Of a DNA stretch of 64,000 nucleotides, positions 1-64,000 are shown piece after piece. This stretch comes from Nymphaea colorata (Eukaryota; Streptophyta; Magnoliopsida; Nymphaeales; Nymphaeaceae): NCBI RefSeq assembly GCF_008831285.2, contig NC_045140.1, positions 10,224,505 through 10,288,504 of the forward strand, given 5' to 3'. Position 1 is the stretch's first letter. The number at the start of each line of letters is the position of its first letter. The notes under the pieces are model-generated. The model was given only the letters and a program-made list of their open reading frames with translations, did not search any database and was not told the DNA's origin. The position numbers and the translations under genes are program-made.

Positions 1-2039
1 TAAATAGCCTCGTTCTTGGTCTGTCTGTGAAGTTACATGGAAACTTTTCGCGTTAAGAGTGAAACTGTTGACCTTCCTCAACTTGAGAAGATTAACTCGA
101 ACGGTCGCAAGAAATTTAACCTGCTTGAAAACTTGTTTGGTACGTTGTAAGAGAAAACATAAGATGATATTTAAGCTTGTATGGATACATCATTGACAAT
201 ATATACAGTTGATGTAAAAGATTTTTTCAAAATCAAACAACAGATTAGTGGATAGTCCAAAATGGCAGCGATATGGCAAATTAACCAGCATCTCGATATG
301 GTTTGAAAAGCTCGTCTGCTTAGATGCGGAAAAAGCCTGCATTAGCAAGGGTTTGGAGGTTGATTGAGCTTTGGTTCTGTCTATGCCAAGCATTGGAGTT
401 CACGGTTCCATGGGGAAACATAGTCTGACGATATGAAACCTTCCTTGGAAATGGAGCACCCAATCTTCTTAGACTGAGAAACTTTTTTCTTGAGTCATTC
501 TAGAGAAAGAGAGAGAGAGAGAGGAAGAAGGAGGGAGAGAGAAAAACTGTACCGTGGTCTAATGGTCTCATTGAAGCAGGACCGTGGATTTCATGAACGG
601 GTGGATTCCAAGGCTCTATATCTCTGTGGTTCTTTCTCTCTCTAGGGACAGGGGAATCATCCACTCACTCAGATCTTGACCAACTCCAGCCATTTTTCAA
701 CTTGAGAATTTGGGGTACAACTACTACGGCCCCTGTCTCTCTCTCGTCTCTTTCATATGCTTTCCTTAAATTATAAAAGAGAAAAAGACCCGCAGAAAAA
801 TGACCTGTAAATTTCTCTGAAAGGCTGGCGGTGTCAGTAAAATCGAATACATTAAACAAGAAGGAGAAATAAATAAGTGGAACTTTGGTTGTCTCCCTCT
901 CCCTTCTTAATTTTTTACAGTGGCAGTGGCGGTGGTTAATCATTCAATGGCTCGGTTCCTAATGCAGGCGTGATTATTTATGCAAAACTCTTTCCTCTCT
1001 CTCCCTCTTACCAATTTTCTAAAATGTCGCAGAAAAACGAAAAAACTGCATGATGGTCCCGTTTGGATGACATTTTCGAAGAACTCGTTTCACAGAGAGG
1101 ACACACACATCCACATAGCTCCTCTCTCTCTCTCTCTCTCTCTCTAACCTTGTTAAATGAACGAGTTGGAGACCCCAAGGGAGTTCTGATTTTCAATGTT
1201 TCTGCAGAGGGAAAGAAAGACACAGGCTGTGCAGTCTCTGAGAACCCATCCAGTACAACAATCACAGAGAGTCCCCAAGGAGAGACCGACCTCCTCCTAA
1301 TTGAAACTCCATGAGACGAGCGTACCAAAAGCAGAAAGGTGGAAAAGAAAAGCCCCTTCCCACACTCAGTCCCTCACCCTGCCTTTTGACACCGTCTTGT
1401 CTCCTGAGCAATCTTTTCCCCATGCTTAGCCGTCTCCCTGCTCTGATTTTGTTCCAAAGGCTGTGTTTCTTCTTTCCTGTTTTGCACTTCAAAAAGTCAA
1501 TATCCTTATTTTAGGTCCCCTTTTATGAACTTTTAAATGCTTTTCTTCCTTTTTCCTTTGAACGTTTGTGGGTTTCACCAACTTGGAACATCTGGTTTTA
1601 AATATTTGCTCTAGTGGGTCGCTTGTGTTGCATCTTTCCACTTAAATCTTTTCTATATTTTTGCGGATTCTGGGTGTCTGGAGCTGCTTTGGCCTTCTCT
1701 GTGAGTTTTAGCTGTTTGGCAAATGTTCTTTCTGTTTTAGGGAACACTTGGGTGCAGTTTCGTCATCTAAGTTTTTAAGTTGGTACATGAATTCCGGGCA
1801 TTTTGAATCGGTAGTCTTTGTGCAAGCTGGTGGCATTTAGTTAAAGTCCTGCAGTTTCTGCCACAGAGGTTTGCTGTGGCAATGGTCTGTTCCCTCTCGA
1901 CTCCGTTCTTGGGTTTGTGAATTGTGTGTATTGTTGTATTACACAATTGTGTGTATTGTTGTATTAGGTTGAGCATTGTACCAAGTGAGTGAATTTGGGT
2001 TTGTGGCTTTATCATTAGAAGAATTTGAACTTGAAAACG
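1..2039 (+). promoter_or_regulatory. Upstream region and probable 5' UTR of the bHLH gene
   Basis: No protein-coding gene is recognisable here; the small open frames are in low-complexity sequence. It holds a GA-rich run (about 503-543), a CT microsatellite (1122-1145) and, just before the gene, a 21-base direct repeat at 1921-1941 and 1946-1966. Pyrimidine-rich sequence from about 1300 onward looks like a plant 5' leader. A possible leader intron ends in TTTTAG near 1740. The transcription start cannot be fixed from sequence. Confidence 0.5.
1122..1145. repeat. CT microsatellite
   Basis: About twelve CT dinucleotides in the upstream region. CT/GA runs are common in plant core promoters and leaders; no role is shown. 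Confidence 0.9.
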
Positions 2040-4405
2040 ATGGATTTGAGTGAGAATGAAAAACTTGGTTTAGGTAAGAGCAGTGGTGATCATTCGAGTT
2101 ACCATGCCCCCACTATACCTTCAGAGTGGAGATTTTCTGGTGATCTTCCCAATCCATCATTCAACTTGGTGCCTGCCGAGAATTCCATGGCTGCTTGCAG
2201 AGGCACTGCAGTGGAGTCCTCTTGCTGCCCTTCTGTTTCCATGTCCGAGTCTTTCTGCCCTGACATTTGGGATTCTAACAATCTCATTAGCCATAATCTG
2301 GCATTCAAGCAAGTCAAGTCGAGTAGCGAAGCCTCTGGTATGAGGGATATCATCTCTGGTTCATCTTCCGCTGCGCCCCCGTTCGCGATGGGGTGGACTC
2401 CATCTGCTTCTTCTTCGATGAAAGCCGTTGGTGCCTTTGCACAGTCCGCAATGGGGATGATTCCTCAAAGCTTAGTTCAATTTCCTGCTGATTCTGGCTT
2501 CATTGAGCGGGCAGCAAGGCTTTCTTGTTTCGGCAGCATGATGAACTCTTTCGGCATGTCTGGATCCATGCCACCTTATTCTAAAGGTGCAGGGGGAATG
2601 GTTCAAGCATCGGAGATCCTGCCGCCTGCTCCGCCAACGCAGAATAACGACGTTGGTGTCTCTGAATTTGGGAAAAATGATCTGGTTCCAAGCAGTGAAG
2701 GGGATACAACCAAGAAGGTGGAGCAGAAAATGGCCCACTTGTTGATGTCCCCTGTGTCAAGAAGCACTGAGGAAGGGAAACAGAGGGTTGGCTCTTCAAG
2801 CATTGATTCTGATGGTGCAGAAGTTAGCGGCCGTGGGCAGGAGGAATCATTGCATTTGGACAACGCTGTGAATCAGCCTTCGGCTAAAGGACTTAGCACA
2901 AAGAAAAGGAAGAGGCCTGCACAGGTAGTGCTCCTATTTCTCTTTTCCTGTTCACATACCTTTTTGTTATCATCTTCCACCATTACTGTTAATAATTAAG
3001 ATTTACTAAAAGTGGTTAACCCAAATTATTTGGTAGGGAGCCGAGCCAACCCAAACCAAGAGTTCTTCACAAATGGCAATTGATGGTGGGAATGAAAATC
3101 CTGAAAATAGACCGAAGGTAGAGCCCACTCAAACAGCAAATACAGGAAAGCATCATGGGAAACAACCCAAAGACAATTCACAGGGTTCAGATGCACCAAA
3201 GGAAGAATACATCCATGTCCGAGCAAGGCGAGGCCAAGCCACCAACAGTCACAGTCTTGCAGAGAGGGTGAGCTTTCGACAGAAACAAATGTGTTTGATC
3301 AAAGCCGTTTGAGAATATATGGTAATGATACATGCGTTTTCTCTGTTCTTTGCGTTGCAGGTAAGGAGGGAAAAGATAAGTGAGAGGATGAAGTTTCTCC
3401 AGGACCTTGTGCCTGGGTGTAGTAAGGTGACACCCATATAATTCAGTCCACTGCATATTACACTCGTCAAGTTTATTGTTCACATGGTTACCTAGATCTG
3501 CTTTTGCCGTGGTGCAGGTTACAGGCAAGGCTGTCATGCTTGATGAGATCATCAATTATGTGCAGTCATTGCAACGACAAGTTGAGGTATTCTCACTTTG
3601 AGTTTATTCCATAGGATGTTTCATGTCTTTGTAAAGGAAGCGCAACGGTATTTACTTACTCAACAATATCAATGTAGTTCCTTTCCATGAAGCTTGCAAC
3701 TGTCAACCCGCGGCTAGATTTCAACATGGAGGCGCTCTTATCAAAGGATGTAAGAGTTGTCCATGACCTATCTCATACCATTTTGCGTACAAAATGGTAC
3801 TTGTACCCAAATTGGTCTTCAAATGAGTTTTACCAAGTCTCATTGGCTTTTTGTTCTCAGATTTTTCAGTCACGAGGTGGCCCTTCATCAGCTGTTGCCT
3901 ATATGCCTGATATGAACATGGTTCATTCTCATATGCACCAAAACCAGCAAGGATTAGTTCAGGCTGGAGTGCCAGGTATTGCAAGCCCATCAGATTCGTT
4001 GAGAGCAGTTAATTCTCATTTGACTTCGGTTGGTGGATACAAAGAACCCCCATCTCAGGTGAATAACAAAGTCTTTTGCATTTGTTTCACTTTGAAAAAA
4101 ATGTCCGATTAAACGGTTAGTTTATTCCCTGTTGTGTTTTGATTCCGTAGATTCCAAATGCCTGGGAAGATGATCTCCATAATGTTGTTCCGTTGAGTTT
4201 CAGCACTGGTGGCCCAATTAGCAATCAGGAAATGAATGACAGTAAGTGAAAGTGGCCCAAGCTCTTGCTCCGCTGGTCATCTTTTTTCTTCTGCAAGAAA
4301 AAAGAAAAAAAAAAAACTCGAAAGAGTTTAAGCTTTCTTGCGCACTTGGTAATCCGGTATTTTACAGGTTCATTGCCTCCATGTCATATGAAAGCAGAGC
4401 TTTGA
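2040..4405 (+). CDS. bHLH transcription factor, bHLH49/62/78 (CIB-like) group, eight coding exons
   Basis: A nuclear DNA-binding transcription factor of plant bHLH subgroup XII. My splice model is 2040-2924, 3037-3267, 3361-3426, 3518-3586, 3678-3749, 3861-4058, 4151-4241 and 4368-4405. All introns are GT-AG and the frame stays open for 549 codons. ATG 2040 is the first in-frame ATG. Residues 153-164 ([12 protein letters not shown]) are a hallmark of this group. KKRKR at 288-292 is a likely nuclear signal. The basic region carries H367, E371 and R375, the residues that read an E/G-box. It is followed by helix 1 (about 376-390), loop, helix 2 (about 400-425) and a leucine-rich dimer extension. 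The protein ends HMKAEL, close to the HMKVEL-type tail of relatives, which fixes exon 8. The long Ser/Met-rich N-terminus is typical. Family knowledge: relatives act in light, flowering and growth control, some through cryptochrome. The specific role here is unknown. Confidence 0.93.
3196..3749 (+). other. bHLH DNA-binding and dimerisation domain, spread over four exons
   Basis: The domain runs from the end of exon 2 ([18 protein letters not shown]) through exons 3, 4 and 5. Exon 3 is 66 nt and exon 4 is 69 nt, both phase 0. The split of basic region, helix 1, loop and helix 2 over short exons matches the conserved intron pattern of this bHLH subgroup. No disruption is seen. Confidence 0.93.
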
Positions 4406-4975
4406 GTTATGTTTGTCTTTTAGTTCACATGCTTCTCTTAAAGAATCCATCCGGCCTCCGCCAAAGATGGTATCGAAGTTGAAGGTCAAGTTCGGGTTGC
4501 AAAGTTTTCTCCCTGAAGATCCATGAACTCTGTGGCTTATAGTTGTCGAATAGTTCCTTAGTGTCACCAAGATTTTAAATAATAGCTGATGTTAAGGCAC
4601 TGGAGGTTGTGATCTTTTAATCAGCCTCCATTTGAACTAGAGAGAAGCTGGTGTTACTCGTGCTACTTTGCAAGCAGAAAATCTGTATACGAAGAGAATT
4701 TTCTCAAAGGGTTCACTCGGCTGAAAGCTATGGCACAAGAAGGAAGCTTGATGTACTAAGTATCGCAAGGAAAGAAATGTGCAGGCCAATAGTGTACTGT
4801 GCAGAGCTGAACCAGGAATGGACTCTCTGGCACATTGAGTTTCAAGGAGGCCAAAGTGGAAAGGAAATTGTAAGTTTCATTGCATAGAATGTTGGTTTGG
4901 CTCATTCATCATTGATTGCTTGAGCAATACAATTAGCAATGTATATTATATATTATTTAATCATTACGAACTCAT
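4406..4975 (+). other. Probable 3' UTR of the bHLH gene
   Basis: This follows the exon-8 stop codon. It has no coding continuity, and AT-rich stretches near 4940-4965 could hold the poly(A) signal. The exact cleavage site is not determined. Confidence 0.45.
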
Positions 4976-7392
4976 GGTTGTATGTATGTTTAACATCTGA
5001 TGGGAGGGTTTTGAGACTGCTTATTGCGAATTGTGATTCTCAAGCTTATTGGTGAAAGGGTATGACAGGTTGCGTACAATTATATCGACGTGTGCCAACA
5101 TGGCGAAGGACTTAGTGGTTATATAGCACAAAATCAGCACTTTTTAAAATAATACATAATCCGAGACTGAAGATGTCTCCTGAGAATCTTACATAGCCGC
5201 GACCAATGTTCATTGTTTTTTTCCAAAACAAACTCTCAAGATACCTCCGTTTTCTTGAAGTTTTGAAAGGGTATCTGTGGATTGGTTCCTTTTTCGCGAG
5301 GTCAGTGTGCAGTTTGTGCAACCAAGATCTCATGCGTCAAAATATGGCCAATAGCAATGTCATCTATTGGGCGGCCAGAATTTTCCCAAGCTACACTGAA
5401 AATTAGCTATCTTCTGTATTCCAAAAACGATTAGCTTTTGAAAATGAAACGAGACATTTATTTTATGAGGTAGGTCTCAGATAATTCTGTATGATTTATC
5501 TACTAATGCCATGGCGGTCATGGTGGAATTTCTCGAACAACGTGCTGATCATAAGAGGCAACTGACTAAGCTTTCTTGTTCCTAGATGGATGCCAAAAAC
5601 AGTTCGCAGTAGACAGATTCCCAGGCACCCATGCTTTTTGGCACCTTTCAGCATTTCATCTGTTTTTCTGTGGACATGTGATTCATCATGGGCATTAATG
5701 TATGTTGGTACCACATTATATGCTGTCGTGAATAGAATCTTTCTACTGTTGACACGAAAATGTGGGCTCAAAGAAAAGTTTGAGGGCGTATGCCTGAATC
5801 CTCTTTATTGTAAGTACATCGAAGCAAAGCATCTGCCCATAGTGAACTGGATTGGAAAACTAAAAGAAATTACTGTATGGAGTTGATGGACGTGGACACC
5901 AATTACAAAAAATTCGTTCCAAGGTACAAAATCTTTTAAATATTTTCACTGTTGTTTCGTAGTTGCTAGCGGCCATGAATGATTTCCAGATCAATTTGGC
6001 AGAAGCTTAGCTGAGAAAAGCGGGAAGGTGCGGCTGTGCCCATATGAACTTTCCTCAAGTATCTGTAGCAATGCTGATCACGGCTTCCTGAGCTTGTCTA
6101 CCAAGAAAACGAAAGTCACCGATATAAATGCAACCTTCGTTCAGTTAATCAGGTAAAGCTTATATTTCCTTGTCTAGATTGGTGTTCTGTACTAAACAAA
6201 TGGAAAGTAAATCTTTAAGAAGCATTGTTTCTCTTTCTTAACTCCTTAGTGGGGGCATCATTTGGCTAACTTAAATATGCAAGAAGAGATACTTAAACCT
6301 TCGGCCATTGAGGGGAAAAGGGAAAGGTAGAATAACTTTGGACAGCATGCTTCCGTCCTTGTTCATCTTTTTCAACCTTTCACTTTGGTGGGGGGCATGA
6401 TTTGAGTGGTTAAATGAGTTTTCTTTAAGAACTTCGAATCATAGTCAGAAACATTGGCATATCTTCCAAAATCTCATAGTTCTTTTGCAAGATTTTCAGA
6501 AGCAGATGAAGTTGAGAATTGCACGATTTTTCAGGAATATAATCATTTAAAAAGTATTGTACAAAATAGTAATCTGAGAAAGATAACTTACTAATTTTTT
6601 AATGTACTGTTAACAATTCTGTTCTATATACTATATTATATATACAATGCATATGCAAGACATGGCATCTCTTTTGTTCATCAGCCCTGCCAGTTTAATC
6701 TATTGAAGAAACGTTGATCCTTTTCGAAAGGTTAAATTAAAACATGACAAATCCACTTTAGAAAACTTCCTCTTGATTATTTCTACTGAAAATTTTCAAG
6801 TCTTCCGTAAATTTCGGATTAAAGTATACTATAGTTTTATGACATTATCTTACCCGCAAGGACCATCTAACTGATATATATAACGGGGACACGCAATTTG
6901 GTGCTCCAGTCTACGAGGACATACCCTATGACATATTGGCACACAACCAAAAAATAGAGGCATGATCTGAACAGACTGAATCGCAATGATTCTGGATGCT
7001 TTTTCAATGAAATCATACTATTTTTGATAAAATATTAGAATACATTCAATTTATTAAAAAGCTTTACATCTGCATGTCGTATTTTTGCGAAAACAATTAA
7101 TGAATACGCGCCTCGTATTTCGTTCTTACATGTATCTCTGTGACATTGGCCGCTGAAAACAAGAAGCATCGTTTGGGTGTTCCCTACGTTATCGTACCGG
7201 ATCTGACCCATCTCAGGCAAGAGCAGCCACAAAGTAAAAGACAAGAAAAATTTTTACCGTTGAAGCAAGGTAAAAGAAGGCATCATATAGCAGACATGGT
7301 CCGATGCATTGCATCACACGATATGTTTAATCACATCTAATGCATTGCATCGAAATTGGAGGGACCTCAAGAAAGTAGGAGGATTCAGCTTT

Positions 7393-7430
<38 letters not shown>

Positions 7431-8228
7431 ACAGAGGGAGGACGGTGCTGTAATATAATTACATAATCGTATTGTCTCACTTTTCAAGGAGAAGCCCTCT
7501 TCATTTTTCTTTTGTAACAATTCTGATTTCTTTTTTTTATATAGTGAGCAGAGCCGGGTATTGAGAAATGAATTCCTTGTTGGGCTGCATTGGTAATTAG
7601 TGTAAAGCGTCCAGTGCACATCAGACTGATACTACTGTCTAATTGACACAAGAAAAGTGATGCTTACGCCACTTGAACTAGCGATTGGCTGCCTACTGGA
7701 CCGAAGTATTGTACCAACCCCCTCTGGCCTGGATATATATTCTTTCATACTTCAAAATTCTATATGTTTTGCGACTGACAAAATATAGGATTCCTTTTTC
7801 TGGTTAAGTAATTATGGTACAAGTATATATTTGTCCAGGTATTTCCCTTGTGACTTATACGTGGTTTTGAATCAACTGAACCGTATTTCTCACTTCACAA
7901 ATGGGCTTTCAGCTCGCCTCTTGCTTGTGCAGAAGCAGGAAAAGGCTGCACGCATGTGAAGTATTTTTGTTAGCAATGAATAGAAGGGAATTTTCTCCTA
8001 TGGGGAGGAAAACCATGAAATTCTTAGGACATGCCAAAATTTGCCAAACTAAGAATGTATGTTTACTATATATATCTCCTATATTAATTATTCATCAGCA
8101 AAAAATTCTTTGATATACATGTCCAAAAAATTGTTGCCGGCCTACTGCTTTTGCCTTGTTTCAGAGGCTTCATACCTCTTGTGTTATGTGCTTTTATACC
8201 TCATTTAAGCTCCAAGCCAAAAGTATAT
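4976..8228. other. Intergenic stretch, no gene recognised
   Basis: Frames at 5496-5886 and about 5990-6150 are open for 50 to 100 codons, but I recognise no family and no exon chain joins them. The rest is AT-rich spacer with a TA microsatellite at 7395-7428. Confidence 0.5.
7395..7428. repeat. TA microsatellite
   Basis: An uninterrupted TA run of about 17 units. Confidence 0.95.
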
Positions 8229-8540
8229 CCTAACATTTGTTTGCCTAAAACAACATAGTGCGTTTTCCCAAGTGAGAAAGTGTTTCTCAGTTAATGCCCT
8301 TGGAGCATGACCAACTAAGGCAAAATTACACCCAACATTTGCTTGTCTAAAAAGTAGTACATTTTCCCATGTGGGAAACTTTTTCTCAGGTAATGACCTT
8401 GGCGCATGCCAAACTCAAACTAAAGCAAAATCATACCCAACGTTTGTCCACCTAAAAAGTCGAGATATAATTTCCCAAATGAAAAAGTTTTTCTCAGGTA
8501 GTGGCCCTTTGGTGCATTAACAAGCATATGTGGAAAGGTC
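8229..8540. repeat. Tandem repeat, three copies of about 105 bp
   Basis: Copies begin near 8229, 8332 and 8437. Each shows C-C-(T/C)AAC(A/G)TTTG, then TTTTCCCA-type and TTTCTCAG(G/T)TA blocks, then a (T/C)GG-GCAT block. Copies have diverged by scattered substitutions. No coding frame spans them. Confidence 0.8.
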
Positions 8541-8971
8541 AAGCAAAAGAAGCGTTCAATGCTTTTGGGAAAAATGGCAGCGTTGGGTTAAGGTCATTGT
8601 GGTCCAAAACCTCTCAACGGCCATTGTAGTTCTAATTTTGAAGTTCCTTTTATTGATATTATTAAAAGGAACGTGACAAATGTGGGCAGCAGAGTAGCTC
8701 CAAAATCACTAAGAAATGCTTCCCATTTTGAGATTTGGTGCAATCAACTTACAGTTTCTCAGTGAACCAACCAGAGAAAGTGAAAGAGTGTCACTTACAT
8801 AATTGACAAAAGCCAATTGTCATAAAGATTGTTTGGAGATAGTCTATCTTCATCATCAATGGCTCCATCTAATTGTCTCAGTGTGTCGAAGGACAAGTTC
8901 CGTATTTATTCAAGGACATGAAACGTTCTGCATATTGCCCTTCAAGACACAGCTCTGAAACTTTTGATCAC
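8541..8971. other. Intergenic, no gene
   Basis: Short spacer between the tandem repeat and the MITE. No family, RNA gene or transposon end is recognised. Confidence 0.5.
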
Positions 8972-8974
8972 TCA

Positions 8975-9563
8975 AGGCTCGTTTTTGAATACCTGGAACT
9001 AAACATGAAGGAATTAGAATGTTGGGTATTTAGTACCGAGTACCTTTTTTGGTGGAATTTTTATTCCAACTTCTATATACCCTGATCTATTTGATTTTCT
9101 AGGGCTTCTGTTTCCGGTATACCCCCATTTATTTGATTTCCTAGAACCTTTGTTTTGGGTATTTTAGTATTATGTTTGTTTGTGCATGGAATCATGGATG
9201 GATTTTTTTATGGTTATCCAATCCAATAATCCTGCACTGCCATTTATAAACAAATCAATCGTTGGCTAGACCCATCAAAAGAAAAGAGGATTTTTCTTTC
9301 TATCAAGTAAAAAATGCAATTAAATGAAGGAAATTGTAATAAGAAATAACTTAAATATCATCTGTTAGAGTTCAACAATAATAAATTAGAAAAAAATAGA
9401 GGCAGTTCAACAGTAGAAAAAAAAACCCAGGAATAAAGTTCCATATCTCAAGGGAAAGTCTCCTAGGTATTTAGTTCCATGTTTGTTTTGTGATGGAACT
9501 TTCCATTGAATTTGAACTTTTTTTCCACCTCTACATTAAAGTTCTAGGCATTCAAACGAGCCC
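8975..9563. mobile_element. MITE, probably PIF/Harbinger (Tourist-like)
   Basis: The 5' end (AGGCTCGTTTTTGAATACCT) matches the inverted 3' end (GGGCTCGTTTGAATGCCT). The similarity continues imperfectly for about 35 bases. A TCA trinucleotide flanks both ends (8972-8974 and 9564-9566), fitting the 3-bp T-N-A duplication of the Harbinger superfamily. There is no transposase, so it is non-autonomous. The superfamily is inferred from the ends only. Confidence 0.72.
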
Positions 9564-9566
9564 TCA

Positions 9567-12500
9567 AAGTTGGACACGTTGTTGATGTTCAAACTATATA
9601 TGAGCCCATATCCAGTGTTACGAGAATCAGACTGAATCAGCCAATACGAACTGTTTTCGCCAGCTTGAGAGTGACCACGGGTCAACTGCTAACTAATTTT
9701 TTTAATATATTTATTTTTTTAATAATTTATATAAATTTTCCCTTCAATAAATCCTGGCAGCCTCACCGATTGGTTCACAAAAACTAATTAAAAATAATTA
9801 ATTTAAAAATTTAAAATATCTTTTTAAAGCCGACTTGGTTCATCGATTTTCAAGGTAAAACCGAGATTTACAGAATTGGTTGGAAATGGTGTGAGAAAGG
9901 GATCACTCTTGGTATCTATATGTGGTATGCTGTCTTAAGAGCTACCTGTTTTTCACTCCAAGGTTTGAAAATGAAAGGGTAAAAAAGCTAGGTGCAGTCC
10001 CATCAAGCTTCTCTTTCGGCACCCCAAGATATTTCATAGTTTCCAAATCTCATGCATGTGAATTTCCTTTAGCAGGACTTGACACTTCGAAAGATGTATC
10101 AGGAAATTGATCATGCCACAAGTTCACGGTTTCAGTAACTTTCAGAGGAAGAAGAATAGAAAAGGCTATGCATGTATGGTTAGAACATGTACTGCACTTG
10201 TCACTTAGACGAAAGTTTTTTTCAGCCTTCTTCATCGACTCATGCATTTATCAAAACACTCCCAAACAAAACTGATTTGACCCTTATGTGCTTTCTAAAT
10301 GATTATGCAAACATAAGAAAACTAAAATTTAATGAAGTTTGCATATGTAAGTAAAGTATTTCATTTTGTAGGTTGGTGTGAGCAATTAGCTTTGCCACTT
10401 CAGAAATTCTTTATAGATATATATATATATATATATATCCGCAAAACATTTAAAGATATTAACATCAAAATAAAAAAAAAAATTGAGGAGCTGGTCTGCA
10501 GAAAGTCCCACATGCAGGTCGGCCACTGTTTCTGAAACACCCATGCTGCTGTCTTTGCTTCAAAGCCGGTGAGCTCCAACCCTAAAATACCATCAGCAGA
10601 GGCATAGGCGACAGTGGCATTGCTAACCATTACGGTGGAAGATAGACGGTGCTCCATTGATGGCACTGCCCACCGTTGGAGATGATCAGTTCCAATGGGT
10701 TGCCCATCGTCTTCGTCGTAGGGTCGGAGCTAGGGGGCCGGCAAGGGCCATGGCCACCTTTTAGTTTTCAAAAAATTAACAATTACCTCATGAAATTTAC
10801 CAAAATTTTCATTTGGCGGCAGTAAAAATTTTGGAAATTATACAGTCGGCGCCGCTTAGCAAAAAAAATCCCACCGCTGGAGCTGGAATGAGTTTGTGCT
10901 GTCGGCGGTATTGCCCACCGTCTGAGCTCGTCGGTTGTCTTCCTCAGCCACTAGCTGGCATTAGGCTTCTTTTTTGATGATTGAACTATAGTTTCTTGAC
11001 CAAACAGGCATGTGGACAAGGACACATTAGATAAATCAACTTTTCTTTGGGGCCATGAAGTAGCAACTAGTTGAAAACATTATCTGGAGAATCTATTTAG
11101 TGATTGAAGGAAAAGGTTCAATTCTCACTCAGTTTCTCAATCTATGTCGAGTAGACCCCATGGAAAGAATTCTTTATCTCTGAATTGTGGGGAGGAGTCT
11201 ACATGATGAAGAAACACAAAGTCCACACAGCATAGGCTGGACCTAAATCAATCATGGCCACTTTTTCATGTCTGGACTTCCTTTCTGCAACCATCATCAC
11301 CATTTGGCATGTGGGCTTCTTAATCAAGTAGCAGGCTGCAATATTTCTTTCTCTTCCTTCCAAAAAGCAAGAGCACTTTTGCCTCAGACAACAATTATAA
11401 AGATTCTTTCTTTTTCTGGACTTTGTTTTCCCTTCTTCTTTGGGTGTGATTCTATCTGTTTCTTTTCTTCTTCCCTCCTTCTTTCTTATGGTTCTTTTTC
11501 TTCTTCCCCTTCTTCTTTGGGTGTGTTCTGGATGTATCTTTTTCTTCCTGTGGTTTTGGGTTTGAGTATGTTTATCATTTGATTCCTTGGGGATGGTGGG
11601 CTGATTGATTTAGGTAGAGGGTTTTAGACAAGTAACAGTAGATGCTGGTACTGACAAGAGAGAAAGTGGTATATCTCAGAGGGGTTAGGTCAAGAACAAG
11701 ATTAGATCTCTTAACTCTTGGTAAAAAATTATTTTGAACAAAACATTGACATTCGTCTTAGTTCAAATTTTTAATTATTAAAAATATTAAGTTTTTACTA
11801 TTACTAAAGCTTTTTTCTTACAAGAAACATTCATCTTTTTTATTACTATAAGAAAGTTACTAAACTAAAAACATTGATTAATTTAGTACATGTTTCCTAT
11901 CAAAACATTCTTAAAATCATATATATATATATATATGAGTGTAAATACAAATAGAAAACTCCCAAAAATGGTTCATTTTTCTTTTGTTTGATTATCATGA
12001 AGTGTGCATTTATGTGTGTGCTTTCTTTTCCTCCCGATGTTGCTTTCATAATGGGAACAACGCATGCACATAGCGACCAGCATAAGAAAAATTTGTCGAG
12101 ATGGAGAAATTCATGGCGAACATGGTAATCGACCGACACAAATTCCATTGTCGCCTTCCTCATCAGCAGCAAACCACACCAGGAACTAATTTGTACAAAA
12201 TAATTAAGAAAAGAAGATCGTTGGATCTAGCATGAAAAGTATATGTATTTATTTCCAGCACCAAGAGGATTAAAAAATTTTGCAATGATAGCTCCACAAG
12301 CACTTATTCCCACACTGCAAACCACTCTTAACTTTTTAATTTTTAATTATATTTTAAATTCTTCTCTTGTCTAGACCTTGGACAACTATGTTCTATTTAT
12401 ATATATTATTCAGTAGAAATCGAGATTTGTATTGTTTTCCGGTCACATGCTCGTACGGTTCTCAATATTAATTTTAATATATATTAATGGTTTGCAACGT

Positions 12501-13760
12501 TCCAAACCTTCATAACTGGAACTACATGATTCTACATTAGAAAAAAGCATTATTAATATGGAATAAAATATGCAGAATATGACAAGCTACAACTATATAT
12601 GGTTTCTAGTCGGTGCATGGGACGAACAGTAAATTAATAGTAACATTACTATTATGAAATGTGATCGAATATTACGAGAGTACAATTTCTGCAAAGTACA
12701 TGATTGATATGGTTGGCCATACAAAACACCATAAATTCACAAAAAAAATACATTAAATTTGACATTGAACAAATTGATCTTCAACTTATTTTGAAAGCAT
12801 GATCTCACCTAGCTAAACTTGTGGCTACGGGTACTGCACAATGAGCTCAACTGATCGAGCTCAATTATATAGAACAGGGTAATGTTGGTGCAGTGGGTGG
12901 ATGGCATTTTTGGGATTCAAAAATCTGATTGTGCGGTTTCAGCGCAAGTTAAAGAAATATTTGATGAGTCGTAAAATTTCTGTTAGGGTGTCCTTTGGTA
13001 GCATCAGATCTCTGATTCCTTTTATGTGAGACCCACAATATAAACAAACACTGGATTTTAATGCTACATGAAAAAGAGGATTTAAGATCCTCAATTTATG
13101 CTCAAATTAACCTGAGATTTAGGTTGGGGGGTTGGTCTAACCACAAATCCTTGGATTTGAGATTCCCAGTGATCTCAAATCAGGATCCGGGGTCAACAAG
13201 CGACCTTTTGGCCGTGTTTGATAGCCTTGGTTCTTAGACTCGAGGCTGGATTTCAAGGCATCATCAACAGTTTTAGCAAACGGTGGATCCCAAAACCTGA
13301 GATTTCAAATCTTCGATGGGGACACAAAATCCATGCGTTTGAGATCCGACCCTCCTCCGATCTTCCATGCGGATCTGTGATCAGCTCGGGAAAATCTCGA
13401 GGGAAGCACCACTGCATCAGCGGCACACAGACAAAGAGAGGGAGTGAAATAGACACAAAGGGTGAGGCAAGAGAAACAGAGGAGGAGTATAAGAGAAAAA
13501 GATATTGAGATCTTAAATCAGCCACCTGAAGGAGTTGTCAAATTCCAAGCTGCGGACCTGCCTTCTTACTTCTTCCTTGCAGACACATACATCAGTCTTA
13601 TTGGATTGTAGTGTGAGTTTAGCAGCATTTTCCCCTTCTTTGTTATTCTTTTGTACGTGACCATTCATTTCTAATACAAGAGGTGAGTCATCTCCCAGCA
13701 ATTCTCATTGCAAACTCCTGCAACAAAAAGCTGGTAAAATGAGTTCGATGAGTATCGCTA
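9567..13760. other. Intergenic, no gene recognised
   Basis: Mostly AT-rich spacer. Open frames at 10400-10666 (minus) and 11268-11582 (plus, pyrimidine-rich) match no family I know. AT microsatellites lie near 10416-10438 and 11921-11936. Positions 13000-13520 have a TE-like composition (CCTTTGGTAGCA-type ends), but I could not pair termini. Confidence 0.45.
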
Positions 13761-13765
13761 ACAAA
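13761..13765. repeat. Left target-site duplication of the large Copia element (ACAAA)
   Basis: Five bases just outside the left LTR. The matching five outside the right LTR (29286-29290) read ACTAA, four of five identical. This supports a single insertion event for the whole 13766-29285 block. Confidence 0.6.
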
Positions 13766-14032
13766 TGTAAAACACAGGTCTAGCAAAAACTGACTACTTT
13801 TATTCTTACAGTGATTCTCATTATATTGAAGGAGATAATGCAGCTGTTATGGATTTGGATACATTAGTTACAAGAGAGAGATTAATAGAAAAATTCAAAA
13901 AATTGAATTACATGCATGCTTGCATGAGATGCCATAATATATTTCCTTACCTGAAGACATTGTCCTGATTCACTATTGGTTTTCTGTTATCTAATCCTTG
14001 AGACCTTCCATAATCGAATACATGCCTTAACA
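13766..14032 (-). mobile_element. Copia 3' LTR (left end in window coordinates)
   Basis: It begins TGTAAAACACAGG and ends CTTAACA, giving the TG...CA of an LTR. It aligns throughout with 28974-29285 (shared blocks CACAGGTCTAGCA, ATTATATTGAA, ATGCTTGCATG, TTTCCTTA, CATGYCTTAACA). It is 267 bp against 312 bp for the other LTR, the difference being mainly a CA/GA-rich stretch there. Confidence 0.82.
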
Positions 14033-14050
14033 GCCTTCTCAAGCTTAGCG
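14033..14050 (-). other. Polypurine tract of the Copia element
   Basis: Read on the minus strand, AAGCTTGAGAAGGC directly precedes the LTR start TGTTAAGGCATG. This resembles the CTTGAGGGGGAGTGTTAAG context common in plant Copia elements, and supports the orientation. Confidence 0.65.
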
Positions 14051-14139
14051 TGGGTTTGTTCACATTAAGCTTTACCAAAACTTCTCAAAATTAGAACAGT
14101 GCAGCAGTTGGACGAGTCCGTTAGCGACTTGTTGATCCG

Positions 14140-15270
14140 TTCAAATGAATTGATTGCTTACATCATCATTGTTAACATGATCCCATACCCAAAAAAAAAA
14201 AAATCATTCTTCAACATGCTTTATATGAGCATGAAAAAATGGATTTGCTGCTAAGTATAGAGCTCCGATAATGTCACATCATAGATCAGGAGGCCTTGAG
14301 AGTGATATAACAACTCGTCCAATAATGTTTCATCCATAATAATTCATTAGCTGTCTCTGCTAGAGATTTGTACTTGGACTCAATAGTTGACCGACCCAAG
14401 ACTCTATGTTTCTCGACTCCCAAGCTCTTAGATAGATGACAAATCCTCCCAAGATTTTCCATCCTATTCCCTACCAGTCCAGTTGGCATCCACAAATCCA
14501 CTTACAGGTGGAGATGGAGAAGGGTGAAAGTGCAAGTCATAGATGCTGCACCTTTTAAATACAACACAATTCTTTTGACTAAGCTCCAATGGGCATTAGA
14601 GGATTGTGCATAAATCCATTGGTTTTATTGACTAAAAAAGCAATGTTGGGTCTGGTTAGCGTGACGTAGTGAAGTCCTCCAATAATGCTGTGATAAAGTG
14701 ATGATTAGCAAAGGAAGATTGATCTTGAAATTTACTAATGGTGGGATCGTTGGGGTTGCCATCTTTTTTGCTTGTTGAAGCTTGGTTTCCTTAAGAATAT
14801 TGTGAGTATAAGAATCACCTCATTCCCATCTTTTATAATTTCAATTCCTTGGAAAAATGACAAGGTCCCAAGGTCCTTGATGGAGAAATTCTTCTTCAAT
14901 TGTTAAATGACTTGTTCAATAGTTTCTTTGGAGCTCCCTGAGACAATAAGGTCATCAACATATACAAGAATATAGATCTTGTTATTTCCCTTGATTGAAT
15001 ATGAACAATGATGAGTAAAAAGCAAGAGCTTGAAGCCATGGCTGATTAGAAAATCACTTAATGTCTGGTACCACACCCTGAGTGCTTATTTCAATCCATA
15101 GATTGCCTTATCCAACTTGCAAACATTGCAATGGTGCTTCGGATCCTCATATCCCTCCAATTGGCACATATGGAGATCCTCTGAAAGGAATCCAATTAGA
15201 AATGTATTGTCAAAATCAAGCTGGTATAATGACCATCCAAACTATCTATGTACGATGTGGACTCGAACCA
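14140..15270 (-). pseudogene. Copia pol fragment, RT C-terminal part and RNase H (duplicate copy 1)
   Basis: Read on the minus strand, the order is LYQLDFDNTFL, then VCKL-like KAIYGLK and WYQ, then ILVYVDDLIVSGSS (YVDD at 14951-14962, intact). Next come LGTLSFFQGIEI, YHRIIGGLHYVTLTRPNI, and the RNase H motif STIESKYKSLAETANELLWM. These are canonical Copia RT/RNase H blocks in correct order. Stop codons and frame slips make it a pseudogene. The N-terminal RT part is found again only at 26060-26260, beyond the mitochondrial DNA. Confidence 0.88.
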
Positions 15271-15479
15271 TTTCTCTTTTTCTTATGGACAAAAAAAAAA
15301 TCATTCTTCCCTCCATGGGGCACTATCTAATTCGATCTATTAGAATGGATCAGGCCATTTATCAATCCATCACGTTCATCTCGTATGCTCGTTCTGACTT
15401 TTCATCTACACTCATAGCTTGCTGTCTATGAAGCTCGCCTTCACTGGAATCAATAATCTTTCTAAGTGAAAGAAGATCT

Positions 15480-16840
15480 ATGAATCAACCAACGTATAAA
15501 AACATTGAAAAGCGAGTGCTTTGTGCACTCACCTGCAAAGATCACTTGCTTTGTGAGTGATTGCACAAAGAACTCGCAAAGCGTCGCAAAGCTTGCTTCG
15601 CTTTGTGAGTGATTGCACAAAGAACTCACAAAGCTTGCTTCGCAAGCCAAGCTGCCACCTGAAGCGATGGGACAAAAGTCTAGCTCTTTCTCAAAACTTT
15701 TGTTGCCTATGAGCTTTGAAGCAAGTTTGTGAGACCTATAGTGGAGAGTGAAGTGTACTATGTCAGCTGTGAAGTGAAGATCTTCCAGTGTCTTCGGAGC
15801 GGACCTAAAGTCAGTGCTATGCAAGCTATAACTGGGAGCATAGCAGCTTAGGAAAACATATGTGACAATACTACGTCAGTGTCAAAAGCTACATTTGAGT
15901 TCTTACGTCTGTATTACAACACCAGCTACTTAAACACTTTGTTTGATAAGGTCAGGTTAACACTCACTCTCTTCATCAAGCTCTTTACGGCTTGTGTAGA
16001 TGATCAATCTACACTCACAGTTTAAGTTGACTCCGTGATACAACAAGCAAAGCACTTTGCGAGTGCTTTCTTAAGGGATACTTTGAATGGCATTAGTGCC
16101 TACCTTTTAGTCGAATTCAAGCACTCCTTTCAATCTTCTCTTGAAGGTCAGGTCATATCCTTATTCAGGTCAGAACAAAGCCTTCTTGTTAATAATGAGT
16201 GCCATTAGTTAAAAAAGCACACTCTTTGGCTTCCCTAAAGTCTGTCATGTCATGTCATTTTGATAAGCAAACGCTTTATGAGTGCTTTGTGTTGGCACAC
16301 TCACTTCACTTTCGCTTCGCACAAAGGACGCACTCGCAAAACAAACAAGGCATTTGCAACTTCAAATTGCTGAAGCTTCTAAAGGTCACGTCAGAGCAAA
16401 GCCCTCTTGTGAAGAGGGCTTTGCTCGTGATGTGGCATTGGGGGCTTTGCTAATAGCGTGATGTTCCCTAACAAAATTTTGATTGAAAGTTGTGAGGGCT
16501 CCTATGAAAAAAAAAAGATGAAGAGTGGTTATGACAGGAGCTGTGGAGACTACACTAAGATACGAAATTGCATCAGCTTAGGATATAGTAAAGGCTAAGG
16601 AACAGTGTCTTCCACTATGAACCTAGACTACATTAAGGAACAAGGAAGCTTGACTGAAAAAAGAAGTCAAGGACCTCTAATAGCTGCCCATGAGGGCAAA
16701 GGGATTTTCCCAAGACTTTTTGTGTTCGAAGCTACCTTTTCATGTGCTATTTAGAATGAGGGGTGTGTTCTTAGGAAGAGCCGTACGAGGCAGCTCACAT
16801 ACGGTTCAGGAACCAAGCCCCATCACATAGGGGCTTAGGT
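15480..16840 (+). other. Mitochondrial rpl2 group II intron, 3' portion, with palindromic short repeats (copy 1)
   Basis: The stretch upstream of rpl2 exon 2 should be its group II intron. It is packed with GCAAAG/CTTTGC words, including a 52-bp tandem duplication starting at 15549 and 15601 and a perfect 15-bp inverted repeat at 16394-16426. Repeat-rich introns of this kind are known from some early-diverging angiosperm mitochondria, Nymphaea among them. That comparison is from memory. Confidence 0.65.
16778..16807 (+). ncRNA. Group II intron domain V (rpl2 intron, copy 1)
   Basis: GAGCCGTACGAGG...ACATACGGTTC is the catalytic domain V hairpin: the GAGCCGTA and TACGGTTC ends pair, with a short inner GAG/CTC stem. 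It lies about 40 bases before the exon 2 boundary, where a group II intron needs it. Copy 2 at 22864-22893 has GAGTCATATGAAG, which weakens the stem. Confidence 0.85.
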
Positions 16841-16844
16841 CAAC

Positions 16845-17504
16845 ACTTATATATTAGCCGGTCATCAATTGGAAGCAGCCAAGATGGTTATGAATTTAGA
16901 TTGGTCCAAACCTTCGACCAGTGGCTTCTTGCGACCCACCCACCATGCCCATACAACCCTGAGGTTCCAAGACCTTATTTGCACTGCGAATAAGGGCCGA
17001 GTGGAAGGGGGCAGTCAGCAGGCTACATCTGGGCCACGCCCTTTGCTTTTAGATAGGATATACTCGATCTTAATTATCAAGTAGGAAATTGCATACCATA
17101 AGCCAATATATGTAGAGGAACATAAGTACATGATATTGAATGTAATCTAGGTCAATGCGCAAAGCAGGCTCGAGGTGCAAGAACTTTTGCTAAAATAATG
17201 AAGGAACTAGCACAACAATGTCTTGTGCGGCTACCTTTGGCTGTTGAAAAACTCATTGATTCTTGATGCCGAGCTATTATTGGTATAGTTTTCAATCCCA
17301 ACCATGGTGCCTGTAAGCTTAGAAAAGTAGGACAAAGACAGTGGTTAGGCAGACACCTAATTGTTCATGATATTGCAATGAATCTAGTGGATCATCCTCA
17401 TGGAGGAGGTGAGGGGCGCACAAAAGGAGGTAATCCTTTAGTCACATTGGGGGAAGCCCACCAAAGTAGGATTTCAGACCGTAGTGTGGAAACATAGAAA
17501 TTAG
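16845..17504 (+). pseudogene. Mitochondrial ribosomal protein L2, exon 2 (nuclear pseudogene, copy 1)
   Basis: The conceptual product contains YILAGHQLEAAKMVMNLDW, SKPSTSGFLRP, GRVEGGSQQATSGPRPLL and, near the end, VDHPHGGGEGRTKGG with GKPTK and FQTVVWKHRN. The VDHPHGGGEGR...GGR block is the conserved C-terminal signature of L2 at the peptidyl-transferase region. Frameshifts follow residue 75 or so, and several in-frame stops break it. The next gene is rps19, as in plant mitochondria. Confidence 0.88.
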
Positions 17505-17507
17505 TTC

Positions 17508-17859
17508 ACGGCACGATGATCTATATGGAAGGGTAGTTTTATTGACCTTTTTAATGAAGAAAAAAAGAGAGAATGAAGTGAGCAATGTAGACTTTCATAG
17601 CAGAGATGCCAAATGTAGTAGTGTAGCCTTGCGTTGCAGTAGGACAGGCGTAACCATTTTCAGGAAAGTTTGGTCACATAGAATTTCTATTTTGCCAGAA
17701 TTTGTTGATTTTGGAGTGCAAATTTACAATGGAAAAACTCATTTTCGTTGTAAGATCACTGAAGGAAAGGTTGGACACAAATTTAGAGAGTTTGCTTTTA
17801 CATGGAAACGAAGACCTTCGAGAACAAATATTGGATCAGGAAGAAGGGGGAAAAACTAA
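17508..17859 (+). pseudogene. Mitochondrial ribosomal protein S19 with an in-frame insertion (copy 1)
   Basis: After a start equivalent reading ACG (ATG in copy 2) come SIWKGSFID, one frame slip, then MKKKRE. A stretch of about 30 residues (ENEVSN to TGVTIF) follows that is absent from the S19 proteins I know. Then comes the normal body: RKVWSHRISILPEFVD, IYNGKTHFRCKITEGKVGHK, EFAFTWKRRPSRTNIG. Usual plant mitochondrial S19 is about 90-95 residues; this would be about 117. The 3' end is intact. Confidence 0.9.
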
Positions 17860-17873
17860 AGTCAAAGCACCAT

Positions 17874-17948
17874 ATGGCACCAAAAAAAAAATCCAATTTC
17901 GGTAAGACTTGATCTAAATCATAATTCAGATTCAAGTCCATTCAGTTC
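17874..17948 (+). pseudogene. Mitochondrial rps3 exon 1 (copy 1)
   Basis: The expected start MARKGNPISVRL is visible after allowing a frameshift in an A-run (ATGGCACCAAAAAAAAAATC). It is followed by LDLNHNSDSSPF. Exon 1 of plant mitochondrial rps3 is about 75 nt, as here. The sequence then reads GGGCGACC, matching the GTGCG-type group II intron start. Confidence 0.8.
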
Positions 17949-18230
17949 GGGCGACCGCAAAAATCACCAGAGAGACCTATACTACAATAGAAGGCATGGG
18001 AGGACGTTGACGAACACGACTTCTTCTAATGCTAGAAGACCATAGGAAGACACCCAAGACTTGAGCATGTTGTGAAAGAAGCACATAGGGCGGGTGTGCT
18101 TCGACCGTGTCTTTGAGCCACAGCCGAATGTTTCTATCATGATCGTGAGGTGCAGGATACCAGGCTGATAAACCCGGCCAACATTGAAAGGCAAATGCTT
18201 GTGCTCAATAGAATCTCTCTCATTCGTCTC
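17949..18230 (+). other. 5' part of the mitochondrial rps3 group II intron (copy 1)
   Basis: It matches copy 2 (24006-24290) and then stops abruptly at CTCTCTCATT, where Copia sequence begins. It is truncated by the duplication junction. Confidence 0.7.
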
Positions 18231-19214
18231 TCAATCAATTAAATGCTTCCATCATCTTTGTTAACATGATCCTACAAAAAAAAATCTTCAACATACTTTG
18301 TACGAGCATGAAAAAATGGATTAGCTGCTAAGTATAGGGCTCCGATATTGTCACATCATAGGTAAGGAGGCATTGAGAGTGATATGCCCAACTCTTCCAA
18401 AATTTCATGCATAATAATTCATTAGTTGTCTCTGCTAGAGATTTGTACTTGGACTCAATACTTGACTGAGCAATGGTCTTTGTTTTGTTTTCTTGATCGC
18501 CAATAATTTATGTTTTCTCAATCCCCAAGACTCTATGTTTTCTCTTAGATAGATGATAAACCCTTCCAAGATTTTCCATCCTCTTCCCTACCAGCTCAAT
18601 GGGCATCCACAAATCCACTTACAGGTGGAGATGGAGAAGGGTGAAAGTGCAAGTCATAGATGCTGCACCTTTTAAATACAACACAATTCTTTTGACTAAG
18701 CTCCAATGGGCATTAGTAGGATTGTGCATAAATCCATTGGTTTTATTGACTAAAAAAGCAATGTTGGGTCTGGTTAGCGTGATATAGTGAAGTCCTCCAA
18801 TAATCCTGTGATAAAGTGATGATTAGCAAAGGAAGATTGATCTTGAAATTTACTAATGGTGGGATCGTTGGGGTTGCCATCTTTTTTGCTTGTTGAAGCT
18901 TGGTTTCCTTAAGAATATTGTGAGTATAAGAATCACCTCATTCCCAACTTTTATAATTTCAATTCCTTGGAAAAATGACAAGGTCCCAAGGTCCTTGATG
19001 GAGAAATTCTTCTTCAATTGTTAAATGACTTGTTCAATAGTTTCTTTGGAGCTCCCCGAGACAATAAGGTCATCAACATATACAAGAATATAGATCTTGA
19101 TATTTCCCTTGATTGAATATGAACAATGAATATGAACAATGATGAGTAAAGTTCAAGAGCTGAACAATGATGAGTAAAGTTCAAGAGCTTGAAGCGAGGC
19201 TGATTAGAAAATTA
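18231..19214 (-). pseudogene. Copia RNase H and RT fragment (duplicate copy 2, left part)
   Basis: It repeats 14140-15060 closely, including minus-strand YVDD at 19069-19080. It carries its own small changes: a local duplication at about 19118-19190 and extra sequence near 18470-18540. Copia similarity breaks at 19214, where a TIR element is inserted, and resumes at 21640. Confidence 0.87.
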
Positions 19215-20162
19215 GTTGGGGGCCGTTTGATGGATTGGAAATCTAGAATTGGAAAAATATTTCTGGAAATAAGTTTTCTGGAATAAAGGAATGAGAAAAA
19301 TCTTTTCTATTCTCATTTTGATGTGTGTGGGATGACTGAGAAATAAATTTCCAAAAAATTATTTCTTATTTTGATAATAAAGAAACATATTTCCAAAAAA
19401 TTATTTCTTACTTTGATAATAAAGAAACATATTTCCAGATTTGCATAATATAGATATAGTTTCTTAAATCACTAGTCTCGTTCTCTCTCCCTCTATCTCT
19501 CTCTTATATGTGGGAAATTGGTGAATCCTTGCCTCAGATACGGAAAATTGAGACCTAAAATTGACTTTTTTCAAATGTTGCAATACGCAGGTAGGGGGCA
19601 CTGGCAGTAAACTATCAGGACATGGTAATAACAGAAGTACAATTGGGAGTAGTAAATTTGATCAAGATATAGTAAATCATTTTAAAAGACAGGTGACCAT
19701 GGAGTCAGAAGAAACAATTTCAGTTGCAAAATTTTGAAGTACAACAAGGCCAAAATCTTCCCTGAAACCAGGACTACAGGTGCCTGGGCTTCCCACTTAA
19801 GATGCATTTCGATGGTAGCATACATTTCCATGGATGGTCCGAGATGAGGCGGAACAAACTGCAATCATGCACCACAAGCAAGAACTGCTCCTGCTGAACA
19901 ACTCAATATGGCACCTTTGATTTAATTGCAGGGACAACTACATCCAACAAAATGCTCCGAACAAACATAAAAATATACCTATTTGAATAGCAGAAGCATG
20001 AAGCTCTTATTTTACAGGGGATTGTGATTACAATAACATATGTGAAAAAAGAATGTACATAACTTCAATAAGCAAATCAACATTCAAGTGGGAGCTGAAA
20101 GAAATTATTAGAGCAAGGAATAAAAGCTCTATCACGCAAATCCATCACAAGAATCCTAAGTT

Positions 20163-20298
20163 GCCGGGGTACTCGAGGGTTTAGATTTTGTCTTTGCAAT
20201 GCTTACTAGATCACCAAAAAGTTTGTCTTCAGCCTTAGCTGGCTTCTTCGGTTGCAAATAAGCTGCTGCAGCTCCTGGTGGTGCAGGAAGCAGTAGTT
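20163..20298 (-). pseudogene. Captured exon fragment of a cellular gene, C-terminal end
   Basis: The minus strand reads LLPAPPGAAAAYLQPKKPAK, then AEDKLFGDLVSIAKTK and SKPSSTPAT before a stop. Preceding CTCCTCTGCAG is a good splice acceptor. The composition resembles the tail of a plant trafficking or adaptor protein, but I cannot name the family. No promoter or complete gene is visible. Confidence 0.55.
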
Positions 20299-20715
20299 AC
20301 TGCAGAGGAGGTTGATTTATAATGGTTCTTGATGTGGACCTACATTGTACATGATATTTAAAATTTTACTTTGAAGTAAGGGCAAAAAATGCTTCCATTG
20401 ATTGGAATTGCCATGAAGGTAATGGAAAATATAATAATATCCACAAAGCACGTTCTTACTTTTAGATTGCTCACAAACTGTAGGTAGAAAGTCAGTGATC
20501 TAAACTTACAAAAATCTCAACATAAAATAAATATTATATGCAACTTCGTTTGCTGGAATTGTGGTTCAAAATCCATACATATGGGTTATAAGATGTTTCC
20601 TTCAATTTTTATAAACTTGCAAAAATTTAAGGCTACCATGTGAAATCTTCACAATAACAAAAAAACACAAAGGAAACAACATGGCACAAGGAAAAGTCAG
20701 GATGTTCACTTATTA

Positions 20716-20818
20716 GCCCTGTTCAACATCCTTTGAACTAGTCTGTGCAGCATCTGAACCATCACCAATATCCAAAAGGACAGGAGGAGGCTTTTTCTGC
20801 TCAGGGCGAATGGCAATT
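20716..20818 (-). pseudogene. Second captured exon-like fragment
   Basis: On the minus strand, after the acceptor-like TTGCTTCAG, the frame reads GIAIRPEQKKPPPVLLDIGD, then GSDAAQTSSKDVEQG before a stop. It is open, hydrophilic and intron-flanked, which is typical of a host exon. It lies on the same strand as, and upstream of, the other fragment. Family not identified. Confidence 0.5.
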
Positions 20819-21639
20819 CCTGAAGCAATTGCGCCATGTCAGTGGGAGCTGAACTGTTGCAATCCACAACTCAAAGACGGGAGAAAACTAGAAATGGGGG
20901 GATGAAAAGAGAGAAGGAAGAGGGGGAGAAACAGTGTTTCATGTTGGATTCCCTCATAAGCATTTTAACAAACAGTTAATCCACGTAAGCTGCACATAAA
21001 TCTGTAACATGTAAAAGTTTAACAAAATGTAAATGGAAAAGACAGGTGCACAGACAACCAGAAGTCCTTTGGCTTGCATGGCTTGTGTGGAGATGAAGAA
21101 AAGGAAGCGTGCCAACAAAAACACCATTAGGAACACCGACATCAGCAAAACATTATAACAACAATGAGCAAATAGGAGCAATCAAGCATACAGAGCATAA
21201 TGTGTAATGCACACAAAGAAGGCAAATGGGCACAGTGAATGGGGAACAAGAGAGAGTGAGTGATAAAGGTCTCCATTTTCAGCAGCGCGAAGAACCCTTA
21301 CACTTGGATGTATGCCTGCTGAAGACAGAAGGTCGCTGTGGTATGAGGACTACCTACACAGCAGGAGAGTGAGAGGGCGAGAGAGACGACGAGGGGTGCA
21401 GGAGAGTGAGAAGGCGAGAGAGACGATGATGGGATTGAGTGCGAGCGTTCCGTAATGGGCAAAAAAAAAACTGGAAACATATTTCCGCCTCTTGTTGTGG
21501 AAATATGTTTTCGGAAAAAAATTCCGGAATTGGCTTCAACAGTCATAAAATTTTGTCCACATTTGCTGGGCTGGAAAAATTTTAAAAATTTGATTTTTTT
21601 TTTGTTCAACAGTAGATTTCCAGCCTGTCAAATGGGCCC

Positions 21640-21868
21640 TTAATGTTTGGTACCACACCTTGAGTGCTTGTTTCAATCCATAGATTTCCTTATCCGACTC
21701 TCAAACATTACAATGTGCTTAGGATCTTCATATCCCTCCAATTGGCACATATAGACATCATCTGAAATCAATCCAATTATAAATGCATTGTCAAAATCAA
21801 GCTGGTGTAATGACTTGCAAACATTGCAATGTGCTTAGGATCCTCATATCCCTCCAATGGGCACATAT
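21640..21868 (-). pseudogene. Copia RT fragment (duplicate copy 2, right part)
   Basis: Continues the Copia RT broken by the TIR element, from the YGLK / RVWYQ region upstream toward LDFDN. A local duplication of about 110 bp (starts 21706 and 21816) repeats the CAATGTGCTTAGGATC segment. Confidence 0.8.
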
Positions 21869-22863
21869 AAACCATTTCTCTTTCTTTATGGGCAAAAAAA
21901 AAAATCATTCTTCTCCCCATGGAGCACTATCTAATTCCATCTATGAGAACGGATCAGACCATTTATCAACCTATTGTGTTCATCTCATAGGCTCATTCCG
22001 ACTCTTTGTCTACACTCGTAGCTTGCTGTCTAAGCTCGCCTTCACTAGAATCAGTAATCTTTCTAAGTGAAAGAAGATCTATGAATCAACCAATGTATAA
22101 AAACATTGAAAAGCAAGTGCTTCGTGCAATCACTCGCAAAGATCACATGCTTTGTGATTTCACAAAGAACTCACAAAGCTTGCTTCACTTTGTGAAGCCA
22201 AGCCGCTGCCTATAGCGATGGGACAAAAGTCTAGCTCTTTCTCAAAACTTTTGTTGCCTATGAGCAAAGTTGCAGGAGCGAGCTTCAAAGCGAGGTTGCG
22301 AGGCCTGTAGTGATGAGTGAAGTGGACTACACAAGCTGTGTAGCAAGGATCTTCCAGATTGCCACTTCTTCGTAGCAAACCTAGAGTCAGTGCAATAAAA
22401 GCTGTAACTGCGAGCGTAGCATCTTAAGAAAACATATGTGGCAATACTACGTTAGTGTCGCAAGTTCAAATTGTTGAAACTTCTGAAGGTCACGTTAGAG
22501 CAAAGCCCTTTTGTGAAGAGGGCTTTGCTTGTGACGTGACGCTTGGGGCTTTGCTAATAACATGACGTTCCCTAATACAATTCTGATTGAAAGTTGCAAG
22601 GAGTCCTACGAAAAAGAAGAAGAAGAATGGTTATGAATGGGAGCTGTGGGGACTACACTAAGGTGCAGAGTTGCATCAGCTTAGTATATAGAAAATGCTA
22701 AGGAACATAATCTTCCACTATGGACCGAGACTACACTAAAAAACAAGGAAGCTGGACTGAAAAACGAAGTCAAGGACCTCTAATAGCCGCCCAAGAGGGT
22801 GAAGGGATTTTCCAAAGTTTTTTTGTGTTGTTCAAAAAGAGGGGTGGGGGGGGGTTCTTAGGA

Positions 22864-22893
22864 AGAGTCATATGAAGCAGCTCACATACGGTT
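22864..22893 (+). ncRNA. Group II intron domain V (rpl2 intron, copy 2, degraded)
   Basis: Same position relative to exon 2 as in copy 1. The 3' strand CATACGGTTC is kept, but the 5' strand reads GAGTCATA, so the helix carries mismatches. Confidence 0.75.
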
Positions 22894-22933
22894 CAGGAGC
22901 CAAGCCCCAATGCATAGGGTCTTAGGTCAACAC

Positions 22934-23559
22934 TTATATATTAGCCAATCATCAATTGAAAGCGGGCAAGATGCTCGTGAATTTATATTGGTTCAAACCT
23001 TCGACCAGTGGCTTCTTGCAACCCGCCCATCATGCCCATACAACCCTGAGGTTCCATGACCTTGTTCGCACTACGAATAAGGGCCGAGTGGAAAGGGGCA
23101 GTCAGCAGGCTACTTCTGGGGCACGCCTCTTGCTTTTAGATACCATATACTTGATCTTGATTATCAAGCAGGAAATTTCATACCATTAGCCGATATATGT
23201 AGAGGAACATGGGTACGTGATATTGAATGTAATCCAAGTCAAGGCACAAAGCTGGCTCGAGCTGTAGGAACTTTTGCTAAACTAATGAAGAAACCAGCAC
23301 CATAATGTCTTGACAAACTCATTGATTTCTGATGCTGAGCTACTATTAGTATAGTTTCCAATCCCAACCATGGTGCACATAAGCTTAGAAAAGTAGGACA
23401 AAGCCGATGGTTAGGCAGACACCCAATTGTTTGTGGTGTTGCAATGAATCGAGTGGATCATCCTCATGGAGAAGGCAAAGAGGTAGACCTACGGTGTCAC
23501 CTTGGGGGAAACCCACCAAAGCAAGATTTCAGACCATAGTGGGAAAGCACAGAAATTAG
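22934..23559 (+). pseudogene. Mitochondrial rpl2 exon 2 (copy 2)
   Basis: Same protein blocks as copy 1 (SGFLQPAHHAHTTLRFHDLV, GRVERGSQQATSG). A deletion of roughly 30 nt lies near 23305, and VDHPHGEGKE replaces the glycine-rich signature. It is more decayed than copy 1 in this part. Confidence 0.85.
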
Positions 23560-23562
23560 TTC

Positions 23563-23916
23563 ATGGCACGACAATCTATAAGGAAGGGGAAGTTTTGTTT
23601 ACCATTTTTAATGAAGAAGAAAAGAGAAAATGAAGTGAGCAATGTAGGCTTGCGTAGCAGAGACGCCAAAAGCAGCAATGCAGCCTTGCATAGTGGTAGC
23701 ACAGGTGTAACCATTTTTAGGAAAATTTGGTCATGTAGATCTTCTATGTTGCCAGAATTCGTTGATTGTAGAGTATAAATTTACAATGGAAAAACTCCTG
23801 TTTGTTGTAATATCACTGAAGGAAAGGTTGGTCATAAATTTGGAGAATTTGCTTCTACATGGAAACGAAGACCTTTGAGAACAAAGATTGGATCAGGAAG
23901 AAGGAGGAAAAAGTAA
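23563..23916 (+). pseudogene. Mitochondrial rps19 with the same in-frame insertion (copy 2)
   Basis: It starts at ATG (MARQSIRKGKF). It carries the same extra stretch between MKKKRE and RKIW, then SSMLPEFVD, a premature TAA at 23776-23778 where copy 1 has CAA, and the intact tail IYNGKTP, ITEGKVGHKFGEFA, TWKRRPLRTKIG. It is a single frame of 117 codons apart from that one stop. C-to-T change is the usual decay route for a methylated nuclear insertion. Confidence 0.9.
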
Positions 23917-23930
23917 AGTCAAAGCACCAT

Positions 23931-24005
23931 ATGGCATGAAAAGGAAATCCAACTTCGGTAGGACTTGATCTAAATCATAGTTCAGATTCAAGTCTGTTCA
24001 GGAGG
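23931..24005 (+). pseudogene. Mitochondrial rps3 exon 1 (copy 2)
   Basis: It reads MA, a stop (TGA for CGA), then KGNPTSVGLDLNHSSDSSLF, and is followed by GTGACCACG, a group II intron start. The 75-nt length matches the family. It confirms the gene order rpl2, rps19, rps3. Confidence 0.88.
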
Positions 24006-25300
24006 GTGACCACGAAAGTCACGGAAGAGTCATATACTATAAAAAAGGTATGGGAGGACGTTGCAGATGTTCGGCATAGACACGACTTCTGCTAACGCTA
24101 GAAGACCATAGGAAGATACCCAAGACCTGAGCATGTTGTGAAAGAAGCACACAGGACGGGCGTGCTTCGACCATGTCTCTAGGGCATAGTGGAATGTTTC
24201 TATCATGAATGCGAGGTGCAGGATACCAGGACGATAAACCTGGCCAACATTGAAAGGCAAAAGCTTGTGCTCAATACAATCTCTCTCATTTAATTAGGTC
24301 TTCGACCAAGACTGTGCTCAGTTCCGGATCCAATCTTTGAGAGAGCTGCCCTTTAAAGTGTGTCTTCCTGTATGAACACTAAAAGTAGAGGACTGCCTTT
24401 TTTGAAGCAAGGACCTTTAGTCCTTTCAAACATGCTAATCAGGCATTTTGATGTCATTAGGATAGGAGGGTACTGATATCCAGTAGTCAGTCAGTTACCG
24501 CCCATGGCCCAAGCTAGGTCCGACCAACACTATACTCTGAATCTCAAGTACTATGTCAGGAAGAGTTTCCAATGAAAGAGAAGGCAAGAAGACATTCTGC
24601 TCAAGGGTATCAAGCCTGAAGTAATGAATAGTGAATGTGAACCATTAGTGTTTATAGAACCATCAGTTTGATAGTTCAGTCAAAGCAAAGTCCAATACAG
24701 GCCCTCAATGACCAACTACATAGCCAAACATCTCCCATTGAGAAAGCAAGTGTGCTCTTCAACTATAAGGCTGCAATAGCAGCTTGGAACTGATAGAGAT
24801 CCACTTGAGAGTCCAACTTATGGTCAACCCTAGACGCAAGAACTAGTGGGGTACTGATAGTGGAAGTTCTGTCAGCTTCAGCTCTGTTTACTATGACCTA
24901 TGTTTTTCATATTTGGCTGTTGGTTGTTGACTTTTCTAGTCCAGGCCTTCTATTATTTATATTGGAAGTTCTTTAATGAAGTGTCTCATCAGAGTGGCAG
25001 TGAAAGTCTAAGTCAATCAAAGCCGCTAAGGGTTGGTACTCTCTTTCAGGAAGGTCAGTCTCACTACAAGCAAAAGCTCTCACTACATATGACAAAGAGG
25101 GCATTCTACCGATGAAGCTCGTGGGGCGGAGGTGTCAAGAGCTATCGACTCAACTGGGTAGGGTTTTCTTCATATCTACAACTAGTTCAACACAGATCAG
25201 TTGTTCACCACCCCCCCCCCCCAAAATGAAAGAGGAACCCCAAGTGTCAACGTTTATGTTCTTATTTGTTTCATGCGGTTCAAGATGGGTCTTCTTTTGA
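24006..25300 (+). other. Mitochondrial rps3 group II intron, 5' and middle part
   Basis: No coding frame. It follows exon 1 directly, shares its first 285 bases with block 1, and includes a C-run at 25208-25222. I did not find a domain V or exon 2, so the intron is incomplete here. Confidence 0.55.
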
Positions 25301-26059
25301 GTGATGCAATTACCCTTTCAAACTTTGATAAACACTTTTCCACATCAAGAGTGAATTCTTGATACTATTTGACTTCTTGAGTACATTATTGTTCATTTCT
25401 TTTTTCCTTTGGTCTCCTAACATACATTATTTGGTCATAGAAAGATTAGAAAGACCCCATTTTGGCTTTCACTTTCTTTGATTCAATTAAAAGAAAGGTG
25501 GAGAAGAAAAAGGAAACTAGAACAATAGTCAATAATCATTAAATATAATGAGAGAGAAAAAAACAAACTTATCTGGTCTTTTTGGATCCCAGTGAAGGCA
25601 AAGGTAGTGAAGTAGGTCCCATCTATCCTTCTGTCTGTATTATCCAGTCAGAGATCAAATGACTAGGGTCAATACGAGAACTTGAAAACAAACTTAAATG
25701 AACAAAGCACACTCAGACTTTACGTATCATGTCTGAATCTGTCTGGGGTTTGCAATGAAAAGATCAATCAAAGATCATGTATTTCTGTTCTGGGAGTGGA
25801 GAATATAAAATAGAACGAATATTTTTTTTTTAAATTTTTTTCTTTGAAGAAGATTAGGTCATCACAAAAACTTAGCTTAGAACTTAATTCGTTTTCCAGT
25901 TCACTTCTACTGTTTGGATCTATGACGAATGGAATACTGGTCAAATCTCATTCGTATGATATTATTCTATAAAGAAAGAGGACAACAGGTTATAGAAAGG
26001 AACGAAATAGTAGAAGAGTACGAGAAATTCAAAGAGATTCTTGGGTGGGAGTCAGGAAT

Positions 26060-28970
26060 GCAATTTTTCGTGAGTGAGATAAAAACTCTTATAATGGCTG
26101 GTTTTAACACTGGGTTGAAGGTCTCTGAGTAAGCTATTATGTTCACTTGAAGATACCTTTTTGCAACTAAGCGAGCTTTGTATCAAGGGTTGGATCTGTT
26201 GGCATTGCATTTTAATTTGTCCACTCATTTGCACCCAATAATATTATATATAGTGTGACTTTGTTGGTAGCAACTCAACAATAAAAACTCTGAACAGCTT
26301 GGGTATAGGTCACTTGTTCAATTTCAGCATCATCTTGAGTAGTGGAAATGAAAGCCCTTGATTTAAATGATCTTGTCATGGTAGGGATGCATTCATGGTT
26401 AGGTCTGTCCACAACAGCGACTGGATTTGAGGTAGGCATAGCATTAGTTGAGGTGTGATGGTTTCACTATTTTCTAAGTTGGCTTTTAGAGGAATGACAT
26501 CAATATTTGATTCCAGTGATGGCATTCAACTCATAGTTTGGGACCTAAAAAGTTGGTTGGTATAACACTATATGACCACTATGGGATTGAGTTTCAGTTG
26601 GTGTATGGCCGATGGTGAGGCTGAAGTTTGAGATATTCCTTTGGACACATCCTGGCTATGTGACCCTAGAATTTGGGGTCATAGTTTGGGTATGTTGTGA
26701 ATAGGTTCTCATTGACTAAAATTCAGTTCTGGTGCATTCAAAATGGTATGATCATGATATTGAGCTCCTTCAATGAATACCACATGCCGTTTCATGAAGA
26801 CCTCATGAGATTTAGGATCAAGAGTATCCTTTGCGTCAAATTCCACAACCTATAAAGATACCTTGACCTACAGCTTGTGTTGATTGTAGGGCATCAATAA
26901 CAGGTAACAAACACCTATAAATGCTTTTATGATGGAGAAATTGAAAACCTATTTGAATAGATGATCAAGCAAAGAGACATAAATTTTGAGGAAGACAACT
27001 AGTTTACAATGAATATTGCAGTACAAAAGCATCAAAACAGAATTCATTTCCAATTTTGGCTTCTTGAAGCATAGTTAAAGTTGCTTCAACAATATGACAG
27101 TGCTTAGATTCAGAAAGCCCATTTTTTTCAAGTGTACAAGGGTAAGAATACCAGTGTATAATGCCATGCATCTTCAAGTATTGTTCACAATTTTGACTGC
27201 AATGTTCATCACCATTGCCAAATTGAAAAAAGAGAACTTAATGGACATTTGAAGATGCTTTTCAATAATGGACTTAAAATGAATAAAACAGTTACAAACA
27301 TCAGATTTATTCTTTATAGGAAATATCCAGGAAAGCCTAGCAAAATAATCAACTGGGAGTAGATAAAATTGAAAGCCCTCTCTCTTTGGGATCAGTGATG
27401 CTGCCTAGACAAAACCGTGTATCATTTCTAACGGTTGATGGAAACAGAGCTTCTGTGACTTTCTGGCAGCTCAATGTTCACACACTAATGAAGACACATC
27501 CAATCCTTTCTTGAAAACAAGTTCCTTGAGCTAAGCTTGGCTAATTTGTGAGCATCGGTGTGACCAAGATGCCTATACAAGTACAGATATGTGCCTTCTT
27601 TGGCAGCAGCTAGCAAGGCAACTTTGCAGTGGGCTCTATTCGATAGAAGCTTGCCTTCGTCTTCTTTTCCTTCAGATGGATTTTGCTTGATCGACAATAC
27701 TTGATCACAAGATTGTAATGGTGAAATTTAATCTATAATCATTATCAATAGAGAACTTTCCTATTGAGAGAAGGTTATTCGAGATGCCAGACACATGCAA
27801 AGTATTTTTTAGAATAAAATAAGAACTCCCAAGATATAAAAGTTGATCTCCAACATGAGTTCCACATAATAAAGTACAATTTCCAACAAGTATAGAGTTA
27901 GTACCTGATAAATATATTTATTTGCTGTACTGACTAGAATGACTAATATTATGTATAGCATCCATATCTCGATACCAGCAGTCATTCTCCTTGTGAACAT
28001 TTGTGGCAGATAATGCTCTAGAAATTCCTAACAAGCTCAGGCCAAGTGACCTTTCCTCTTATAGTGTTGATAGGTTATGAGTGGATGTTGAGACTTATTT
28101 TGGGTTTGGTTGGTGTTTTCGACTTTGCTAGTTTCTATTGTTTCTATCTTGGCTTCATCCTCATTCATTAAATGGACCTTGACCTTGACTTCTTCCTCTA
28201 AATGCATTGAATGCCACATGTATGCTCATTGCTTTCTTGAACTTTTGGTTTTTATCATAGCTAGTCGGCTTTCTTGATTATTGAGTAGATCATAAAGGTC
28301 TGGAAATGATGGTGATGAAGAATTTATACATGTCGTGAGAGTTGTGACAAAACTCTTGTTTTCGGTTGAAAGACCGTTTAGAGCAATTTGAACTCGATCA
28401 ACGTCGGGAGTCTTGTGACCGGCTGTCTGCCAAGTGTTGCCTGATTTGTTATAGACATATCATCTTTCTTGATAAAATCGAGGTCCTTTTTCAGCATCAT
28501 TGACAACCGGGGAGATTGAGGGCCATATGTGTGTTCAATTTAACTCCATGCCTCTCTTGCGGTTTTGGTGTGAATGGTCTGACTTAGGATGCTTTCTATT
28601 ATATGGTTTTGGTATGAATTGTCTGACTTAGGATGCTTTCTATTATAGTGTTTCAAATCAAGTTGACAGCTAGCTTAAACGACTTGCACCACTTTTCATA
28701 CACTGGATTGGCACTCTTTTCTCCTTTGTCATTCTCAATAAACTATTGAGGTGGTTCTTTAGTGCCATCCACAAATGACAGCAGCTCCTAGGACTCCATG
28801 ATAGAGTAAAGTTGACTTTTTAATAGTAAATAATTTTCCCTTGTTAATTTGATGGAGGGCGAGACTGGCAATGGCATTTCATTGCATGCCTCCAACCAAA
28901 CATGACGATGTTGCCATATCAACTCAATAGACTTGCTCTTAAGAGCTACCTCGAAGGATCTGTATACCAT
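26060..28970 (-). pseudogene. Copia gag, protease, integrase and RT start (5' half of the large element)
   Basis: Minus-strand order from the right: gag start (LPVSPSIKLTRENYLLLKSQ), a zinc-knuckle remnant (YKRKGHLA), a protease region, then the pre-integrase motif YLYLYRHLGHTDAHKLAKLS. Next come the integrase tail (DPKSHEVFMKRHVVFIEGAQ) and the RT start (CKWVDKLKCNANRS..., YKARLVAKRYLQ, ETFNPVLKPAIIRVF). The RT is cut after this last motif at about 26060. Its continuation, GWSLYQLDFDNTF, is at 15270. Stops and frame slips are frequent. Confidence 0.85.
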
Positions 28971-28973
28971 AAA
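28956..28973 (-). other. Copia primer binding site
   Basis: On the minus strand TGGTATACAGATCC lies next to the 5' LTR. It resembles TGGTATCAGAGCC, complementary to initiator tRNA-Met, with one extra base. It fixes the direction of the element. Confidence 0.65.
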
Positions 28974-29285
28974 CGTAAAACACAGGTCTAGCAGAAACTT
29001 TGAGACAACTTCTATTCTTAGAGTGATTCCCATTATATTGAAAGTGACAATACAACTGTTATAAATTTGATAGATATATCAGGTACAACACACACACACA
29101 CTCACATATAGAGAGGGAGGGAGAGAAAGAGATAATAGAAATTCAAAAAATTGAATAACACACATGCTTGCATGGGGCACCATAATGTATTTCCTTATCT
29201 AAAGATCTTGTCCTAATTCATTGTTAATAACAAATTTTTGTTTTCTAATCTTTGACACCCTCCATAATCATTACATGTCTTAACA
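28974..29285 (-). mobile_element. Copia 5' LTR (right end in window coordinates)
   Basis: Partner of 13766-14032. The inner end has mutated to CG (CGTAAAACACAGG). The outer end is CTTAACA, followed by ACTAA, the probable target duplication. It contains an expanded CACA and GAGAGG stretch (29085-29140). Confidence 0.82.
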
Positions 29286-30039
29286 ACTAAGGTTTTTAAG
29301 ATAAGAAGTTCAAGGGTCATGAAAAAAGCAAGCGAAGAAAACCTAGCTCCTAAACTATTAAGATAAAAAAGTAAATATATTAAGCAAACAATGAAGATAG
29401 AAAGAGCAAGTGCACACACATAACAAGCAATTGAGATATAAGTCAAGTGAAGCTTAGCTAAGCTTGAGATGGTGCACTAAATCTCATGTTGAGCTTAAGC
29501 TAGGCCATCAAACACTATATCCTAGTTCAAGCAAGCAGAGCTTGGCTCATGAATTCCCTTATATGGCTCTATAGTTGAGTAAACCCTAAAGTGACCAGTA
29601 TCTAATTTCTTCAAAAAGGAAATGTAATATAGTCGCTCATGATATATAATATTATAGTTTAGGCAAACATGTGGAATTAATGGAAATAATTGAAGTTACA
29701 TTTTTTGGAATCAGAAGGAAAAAAATACAGTGATAGAATGAAGACCAAATTTTGCAAATTAAAATCAAGAAAGAGAAAGAGATCACAAATAAAGCAGTGG
29801 CAGAGCCATAAATTTTTTGCTAAGAGACACTAATTCAAATAATCTAATAAAAATATATAAATAATTTAGGGGCAAGGAAACCAATAAAAAAACAAAGAGA
29901 TTTTATGGAATTGTGTGTGCAGCTCATACCTAGCACCGACTGAGAGCTAATTTGATAAAAAGGGGAGAGCGAAGAGAAAAAAATGAGGTGAAATAGAGCA
30001 AACAGAGCTAGAGAAGCAGTAACAGAGATGTATGTGGCT

Positions 30040-30087
<48 letters not shown>

Positions 30088-30959
30088 TGCAAGTCTGGTG
30101 AAAGCAAGGAGAGTTTGTCAAAGGTAAGTTTATTTCAATGCATCATATATAGTAAAAATTACATTCTTCAACTGCTTATAAGCCAATTTGTTCTTTGTCA
30201 TTTAATATAGAATTTGAACAGCCACCTATGGCAGATGATGCACGCTGTAAGAAGGGAGTTTGAAGGGTTTGAAGATGAATAACTTGGATTGAATACCAAC
30301 CCTGCCAAGCTGAAGCATACCAAACTTTGACTTGGTTTTGCTCACATTCTCTTTCACCAATCTAGCTAGCTTGGTTTAGCCTTGGCCTTCTTTGCTTTTT
30401 GAATTGCAAACGATCAGCCTCTAATTGCTCCATCCACATTTCTTGAGACTGAATTAAGGGAAAGGCCTAACCAAGTTATGCATACAAGTCTAACATGATC
30501 TCTTTCATTAGGACCATGAGTGCCTTCAAGGACTAGGCCAAGTGGTAGAACTGCTACAAGGTGCAATTTTTCCTTTTTTATCCAGGCAAACAACATGTAG
30601 GGGACTACTGATGCAAGTCTACACAAGAACTAAGTCCCCAAACCTTTATCAAAACAAAATGTGCTATAAAAAAGAAAGAAAGTGCATGATTTAGGCCTCA
30701 GCACTGAGGGGACAAAAGACAGTGCCAACAAACATTTCTATAAATATTTACAAGGTCAAGCAACCCCAACTAAGGAGTAAAGGATCAGCTCTATGCATCA
30801 GAACAACAAGTTTTTCAATACTTGAATAGGGATATTATCATTTTCCACAAACAACTTCTAGACAATGTTCAACATCAAGGGACAATGATTAAGTACCTGA
30901 TTTCTCTCCTCTAAAGATCTTTGCAATGTGTTTTTCCGTATGACGTTGTGGGAGCATAT
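29286..30959. other. Intergenic, no gene recognised
   Basis: Contains a TG/GA microsatellite at 30047-30090. The open frame at 30414-30626 (minus) matches no family. Possible old transposon debris. Confidence 0.45.
30047..30090. repeat. TG then GA microsatellite
   Basis: About 12 TG units followed directly by GA units. Open frames across it on both strands are artefacts of the repeat. Confidence 0.92.
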
Positions 30960-31903
30960 TCCTACATGGGTGCCTAAATTTTCAATGTTTGAATACAATG
31001 CTGGAGGATATTCATATCAGGAATAATGTAGTCATCGTTGTTGTTTAGAATCACCAATTGACCATGATCATTCTCCCTTTTGCTAATGACTGCAGCAACT
31101 CTTTGTTGACTACAAAAGATTAGAAAAAAGATATGAGTATAAGCCTCACATCTCCCATCAATAGACCATGGATCAATTTGAATGCCAAAATTAATCATAT
31201 TTCTCCAACTCTTTCCAATTTAGGGCCAAAATGTGCTCCATGTAAACTATAACAAATTCTAAAAATTGAGAGATAAAGGATTTCCCTTTATGAAAAGCCT
31301 TATTTCTCAAATGCCAAATCTTCCAAATAGTAGTTGGGAAGAGTAGTCTCCAACATTGTTCCATCCATCTACACTTAATAGAGGTTACCTTCCGTCTATT
31401 AAGCTCTTGCACAACAAATAATTGAGCTGTTCTAGACTTTTGATTTTTTTTTTTTTTTGTGATGAACCTTTACACGTTGGCCGTAACCTTACGTCCAAAA
31501 AGGTGCACAAGCCCTTTTCATGTTTCAAACGTAGAACACATCCATTTGGCCCATGAGACTCCACCCTTTTTACTCTATCATAGGTAGGCAAGTGATCCTT
31601 GCAAGCTGAAAATAGTCTCCACTTAGTTCTAGGATGAAATGGGTTAGATCGTAACCATTCACACCATCTTTGAGAAGAAGAGATCATATGGAAGGCTTCC
31701 AAAATATCTCTTATCTCCATAGTGGAAGTGTCGTTATTATTTGAAACCAATTTACCTAGTCTAAAGCCATTGCCAAAGTTCATTTCATGGAACTTCCTAT
31801 GAGGTTTTATCATTAAGCATGTTTCTCATGTGATATACACTTAGGTGTGCACTGTGTAGGACTTGATTAAGGCGATCAAACTGGACCTCGTTCGCAAGGA
31901 TTA
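30960..31903 (-). mobile_element. LINE (L1-type) 3' portion, with zinc-binding RT domain
   Basis: The minus strand reads SQRWCEWLRSNPFHPRTKWR, LFSACKDHLPTYDRVKR, GPNGCVLRLKHE and later TTIWKIWHLRNKAFHKGKS. This is the zf-RVT pattern found downstream of the RT in plant L1 elements (cysteines partly lost). The same LINE continues beyond the Copia insertion at 36478. No clear poly(A) tail is seen on the left. Confidence 0.78.
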
Positions 31904-32204
31904 TGTATTGGAGAGTGGAGCCTGATCCATACTTAACAGTCTTCCCTAATTTTTCTGTAAGGGCATTTATGTTATTTTTTTCACTAAGTGAGTTTTACCC
32001 TAATCTCGTGTTTATGAGGGCATTTTTAGCTTGTACACTGTAATTTCTTTGTGATAGTGACAACTGCTGTGTGTGATGGTTGTGGATGTAGGATGCCGTC
32101 GTCTCTGAACCATGTAAATCTTTGTGTGTTCTTTCCCTTTCTCTTCTTCTGATTGATATTCTGTTTGTGCATTAAAAGAGTGTGAGAGAGGCTCGTTCAT
32201 AACA
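31904..32204 (+). mobile_element. Copia 5' LTR (second Copia element)
   Basis: Starts TGTATTGGAGAGTGGAGCC and ends TTCATAACA. It aligns with 36176-36477 across shared blocks GTGGAGCCTGATCCATACTT, TGTAATTTCTTTGTGAT and CTCTGAACCA, but with many differences, so the insertion is old. Confidence 0.85.
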
Positions 32205-32206
32205 AC

Positions 32207-32218
32207 TGGTATCAGAGT
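32207..32218 (+). other. Copia primer binding site
   Basis: TGGTATCAGAGT two bases after the LTR, one mismatch from the initiator tRNA-Met complement TGGTATCAGAGC. Confidence 0.85.
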
Positions 32219-32240
32219 CTGGTTTGTGCTCAAGAGGAAC

Positions 32241-35200
32241 AATGAAAGCAATGGCATTGGAAGAAGGAACGGTGAAAATTGAGAAGTTTGATGGAAAAGA
32301 TTTTAGATTTTGGTGGATGCAGATCGAACACTATTTGTATCAAAAGAAACTATATTGACCCCTCATTAGAGTGAAGCCAACAATGATGTCTTATGATGAT
32401 TGGTAGTTGCTAAATAGGTAGGAGCTTAGAGTCGTCCACTTGACACTAGCCAAAAACATTGCCTTCAACATCCTTAATTAGAAGACCACCGCGAGCCTGA
32501 TGAAGACGCTATCAGTTATGTATGAAAAACCCTTCATTTATAATAAAGTTTATCTGATGTGTCGTTTATTTAATTTGAAGATGACCGAATGTGCTTCTGT
32601 TACTGGTCATATATTAAGTTTAATGTGATTATGCCTCAATTGAGTTTTGTGAACATTAAAATTGATGTTAAAGTTTAGGTTGTGCTTATTTTGTCATCAC
32701 TGCATGAGAGTTGGGGTGCGATTATGACTGTAGTGAATAGTTCTCATGGGTCTAACAAATTGAAATTTATCAGTGTCCGAGATCGAATCTTGAGCGAAGA
32801 CATTCGTAGAAGAGAATCAAGAGAAACTTTCGCTTCTGTTTAAAATATTAAAGGTAAGGGAACGATGAACCAACATAGTCAAGAAAGAGGTAGATCTAAA
32901 TCGAAAAGAAGTTAGTCCAACCCTCAAGGAGAAGAATGCTAGAACTGTAGAAAGTCGGGTCACCAAGAAAGGTATTGCATAAAAAGAAAAACTAAAACCA
33001 GGAAGAAGAATTTGCAAATTTTGTCACAGACAACATACATGATGCCCTAGCCTTGAGTCTGCATAGCTCTAGTGAATCTTGGAATTTAGGTTCATGTGCA
33101 TCTTTTCACTCTACTTCATGTAAGAAAAGTATGTAAAATTACATTCTAGACAATTTTGAAAAGGTCTATCTTGCAGATGATGAACCACTAGATATTGTGG
33201 AGAAGGAAGATGTCCATATATGAGTACAGAATGAGCATGTGTGGAAACTGAATGATGTTAGATATGTTTCGAGTTTGAGGAGAAATCTTATTTTTGTCGG
33301 TTAGCTTGACGATGAGGGGTATGCTACTATGTTTCTTGGAGAATGTTAGAGGATAACCAAAGGTACAATGGTTGTAGCACGAGCCAACAAACTGGATACT
33401 TGTATATAACTGCTGACCTTAAGGACACAATGACTGTAGCAAAATGCGATGACAACTAATTGCTATGGTATTACATTCTTGGACATATGAGTGAAAAATT
33501 GATGAAAATTATGGCAGCAAAGAACAAATTGTCTGATTTGAAATACGTAGATGTTGGGTTTTGCGGAGGTTGTATGTTTGGAAAGTAAAAAAGGGTCAAT
33601 TTTTCCATAGTCCGGCTACCACCGACGAAAGAGAAGTTGGAGTTAGTGCATACAAATGTTTGGGTACCAGCCCATATTCGTTTTTTTGGAGGATCGCTCC
33701 ATTATGTCACATGTATGAATGACTACACTTGAAAGGTATGGGTTTATTTTTTGAAAAATAAATATGATGTCTTTGACACTTTTAAAAAATGGAATGCTGA
33801 AGTTGAACATCAAACTAGCAAGAATATGAAATATCTATGATCAAACAATGGAGGAGAATATGATAGCAATGAGTTCAAGAACTTTTGTACAAACAATGAG
33901 ATTCAGATGGTGAAAACAATCCCGAAAAAACTACAACAAAATGGGGTTTCTAAATGCATATATAGAACCTTAAATGAAAGGGCTAGCTGCATAATCTACA
34001 TTCTGGTTTGCCCAAGTGCTTATAGACTGCTGCCATTAGTATTGCTGCCGATCTGATCAATTGTGGACCCTCTATTCTCTTGAATTACAAAATACTTGAA
34101 AAAGTCTGGACTGAAAAGGACATAAACTTTTCACACTTAAGAACTTCTGGTTGTGTTTCTTATGTGCATGTTAACTCTGATGGTAGGGAGAAGCTGGATC
34201 TAAAGTCAAAAAATGCTATTTCATTGGCTATAGCAATGATGACTTTGGTTATTGCTTTTGAGGTAATGAAAAAAGGAAAATCATTAGATAGAATGATGTA
34301 ATCTTCAATAGGAAAATTATCAGACAGAAGGATGTAATATTCAATGAAACAACACTTCACAAAGCATGGACATCACTACTCTGGAAAAGAAGGAAAATGA
34401 AAAGGCAAGAAGAGAGCATGTAAAATTGCAAGAGGTTTAAGAAGAGAATGCAGTTATAAATAAGTTCAAAAATATTTAGAACAACCAATTTGAACAAGTA
34501 CTCAAGCATAGTTGAGGAGATTGAGTAGTTCACTAAAGCCTGTAAGAGGTATTCTCCTTCCTTTCACTATTTATTGTTGATTTATGTTGGGAACTAGAAT
34601 GCTTTGATGAAGCAATGCAGGAAAAATATTTTGTCAAGTGGGAGTCAGCAATGAAGGAGGAAATGAACTCCTTGCATACAAACCAAACATATGTGCTGAC
34701 TAAGCTACTAGTTGGTAAAAGGGATCCACATAATAAATGAGTCTATCAAATAAAAGAGGAAGCTGATGGTAGCAAGAGGTAAAAAGCAAGGCTAGTGGTG
34801 AAGGGTTTTTAGCAAAAAAAAGGTATCAATTAGACTGAAATATTCTCTCTAGTTGTTAAGTTGACTACAATTAGAAAATCTATACATGGAACAATTAGAT
34901 GTCAAAACAACTTTTCTCCATGGGGATTTAGAGGAAAGACATCTATTTGATGCAACTCAAAGGCTTTTAGGTACCTAAAAAAGAAAGTCTTATTTGCAAA
35001 TTAGGAAAAAATATACATAGTTTGAAGAGGCACCAGGTATAAGAAGTTCGATAGCTTCATAAAAAGAAATGAATTGAAGAGATGTGATTGGATCATTGTT
35101 GTTACTTTAAAAGATTTGATAGTTGTTATATTATTTTTCTCTTGTATGTGGATGATATGCTTATCGTAGGTTCCAATCTATAGAAAATCAATATGTTAAA

Positions 35201-36170
35201 ACAATAGATATCAAAGGAATTTACAATGAAAGACTTAGCTTCTGCAAAGCAAATTGGAATGAGAATAACGAGGGACATGAAGACAAGTACTTTAAAATTA
35301 TCTAAAAAAACTTATATTAAGAAGATCTTGTACAAGTTTAAAATGCAAGATGCAAAAGCTGCCACCACTTCTTTGGCAAGTAATTTTTAAACTTTCAAAG
35401 GATTTATTACCTAAGAGGCTAAGACACAAGAAGATCATGAAGTTATGTCCAAGATCCCTTATGCATCTGCAGTAGCGAGTTGAATGTATGCTATTGTCTG
35501 CATCAGGCCAGACATTACACAAGTAGTGGAGCAATGATACATGTCCAATACAGGGAAAAAGCATTGGGAAGCTGTTAAATGGTTCTTGAGATACTTAAAA
35601 GAAACTTCATATATGTCACTTTGCTTTAAGAAGAATGACTTATCTTTATTTGGCTTTGTAGATGTTGATTTAGGAGGCGATATTGACAACAAGAGTACTA
35701 CTGGATATATATATACACCTTGGGTGGAACATATGTTACCTGGGTATCTCAACTTTAGAAGATCGTTGCACTATTCACCATTGAGATACAGTATGTTGCC
35801 ATCATAGAAATAAGGAAATGATTTAGCTGAAGAACCTTGTAAAGAAGTTGGATAGAAAAGTCAATGATTATTCTTTTTTGTGATAGCAAAAGTGCTATTC
35901 ATTTGGCAAAAATTCTGGTGTACCATGTGAGGACAAAACATGTACATCTGAAGTATCACTTTGTTCATGATTTAATATAAGGTAACATATTGTCACTTGA
36001 AAAGATCTGTGGAACAGAGAATTCGTGGACAAGTTGACAAAGTCTGTGATTGTTGAGAAACTAACGCTATGCATGGCCTCAGTTGGCCTCTAAGGGTAAT
36101 TGTTGAGGAGGTGTTATGAAAGATGATTTAAAGAGTACAATGCTTGAATGCTAGTTCAATCTCCAAGTGG
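32241..36170 (+). pseudogene. Copia gag-pol, degenerate
   Basis: gag begins MKAMALEEGTVKIEKFDGK. A CCHC knuckle is at 32937-32978 (C-x2-C-x4-H-x4-C, with a stop after the first C). The protease active site is eroded (NLGSCASFH for DSGASFH). Integrase remnants follow (KWNAEVEHQTSKNMKYL, NNGGEYDSNEF). RT has an intact YVDDM at 35145-35159, and RNase H shows WFLRYLKETSYMSLCF and DIDNKSTTGYIYT. Gene order protease-integrase-RT-RNase H defines Copia. Numerous stops rule out activity. Confidence 0.88.
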
Positions 36171-36175
36171 GAGAT

Positions 36176-36477
36176 TGTTGGAATGTGGAGCCTGATCCAT
36201 ACTTGATAGCCTTCCTGATTCCTGTGGATCCATGCAATTTCTGTAAGAGCATTTATGTCATTTTTTGCTGTTGAGTTTTTACGTTTATGAGGGTGTTGTT
36301 GGCTCGTACTCTGTAATTTCTTTGTGATTGTCAAAAATGCTGTATGTGGTGGCCATGGATGCAGGAAAATATTGTCTCTGAACCACATAAATCTTAGTGT
36401 GTTGTTTCTCCTTCTTTTCTTAGGATTTCTATTCTCTGGATACGTTAAAAGAGTGTCAGAGAGCCTCGTTCCTTACA
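36176..36477 (+). mobile_element. Copia 3' LTR (second Copia element)
   Basis: Follows the polypurine-like AGTGGGAGAT, starts TGTTGGAATGTGGAGCC, ends CCTTACA. Flanking bases (31899-31903 GATTA, 36478-36482 TTGTG) do not match, so the target duplication is lost or an end is misplaced. Confidence 0.83.
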
Positions 36478-38090
36478 TTGTGGAACTCCTCTATCCAGCC
36501 AGAGTTGTGCTATCTTACCATCGCCAATTTGAAAACAAACATTCTACTTTACATCAACCCAATGTTTTACCATGCCTTTCCAAAGACAAGAGTGATGACT
36601 CTTATTTTTACAAGTCCAAATACCAGCATCTTTAAAATATTTGTTTTTCAGAATATTGATCCAAGAAGTCTTTATGGTAGGAACAAAAATCATGAATTGA
36701 ATCATTGCAGCTTTATTCATGTTAGATAGAGAATTCATGTTTATTTATTCTTCCCCATAAAGTCTACAAAGTTGCATCCAGGTGAGGTAATGCAGCTTCT
36801 TATTGTTAGGCCAATCATTCCATAAGAATTTTGCCATCATACATTCAATAGATTTAATTATTTTGGAAAGGATAGGAAAAGCTGCAATCCAGTAGTCCTT
36901 CAACTAAATAATCACATACTTGAGAATACATATGTTTGAGTATGATAAAATTTGTTTTTTCCATGCTGCCAGCTGCTTGGAGATTTCGAGAAGAAGAGGG
37001 TCACAATGTCTTTCCATCATTCTCCCTAAGAAGAGAGGTAGGCCTAGATAGTTCTAGGGAAGATATGAGATGTTCAATCTCAGAATATTTTGTGATATGT
37101 TTTTCCCATCACTGTTCACATGAGAGAAAATCATGTTAGATTTAGCTTCATTAACACATAATCCAAGGATTTAGAGAAACCCTAGAAGGCATCACTGAAT
37201 GATTGGACTGAAAAATGAGATGTTGTAGAAAAATAGAGGATATCGTGTGCATGGAAAAAGCTTATTGGAGCCTTGACTATATGAGTAATGGATGAAGGAT
37301 AATAATCATGTCACTCTTGAAGTTTAACTGAACGTCTCTAGAAGGTTTTCAATGTTGAGATGAAGAGGTGACGAGAAAGTATATCTCCCTGATGAATACC
37401 TCTAGAAGCCTTTATATAGTCTCCTCTTGCTCCATTTATCAAAATTGAAAAGGACATGGTTGAGACACATGTCATGATCCTTTGGGTCTACTAAGGGTTG
37501 GAATCCAAGGAAAAGAGAGAATGATAAAGAAATCCCCAATTCAATCTACCATGGGCCTTAGAGAGGTCTGCTTTCAAACCAAATGATAGATGCTTAATAT
37601 GGCTGAAGCCTTTTATTGTCATGAGCAATGATGATGTCATCTCTTATTATCCTTCCCTGGAGAAAACACATTGTTCAGGAGAAACAATGTGGGTTAAACT
37701 CATTCACATTCTATGAGCAATAATTTTGGTGATAAACTTGTATATGCAATTACGAAGTGAAATAGACCTGTAAAATCCTCAGCCTTAGGTGCATCATTTT
37801 TTTTAGAAATCAAGTTAATGAGAGATTGATTTGCTTTTTTAACCAGTTTTCTAGACCCAAAGAAGTCAATGATGGCATGTGATACACTCTTACCAAGTAT
37901 ATACCAAAATTACTGAAAAAAGAAAAGGTATAAAACCATAACTTCTGAAGCAGTGTATTTATTCTTACAGAAGACAATATTTTTCTCATCTTCTTATGTA
38001 ACAGGGCATAACAGCATGTGATTTTCAACTTTGCTAACCAGTTCCCCATATATTAAGTCCAGCATGATATCCCATGAGGAGTCTTCTATT
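36478..38090 (-). mobile_element. LINE (L1-type) RT portion
   Basis: The minus strand reads SLGLENWLKKQINLSLT, then SPEQCVFSREG, GLKADLSKAHGRLNWGFLYH, HAHDILYFSTTSHF, YLGLPLFLGR, AKFLWNDWPNNKKLHYLTWM and ILKNKYFKDAG. These follow the L1 RT order. The catalytic FADD motif reads AHD, and stops are frequent, so it is dead. The Copia at 31904-36477 interrupts it just downstream of the last block. Confidence 0.82.
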
Positions 38091-38930
38091 GTGAGAAGGG
38101 TAAAGAAATAGGATTCACACATCTCTCATATGCACTTCAGGTCTTGAGATAGCCATTGAGGACCTTCAATCTCACGATATGTTAGGCATGACCTCATAGT
38201 TGGCAAATCCTGTGATCCAACCCGAGAATCACTTGAGTTGGATCACATCATTCTTTAGTGGGTCATGATTCAGGATCCACGCGAGCTGAGACCAGAACTC
38301 AGTTGAATCGGTGGATCGTTGACTCAATTAGTAATTACCTGAGTCCAATGCAATACGATTCATGAGGGTTTTGAAGGCGTGAGGCAGGAGGAGTAGAGGC
38401 ATCAGGCATGAAGGCCATGGAACCCACCGCCTACCATCTTGCGACAACCATCCACCAGAGATTTGCTTTTGCCATCTAGTGACAACCGCATCCTCCATCC
38501 GCTGCACTAGTGATGGACCTTGCTCCTCCCAGGCTCCCTCAACTCTCAAGCTCAGAGCCTTAGCCATGCACTGGACCACCTGTATCTTCCACTCTAATCT
38601 TAATCTCTAATCTCTCTCTTGGTCTCTAATCTCTTTTGGACCCGCGGTCTCTCCCTCTCTATCTCGCTTTCTCTCTGTCTTTCAACGAGTCTACAAAACA
38701 AAATTTAATGATAATTCCAACAACCCCCAACCAGCCTTTTGGGGCTCGCCAGAAATCTTCAAACCAAGTGACTGGTGACTTTGCTTTTGGCATCATTGGC
38801 TGCAAGTTAGCAACATGGATAGGGCCAGACCCAGTACTAGTAGGCCTAGGCACTCAAAAGTCAAAAGTCAAAATGTCTGCCTACGCTGAGCGACCCACCG
38901 GTGACGATCGGACCGTTCACCATGTTAAGC
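38091..38930. other. No gene recognised
   Basis: Boundary sequence between LINE and hAT remnants, CT-rich around 38590-38690. Open frames at 38328-38579 and 38636-38950 match no family. Confidence 0.45.
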
Positions 38931-38931
38931 T

Positions 38932-39175
38932 CACTTGTAATATTGTTTAGTTGTTTTTTATTTTCTTGTCTCACCATGTTCATTTTCTTGCTTGTCAATT
39001 TGTGAGCAAAGTAGTTGGTACAAAGAGGGAGAGAGTTAGCAACATGGCAGTTCATTTTAACCTTGGACAAAGTGAATAGCGTGATCTCATTTCACTTGTA
39101 ATCGTGTTTTTTATTTTATTGTCTAACCATGTTCATATTCTTGTTTGTGAGCAAGGTAGTTGCCTAGTTGGTACT
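38932..39175. repeat. Imperfect direct duplication, about 160-bp spacing
   Basis: CACTTGTAAT...CACCATGTTCAT...TTGTGAGCAAAGTAGTTG (38932-39015) recurs at 39091-39165 with substitutions. Confidence 0.7.
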
Positions 39176-39769
39176 CATGTCTTCAGTGGGAGCAAAAAAA
39201 ACCTATGTGGGTGTATCTTCCATTCCCAAAGATTAGAAATGTTAGTTTTCCATAAACGTTCATCGTGTAAGTTATAAATGATGTTTTTTACCATAAATTC
39301 TTGTCCAAAGTTGATGTGTTATTTCATGACGGGCTTTATATGCTGGTTTTATATATATATATATATATGTAAAAGCCATGGTACCCATTAATTAATATGA
39401 TGCATGGTTTGTTAGAAGTGCTAATATAGTTAGTGTTAACAGTAGTTCTAATCTGTGGTACATTCTTGATGCTACTTTGAATGTCTAGGATTAAAGTATT
39501 TCTTTCTTTTGCCTTGACAATAATGAGATTTTGATAATGATGATAATGCCATTATGGTTACCTTTCTTGTTTTGGCTGTATTTAAGTCTTAGTTTTTCAG
39601 TTTATCACTTTATTCTTCATAATCCCTTCTTATTTTTGCATAAAGTAAAACATTTCTTCTTTAATTCAGCCTTTTCATGTTCTTGTCTTCCATGTTTCTA
39701 AATTTGAGTAACTAACAACAGAACATTATAATTGATTGCTTGCGTGTATGATAGATATAAATATGGGTG
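39176..39769. other. No gene recognised
   Basis: AT-rich spacer with an AT microsatellite at 39349-39368, leading into the hAT transposase remnant. Confidence 0.45.
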
Positions 39770-40951
39770 ATACTTCAAGTTCCTTTGAAAAAATAGAGAC
39801 CCTACTTGGAACCATTGTGTGCTTATTGATAAAAAAAAATTAAATGTTCATTTTATCCGAAGGAGATGTTTGGTGGCATTAATAGGATGAAGCAATGACA
39901 TGCCTATATATAAAGAGAAGTTGAGCCTATAAAAAGGTAGATCAAGCAATGAAAAAGGAAAATGTTGGAATATCTCATGAGGTTAAGGGCATCAAAAATG
40001 GAAAAGAAGAGAAAGAAAAAATTGGCAACTTATATTCAAATTATGACAAAAATGATGTAAATGATGCAATAAAATTAACAAAGATACATAAAAGAAAAGG
40101 AGTAGACAACTTTGTTGTGAGTAATATGCCTACGTTTACAAACTTAAAGCACCTAAATTCAAAAAGATCAAATTGACAAGCAAACAAAAGAATGTGTGGA
40201 GCTAAAGTGTTTTATCATGCTTACAGTGCATCCAGTTCCCCTTATTTCAGTGAAATAGTACATGTAATATGGAAACTGAACCTCATTTGAAAACCCCCAA
40301 GTAGAAAGGAAATTGCTGAAAAAAATTGAGATGAAGAGATAAAAAATATTGATACATTATTGAAAAGCTTCAAAGAATCATGGGCTTTAATTGGATGCAC
40401 AATAATAGCTAATGTCTATAAGGACAATAGAAGTAGAACATCAATCAATGTTCTAGTTTATTGTCTCAAACGAGTATAGTTTTTGTAGTCCATTGATGCA
40501 TCCAGGTCAATGATGCAATTAATGTGTTCAAAATGTTAAGGCAAGTTGTGATAGAAGTTCCTCAAGAGAATGTGGTACATGTAACTACTCACTGCTCAAT
40601 ATTTATTGTCCTTAAATATTGAAATATCTGTACTTTTTAAGTTATAAACTTGTAACATTTGTATAATGCCTTTTTTACAGATTAAACAGACAATATTGCC
40701 AATTTTGGGGCTGCAGAAAGGTTATTACAAAAAGAATATGCTTGAATCTTATTATGGAAGATATTGGAAAGTTGGTGAAACTAAAGAATTGTATATTTAA
40801 AGAAATAGGAAGAACCAAATTTATATACAACTATACTTTGTTGTTGCACATGATGAGAAATTTTTTTACCAACGAGAGGAAACTTTTGAGGCTAGTGAAA
40901 ACTATCACGATCCAAGTTTTGACCAAATTTATTTTTTTCTCACTAAAAAGG

Positions 40952-40998
<47 letters not shown>

Positions 40999-41010
40999 GG
41001 AATGAACATC
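39770..41010 (+). pseudogene. hAT-type transposase remnant (BED finger, DUF659)
   Basis: Starts MGDTSSSFEKIETLLGT. A BED-finger-like CSFYPKEMFGGINRMKQ-HA is at about 39848. DUF659 blocks follow: SFKESWALIGCTIIANVYKD and NRSRTSINVLVYCLKR, then EVPQENVVHVTTH, DNIANFGAAERLL, CLNLIMEDIGKLVKLKN and FIYNYTLLLHMMRNF. The order matches plant hAT transposases of the DUF659 class. Frame shifts and stops separate the blocks. A TA run interrupts the coding sequence at 40957-40994. Termini were not found. Confidence 0.8.
40957..40994. repeat. TA microsatellite inside the hAT remnant
   Basis: About 19 TA units, replacing transposase codons. Confidence 0.95.
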
Positions 41011-41189
41011 AAGTCTTAAAAGTCAAACCAAATCTTGGGTAATGACTGAAGCAGAAACAGATGCAATGAGAAGAAAATGTCACAAGGACCCATATAGAGC
41101 CCAACCAAAAGACTACATTGACTCAATAAAAATAAATTCACAAAAATTTCAGACTCAACTCAATGCCTAGATCACTACTTGAACTTCGA

Positions 41190-41470
41190 ACTAATAGACT
41201 ACTGTGAAGAGGTTGGCCTTTTGAGGTCGACGCTTCATGTTCCCATTGGCGACTTAGTCGATGGGCTCTGGAAAGTCGTCCTGTCGAACTCAACGATGGA
41301 GCTGGTGGTATATAGGTACCTCCATCTCTTGGACAGATGCTGCATCTCACAGCAGCTTTGATGGAAAGGAAGCAAAGTATGTGAAGCAAGCAACGAGTTG
41401 ATCCTGCACTCAGTGGGGTTACTCATTTGCAGAGTGATGTTATGGTTTTGAACGACATGAATGTACAAAT
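41190..41470 (-). pseudogene. F-box protein N-terminal fragment
   Basis: On the minus strand, joining two frames, the reading is ECRINSLLASHILCFLSIKA, AVRCSI, then SKRWRYLYTTSSIVEFDRTT and FQSP. This is the F-box with the FLPTKEAVRTSVLSKRWRYLW motif typical of plant F-box/LRR/FBD proteins. A frameshift lies in the middle of the box, and the C-terminal repeats are missing here. Intact relatives are SCF ubiquitin-ligase adaptors. Confidence 0.75.
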
Positions 41471-41800
41471 CAGACATAAATGTGGAAGCAAGTAGAGGAA
41501 ATGAGTGTCCTTTTATGAAAGGGAGCACGCGGCGAGAGGCAAAAACAGAAAAGGAAGATGAAGATGAAGATGAAGGGAGCCAGGGGGCAAAAAGAGAAGA
41601 GGGAAAAAGGGAAAGCAATTTCGGCCATGAATTGGAAATGGGAAAGCAATACTTCATCCCTTATTCACAGACCTAACTTCTTAGTCATAATATTTGAAAC
41701 TGTTATGAAACAAACGGCATTGAGATGGACAAACCATATACGAGAAAATCATACCCTGTAGTTTGAAGAGTAGATTTTGTGTTTAAGATGGTGAAGATAT

Positions 41801-41803
<3 letters not shown>

Positions 41804-41868
<65 letters not shown>
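41804..41868. repeat. AT microsatellite
   Basis: About 32 AT units. Confidence 0.95.
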
Positions 41869-41870
<2 letters not shown>

Positions 41871-42600
41871 CTTGACTAAAAATGCATTAAACTACCAAAA
41901 AAATCATGCATTTTGTTAAAAGGAAAAATTATTTAATGCATTTTGAATTGTCTGACCTAAACCTCCCAACTAAAAATGTGTCCTCATGCATCCAATCACC
42001 AACGTGAACGTGTCAACAAGATCATGTCGCTAGGTATGAATAAAAGCAACTAAAAAAGTTTCTTACTATCTCTGCCAGATTGAAGCTAGCTGGTTCAGCT
42101 TTATTTGGAATGGATATGAATGAGCAAAATTTTCAAAATTTTAATATAAAAATAAAAAAAATTTTGTCGGGCAGGTGTGGGCAACTTCCACACCTACCTA
42201 TGTGGCTCTGCCATTCGTAGAATAGGTAGATCCAAAATGACTGCTGTAATAGCCTGAGTGGAACCCCGAACTGAATAATTAACTCAACAGCTTTTTAATT
42301 AGTATAATTATGCTCTTCATTCTGTCGATATGGTTAAAGAGTCAAACACAAGCTTATTCACTATATTCACGAACTTGATCGGTCTCCTTTATGAGTAGCA
42401 AAGCCATTTGAACTTTTTGACAATATCTGTTTCGACCTGCGTGCCTGTCTCCCCATGAGACATGAACAATGAAAAAAAAAATTCCCACCTAAAACAAACG
42501 AAAACAAGGCAAGAGAATGATGCCAAACAGAAATGGCAACAATGAACTATCAGGATCAAAGTAAAACATATCAACTTGCAAACATGAGTGAAATTAGTTC
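41869..42600. other. No gene recognised
   Basis: AT-rich spacer before the tandem array. Confidence 0.5.
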
Positions 42601-42689
42601 AAGGAAAACAATGCCCAGGCTTTACCCAAAAAAAAGCAAAAACCTCTTCTAATGACAAACAAGATGAATCAAAAGGAATGAAATCGGTG

Positions 42690-43045
42690 CGCCTACAAGC
42701 ACTTCCTATCGTGCACGTTAGGGGAAATTGATTTTCAGCCGTGGAAATCATCTTTGAATCGACAGTATCTCTTTAGCAATGATAGGCATCTCCCACATTG
42801 ACAATATACTGAAATTGAGTCGTAGATGCTCTATTGATGGCCCACATGTGAAGACATATTTTAGGAACATTGACTCAGCTTCATTACCAACAAAGGATCT
42901 GACATCCACCACCCAAAACTGCTGAAGAGCAACAGGCTCACGTGAAGTACCACTACCTGTGGCATTGGTTTGTTTGATATCTTCCTGAATGATGGGCTGG
43001 CTTCGTTAGTGTTTGCCAACGCACCACACTGTGTATCCTTCTAAC
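42690..43045 (-). pseudogene. Unit 1 minus-strand conserved frame, F-box/LRR-like
   Basis: The minus strand reads GTSREPVALQQFWVVDVRSF, VGNEAESMFLKYVFTCGPSI, EHLRLNFSILSMWEMPIIAK. It resembles the linker and first leucine-rich repeats of F-box/FBD proteins (CGPSIERLRL-like), but this is a weak match. Equivalent frames exist at 43905-44270 and 45110-45470. Confidence 0.45.
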
Positions 43046-43212
43046 GTAGTGCATTATTTTTCACAGATAATGATATATATTGTTGCTTTAAACCCATGCC
43101 CAGCTTAATGATGTATAAACCATCTTTTTTTTCATTCTTTTTTTTATTACTTTCCCTTATTTATTGTCTTTTGTTCCTTTTCCTTTCATTTTTCATTTAT
43201 TTTTAAACAGGG

Positions 43213-43770
43213 TTCGGTATCCCTATCAAGAGATTTACTTAGGAAAAATGGCCTCTGTTGCATGAAAAATTGTTTACATGTAGACGATCAAGTAAATAAT
43301 AGGCGAGAAGATCTGTTTGGGTCGGGAAGTAAGATTATTGTCACCAAGAGATATAGCAGTACTCTCCAGGCATGAATTGAAGGCGGACGAAATTTAATTC
43401 CCAGAGGAATTGAAATATCCATGGTCTCTCAAATTATTTTGCATCCATGCATTTAAACATGAACCCCAACATAAATGTTGATTATTGCCACATTTTTGTG
43501 CATAGTAATGTTTCAAAATTTTAATTCTTTTTTTCTTTATTTTTGTTACTAAATTTATTCTATTGATAAATTTTTCTACGTGGTATAAATTAATGGTCCC
43601 AAGGGGCATAACTCAAACAAGTAAACTTGGGAGTGTATTATGCAGCGTGTCTCGGAACTTTTTTGGGGCTATGTTTTCCTGTCATTTGGAGAGCATTGAA
43701 TTCCACGTAGAAAAAGGATGGGGTATTAACTCTAAGTTTTTAATTTTGTTATTTGAGTCTATCAATTTTA
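43213..43770 (+). pseudogene. Unit 1 TIR-type NB-ARC fragment
   Basis: SVSLSRDLLRKNGLCCMKNC and LHVDDQVNN (worn kinase-2, like VLDDVDD) are followed by LFGSGSKIIVTKRYSSTLQ (RNBS-B). After one frame slip comes HELKADEI, then LKYPWSLKLF and CIHAFKHEP (RNBS-C). Further on, LGSVLCSVSRNFFGAMF and HLESIEF resemble the segment after GLPL. The motif order is that of the TNL nucleotide-binding domain. There is no P-loop, TIR or LRR in the unit. Confidence 0.7.
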
Positions 43771-43904
43771 TAAGAAGTTTTGTTGTCGATATAAAATTTA
43801 TGTCTCCTTTTACACTACTTTCCAAGGAAAATGAAGCCCAGGCTTTAGCCAAGAAAGCATAAACCTCTTCTAATGACAACCAAGATGAATCAAAAGGAAT
43901 ACAA

Positions 43905-44275
43905 GGTGTGCGCCTACAATCACTACCTATCGTGCACGTTCGGGAAATTCAATTTTCAGCTACGGAAGTCGTCTTTAATCGTTAGTATCTCTTCAGCAAT
44001 GATAGGTGACTCATGCATTGAAAATATACTCCAACTGATGCGTAGGCATTCTATTGATCGCGAACACGTGAGGACATAGTTAGGAACATTGACTTAGCTT
44101 CATTACCAGCAAAGGATTTGACATCCACCACCCGAAGCTATTGAAGAGCAACAGGCTCGCGTGAAGTACCACTACTTGTGGGCATCGATTTGCTTGATAT
44201 CTTCCTGAATGATGTGCCAGCTTTGTCAGTGTTTGCCACCGCACCACACCATGTATCCTTCTAACATAGTACAAT
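43905..44275 (-). pseudogene. Unit 2 minus-strand conserved frame
   Basis: It carries the WCGAVANTDKAGTSFRKISS block and, further on, a copy of the VVDVKSF / GNEAESMF block with frame slips. Same family as 42690-43045. Confidence 0.45.
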
Positions 44276-44409
44276 ATTTTTCATAGATGTAAATTTATTT
44301 TGTTGCTTTAAACCCATGCCCAGCTTAATGTGGTATAAACCATCTTTATTTTCCCTCTTTCTTTTGTTTCCCTTACTTTTTCCTTTCCTTTTTCATTTAT
44401 TTTTAAGTA

Positions 44410-44945
44410 GAGAAACTTCAATGTCCTTATCAAGAGATTTATTTAGGAAAAATGGCCTCTATTGTGTGAAAATTTTTTGACATATATGCGATCAAGTAAG
44501 TAATAGGCCAGAAGATCTGTTTGAGTCAGGAAGTAAGATTATTGTCACCAAGAGATATAGCAGTACTCTTCAAGCATGAATTGAGGTGGACAGAATTTAT
44601 TTCCTGGAGGAATTGATATATCAATGGTCTCTCAAATTATTGTCCATACATGCATTTAAACATGAGCCCCCAACATAATTGTTGATGCCATATTTTTGTG
44701 CATAGGTGTTTCAAAATTTCAATTCTTTTTTTTTTCTCGTTGCTAAATTTATTGTGTTGACAAATTTTTCTACGTGGTATAAATTAAAGGTCCCAAGGGG
44801 AATAACTAAAACAAGTAAACTTGGGAGTGTATTATGTGGCATGTCTCAAAACTTTTCTAGGGCTATGGTTTTCTACCATTTGGAGAGCGTTGAGTTTCAC
44901 ACCCAAAAAGGATGGGGTTCTGATTCTAATTTTTTCATTTGCTGA
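44410..44945 (+). pseudogene. Unit 2 NB-ARC fragment
   Basis: Same blocks as unit 1: SGSKIIVTKRYSSTLQA, then a slip, a shortened RNBS-C, and KLGSVLCGMSQNFSRAMVFY, HLESVEFHTQKG. The kinase-2 region is more worn (FDIYAIK). Confidence 0.68.
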
Positions 44946-45109
44946 TCATATCAATTTTATGAGAAGTTTTGTTGTTGGTATAAAATTGATGTCTCATTTT
45001 ACATTACTTTGTTTTACATTACTTTTCAAGGGAAATGAAGCCTATGCTTTAGCCAAGGAAAGCAGAAACCTCTTCTAATGACAACTAAGATGAATCAAAG
45101 GGATTGCAA

Positions 45110-45475
45110 AGGTGTGCCTACTACCACCTCCTATCATGCATGTTTGGGGAATTCAATTTTCAGCCACAGAAATCGTCTCTGAATCGACAGTATCTCTTCA
45201 GAAATGATAGGTGTCCCCCACGTTGAAAATATACTCACACTAAGGTGTAGACGTTCTACTGGTGGCCCACACGTGATGACATAGTGTAGGAACATTGACT
45301 CAGCTTCATTACCAGCAAAAGATTTGACATCCACCACCCGAAGCTACTAAAGAGCAACAAGCTCGCATGAAGTACCACTACCTGTGGGTGTTAGTTTGGC
45401 TGACATCTGCCTAAATGACGGGCTGGCTTTGTCAGTGTTTGCCACTACACCGTGCCGTGTATCCTTCTAACGTAG
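45110..45475 (-). pseudogene. Unit 3 minus-strand conserved frame, F-box/LRR-like
   Basis: The longest clean version: VDVKSFAGNEAESMFLHYVI, TCGPPVERLHLSVSIFSTWG, then ISEEILSIQRRFLWLKIEF. Conservation of reading frame across units suggests it was coding on this strand. F-box/LRR assignment is tentative. Confidence 0.48.
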
Positions 45476-45619
45476 TACATTATTTTTCACATATGGGGAT
45501 ATATATTGTTGCTTTAAACCTGTGCCTAGCTTAATGATGTATAAACAGTCTTTCTTTTCCTTCTTTTGATTCCTTTCTCTTCTTTAGTCTCTCTTGTTCC
45601 TTTTCCATTTATTTTTAAA

Positions 45620-46165
45620 TAGGGCTCAGTATACCTATCAAAAGATTTACTTAGGAAAAACGGCCTCTGCTGTGTGAAAAATTGTTTACATCTAGGCGAT
45701 CAAGTAAATAATAGGAGAGAAGATCTGTTTGGGTCGGAAAGTAAGATTATTGTCACCAAGAAATACAATAGTACTCTATAGGCATGAATTGAAGGCAGAT
45801 GAAATTTATTTCCCGAGGGAAGTGAAATATCCCTGGTTTCTCAAATTATTTTGCATCCATGCATTTAAACATGAGCCCCCAACATTATTGTTGATTATTG
45901 CCATATTTTTGTGCATAGTAATGTTTCAAAATTTCAATTCTTTTTTTGTTTACTTCTGTTGATAAATTTATTTGGCTGATAAGTTTATCTACGTGGTATA
46001 AATTAATGGTTCCAAGGGGCATAACTCAAACAAGTAAACTTCGTTGTGTATTATGTGGTGTGTCTCGGGACTTTTATGGGACCATATTCTTCTACCATTT
46101 GGACAACATTGATTTTTTTACACCGAAGGCGGATGTGGTACTCACTTTAAGTTTCTCACTATAAA
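45620..46165 (+). pseudogene. Unit 3 NB-ARC fragment
   Basis: HELKADEIYFPREVKYPWFL then KLFCIHAFKHEPPT gives the cleanest RNBS-C of the array. RNBS-B precedes it one frame away. The KLRCVLCGVSRDFYGTIFFY block follows. Confidence 0.7.
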
Positions 46166-46179
46166 TTATGGACGTTGCA

Positions 46180-46300
46180 TATTACAGCCTCTTCGAATGT
46201 ACGGAAGGAGAGTATGTGAAGTAGAATTGATTCAGGCAATGAGTTGATTCTGCACTCGCCGGTTGATCCATTGACGTAGGGCTTGTATATTTTGAAATGA
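46180..46300 (-). pseudogene. F-box start fragment
   Basis: The minus strand reads ECRINSLPESILLHILSF with a slip. This is the first half of an F-box, like the fragment at 41190-41470. It is cut off by the next array segment. Confidence 0.6.
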
Positions 46301-46534
46301 CAGTGTAAGGATCCAAACTTATAGTAGAAGCCAAGTTGGTAGACAAAATGAAGCTAAAGACACCTAATGACAAGTAGTGAAAAACTGAAAAAAAAAACAG
46401 AAGAATAAGCTGAAGGGATTATGCAATCACCAGGAAAGTGAAACAACTTCATGAAGCCATATTAAGAATGAATCTTGTAACTATAATGGAACAAAATAAA
46501 GACATTCTTGCAAGAAATTTTCTCCTGATTTCTT

Positions 46535-46840
46535 GGAAGTGTATTATACGGTGTGTCTCAGAACTTTTCTGGGACTATGTTTTTTTACCATTTGGAGAGT
46601 GTTGAGTTCTACACGAAAAAAGGATGGGGTACTGACTTTAAGTTTTTCATTTGCTGATCCTATCAATTTTATGAGAAGTTTGGTTGTCTTTATAAAATTT
46701 ACGTCTTCTTTGACATCACTTTGTTTTGCATTATGGGGTCTTGCTAATAGTTGGTATACTTTTATTGTTGAGTTTATTATTGTATTTTTAGAGCACTTGG
46801 CCAAGATATTAGGATATATGGAAGATAATCTGTAAGAGTA
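46535..46840 (+). pseudogene. Partial array unit (post-GLPL part only)
   Basis: It begins at the GTATTATACGGTGTGTCTC point that in other units lies inside the VLCSVS block. It continues to FADPINFMRSLVVF...GLANSWYTFIVEF and LEHLAKILGYMEDNL. Unit 4 carries the same tail (48300-48545), so this stretch is a displaced piece of that type of unit. Confidence 0.6.
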
Positions 46841-47789
46841 AAAGTTTTGTGAGGAGCACAATGAATATCAGGAGCCCAAGTGAAGAACCCAAGTGAAGAA
46901 GAGGAAGAAACTATTTCTGTGAAGGGTTTTTATATTTGCTTTCAGTTTGTTCTATTTTTTTTATCATCTTATCATGCATGAATTCATGTAGTAGATTTTG
47001 TGGTTAATGCAAGTGACCTTTCTAATCTCTCTTTCTCTATTTGGATCATTTTGATCCATTCAAATTACAGCATCTCTAATGAAATCTAGCCAGCCCTATC
47101 AAACGTGAAGCTTAAAAAAATACATTTAACTTTAAACTTGTGACACGAAAACAATATTCTCATCTGTTGTTTCTTGTCATGCCTTTGATGCCCAGCTTCT
47201 CTAATTAGCATCTTTTATCCAAAATCTGCCTTTGCTTTTTTTGAAAAAATGCCCAAACGGAAAACATGAACAAACAATATTGTTTGTTTTTCTTTATGTT
47301 ATTCATTTTTTAATGTTTTTAATGTTAAACACGATGAGACAAAACATAAGTTGAGCCTCTTTTAAGTGACAAGCTGAGCTTTTTTAAGTGACACTATCAG
47401 AAATACCTGTTTATCTTAAATAGTAACAGAAGCTCCCCCAACAACCAATGTTTTTTTTATCCTTTGAGGTGGGTAGTGCATATGTTTTATGAGCCGATGC
47501 TAGCATCAGTGTTGCACCAGAGTCCCTCCATTACCTGTGGGTGTTGGTTTGTCTGAGGTCTTCCTGAATGATGCGCCAGCTTCGTCAGTGTTTGCCATTG
47601 TACCGCACCGTGTATCCTTCTAACATAATACAATATTTTTCACAGATAGGGATATATATTGTTGTTCTAGACCAATGCATAGCTTAATGCCATATAAACC
47701 GTCTTTCTTTTTCTTTTTTCTTTTGTTTCCTTTGCCTTCTTATACTCTTTTGTACCTTTTCTTTTTTTTTTTCATTTATTTTGAAACAG

Positions 47790-48545
47790 GGCAAATTCGG
47801 TGCCCCTACCAAGAGATTTACTTAAGAAAAACGGCCTCTGTTGTCTGGAAAAGTTATTTACATATAAGCGATCAAATAAGTAATAGGCGAGAAGATCTGT
47901 TTGGGTCGAAAAGTAAGATTATTGTCACCAAGAGATACAACAATACTCTCCAGACATGAATTGAGGGCAGATGAAATTTATTTTCCGATGGAATTGAAAT
48001 ATCCATGGTCTCTCAAATTATTTTGCATCTATGCATTTAAACATGTTTGCCCAACATTATTCTTGATTATTGCCATATTTTTGTGCACAGTAATGTTTCA
48101 AAAAGTCAATTGTTTTTTTGTTTATTTCTATTGATAAATTTATCTACGTGGTTTAAATTAATGGTCCAAAGGGGCATAACTCAAACAAGTAAACTTGGGA
48201 GTGTATTATGCAGCGTGTCTCGGAACTTTTATGGGGCCATGTTCTTCTACCATTTGGAGATTATTGAGTTCTACACCGAAGAAGGATGTGGTTCTCACTC
48301 CAAGTTTTTCATTTCCTAATCCTATCAATTTTATGAGAAGTTTGGTTGTCGGTATGAAATTTATGTCTGCTTTTACAATACTATGTTTTGTGTCATACGG
48401 TCTTGCTAATAGTTGGTATAATTTTATTGTTGAGTTCATTATCATACTTTTAGAGCATTTGACTAAAATATTAGATTATATGGAAGATAACATGGAAGAG
48501 TCAATGTTTTGTAAGGACTACAGTGAATATCAAAAGCCCAAGTGA
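47790..48545 (+). pseudogene. Unit 4 NB-ARC fragment with longer tail
   Basis: Blocks are LFGSKSKIIVTKRYNNTLQ, HELRADEIYFPMELKYPWSL, KLFCIYAF, KLGSVLCSVSRNFYGAMFFY, then NPINFMRSLVVGMKF to LDYMEDNMEES. It is the longest unit and shows what the shorter ones lost. Confidence 0.68.
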
Positions 48546-49019
48546 TGAACCCAGTAAAGAAGCGGAAGAAGCTATTTCTGTGAAGGGCCTTTATGTTTGC
48601 TTTCAGTTTGTTCTTTTTTTTTTATCGTCTTATCATGCATGACTTCATGTAGTAGATTTTGTGGTTAATGCAAGTGACCTATATAATCTCTCTTTCTCTC
48701 TTTTGATTGTTTTGATCCGTTCAAATTAGTGCATCTCTAATGAAATTTATCCATCCCTATGAAGTTTGGAAAAATACATTAACTTTAAACTTGTAACAGG
48801 AAAACAATATTCTCATCTATTGTTTCTTGTGATGCTTCTGACACCCAACTTCTCTCATTAGCATCTTTTATCTAAAATTTGCTTTTGTTTTTTTTTTTTT
48901 TTGAAGAAATGCCAAAATGAACATTGCAACAAAGAACAGTTTTTGTTTTTCTTTATGTTATTTATTTTTTAATGTTTTTAATGTCATACACCTAAGACAG
49001 AACATAAGCTGAGCCTCTT

Positions 49020-49406
49020 TTAAGTGACAAGCTGAGCTTCTTTAAGTGACACTATCAGAAATACATGTTTACCTGAAACAGTAACAGAAGCTCCCCCATC
49101 AACCAACGTTTTCTGTCCTATGATGTGGGTAGTGCAAACGCATTTTTGAGCCAACGCCGGCATCGATGTTGCACCAAAGGTCCCTCCATTAACTTCAGGC
49201 TTTGGTTTGCCTAATGTCTTCCTGAATGATGCGCCGGCTTCGTCAGTGTTTGCCACCACACCACACCATGTATCCTTCATACCTAGTACAATATTTTTTA
49301 TAGATGGGTATATATATTGTTGCTTTAAACCCATGCCCAGCTTAATGTTCCCTCTTTGTTTTGTTTCCTTTCCTTTCTTTATTCTCTTTTGTTTTTCCTT
49401 TTTCAT
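49020..49406 (-). pseudogene. Minus-strand frame of 128 codons, unidentified
   Basis: It contains DTWCGVVANTDEAGASFRKT, GKPKPEVNGGTFGATSMPAL, CVCTTHIIGQKTLVDGGASV and TVSGKH. The first block recurs in all five units in the same frame. The second half recurs near 47400-47540 with stops. A GTAAAC donor-like site follows TTTCAG. I do not recognise the family. Confidence 0.45.
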
Positions 49407-49865
49407 TTATTACCAAGAGATTTTTTTAGGAAAAAATGGCCTCTATTGTGTGAAAAATTGTTTATATGTAGGTGATCAAGTAATTAATAAACTGTTTGGA
49501 TCGGAAAGTACGATTATTGTCACCAAGAGATACAGCAGTACTCTCCAGGCATGAATTGAAGGAAGACTAAATTTATTTCCTAGAGGAATTGAAATATCCA
49601 TGGTCTCTTGAATTATTTTGCATCCATGCATTTAAACATGAGCCCCCAACATTACGGTTGATTATTGCCATATTTTTGTAAATAGTAATGTTTCAAAATT
49701 TCAATTCTTTTTCAGTTTGTTTCTGTTGATAAATTTATTTTGTAGATAAATTTATTTACGTGGTATAAATTAATGGTCCCAAGGGGCATAACTCAAACAA
49801 GTTAACTTGGGAGTGTATTATGCGGCGTGTCTCGGAACTTTTCTGGGGCTATGTTTTTATACCAA
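49400..49865 (+). pseudogene. Unit 5 NB-ARC fragment
   Basis: LFGSESTIIVTKRYSSTLQA is present with RNBS-C in another frame and the KGHNSNK...LGSVLCG region worn. The array ends in the following AT-rich sequence. Confidence 0.62.
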
Positions 49866-49880
49866 TTAGTATGACACATT

Positions 49881-52303
49881 AAAAGGAGGAGGAGGGGGTG
49901 TTCCAGCTGTCACATTGGTTGGTGGTAGGATCAATACTCCCACTCATCCAAATAAACAAATTAATGACATCACATTGTATACACTCATAGCATGATCAAT
50001 CATAAACTCAAATACATAATCGCAAACGCAAATACATTCAAACACCTAAAGTTAGGCACGCATCTAAACAAATGTGCAAACTCTCTTTTCAAATATCAAA
50101 ACAAATCAGCCCCTAGCTAGCTAAAGATGAAAATATCAAAAAGAAGAAAATGAAAAAAAAAAACCCAAGGTCCAACTGGTGGGCTGATAAGCTCTTCATT
50201 TCTTTTCCACTTAAATTTGGTCAAGTACCCACTTGTGTCGAGCAATGGGCCCAACAATTACTCAACCAGGTCGGCCCGTCCCTACCCGACCCAATGTCCA
50301 GTCTTATTTCTCAATCGGTAATAAAATCTCAAGGATGGTCATGCCCACTCTCATTTCAATAGCAGCTCTCTGCCATTTTTGTTCTCGTTCATGGACCCTA
50401 GTCATATGCACCATATTGATATGTTGGTGCCTGACTTTTCATGTGCCAATATGGTTAATGATTAAAATACCTTTATTTCAAAGGAAATTTTTTATAAAGA
50501 CAAAATTGAAAATGAAAAAACTAAAAAGACTATAAAGGACATTTCTTTTTAATAAATTACCAAATTTTGTTTCCCTCTTTGTGTTCACGCAACTTTCTCT
50601 CACCTATCATTCCGTCGTTTCAAGGACGTCTATGAGTTGGCTGGTAATGACAAATTTTCCCTATGTATTTTGTAATTTTTCCCCTTTTCATTCCCTGAGC
50701 CATGATCCTTTCTCTTTTTCTTATTTTGTCCCACTTTATGAATTTAACCTGTGTACTTTTTTCTTCCAGCCGCAACCTTTGTCACTTTTACATATCATTG
50801 ATCATTCGTTCTATAGGTTTCTTAAATTCTCTCCTCTTCACTTGCTTTGGGATGGTTCATCTTGCCCTTCTCTGGATGAAATATAATATTTTTGATATGG
50901 GGAGGAGAAAGAATAAGATATGTGGAACAAGAAAAAAAATAAAGATATTCAGCAAAAGATCATATAAATTAAGCAGAAAGAAATCGATAGAAAAATATTG
51001 AGTTTGTTAAATAACAATCCCAACAACAAAATTAATATGAATGAATCGAGAAAAGTCGATACCAAAAACTATTAAACCCCATCTGATTTGTCTCTTAGTA
51101 AGTTGTGCATCGAGCCGAGTACCCGACAGGTAGTAAGTACCCGCCCTAACACAATGTGGGTCTGCGCCGTGGTTTCTGCCTCGTGAGCCAAAACAACAAT
51201 CAGGCAGGATGACTCGAAAGGCTAATGGACAGGGCCTGGGCCCAGGCCTGGTTGGTGGGCCCGATAATCTCTTCTTCCCCAAGTTTGAACGTATATTGTA
51301 CTTGGTGTCAAAGTTTTCTGAACAACCAAAAAAGTTGTGGATTTGGTATTACTTATCATATTACTATGCTCCAAAGGTTGCAGCTGTCATCTTCTTTACT
51401 TTTCTCAACGTATAAAAAATTCAGGCAAGACATTTCTAACAAAAAAACCTATAATTATTTGATTTTCAGAAAAATGTTTTTTCACATTCATTTTTAAGCT
51501 TTTTAATGGAGATCACATCTGACCATCAGATTTACGAAGAACAAATACTTGATAGCTTTAATATTCTGCTCTGAGTAATACAGACTGTTCAAAAACATTG
51601 TTGCACTCCGATTGTGTCGGGTGAAGTGTGTGGCTTGGTTGCACCAACAAGCAAATTGTTTTTTTTTTATTATGATTTGTTAATCATTAAGCTGTTTTTA
51701 TTACTTGTAAACAATTATATGGTTAATTTCATATTATATATATATGTATATAAATACACATTATTGTTACTGTTCAGAGTCATCTAACTCACTCATGAAG
51801 GTCCTTCTATCCTTTATAATGGATGGTTGAGAAAAAACAAAGATAAAAATGTATGAATTAATATTAGGCAACAAAAACTCCCAACACATTATTTTTTCAA
51901 ATATTTATATATGTCTAATTAGGTGAGTTAAAAAAAACAGGAAAGTCAATGTTGTGAGATGCCAGACTGTTGTGGATTGCCAAATTGTAAAAGTCCGTCA
52001 TTAAATGGACAATGAATTGTCATTAAAGTCACTATAACGTGTTCTTATCATTAACCGTTGCATTCCCTCTAGCATGCCAACTTACCAACATCTCAAACAG
52101 TGAATTAAGGCATTTTTCTTTTGCAATACCAATAAGCCTTGATTTACAAGAACATATTATTATTATTATTATTATTATTATTATCATTATTATTATTAAT
52201 ATTTGGTGTGAGGGAAGGAAACAAGAAGGTAAAGGCTGGGCAGACCAGAGCATATTAAAAGTAACCACATTCTTAGTATTTTGGTTTCACACTCCTCACA
52301 CCC
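49881..52303. other. No gene recognised
   Basis: Open frames at 50150-50535, 50581-51001 and 51007-51497 match no family. GC-richer words around 51100-51270 could be old LTR sequence, but I could not pair ends. A trinucleotide run lies at 52154-52199. Confidence 0.45.
52154..52199. repeat. ATT/TTA microsatellite
   Basis: About 15 trinucleotides with one interruption (ATC). Confidence 0.93.
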
Positions 52304-52449
52304 CAGGGTCATTTGGTAACAGTAGTATGTTATTGTTTCCTTTATTTGCCTTAAGTATTAAGGTAGATTCCTGAGATATTGTTGCACATAAACGTTGTTC
52401 CAAATAAGTGCAGTAGTTACATAATGTCACTGTTATCAAATAACCCCGA
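52304..52449. mobile_element. Small MITE candidate
   Basis: The left end AGGGTCATTTGGTAACAGTA pairs with the inverted right end CGGGGTTATTTGATAACAGT, and both continue toward a TTATGT-like block. GGGTCATTTGGTAACA ends are common in plant MITEs. I see no convincing target duplication, so boundaries are approximate. Confidence 0.5.
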
Positions 52450-55400
52450 GGAGGACACTTTCTATATTATGTGGTTAACATGGGAATACATGTTCTCACA
52501 TTTTATTATAGGGATATTTTGATAATTTTACATGACAAACTAATCTCCAATTTTGCCGAATGGGGAGAGGGGTCTTCCATTTAATTAACAAGGGCATTTT
52601 GGTTATTTACAACCAATAACGCATAGTCCCGTGTTAGAGGTCATAACATATAGGAATAATTGAATAACATATAACCTCCTAATTAACTTTTAAACCTCTT
52701 CCAAAGGTTGCTAAACTTTTGCATGTAATTCTCAAACAGCCTCCTCTTCCTAAAAGCTTATTAAAATACAATGAAATAAAATATACAATTGCCCTTTTTA
52801 AACAATTTTTTTCTTTAAAAAAAAATATTGACAAAAAATTGGGAGACAAAACCTTATCTTATGGCTAGGGGACAGGGAGAGTTGACCGTTGTTTCATTTG
52901 ATAATGAGTTTTCCATTTTTCATATTTTTGATAAAAAAATTTAAGAAATTGGTATTTTTATATTTATCATTTTAATCTTCTTTAAGGTCGACTTTGGAAT
53001 TAATAATAATAGTCAGAAAAAATAAATAAACTAAAGAAGAAAAGAGGAAAACAACGGACAAATTAATAGCAAAATAGAAACCATTTATGTGTCTATATAA
53101 AAGGAGCATTTTTTTCTTTGAAATCCATCCGAAAGCAACTCAGATTCCAAAGTCGATTGAGCCGATTCATTACCGCTCTTGCGATTCCATTCAACAACGA
53201 ATATCCAATTCAGCTTTGGTTTTGTTTTGATCTTCTTTTTGAAGAGGCAAAAGGATGATGCAAGCAGCACTCAACTAACCATTTCACAGCTCGTCAGCAT
53301 CATACCTCCATCCCAAATATGACACTATTATTTTCGTGTTAAATGACCGTGTTACCCTGTCTAGAGGACTCCACCCCCTTTTCTCTCTCTCTCTAAATTA
53401 CCCAACTGTCGATCCAAATTCAGAATGGTTTATTTGGATTTGATTTTTAATTAGATCCAGATTCTAAATGGAAGTTTGTAATCAAACTCATAGCCGAAAC
53501 TTCAGTTCGACATCACAAAAATTTCCATCCCAATGGGAAGTTGGAGGGAAACAACGACCCGGACCAAAAGAGAATTGACCCGATTATGTAGATTTTGTGT
53601 TACTCAAATCCAAATTCACTTTCGAAAAAAAAACAAAAAGTCTAATCTGTTCCTTCTAAAAGGAATGATCATAAATATACAATTAACACCTACGAATCTG
53701 ATCTGTGAAGCAATGACCCGGGTTTTGTGGGGCAGCCCAACATCAGTTTTCTCAGGTCTACTCAAATCCAACTAGCCATTAAATTAAGGTTTCATTGTGC
53801 GCTCCGTCTGACACATGCCCCATGGAGACCCCGGGTATCCATAATGTCATTTGTGTTTTTTATTAAACATAAGAGATGCTCTGTGCGGCCATCCTCGTTG
53901 CATCAAAGTGCATACTACAAGTGGTCAAGTAGGTAATCATGTAGAAGGTTCATATATAGAAGGTCCATAGTCAATTTGATTCTCATGAGTGCTACTTTTT
54001 CTAAACTGTAAACAGTGATCACGTCACTATGTACTATACCTCATCCATGTCCTAAATGGGGAACTTTGGGACCTCTTTTTCAAGCCGTGAGTTATTAACT
54101 GACCTCCCACCCACCCAAAAGTGAGTGACAGTGTGTTAAAATAATTCAAACTGATGTTAAAGCTGAACCATAATTTCAGTCAAGGGCCTCCTAAGAGTAT
54201 AGCTCTGCCCTTTTAAGGCTAAATCAATTTCAAAAAACTTTGACCATTGATCGTTCTGGACCTTGAATTAGCGGGATAACTTGGGTCACAGAATCTTCTT
54301 CAGACATACCAATCAAAGGTAGAGCCAAGGTAGGGCTCACATGGGCTTTGCCCCTACTAAAAAAAAAAACCAAAAATTACATGTAAAATGTTTTAAAAAT
54401 TCATTTATCCTATATAAAATTTTGAAAAATTGTATCTTGGTCCCTGATAAAATTTTGAAACTGCAATTGAGCCCCCGCATAGAAAATTTCTGGCTCCACC
54501 CCTAATTCCAATGAAGTTAGTAAAATGTCAAATTTCAATATCCGAAGAGGCTCAGACCAGATTTTTTTTAGTATTCTGGCTCTTTTGGTGGTTCTTCTTT
54601 TGTTCTTAGGCGTTGTCTCTGCAATTGCATTCAAACATTCTCTGTCACACAAATGAGATTCATATTGAAAAGCTAGCTCTTGTGTGTTTTTCTTATAATA
54701 TTATTTCCTTTACTATAAATCTCTTTCATGTTGTTTCGATAGAAAATGCAGCTGCCTGCATGTACCACGATCTTGGGCTGATAAAAATTAATATTGCAAA
54801 TAGGATGTTTTTTGGGGCAAGTGCAGTGAATTAAGGAAATTAATGCACCACAAGATCCAACCTTTGATATTGCAAAAGTTAAAAGGCTCACAAGTCATGA
54901 ATATAAAGGCATACTACAAAATTTCATTCAAAATGTCATGCTTAACTGAACTTTAACAATGGAAAGGTTGTACTCTTTTTGAATGTGAAACTTATGATAA
55001 AATTTCCCAAAATTTGGCTACACTTTCGGTTTTTTTTTTTAAAAGGGAGCGGACGGCGAAACTGCTTATGTGCACATTGGACAAAAATTGTGCACTGTGG
55101 TGTATAATGACCAAAATACTGCTGATTAAGTAAAAAAATGGAAGCACTTTTATGTGGATTAAAAAAGTGAAAACGTTTAAGAAGTATATTTCTTCATAAA
55201 AAATTATAAAATACCCTAACCCCCTTCGTTTAAGAAGTATATTTCTTCTCTTAAGCCAAGCCTAAGTGAGGTTGGTGATTGATTCTTGCCAGAGATTGAA
55301 GAAAATTGATGAATCGAACGGTTATATTAATAGGCTGGAACCCTCAACTTAGCATGTCGCAAAGGTCTTACTGCTATAACGGATGGATTGGGAGATTTGA

Positions 55401-56181
55401 CAGTGCTAAGAGAGGTCATCCATCTAGATGAATGTTGCTCACCTATAAGAGTTTCCAAACTCCATTGCCCAACTCAACCAACTAATTACAACTGCGCGGT
55501 GCAAACTCCTCAAGAATCTAGTGGATCGGTAACACTCGTTTTTTGTGATATTACTATGGGTAGGGGTGGAGGTCGGTGTGGGCAATTGCATGCACTGAAC
55601 CATAAAAAGTACTTATTTTTATATTGATTCACATTAGGATAATTTTTCATGATATTTCTCTCTCTCTCTCTCCATCGACACACAAACACACTGTGTGGAG
55701 AGGGAGCACTTTCCTATTTAGAAAACAAACTATACTTTAGTGGGTGGCGAGGGCCACCAGCCCCAAGTCAGTGGAGTTCCTGGGTGCATCCCCACAAATA
55801 AGACGGCATATGGCACAAGGATATGACCTTGGGAGTTTTACACCAAACGCGTTTGCCCCTAAGCAAACATTAACAAAATGAAACAATGCTTTAGTGTTGT
55901 TAAGGAAAGTAGTTTACGCATCAATGAAGCTTGTGATCAGCTTTTCCCAAAACCGTCAAGACGAAGATTGTGGCTGTCCAAGTCAAAGCTTATCGAGGTA
56001 TGGGAACAAAAGATATGGAGACATGGAGTCCAACCAATGAGGAGATAGAGCTGCCATAAGGGGAGGAGATAAAGATAGAGAAAAATTTAATCCTTGTAAA
56101 TCCTCTTTCGAAAGAAAATCTACTGGTAATGTAAAGAAGTATCCACACGATAATGGATACTAAATAAGTCATTCCTATACG
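52450..56181. other. No gene recognised
   Basis: AT-rich spacer. Open frames of 60 to 80 codons (53085-53270, 53533-53936, 54410-54891, 55388-55627) match no family. A short CT run lies near 55660. Confidence 0.45.
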
Positions 56182-57364
56182 CATTGTCTTTTAATTCTTT
56201 GCTTATTTATATGCCCTCATTCATCTACTCATTGTTTTTCAATCATTTCATTATATATTTCAAGGGTCTAAATTTTTTTGAATTAGTGTGCCTCAAATGA
56301 AAGCTCTGTCACTGCCCTCCTTTCTCATGTCTCTTGTCTCTCTTCACCCTTCCTCTCTTCCTTCTCTTCCCAGGCTCCGGCGATGGTCCTACCGTGTGGT
56401 ACGCGACTATAGCGGATTCCTTTTCTATCTGTCCAATATTTTAGAAGCCATAAGCTGTGTTAGGAAGACTGCTTATCGAATGTTAGCCCATGAATTTGCA
56501 TTTCTGGTAGAATCATACCACCTCGGAACCACATAATTAGGTACATATTACCCAGTAATCAAACCTTTTAGAAAGCTTCTATATACCTGAAAGGTTCTAT
56601 ATACCAAAAATAGGGAACGTAAAGCATCTAAAAACAGAAGAGCGGTTATTTGCATTAGCAATGAGAAAGCCCAATAGATTGTTGAAGTTGGGCAGAGGGT
56701 CTCCATAGATTGCTTAAGTTGTGAAAGCCCAATAGATTGTTGTTGAAGTTGGGCAGAGGGTCTCCATAGATTGCTTAAGTTGTTTGGTGCTTTTACCAAC
56801 CACAGAAAATTCAAAATTCTCTTTTTAAGAATAAGAATGATGTTGGGCAACGGTGCCTTGACGTCATTGCTAATGGAAATTACCGCTCTTCTGTTTTAAG
56901 ATGCTTTAAGTTTCCTACTTTTGGTATATAGAACCTTTCTAAAAGGTTTGATTACTAGGAATATGTACCTAATTATGTGGTTCCGCGGTGGCATGATTCT
57001 AACAGAAATGCAAATTCATGGGTTAACATTCGATAAGTGGTCTTCCTAACACAGTTTATGGCTTCTAAAATATTGGACAGGTAGAAAAATATCCGCTATG
57101 TCACGGATATAGTTGTGTACCGTGCAGTAGGACCATCGCCGGAGCCCAGGAACGTAGGACCATCGCCGGAGCCCTGGAAGAGAGGAAGGGCGAATAGAGG
57201 CGAGAGACATGAGAAAAGAGGGCAGTGACAGAGAGTTTTCAGTTGAGGCGCACTAACTCAAAAAAATTTAGTCCCTTGAAATATATAATGAAATGATTGA
57301 AAAACAATGAGTAGATGAATGAGGGTAACGGGTATAGAAATAGGCAAAGAATTAAAAAACAATG
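56182..57364. repeat. Long inverted repeat (foldback element 1)
   Basis: The left arm (56182 to about 56663) and right arm (about 56860 to 57364) are inverted copies along their length. Examples are CATTGTCTTTTAATTCTTTG against its complement at the right end, and AATTTGCATTTCTG against CAGAAATGCAAATT. The roughly 200-bp centre holds a tandem duplication of about 60 bp (56669-56780). Arms differ at scattered bases and by a duplicated 30-bp block (GTAGGACCATCGCCGGAGCC) on the right. No transposase. Confidence 0.85.
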
Positions 57365-57836
57365 AGTAGATGAATGTGGTTCGAAGCTTGCCCAATCTTT
57401 GTGTGCTCTGCGTTGAAAGGGAGAGTCTATTATTTTGTATTTATTTTCTTTGTTACATATAAATATTCAAGCATTTGTAGCCATATTTGATTGGAGGTAC
57501 AAAATCTCCTTTTCAAACTACAGGGTATTATTTTCTTCGCATGTGGTTCGTCCATCTCAGTGCCGTTTGTTTCATGAAACTCAATCGATGACGCTTTTTC
57601 GTTTTCCTGTTCATAGTTAAATTTTCGTGAATCCCTGGTTCTCTGCTTTAAGTAATATAAAATTGTAAGGTATTAGATGAAGTGAAAGAGAGGAATTCTC
57701 CGCGATGAACTATCAAGATGATCAAACAATCAAGAATTGAACTGAAAGCCAATGAAGGAAAATGAACAAAAAATAATTAGGGTTTTGTCTCAGAAAATCC
57801 ATCAACTAAAAGACTCTTGTAGTATTCCCCAAAGTT
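57365..57836. other. Spacer between the two foldback elements
   Basis: No gene. It begins with a third copy of the AGTAGATGAATG word that ends foldback 1. Confidence 0.5.
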
Positions 57837-58606
57837 TTGTCATGCCACTAATGCATGTTTGTTTTTTGCAGAAGCAGGTGAAAACGCTATTTATATAGTT
57901 AACACAATGTAAAATAGACGAAAGGATACAGTCTATGGCATGTCGCGCACTATCATCAGGTGGGTAGAGGCAAATGCCATAAAAGTTTCATATATCTTAG
58001 TACACCACCTTCTTTGGTTAAACTCAGACCTCCCTCTCCCTCTCTCTCTCTCGTCTCAGTCGGCCGTCTTTCATACGTACAAAGAGTGCTTTAGAACCCT
58101 CTTCTTCGGATCCCCCTGTTTTCTGGCGGCAGAACAGGAAGCCTTCTTTTTTTAGACGGCAGATGGCCGTCTCTTCAGCTCCATTTTGTTTACTAACTTG
58201 ACTTCTACAGTAAGCTTTCTGTTGGCATTCAATAGTTCTGGCAATGAATTGATTTTGCACTCGGCAGAACAAAGGGATCCAGAGAAGAGGGCTCTGAAGC
58301 ACTCTTTGTACGCATGAACGATGGCCGGCTGTGTGATAGAGGGAGAGAGAGAAAGAGAGATTCTCCAGCTCACGGATGGACACCAGCATCCGCGGCGGAC
58401 CTCTACAGAGGGAGGTCTGAGTGTGGTGTACTCAGATATATGAGACTTTTAAGGCAGTTGTGTCTACTCCGCACCACCTTATGGCTTATGATGTGCGCAA
58501 CATGCCATAGATTGTATCCTTTTGTCTATTTTACATCGTGTTAATTATATAAATAGTGTTTTCACTTGCTTCTGCAAAAGACACACTTGCATTAGTGGCA
58601 AAGGAA
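57837..58606. repeat. Long inverted repeat (foldback element 2)
   Basis: The left arm (57837 to about 58140) and right arm (about 58255 to 58606) are inverted copies: GCCACTAATGCA at the left against TGCATTAGTGGC at the right, TGCAGAAGCAGGTGAAAAC, TGTAAAATAGAC, GTACAAAGAGTGCTT. The CT-rich part differs in length between arms. The loop is about 115-150 bp. No transposase and no clear target duplication. Confidence 0.85.
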
Positions 58607-58864
58607 AAGCTTGCTTTAGGACCCCATGTATCGTAGAAGAGTGAACTAAAACAAATAGCATGGGTATGTTTACCTTGAATTTGAGTATCATAGGAACTTT
58701 AATTTCTCACAAAATGGGAAATTTTATGTTTGAAATAAGCTAGCGTTACACAATAGATGAAATAAAAGTAGATTTTATAGTCTTACCATCTTCACTTCAC
58801 ATCAATGGCAGCGTCAATCTTTAATAGAGGCATGCACCTTCATAGCGATAATTTGGTCCTTCAA

Positions 58865-58865
<1 letters not shown>

Positions 58866-58902
<37 letters not shown>
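58866..58902. repeat. Poly(A) run of about 37
   Basis: An uninterrupted A-run. It could be a retroelement tail, though no SINE or LINE is recognisable to its left. Confidence 0.9.
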
Positions 58903-58903
<1 letters not shown>

Positions 58904-58938
58904 CGATTCACCCGAATTTCCCGGCATCGGGTGAATCG
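58904..58938. repeat. Perfect 11-bp inverted repeat
   Basis: CGATTCACCCG and CGGGTGAATCG are separated by 13 bases, directly after the A-run. Confidence 0.85.
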
Positions 58939-60686
58939 GAATCGTCGCTCAACAGGAAACAAATATACACCAAGGAACAAGGAAAAAGGAAGAAGGATGC
59001 AGCGGAAATTTAGAAATTTTTTAATGCTACATACATTTTCATCTTTTAATATTTTCATTTTATCATTTCAAAAAGTCTTCTTTTTCACTTGAATAGGGCA
59101 TTTTAATCAGTGCATACGTGCCGAAGCTGGATGGTCATGGTCTACTCCACATATCAGAATGTCTCTATTGGTCACGTGATGTCTTGGCTGTCAAAATAGT
59201 GGACGAATTACATCATTCCTCCTGTCCTAATCATGAGTAGCATGTTGAAAAGACAAGAGAATAAGTTATGGAAAAAGTGAGAATAAGAGAAAGAGAGGGA
59301 GAAAGAGACCATTGTGCAACTCGGCTTGAGGTTGTGTTTAACAAATGGCCAGAACTACCACTATTCAGGAATTGGCCCGAAAGAGTGTTCCATAGTGTTG
59401 GATAGGTCGGTATAAGTACAATTATGTAAACGGTATATGGTGGATGTACTTTACTCGTGCCTGTTTTTCACTAGGTCCTCAAGCATTTTTGATCCCGTGG
59501 GCAAGACCTAGCAAAACAATAATTGAAAAGACACTCAACTTTCTAACACATGGTGCAGGCGTTATGGTAGTGAAGGGGAAGCATGATCATTCTAACTAAG
59601 GGGCACATGTATAAACTTTTAAATTTTAAGAAGCACTAACATGTAAATGGAAAAAAAAAAATGTTCAGAAATATCAATATAAAATAAGAAGTTTTTTGAA
59701 GTCTGAGTAAGCAATTGACCACATGTAACCCGCACCAGCCTCCCCCATTAATTTAGTATGAATAATATTAGGGAAGAACTTGAATATGCATGGTTGGACG
59801 TAGTTGGCCGTAAGGTCGTCAACTCCAACGCATGAGAGAGGGGAGGGTCATGTTCTAGTTCGACTTTATTTGGCTCAGAGTTTTGGAAGATTGAGTTTCT
59901 GTCGGCATTCCAAAATGCGGCACAAAACTTTCCCTCTAGAAGCACTCTTCTTGTACTTTCCTCCTTTTAGCTTTTAAGAGGTCCTCTTTTGAGGTTCAAA
60001 TACAAAATAATATCTGTTCTTTATCTATTGTCTATTTTTTATGAGATCTGAATAATTTACATCCCAAGATTTAGGTCCTTCATAAGAAATCAGATCAGAA
60101 TTGGATTTTAAAAAATGATATCAGATTCAAATTAAAATTTAAACATTGTGTTCAAATTTGATTTCGAATAAGTTTCTTATATCCACTGAAAGTCGGCTTT
60201 TTAAGTAGTATGAAAATGTGGATCCGATTTGGTGGCATATTTGAAAGTTCGGCTTCCGATGTCAATTTAAAAGCAGGATTCGGACCAGATTCAATTTTGA
60301 GATTCAAATTTTAAATTTAAAAATGTTACAGACTTCTCTATTTGCATTTAATAAGAATAAAAAAAATTATTTTGCAATAATCATTACCCTCAGAAACGTG
60401 GGCTTTTGTTTTCTGTTGGCCAATTACATGGTGATTTGTCAAGCGATGAGTCAGTTTCAATATTCATTAAGTTTCAATATTCATTAACCGAGAAAACCTC
60501 AGAATCTTCCAAGAAATAGAATTTTTGTTGCCAAGTCAACTCTTTTAAGTGCTGCCGTTGTGCTCCATTTGGAGCAGATAAAAAGCTTAAGCTGAAACAG
60601 TTAAAAAAATCACTAAAGAAACCTTAATCGTGCAAACCTGCTCAGTCTTTAACTTGCTTAACAACAAAGAGGAGGGGCATATGTTA

Positions 60687-62480
60687 ACACCCCAAATTTT
60701 TCCACCATAGTTGATTGAAGCAATGTCAAAACTTTACAAATGAATTGTGAAAAATTACAATTTCAAAGCCAATTTCGAATCTAAAGAACAATTTAGATTC
60801 AAATCATGAAGTTGACTCACGACAAGAATCCCAAAGCAGGATTATGAGTTTAAACTAGATCCAAATTAGGATTTAGGATCCAAATCCAATTACAAACGTC
60901 ATTTGGAATCCAAATCCAATTAAAAATGTCATTTGGAATCCAAATCTGATTGCAAAATTCAAATTTTGATTTAAAACCAAGAATTGGATCTAATTCGATC
61001 TACAAGACCATGTGGAACCCACGTGTGGGTCCCACCTAGCTCGTGTGGTCATAAGCCCACCCAAGAGGTCGCACACCCACCTTTTCCAAAAAAATCTTCA
61101 CTCAATTAAATAAAAAAAATTATTTTCAAAAGAAAATGAATAAGGGTTCATAGGAAAAGAGAGACATTAATCTCTCTCTCTCTCTCTCTCTCTTAGTTAA
61201 AGAAAAATCAAATTGCAAAGAAGCAGTATTTGTTAGAATTAAACTCACATAATCTACTTAATCAAAGTAGGTTCGACCTGAATGCACCCAAATGTGGTGC
61301 AAATTTCAGCTACTCAGTTAACATGAGCCCAACTCTGTCAAAAGGGTAGGTTTGTCCTGCGACCAATCCGTGGATGAAAAGAGACCTTGACCGGATCGAA
61401 TCCACTTTGACTGAACTCAGTCAAAGTATACTTTAGCTCAATTAATAGCTTTCTTTGCTCAATTAAGAGCTTGCCTAGCTCAAATTCATCAAATTGCCTC
61501 AAACAAAGTCAAAACTATTCGCAAATGAGGTTTGACTTTGGTCAATTGGTCAAAATTGACCAATCTATATAATTTTATCTTTTTATGAGCAAATTGAAAT
61601 CACAAAACCTAAATTAGGATTTTATAAAAGGCAAATATACATTTAGATTTGTCAAATGCATAAATCAAATACCAGATTAAAATTCAATATCTCAAACTAA
61701 AGTTTGATTCAATTGAAATCCATCTTCAATCAAGTTATGGATGAAACTACCATTTTCGAACCAAATTTGATAGAATTTTCAAATTTTATTCAAAGTTTAA
61801 TTGGATTGTCATAATTCAATAACATTTAGAGCTTAACAACTAGATTTTAACCTAACAAGATCAATTTCAAACAAAGAAAAAAAATAAATAGAACAAAATA
61901 AGGCAAAATCCTACACAAAGGCATGTTCATCGAAAATTTTGGTCAAAGATGGGTAGCTAGCCCAACCCATTTAGCTCATGTAAATGAGTTGGATTTGGTC
62001 AATTAGAGCCATTAAACCTTATTTAACTCATTTTACAAGTCCCTAAAGTCTTAAGTGAGTTTCATAGGTGAGTTAAGAAGGTGGTTGAACCCTTTTCCTC
62101 TTCTATATAAACCATCCCTTGGCAATCAAGGGAAGTTTTTGAAGTTTTTAACAAGTTGCTACAGCCAAGCAGGTATGAGGGAGAAGCCAATGAGGAGAAG
62201 GAAAATTCGTGCAAACCCTCTTCCCCCCTTTTTTTCTCATTCTCCTCTTCATTTTTCCCTATTCTCTCCATTGATTGTCTTAAGTTCGGGTGCTTAAGTG
62301 AACCCTTAAGATTTTGGTGGTGAGAAGTTCTCTCTCTTCCTCAGTGCAAATTTCAGCAAGTCATTCTTCTTCTTCTTGTTTTGCTAAGCTTGAATCCAAG
62401 CTTGGATTCTTGCTTAGCACTACTTGATTTAGAAAACAAGCAAGGAGGAAGATCAATCATCAAGACCGACCACAAGGTAG
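60687..62480 (+). other. Possible start of a large LTR
   Basis: TGTTAACACCCCAAATTTTTC resembles the TG..ACACCCCAAATTT starts of some plant Gypsy LTRs. A TATA-like TCTATATAAACC lies at 62101, with a pyrimidine-rich leader after it. No primer site, partner LTR or pol is seen before the window ends. Three tandem copies of a 32-bp unit (CATTTGGAATCCAAATC) lie at about 60870-60960. Confidence 0.3.
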
Positions 62481-63050
62481 GTGACTCTACTCCATTTTCA
62501 TTCATTTCAGTTTCTTACTGTTATTTTCAATTTAAGCACTCATGGGAAGGATTTATTTTCATTTATTTCATGACAGATAATAATGTCCAGCTATGAAAAA
62601 AATACGTTTAAATGTACATATTAATGCATAATGCATGCATGAGTCAGTTTTCCTACAAGATGAACCAATGTGTCAAATTTTGAAAAGGGCCCCAAGGTCA
62701 CGCCCCATTCAAAACAACAAACTTTAAACCATTTTGAACTCCCTACCATGAGAGAATCCCAGAATGAGAGAGTGATCTTGCTGCAACATATATGACGAAA
62801 AAACCTATTAAGGATGGATGCATTCTCATGAATGTAATCCACCTTTGCATGACGAAAATAAGGATGGACCAGCTTGAGCATTTGTTCATCTTTTTCTATT
62901 TAAATTCATTTTGTTGCATACCTTTTCAATTCAATTGATCAAGAGTGGTAGGAGAGATTATAAACAAATTTTCAATCTTCCTATGTAAAAGAACCTAGTC
63001 ATGATGATTCATGAGTTGTGTGGTCCCTTCATAAAATTTTATTTTGCAGA

Positions 63051-63128
<78 letters not shown>

Positions 63129-64000
63129 CACATACACACACACGTGCAATCTCTTGTTAAAAGTCATTTTACTCTTTTAAAATCAGGTTGGAACACGATT
63201 TCCAAACTGGTTTTTAAAAAAGAGGATCATTTTATTGATTTTCATAATGTAAAGTTATGAAATCACTTTTCTTTCATCATAAAGTTTGCTTAATTATAGT
63301 AGTTCATACGTAAAGTGTATGCAAGTTGCTGAAATTAAGTCATACTTAACGTGCATTGATTCAAGACGAAGTTTACATATTTGAAATGCCAATTTTCAAC
63401 CATAAAGTGGCTAGACTTTGAGGAACAATAAAAAAAAAATCTAAACCTATTCAATCGGCCTCCTAAAATATTTCTTTTTATTGATAGTTGCTCTCATCCA
63501 TAAATTTTTAGATTTGCATGAGATCAATCCTCCTCCCTAAAATGTTATAAAATGTTAACTTTCATTTCTTCAAAAAGGAGACCAACTATCCTAAAATTAT
63601 CCGAAGAAGTTGATGATTCCATTGGTATGAAATCTGAAACTTGAATGGGTTTGAAAGACTTGTCGTCTCTACATAAGAATCAAGCTCTCTCTTGGAATAA
63701 TCGTCCACAATTTTTAGCTATTTAAATCAGCACAAAATATGATTTTTTTTATTTTGGGACCAAAGTGGATGCCCTCCACATCTCCTATCCATTTTAAAAA
63801 CTGATTGTGACATCATTTGTATATTCTTCATCATTTTGATAATTTTATGTTAAGTCTCAAGCTTATGGACTGCATCTCTAATTCATGTGCTTAATAATAT
63901 GACGAAGACATTTAAAGAAAGTCCTACATTCCAATTAAAATCAATCTTTATGTGTAGATTGTATGACATGTAATTACAATGAATAGACTTTGAGAGATTA
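62481..64000. other. No gene recognised
   Basis: AT-rich sequence with a long TA microsatellite. It may be the inside of a large LTR element, but nothing coding supports this. Confidence 0.4.
63053..63123. repeat. TA microsatellite
   Basis: About 35 TA units, followed by CA-type repeats. Confidence 0.95.

What the first reader, a model, noticed from the sequence alone, without database searches (positions are those of the whole stretch)
13766..29285. Mitochondrial gene block sitting inside one Copia element, then tandemly duplicated with part of it
The two LTRs, opposite ends of gag-pol and near-matching 5-bp flanks (ACAAA/ACTAA) indicate one 15.5-kb Copia insertion on the minus strand. Its RT stops at ...KPAIIRVF (about 26060) and restarts at GWSLYQLDFDN (about 15270). 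The DNA between is mitochondrial rpl2-rps19-rps3 on the other strand. The RNase H/RT end plus mitochondrial DNA (14140-18230) is repeated as 18231-24290. The simplest history is Copia insertion, repair-linked capture of mitochondrial DNA in RT, tandem duplication, then a TIR element in copy 2. An alternative is that the mosaic formed in the mitochondrion and moved as one piece.
Basis: partly seen in the sequence, partly recalled or inferred. Interest (0 to 1): 0.75.

Follow-up and report, generated by a model that had tools for sequence, protein, structure and literature searches.

The report
Organelle DNA mosaic inside a retrotransposon
In a water lily chromosome, a dead jumping element was broken in its copying-enzyme gene and patched with scraps of mitochondrial and chloroplast DNA, and part of the patch was then duplicated; it is a very legible example of a known kind of genomic scar.

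Summary
The window lies on contig C3 of what is almost certainly Nymphaea colorata: contig C782 is 617,195 bp, the published mitogenome length. One old Copia element (LTRs 13766-14032 and 28974-29285, minus strand) is split in RT between 26072 and 15241; against a related RT only about 9 bp is missing.

The insert is not one mitochondrial block. It joins at least four mitochondrial pieces (C782:324177-324311; 466254->466109; 469193->466601 with rpl2-rps19-rps3; 518808-520387), a short repeat-rich stretch, a filler of about 25 bp and one plastid piece (C783:33155->32838). RT end plus much of the insert was then tandemly duplicated, early: about 13% (5-21%, an upper bound) of post-capture change is shared by both copies. 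A TIR element later entered copy 2, and about 0.5 kb of the RT copies was homogenised. CpG decay shows nuclear residence.

Searches with the two Copia halves and the plastid piece returned no mitochondrial-contig match, so a mosaic formed in the mitochondrion is not supported. Best reading: mosaic NUMT/NUPT captured during break repair; a new member of a known kind, no sign of function.

The parts
28974..29285 (-). Copia 5' LTR (element on minus strand); ACTAA just outside; decayed PBS-like motif just inside
   Evidence: 82.7% to the other LTR over 266 aligned bases; PBS motif recognised from recall
26072..28973 (-). Copia gag to first part of RT, many stops; RT ends at ..AIIRVFISL
   Evidence: RVT_2 model 34-69; genome search with 26060-29285: 11 matches, none on C782
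25758..26070 (+). Plastid fragment F6, C783:33155->32838, abuts RT
   Evidence: 90.9% over 318 alignment columns
25733..25757 (+). Filler of about 25 bp between F5 and the plastid fragment, origin not found
   Evidence: limits by eye
24245..25728 (+). Mitochondrial fragment F5, C782:518808-520387, in full only on this side
   Evidence: 82-83%
22194..24249 (+). Mitochondrial fragment F4, copy 2 (rpl2, rps19, start of rps3), with a deletion of 507 alignment columns
   Evidence: C782:469194->466601
21880..22130 (+). Mitochondrial fragments F1 (part) and F2, copy 2
19218..21639 (.). TIR element in copy 2 only; ends GGGGGCCGTTTGATGG../..CAAATGGGCCC with TTA near both ends; PIF/Harbinger-like by recall
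   Evidence: genome search for it did not complete
18240..21870 (-). RT end and RNase H, copy 2, interrupted by the TIR element
   Evidence: 18546-19129 is 97.6% identical to 14431-15011
18179..18239 (+). Mitochondrial fragment F5, first 61 bp, copy 1, up to the duplication breakpoint
   Evidence: 91.8% to C782:518808-518868
15644..18183 (+). Mitochondrial fragment F4, copy 1: rpl2 intron 3' part and exon 2, rps19, rps3 start; broken copies
   Evidence: 86.0% with gaps to C782:469193->466601; group II domain V hit at 16775-16811, E 0.0046, below its gathering score; Ribosomal_S19; stops
15525..15643 (+). Repeat-rich stretch resembling short mitochondrial repeats
   Evidence: short matches on C782, e.g. 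213118-213184, 91821-91881
15379..15524 (+). Mitochondrial fragment F2, C782:466254->466109
   Evidence: 90.4% over 146 bp
15245..15383 (+). Mitochondrial fragment F1, C782:324177-324311
   Evidence: 88.5% over 139 columns
14033..15241 (-). Copia second part of RT, RNase H end and decayed PPT, copy 1; duplication unit begins near 14149
   Evidence: PPT from recall
13766..14032 (-). Copia 3' LTR; ACAAA just outside

Best explanation
A mosaic NUMT/NUPT captured at a double-strand break inside the RT gene of an old Copia element. Organelle DNA fragments (at least four mitochondrial, one plastid) were end-joined to each other and to the broken RT, with about 0-5 bp of shared bases at the joins, one filler of about 25 bp and about 9 bp of RT lost. 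Soon afterwards a 4.1-kb stretch (RT end, F1, F2, F4 and the first 61 bp of F5) was tandemly duplicated. Later a TIR element entered copy 2, and gene conversion homogenised about 0.5 kb of the two RT copies. The anatomy, the order capture-then-duplication and the nuclear decay are shown. Break repair as the mechanism and gene conversion are inferred. No function is proposed: the rpl2, rps19 and rps3 copies are broken; F5 and the plastid piece were not examined for genes.
For: RT split with 9 bp between the aligned pieces in related locus L008, and RVT_2 resumes at model position 75 after ending at 69. Nearly the whole original insert (copy 1 plus the part right of copy 2) is assigned to organelle fragments, except the filler and the repeat-rich 15525-15643, which shows only short mitochondrial matches. 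Non-CpG divergence of the pieces from the organelle is alike: F1 6.8%, F2 7.0%, F4 7.6% and 8.3%, F5 10.2%, plastid 7.7%. CpG transitions at 86 of 276 sites in copy 1, against 69 of 955 other C/G and 19 of 1284 A/T sites. Shared derived changes 17 against 4.6 expected, private changes 77 and 76. The F1|F2 and F4|F5 joins occur in both copies with their own mutations, so they predate the duplication and are unlikely to be assembly joins. mtDNA is collinear through stretches taken as rpl2 and rps3 intron (domain V hit; intron limits otherwise from recall), which points to DNA, not RNA, as the carrier.
Against: No long reads could be mapped. F5 is more diverged (10.2%) than the other pieces. The filler's origin is unknown. 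F1, F2, F4 and F5 might have been adjacent in an ancestral mitogenome, so the number of joins made at insertion is an upper estimate. Shared bases at the joins were read by eye in diverged sequence. The F1 start at the RT join in copy 2 is altered by a local duplication, so that join is seen clearly in copy 1 only.
Confidence: 0.9

Rival explanations
1. The Copia-organelle mosaic formed in the mitochondrion and moved to the nucleus as one piece.
For: Plant mitogenomes do take up retrotransposon and plastid DNA (PMC6852956, passages).
Against: No match on C782 for the RT end (57 matches, 40 of 68 candidates scored), gag-RT (11 matches, 11 of 11 scored) or the plastid piece (39 matches, 38 of 38 scored). 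BLAST of 13001-30000 against the fetched 150 kb of C782 gave no Copia row either. The element has both LTRs and near-matching 5-bp flanks.
Confidence: 0.03
2. An ancestral mitogenome already carried F1-F2-F4-F5 and a plastid tract side by side, and this one stretch, without Copia, was captured in RT with one join at each end.
For: The fragments have similar divergence. [quoted passage not shown]
Against: The NUMT of the same region on C7 continues past C782:466601 in present mitochondrial order. The plastid piece gave no C782 match. F2 comes from downstream of F4 yet sits upstream of it. A filler lies between F5 and the plastid piece.
Confidence: 0.12
3. Two unrelated Copia elements flank an organelle insertion, not one split element.
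For: The LTRs are only 82.7% alike.
Against: With 26060-29285 as query the only near-full-length LTR match elsewhere is this locus's own other LTR; seven other LTR matches are of 40-49 bases. The RT halves are complementary without overlap.
Confidence: 0.02
4. Assembly chimaera joining organelle reads to a chromosome.
For: Small contigs with plastid sequence remain in the assembly.
Against: The insert differs from the organelle genomes by 8-12% with CpG decay; the F1|F2 and F4|F5 joins occur in both diverged copies. The published assembly filtered organelle reads (PMC7015852, passages).
Confidence: 0.01

Closest known systems
Mosaic NUMT/NUPT loci of plants (PMC7037861, section on organisation read, passages)
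   Same: Fragments of both organelles joined; microhomology or blunt joins; C-to-T decay; tandem duplication of organelle inserts is also mentioned there
   Different: Here the target is one identifiable Copia RT with about 9 bp missing, the duplicate includes retrotransposon flank, and the two copies let the duplication be timed
NUMTs/NUPTs co-located with transposable elements, e.g. papaya rps15 NUPT near Ty3-gypsy (PMC7037861, passages)
   Same: Organelle DNA next to or in retrotransposons
   Different: No sign that this element moved the insert: the mosaic was found only at this locus in the searches made
Ty1/Copia LTR retrotransposons
   Same: LTRs, RVT_2 RT, order of genes, PBS and PPT remnants (motifs from recall)
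   Different: Dead; RT split; at DNA level its gag-RT half has one distant relative (66%) and short hits only, while the RT end has relatives at 69-82% over short stretches

Membership tests
NUMT/NUPT mosaic (nuclear organelle DNA) | Nuclear sequence homologous to the species' own mitochondrial and plastid genomes | tested here: met
   C782 and C783 matches; that C783 is the plastid genome is inferred from its 159,842 bp and not gene-tested
NUMT/NUPT mosaic (nuclear organelle DNA) | Lies in a chromosome | tested here: met
   Window is C3:10224505-10288504 of a 30,884,114-bp contig; no reads checked
NUMT/NUPT mosaic (nuclear organelle DNA) | DNA-mediated (introns kept) | tested here: met
   Collinear with mtDNA through the rpl2 intron 3' part and past rps3 exon 1; domain V hit E 0.0046, below gathering score; intron limits partly from recall
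NUMT/NUPT mosaic (nuclear organelle DNA) | Nuclear mutational decay at CpG | tested here: met
   Copy 1: 86 of 276 CpG against 69 of 955 other C/G sites; copy 2: 68 of 219 against 60 of 786
NUMT/NUPT mosaic (nuclear organelle DNA) | End-joined junctions (microhomology, filler, small target loss) | tested here: met
   read by eye; about 9 bp missing from RT against L008
Ty1/Copia element | Paired LTRs with target duplication | tested here: met
   82.7% LTRs; 5-bp flanks 4 of 5 alike
Ty1/Copia element | Copia-type RT (RVT_2) | tested here: met
   4 of 4 RT pieces hit RVT_2, 1 of 4 above the curated cut-off on its own
Ty1/Copia element | PBS for initiator tRNA-Met and PPT | tested here: inconclusive
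   decayed remnants seen by eye; motifs from recall
PIF/Harbinger (element in copy 2) | TIRs with TTA target duplication | tested here: inconclusive
   imperfect TIR seen by eye; TTA directly at the right end (21640-21642) but 3 bases off the GGGGGCC at the left end; the BLAST self-comparison did not list the end pair
PIF/Harbinger (element in copy 2) | Harbinger transposase or related copies | not tested
   genome search not answered

The most novel reading that the evidence does not exclude
Organelle DNA was joined into the Copia's own extrachromosomal DNA before it integrated, so that the retrotransposon brought the organelle mosaic into the chromosome as cargo. The LTR clock (17.1% outside CpG, about 8.6% per LTR) and the capture clock (6.8-10.2%) cannot tell the two dates apart, so this is not excluded.
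Probability: 0.06. Interest if true: 0.6.

Novelty: new member of a known kind. Interest (0 to 1): 0.3.

Why it matters
It is an unusually legible record of one organelle-to-nucleus transfer: the target gene, the donor fragments, the junctions and the order of later events can be read, and the duplicate gives an internal clock and an internal check on the assembly. It is a useful worked case of how plant nuclei patch breaks with mitochondrial and plastid DNA, here in an early-diverging angiosperm. It does not change what is known about the process.

Tried and rejected
Rejected: mosaic formed in the mitochondrion; two separate Copia elements; functional gene transfer (rpl2, rps19 and rps3 copies carry stops and frame changes); RNA-mediated transfer (mtDNA collinear through intron stretches); assembly chimaera (divergence, and joins present in both copies). 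The two Rfam mir-9457 hits (29.1 and 24.5 bits against a gathering score of 90) fall on a hairpin-forming repeat found at many places of the mitochondrial contig and are taken as chance. An empty site for the Copia insertion was looked for with 601 bp of left flank: 31 matches; apart from the locus itself none extends past query base 309, so none reaches the insertion point. The right flank was not searched.

Led nowhere: a first Pfam call with two typed pieces found nothing (one piece was mistyped). Literature: the listings named no paper that I could see to describe this locus or arrangement; of the papers listed I looked only at passages of PMC6852956, PMC7037861 and PMC5704215 and at one section of PMC7037861. 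Of PMC6092842 I saw the abstract and passages, of PMC7015852 passages.
Full report
What the window is. The window is C3:10224505-10288504 of an assembly of 407,766,735 bases in 783 contigs. Contig C782 is 617,195 bp, the exact length of the published Nymphaea colorata mitogenome (abstract of PMC6092842). The nuclear genome paper reports 409 Mb in 804 scaffolds, 14 pseudo-chromosomes and PacBio reads filtered for organelle DNA (PMC7015852, passages); the copy held here is close to that but not identical in contig number. C783 is 159,842 bp; that it is the plastid genome is my inference.

The host element. Two LTRs, 13766-14032 and 28974-29285, are 82.7% identical over 266 aligned bases with 7 gaps and are flanked by ACAAA and ACTAA, 4 of 5 alike. 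Decayed PBS- and PPT-like motifs lie inside (recognised from recall). gag to RT lies at 26072-28973 and the rest of RT with RNase H at 14033-15241, all on the minus strand and full of stops. Searching the genome with 26060-29285 gave 11 matches: itself, its own other LTR, one relative at 66%, and eight short ones of 40-85 bases. The RT end has more relatives (57 matches, the distant ones 69-82% over short stretches), so the element is an isolated member of a larger group. RT pieces match Pfam RVT_2 at model positions 34-69 on one side and 75-123, 127-184 and 187-224 on the other. In the related RT of locus L008 the two sides are separated by 9 bp. So one element was split, with about 9 bp lost.

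What fills the break. Reading the + strand from 15245:
F1, C782:324177-324311 (window 15245-15383, 88.5%).
F2, C782:466254->466109 (15379-15524, 90.4%).
A repeat-rich stretch with short mitochondrial matches (15525-15643).
F4, C782:469193->466601 (15644-18183, 86.0% with gaps), with the 3' part of the rpl2 intron, rpl2 exon 2, rps19 and the start of rps3.
F5, C782:518808-520387 (18179-18239 in copy 1; 24245-25728 in full).
About 25 bp of filler.
F6, plastid, C783:33155->32838 (25758-26070, 90.9%), next to RT at 26072.
The joins, read by eye, show about 0-5 shared bases. No match on C782 was returned for the RT end (57 matches, 40 of 68 candidates scored), for gag-RT (11 matches, 11 of 11 scored) or for the plastid piece (39 matches, 38 of 38 scored, three of them on C782 and all three outside the plastid piece). 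BLAST of 13001-30000 against the 150 kb of C782 that I held gave no Copia row. The search tool warns that very common words are skipped, so absence is as good as those searches.

Duplication. Copy 1 runs from about 14149 to 18239, copy 2 from 18240 to about 24290. The F1|F2 and F4|F5 joins are present in both copies with their own mutations, so they are older than the duplication and unlikely to be assembly joins. The RT|F1 join is clear in copy 1 only; in copy 2 a local duplication has altered it.

Clocks. Outside CpG, the LTRs differ at 45 of 263 sites (17.1%) and the mitochondrial duplicates at 195 of 1608 (12.1%; Fisher p 0.029). Organelle against insert: F1 6.8%, F2 7.0%, F4 7.6% and 8.3%, F5 10.2%, plastid 7.7%. 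Similar values fit one capture, F5 being the outlier. Over 1384 non-CpG sites where a separate NUMT on C7 agrees with the mitogenome, 77 changes are private to copy 1, 76 to copy 2, 17 are shared and 7 differ in all; 4.6 shared are expected by chance and 0 of 2000 permutations reached 17. About 13% (5-21%) of post-capture change preceded the duplication. This is an upper bound because changes in the mitochondrial lineage also count as shared; at 12 non-CpG sites the C7 copy sides with both window copies against the mitogenome, so such changes exist. LTR age per lineage (about 8.6%) and capture age cannot be told apart; the order Copia then capture rests on nesting.

Nuclear decay. In copy 1, 86 of 276 CpG sites show transitions, against 69 of 955 other C/G sites and 19 of 1284 A/T sites; copy 2 is alike (68 of 219, 60 of 786, 26 of 1032). 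The C7 NUMT is closer to the mitogenome (94.6%).

Later events. A TIR element of about 2.4 kb (19218-21639) sits in copy 2 only. From 14500 to 15011 the two RT copies differ at 6 of 512 aligned bases, while 60-bp windows just to the left differ at 5-13 and just to the right at 5-7. For 14431-15011, 14 differences in 581 has a binomial tail of 1e-19 if 13% is expected and 7e-13 if 10% is expected. Gene conversion between the tandem copies is the simplest reading; the frame there is broken, so selection is an unlikely cause.

Mechanism and standing. Organelle DNA as filler in double-strand break repair, mosaics of plastid and mitochondrial pieces, co-location with transposable elements, and tandem duplication of such inserts are described in the review PMC7037861 (section read, passages). 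This locus is a well-preserved member of that kind. In the listings I saw no paper describing this locus. The most novel reading left open is that the organelle DNA was joined to extrachromosomal Copia DNA before integration; the clocks do not exclude it, and nothing else points to it.

Noticed in passing
L032 (C7:15405000-15414999), about 5748-7402: A second, younger NUMT of the same rpl2-rps19-rps3 stretch (94.6% to the mitogenome), continuing past C782:466601 in present mitochondrial order; apparently an independent transfer.
   Followed up: partly
window 16347-16434: A hairpin-forming repeat of about 88 bp with many matches on the mitochondrial contig (e.g. C782:415014, 17251, 111109, 178385) and some on chromosomes; scores weakly as Rfam mir-9457, far below its gathering score.
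   Followed up: no
window 14500-15011 and about 18617-19129: Sharp-edged tract of near identity between the tandem RT copies inside more diverged duplicates, read as gene conversion.
   Followed up: yes
window 42598-49867: Several overlapping direct repeats of 0.7-2.4 kb at 78-85% identity, apparently a decayed tandem array.
   Followed up: no
window 56170-56664 and 56864-57376: Inverted repeat of about 0.5 kb, 81% identical.
   Followed up: no
C495, C669, C662, C574, C567 and other small contigs: Small contigs of the assembly carry the same plastid stretch at about the same identity, so leftover plastid sequence remains in it.
   Followed up: no
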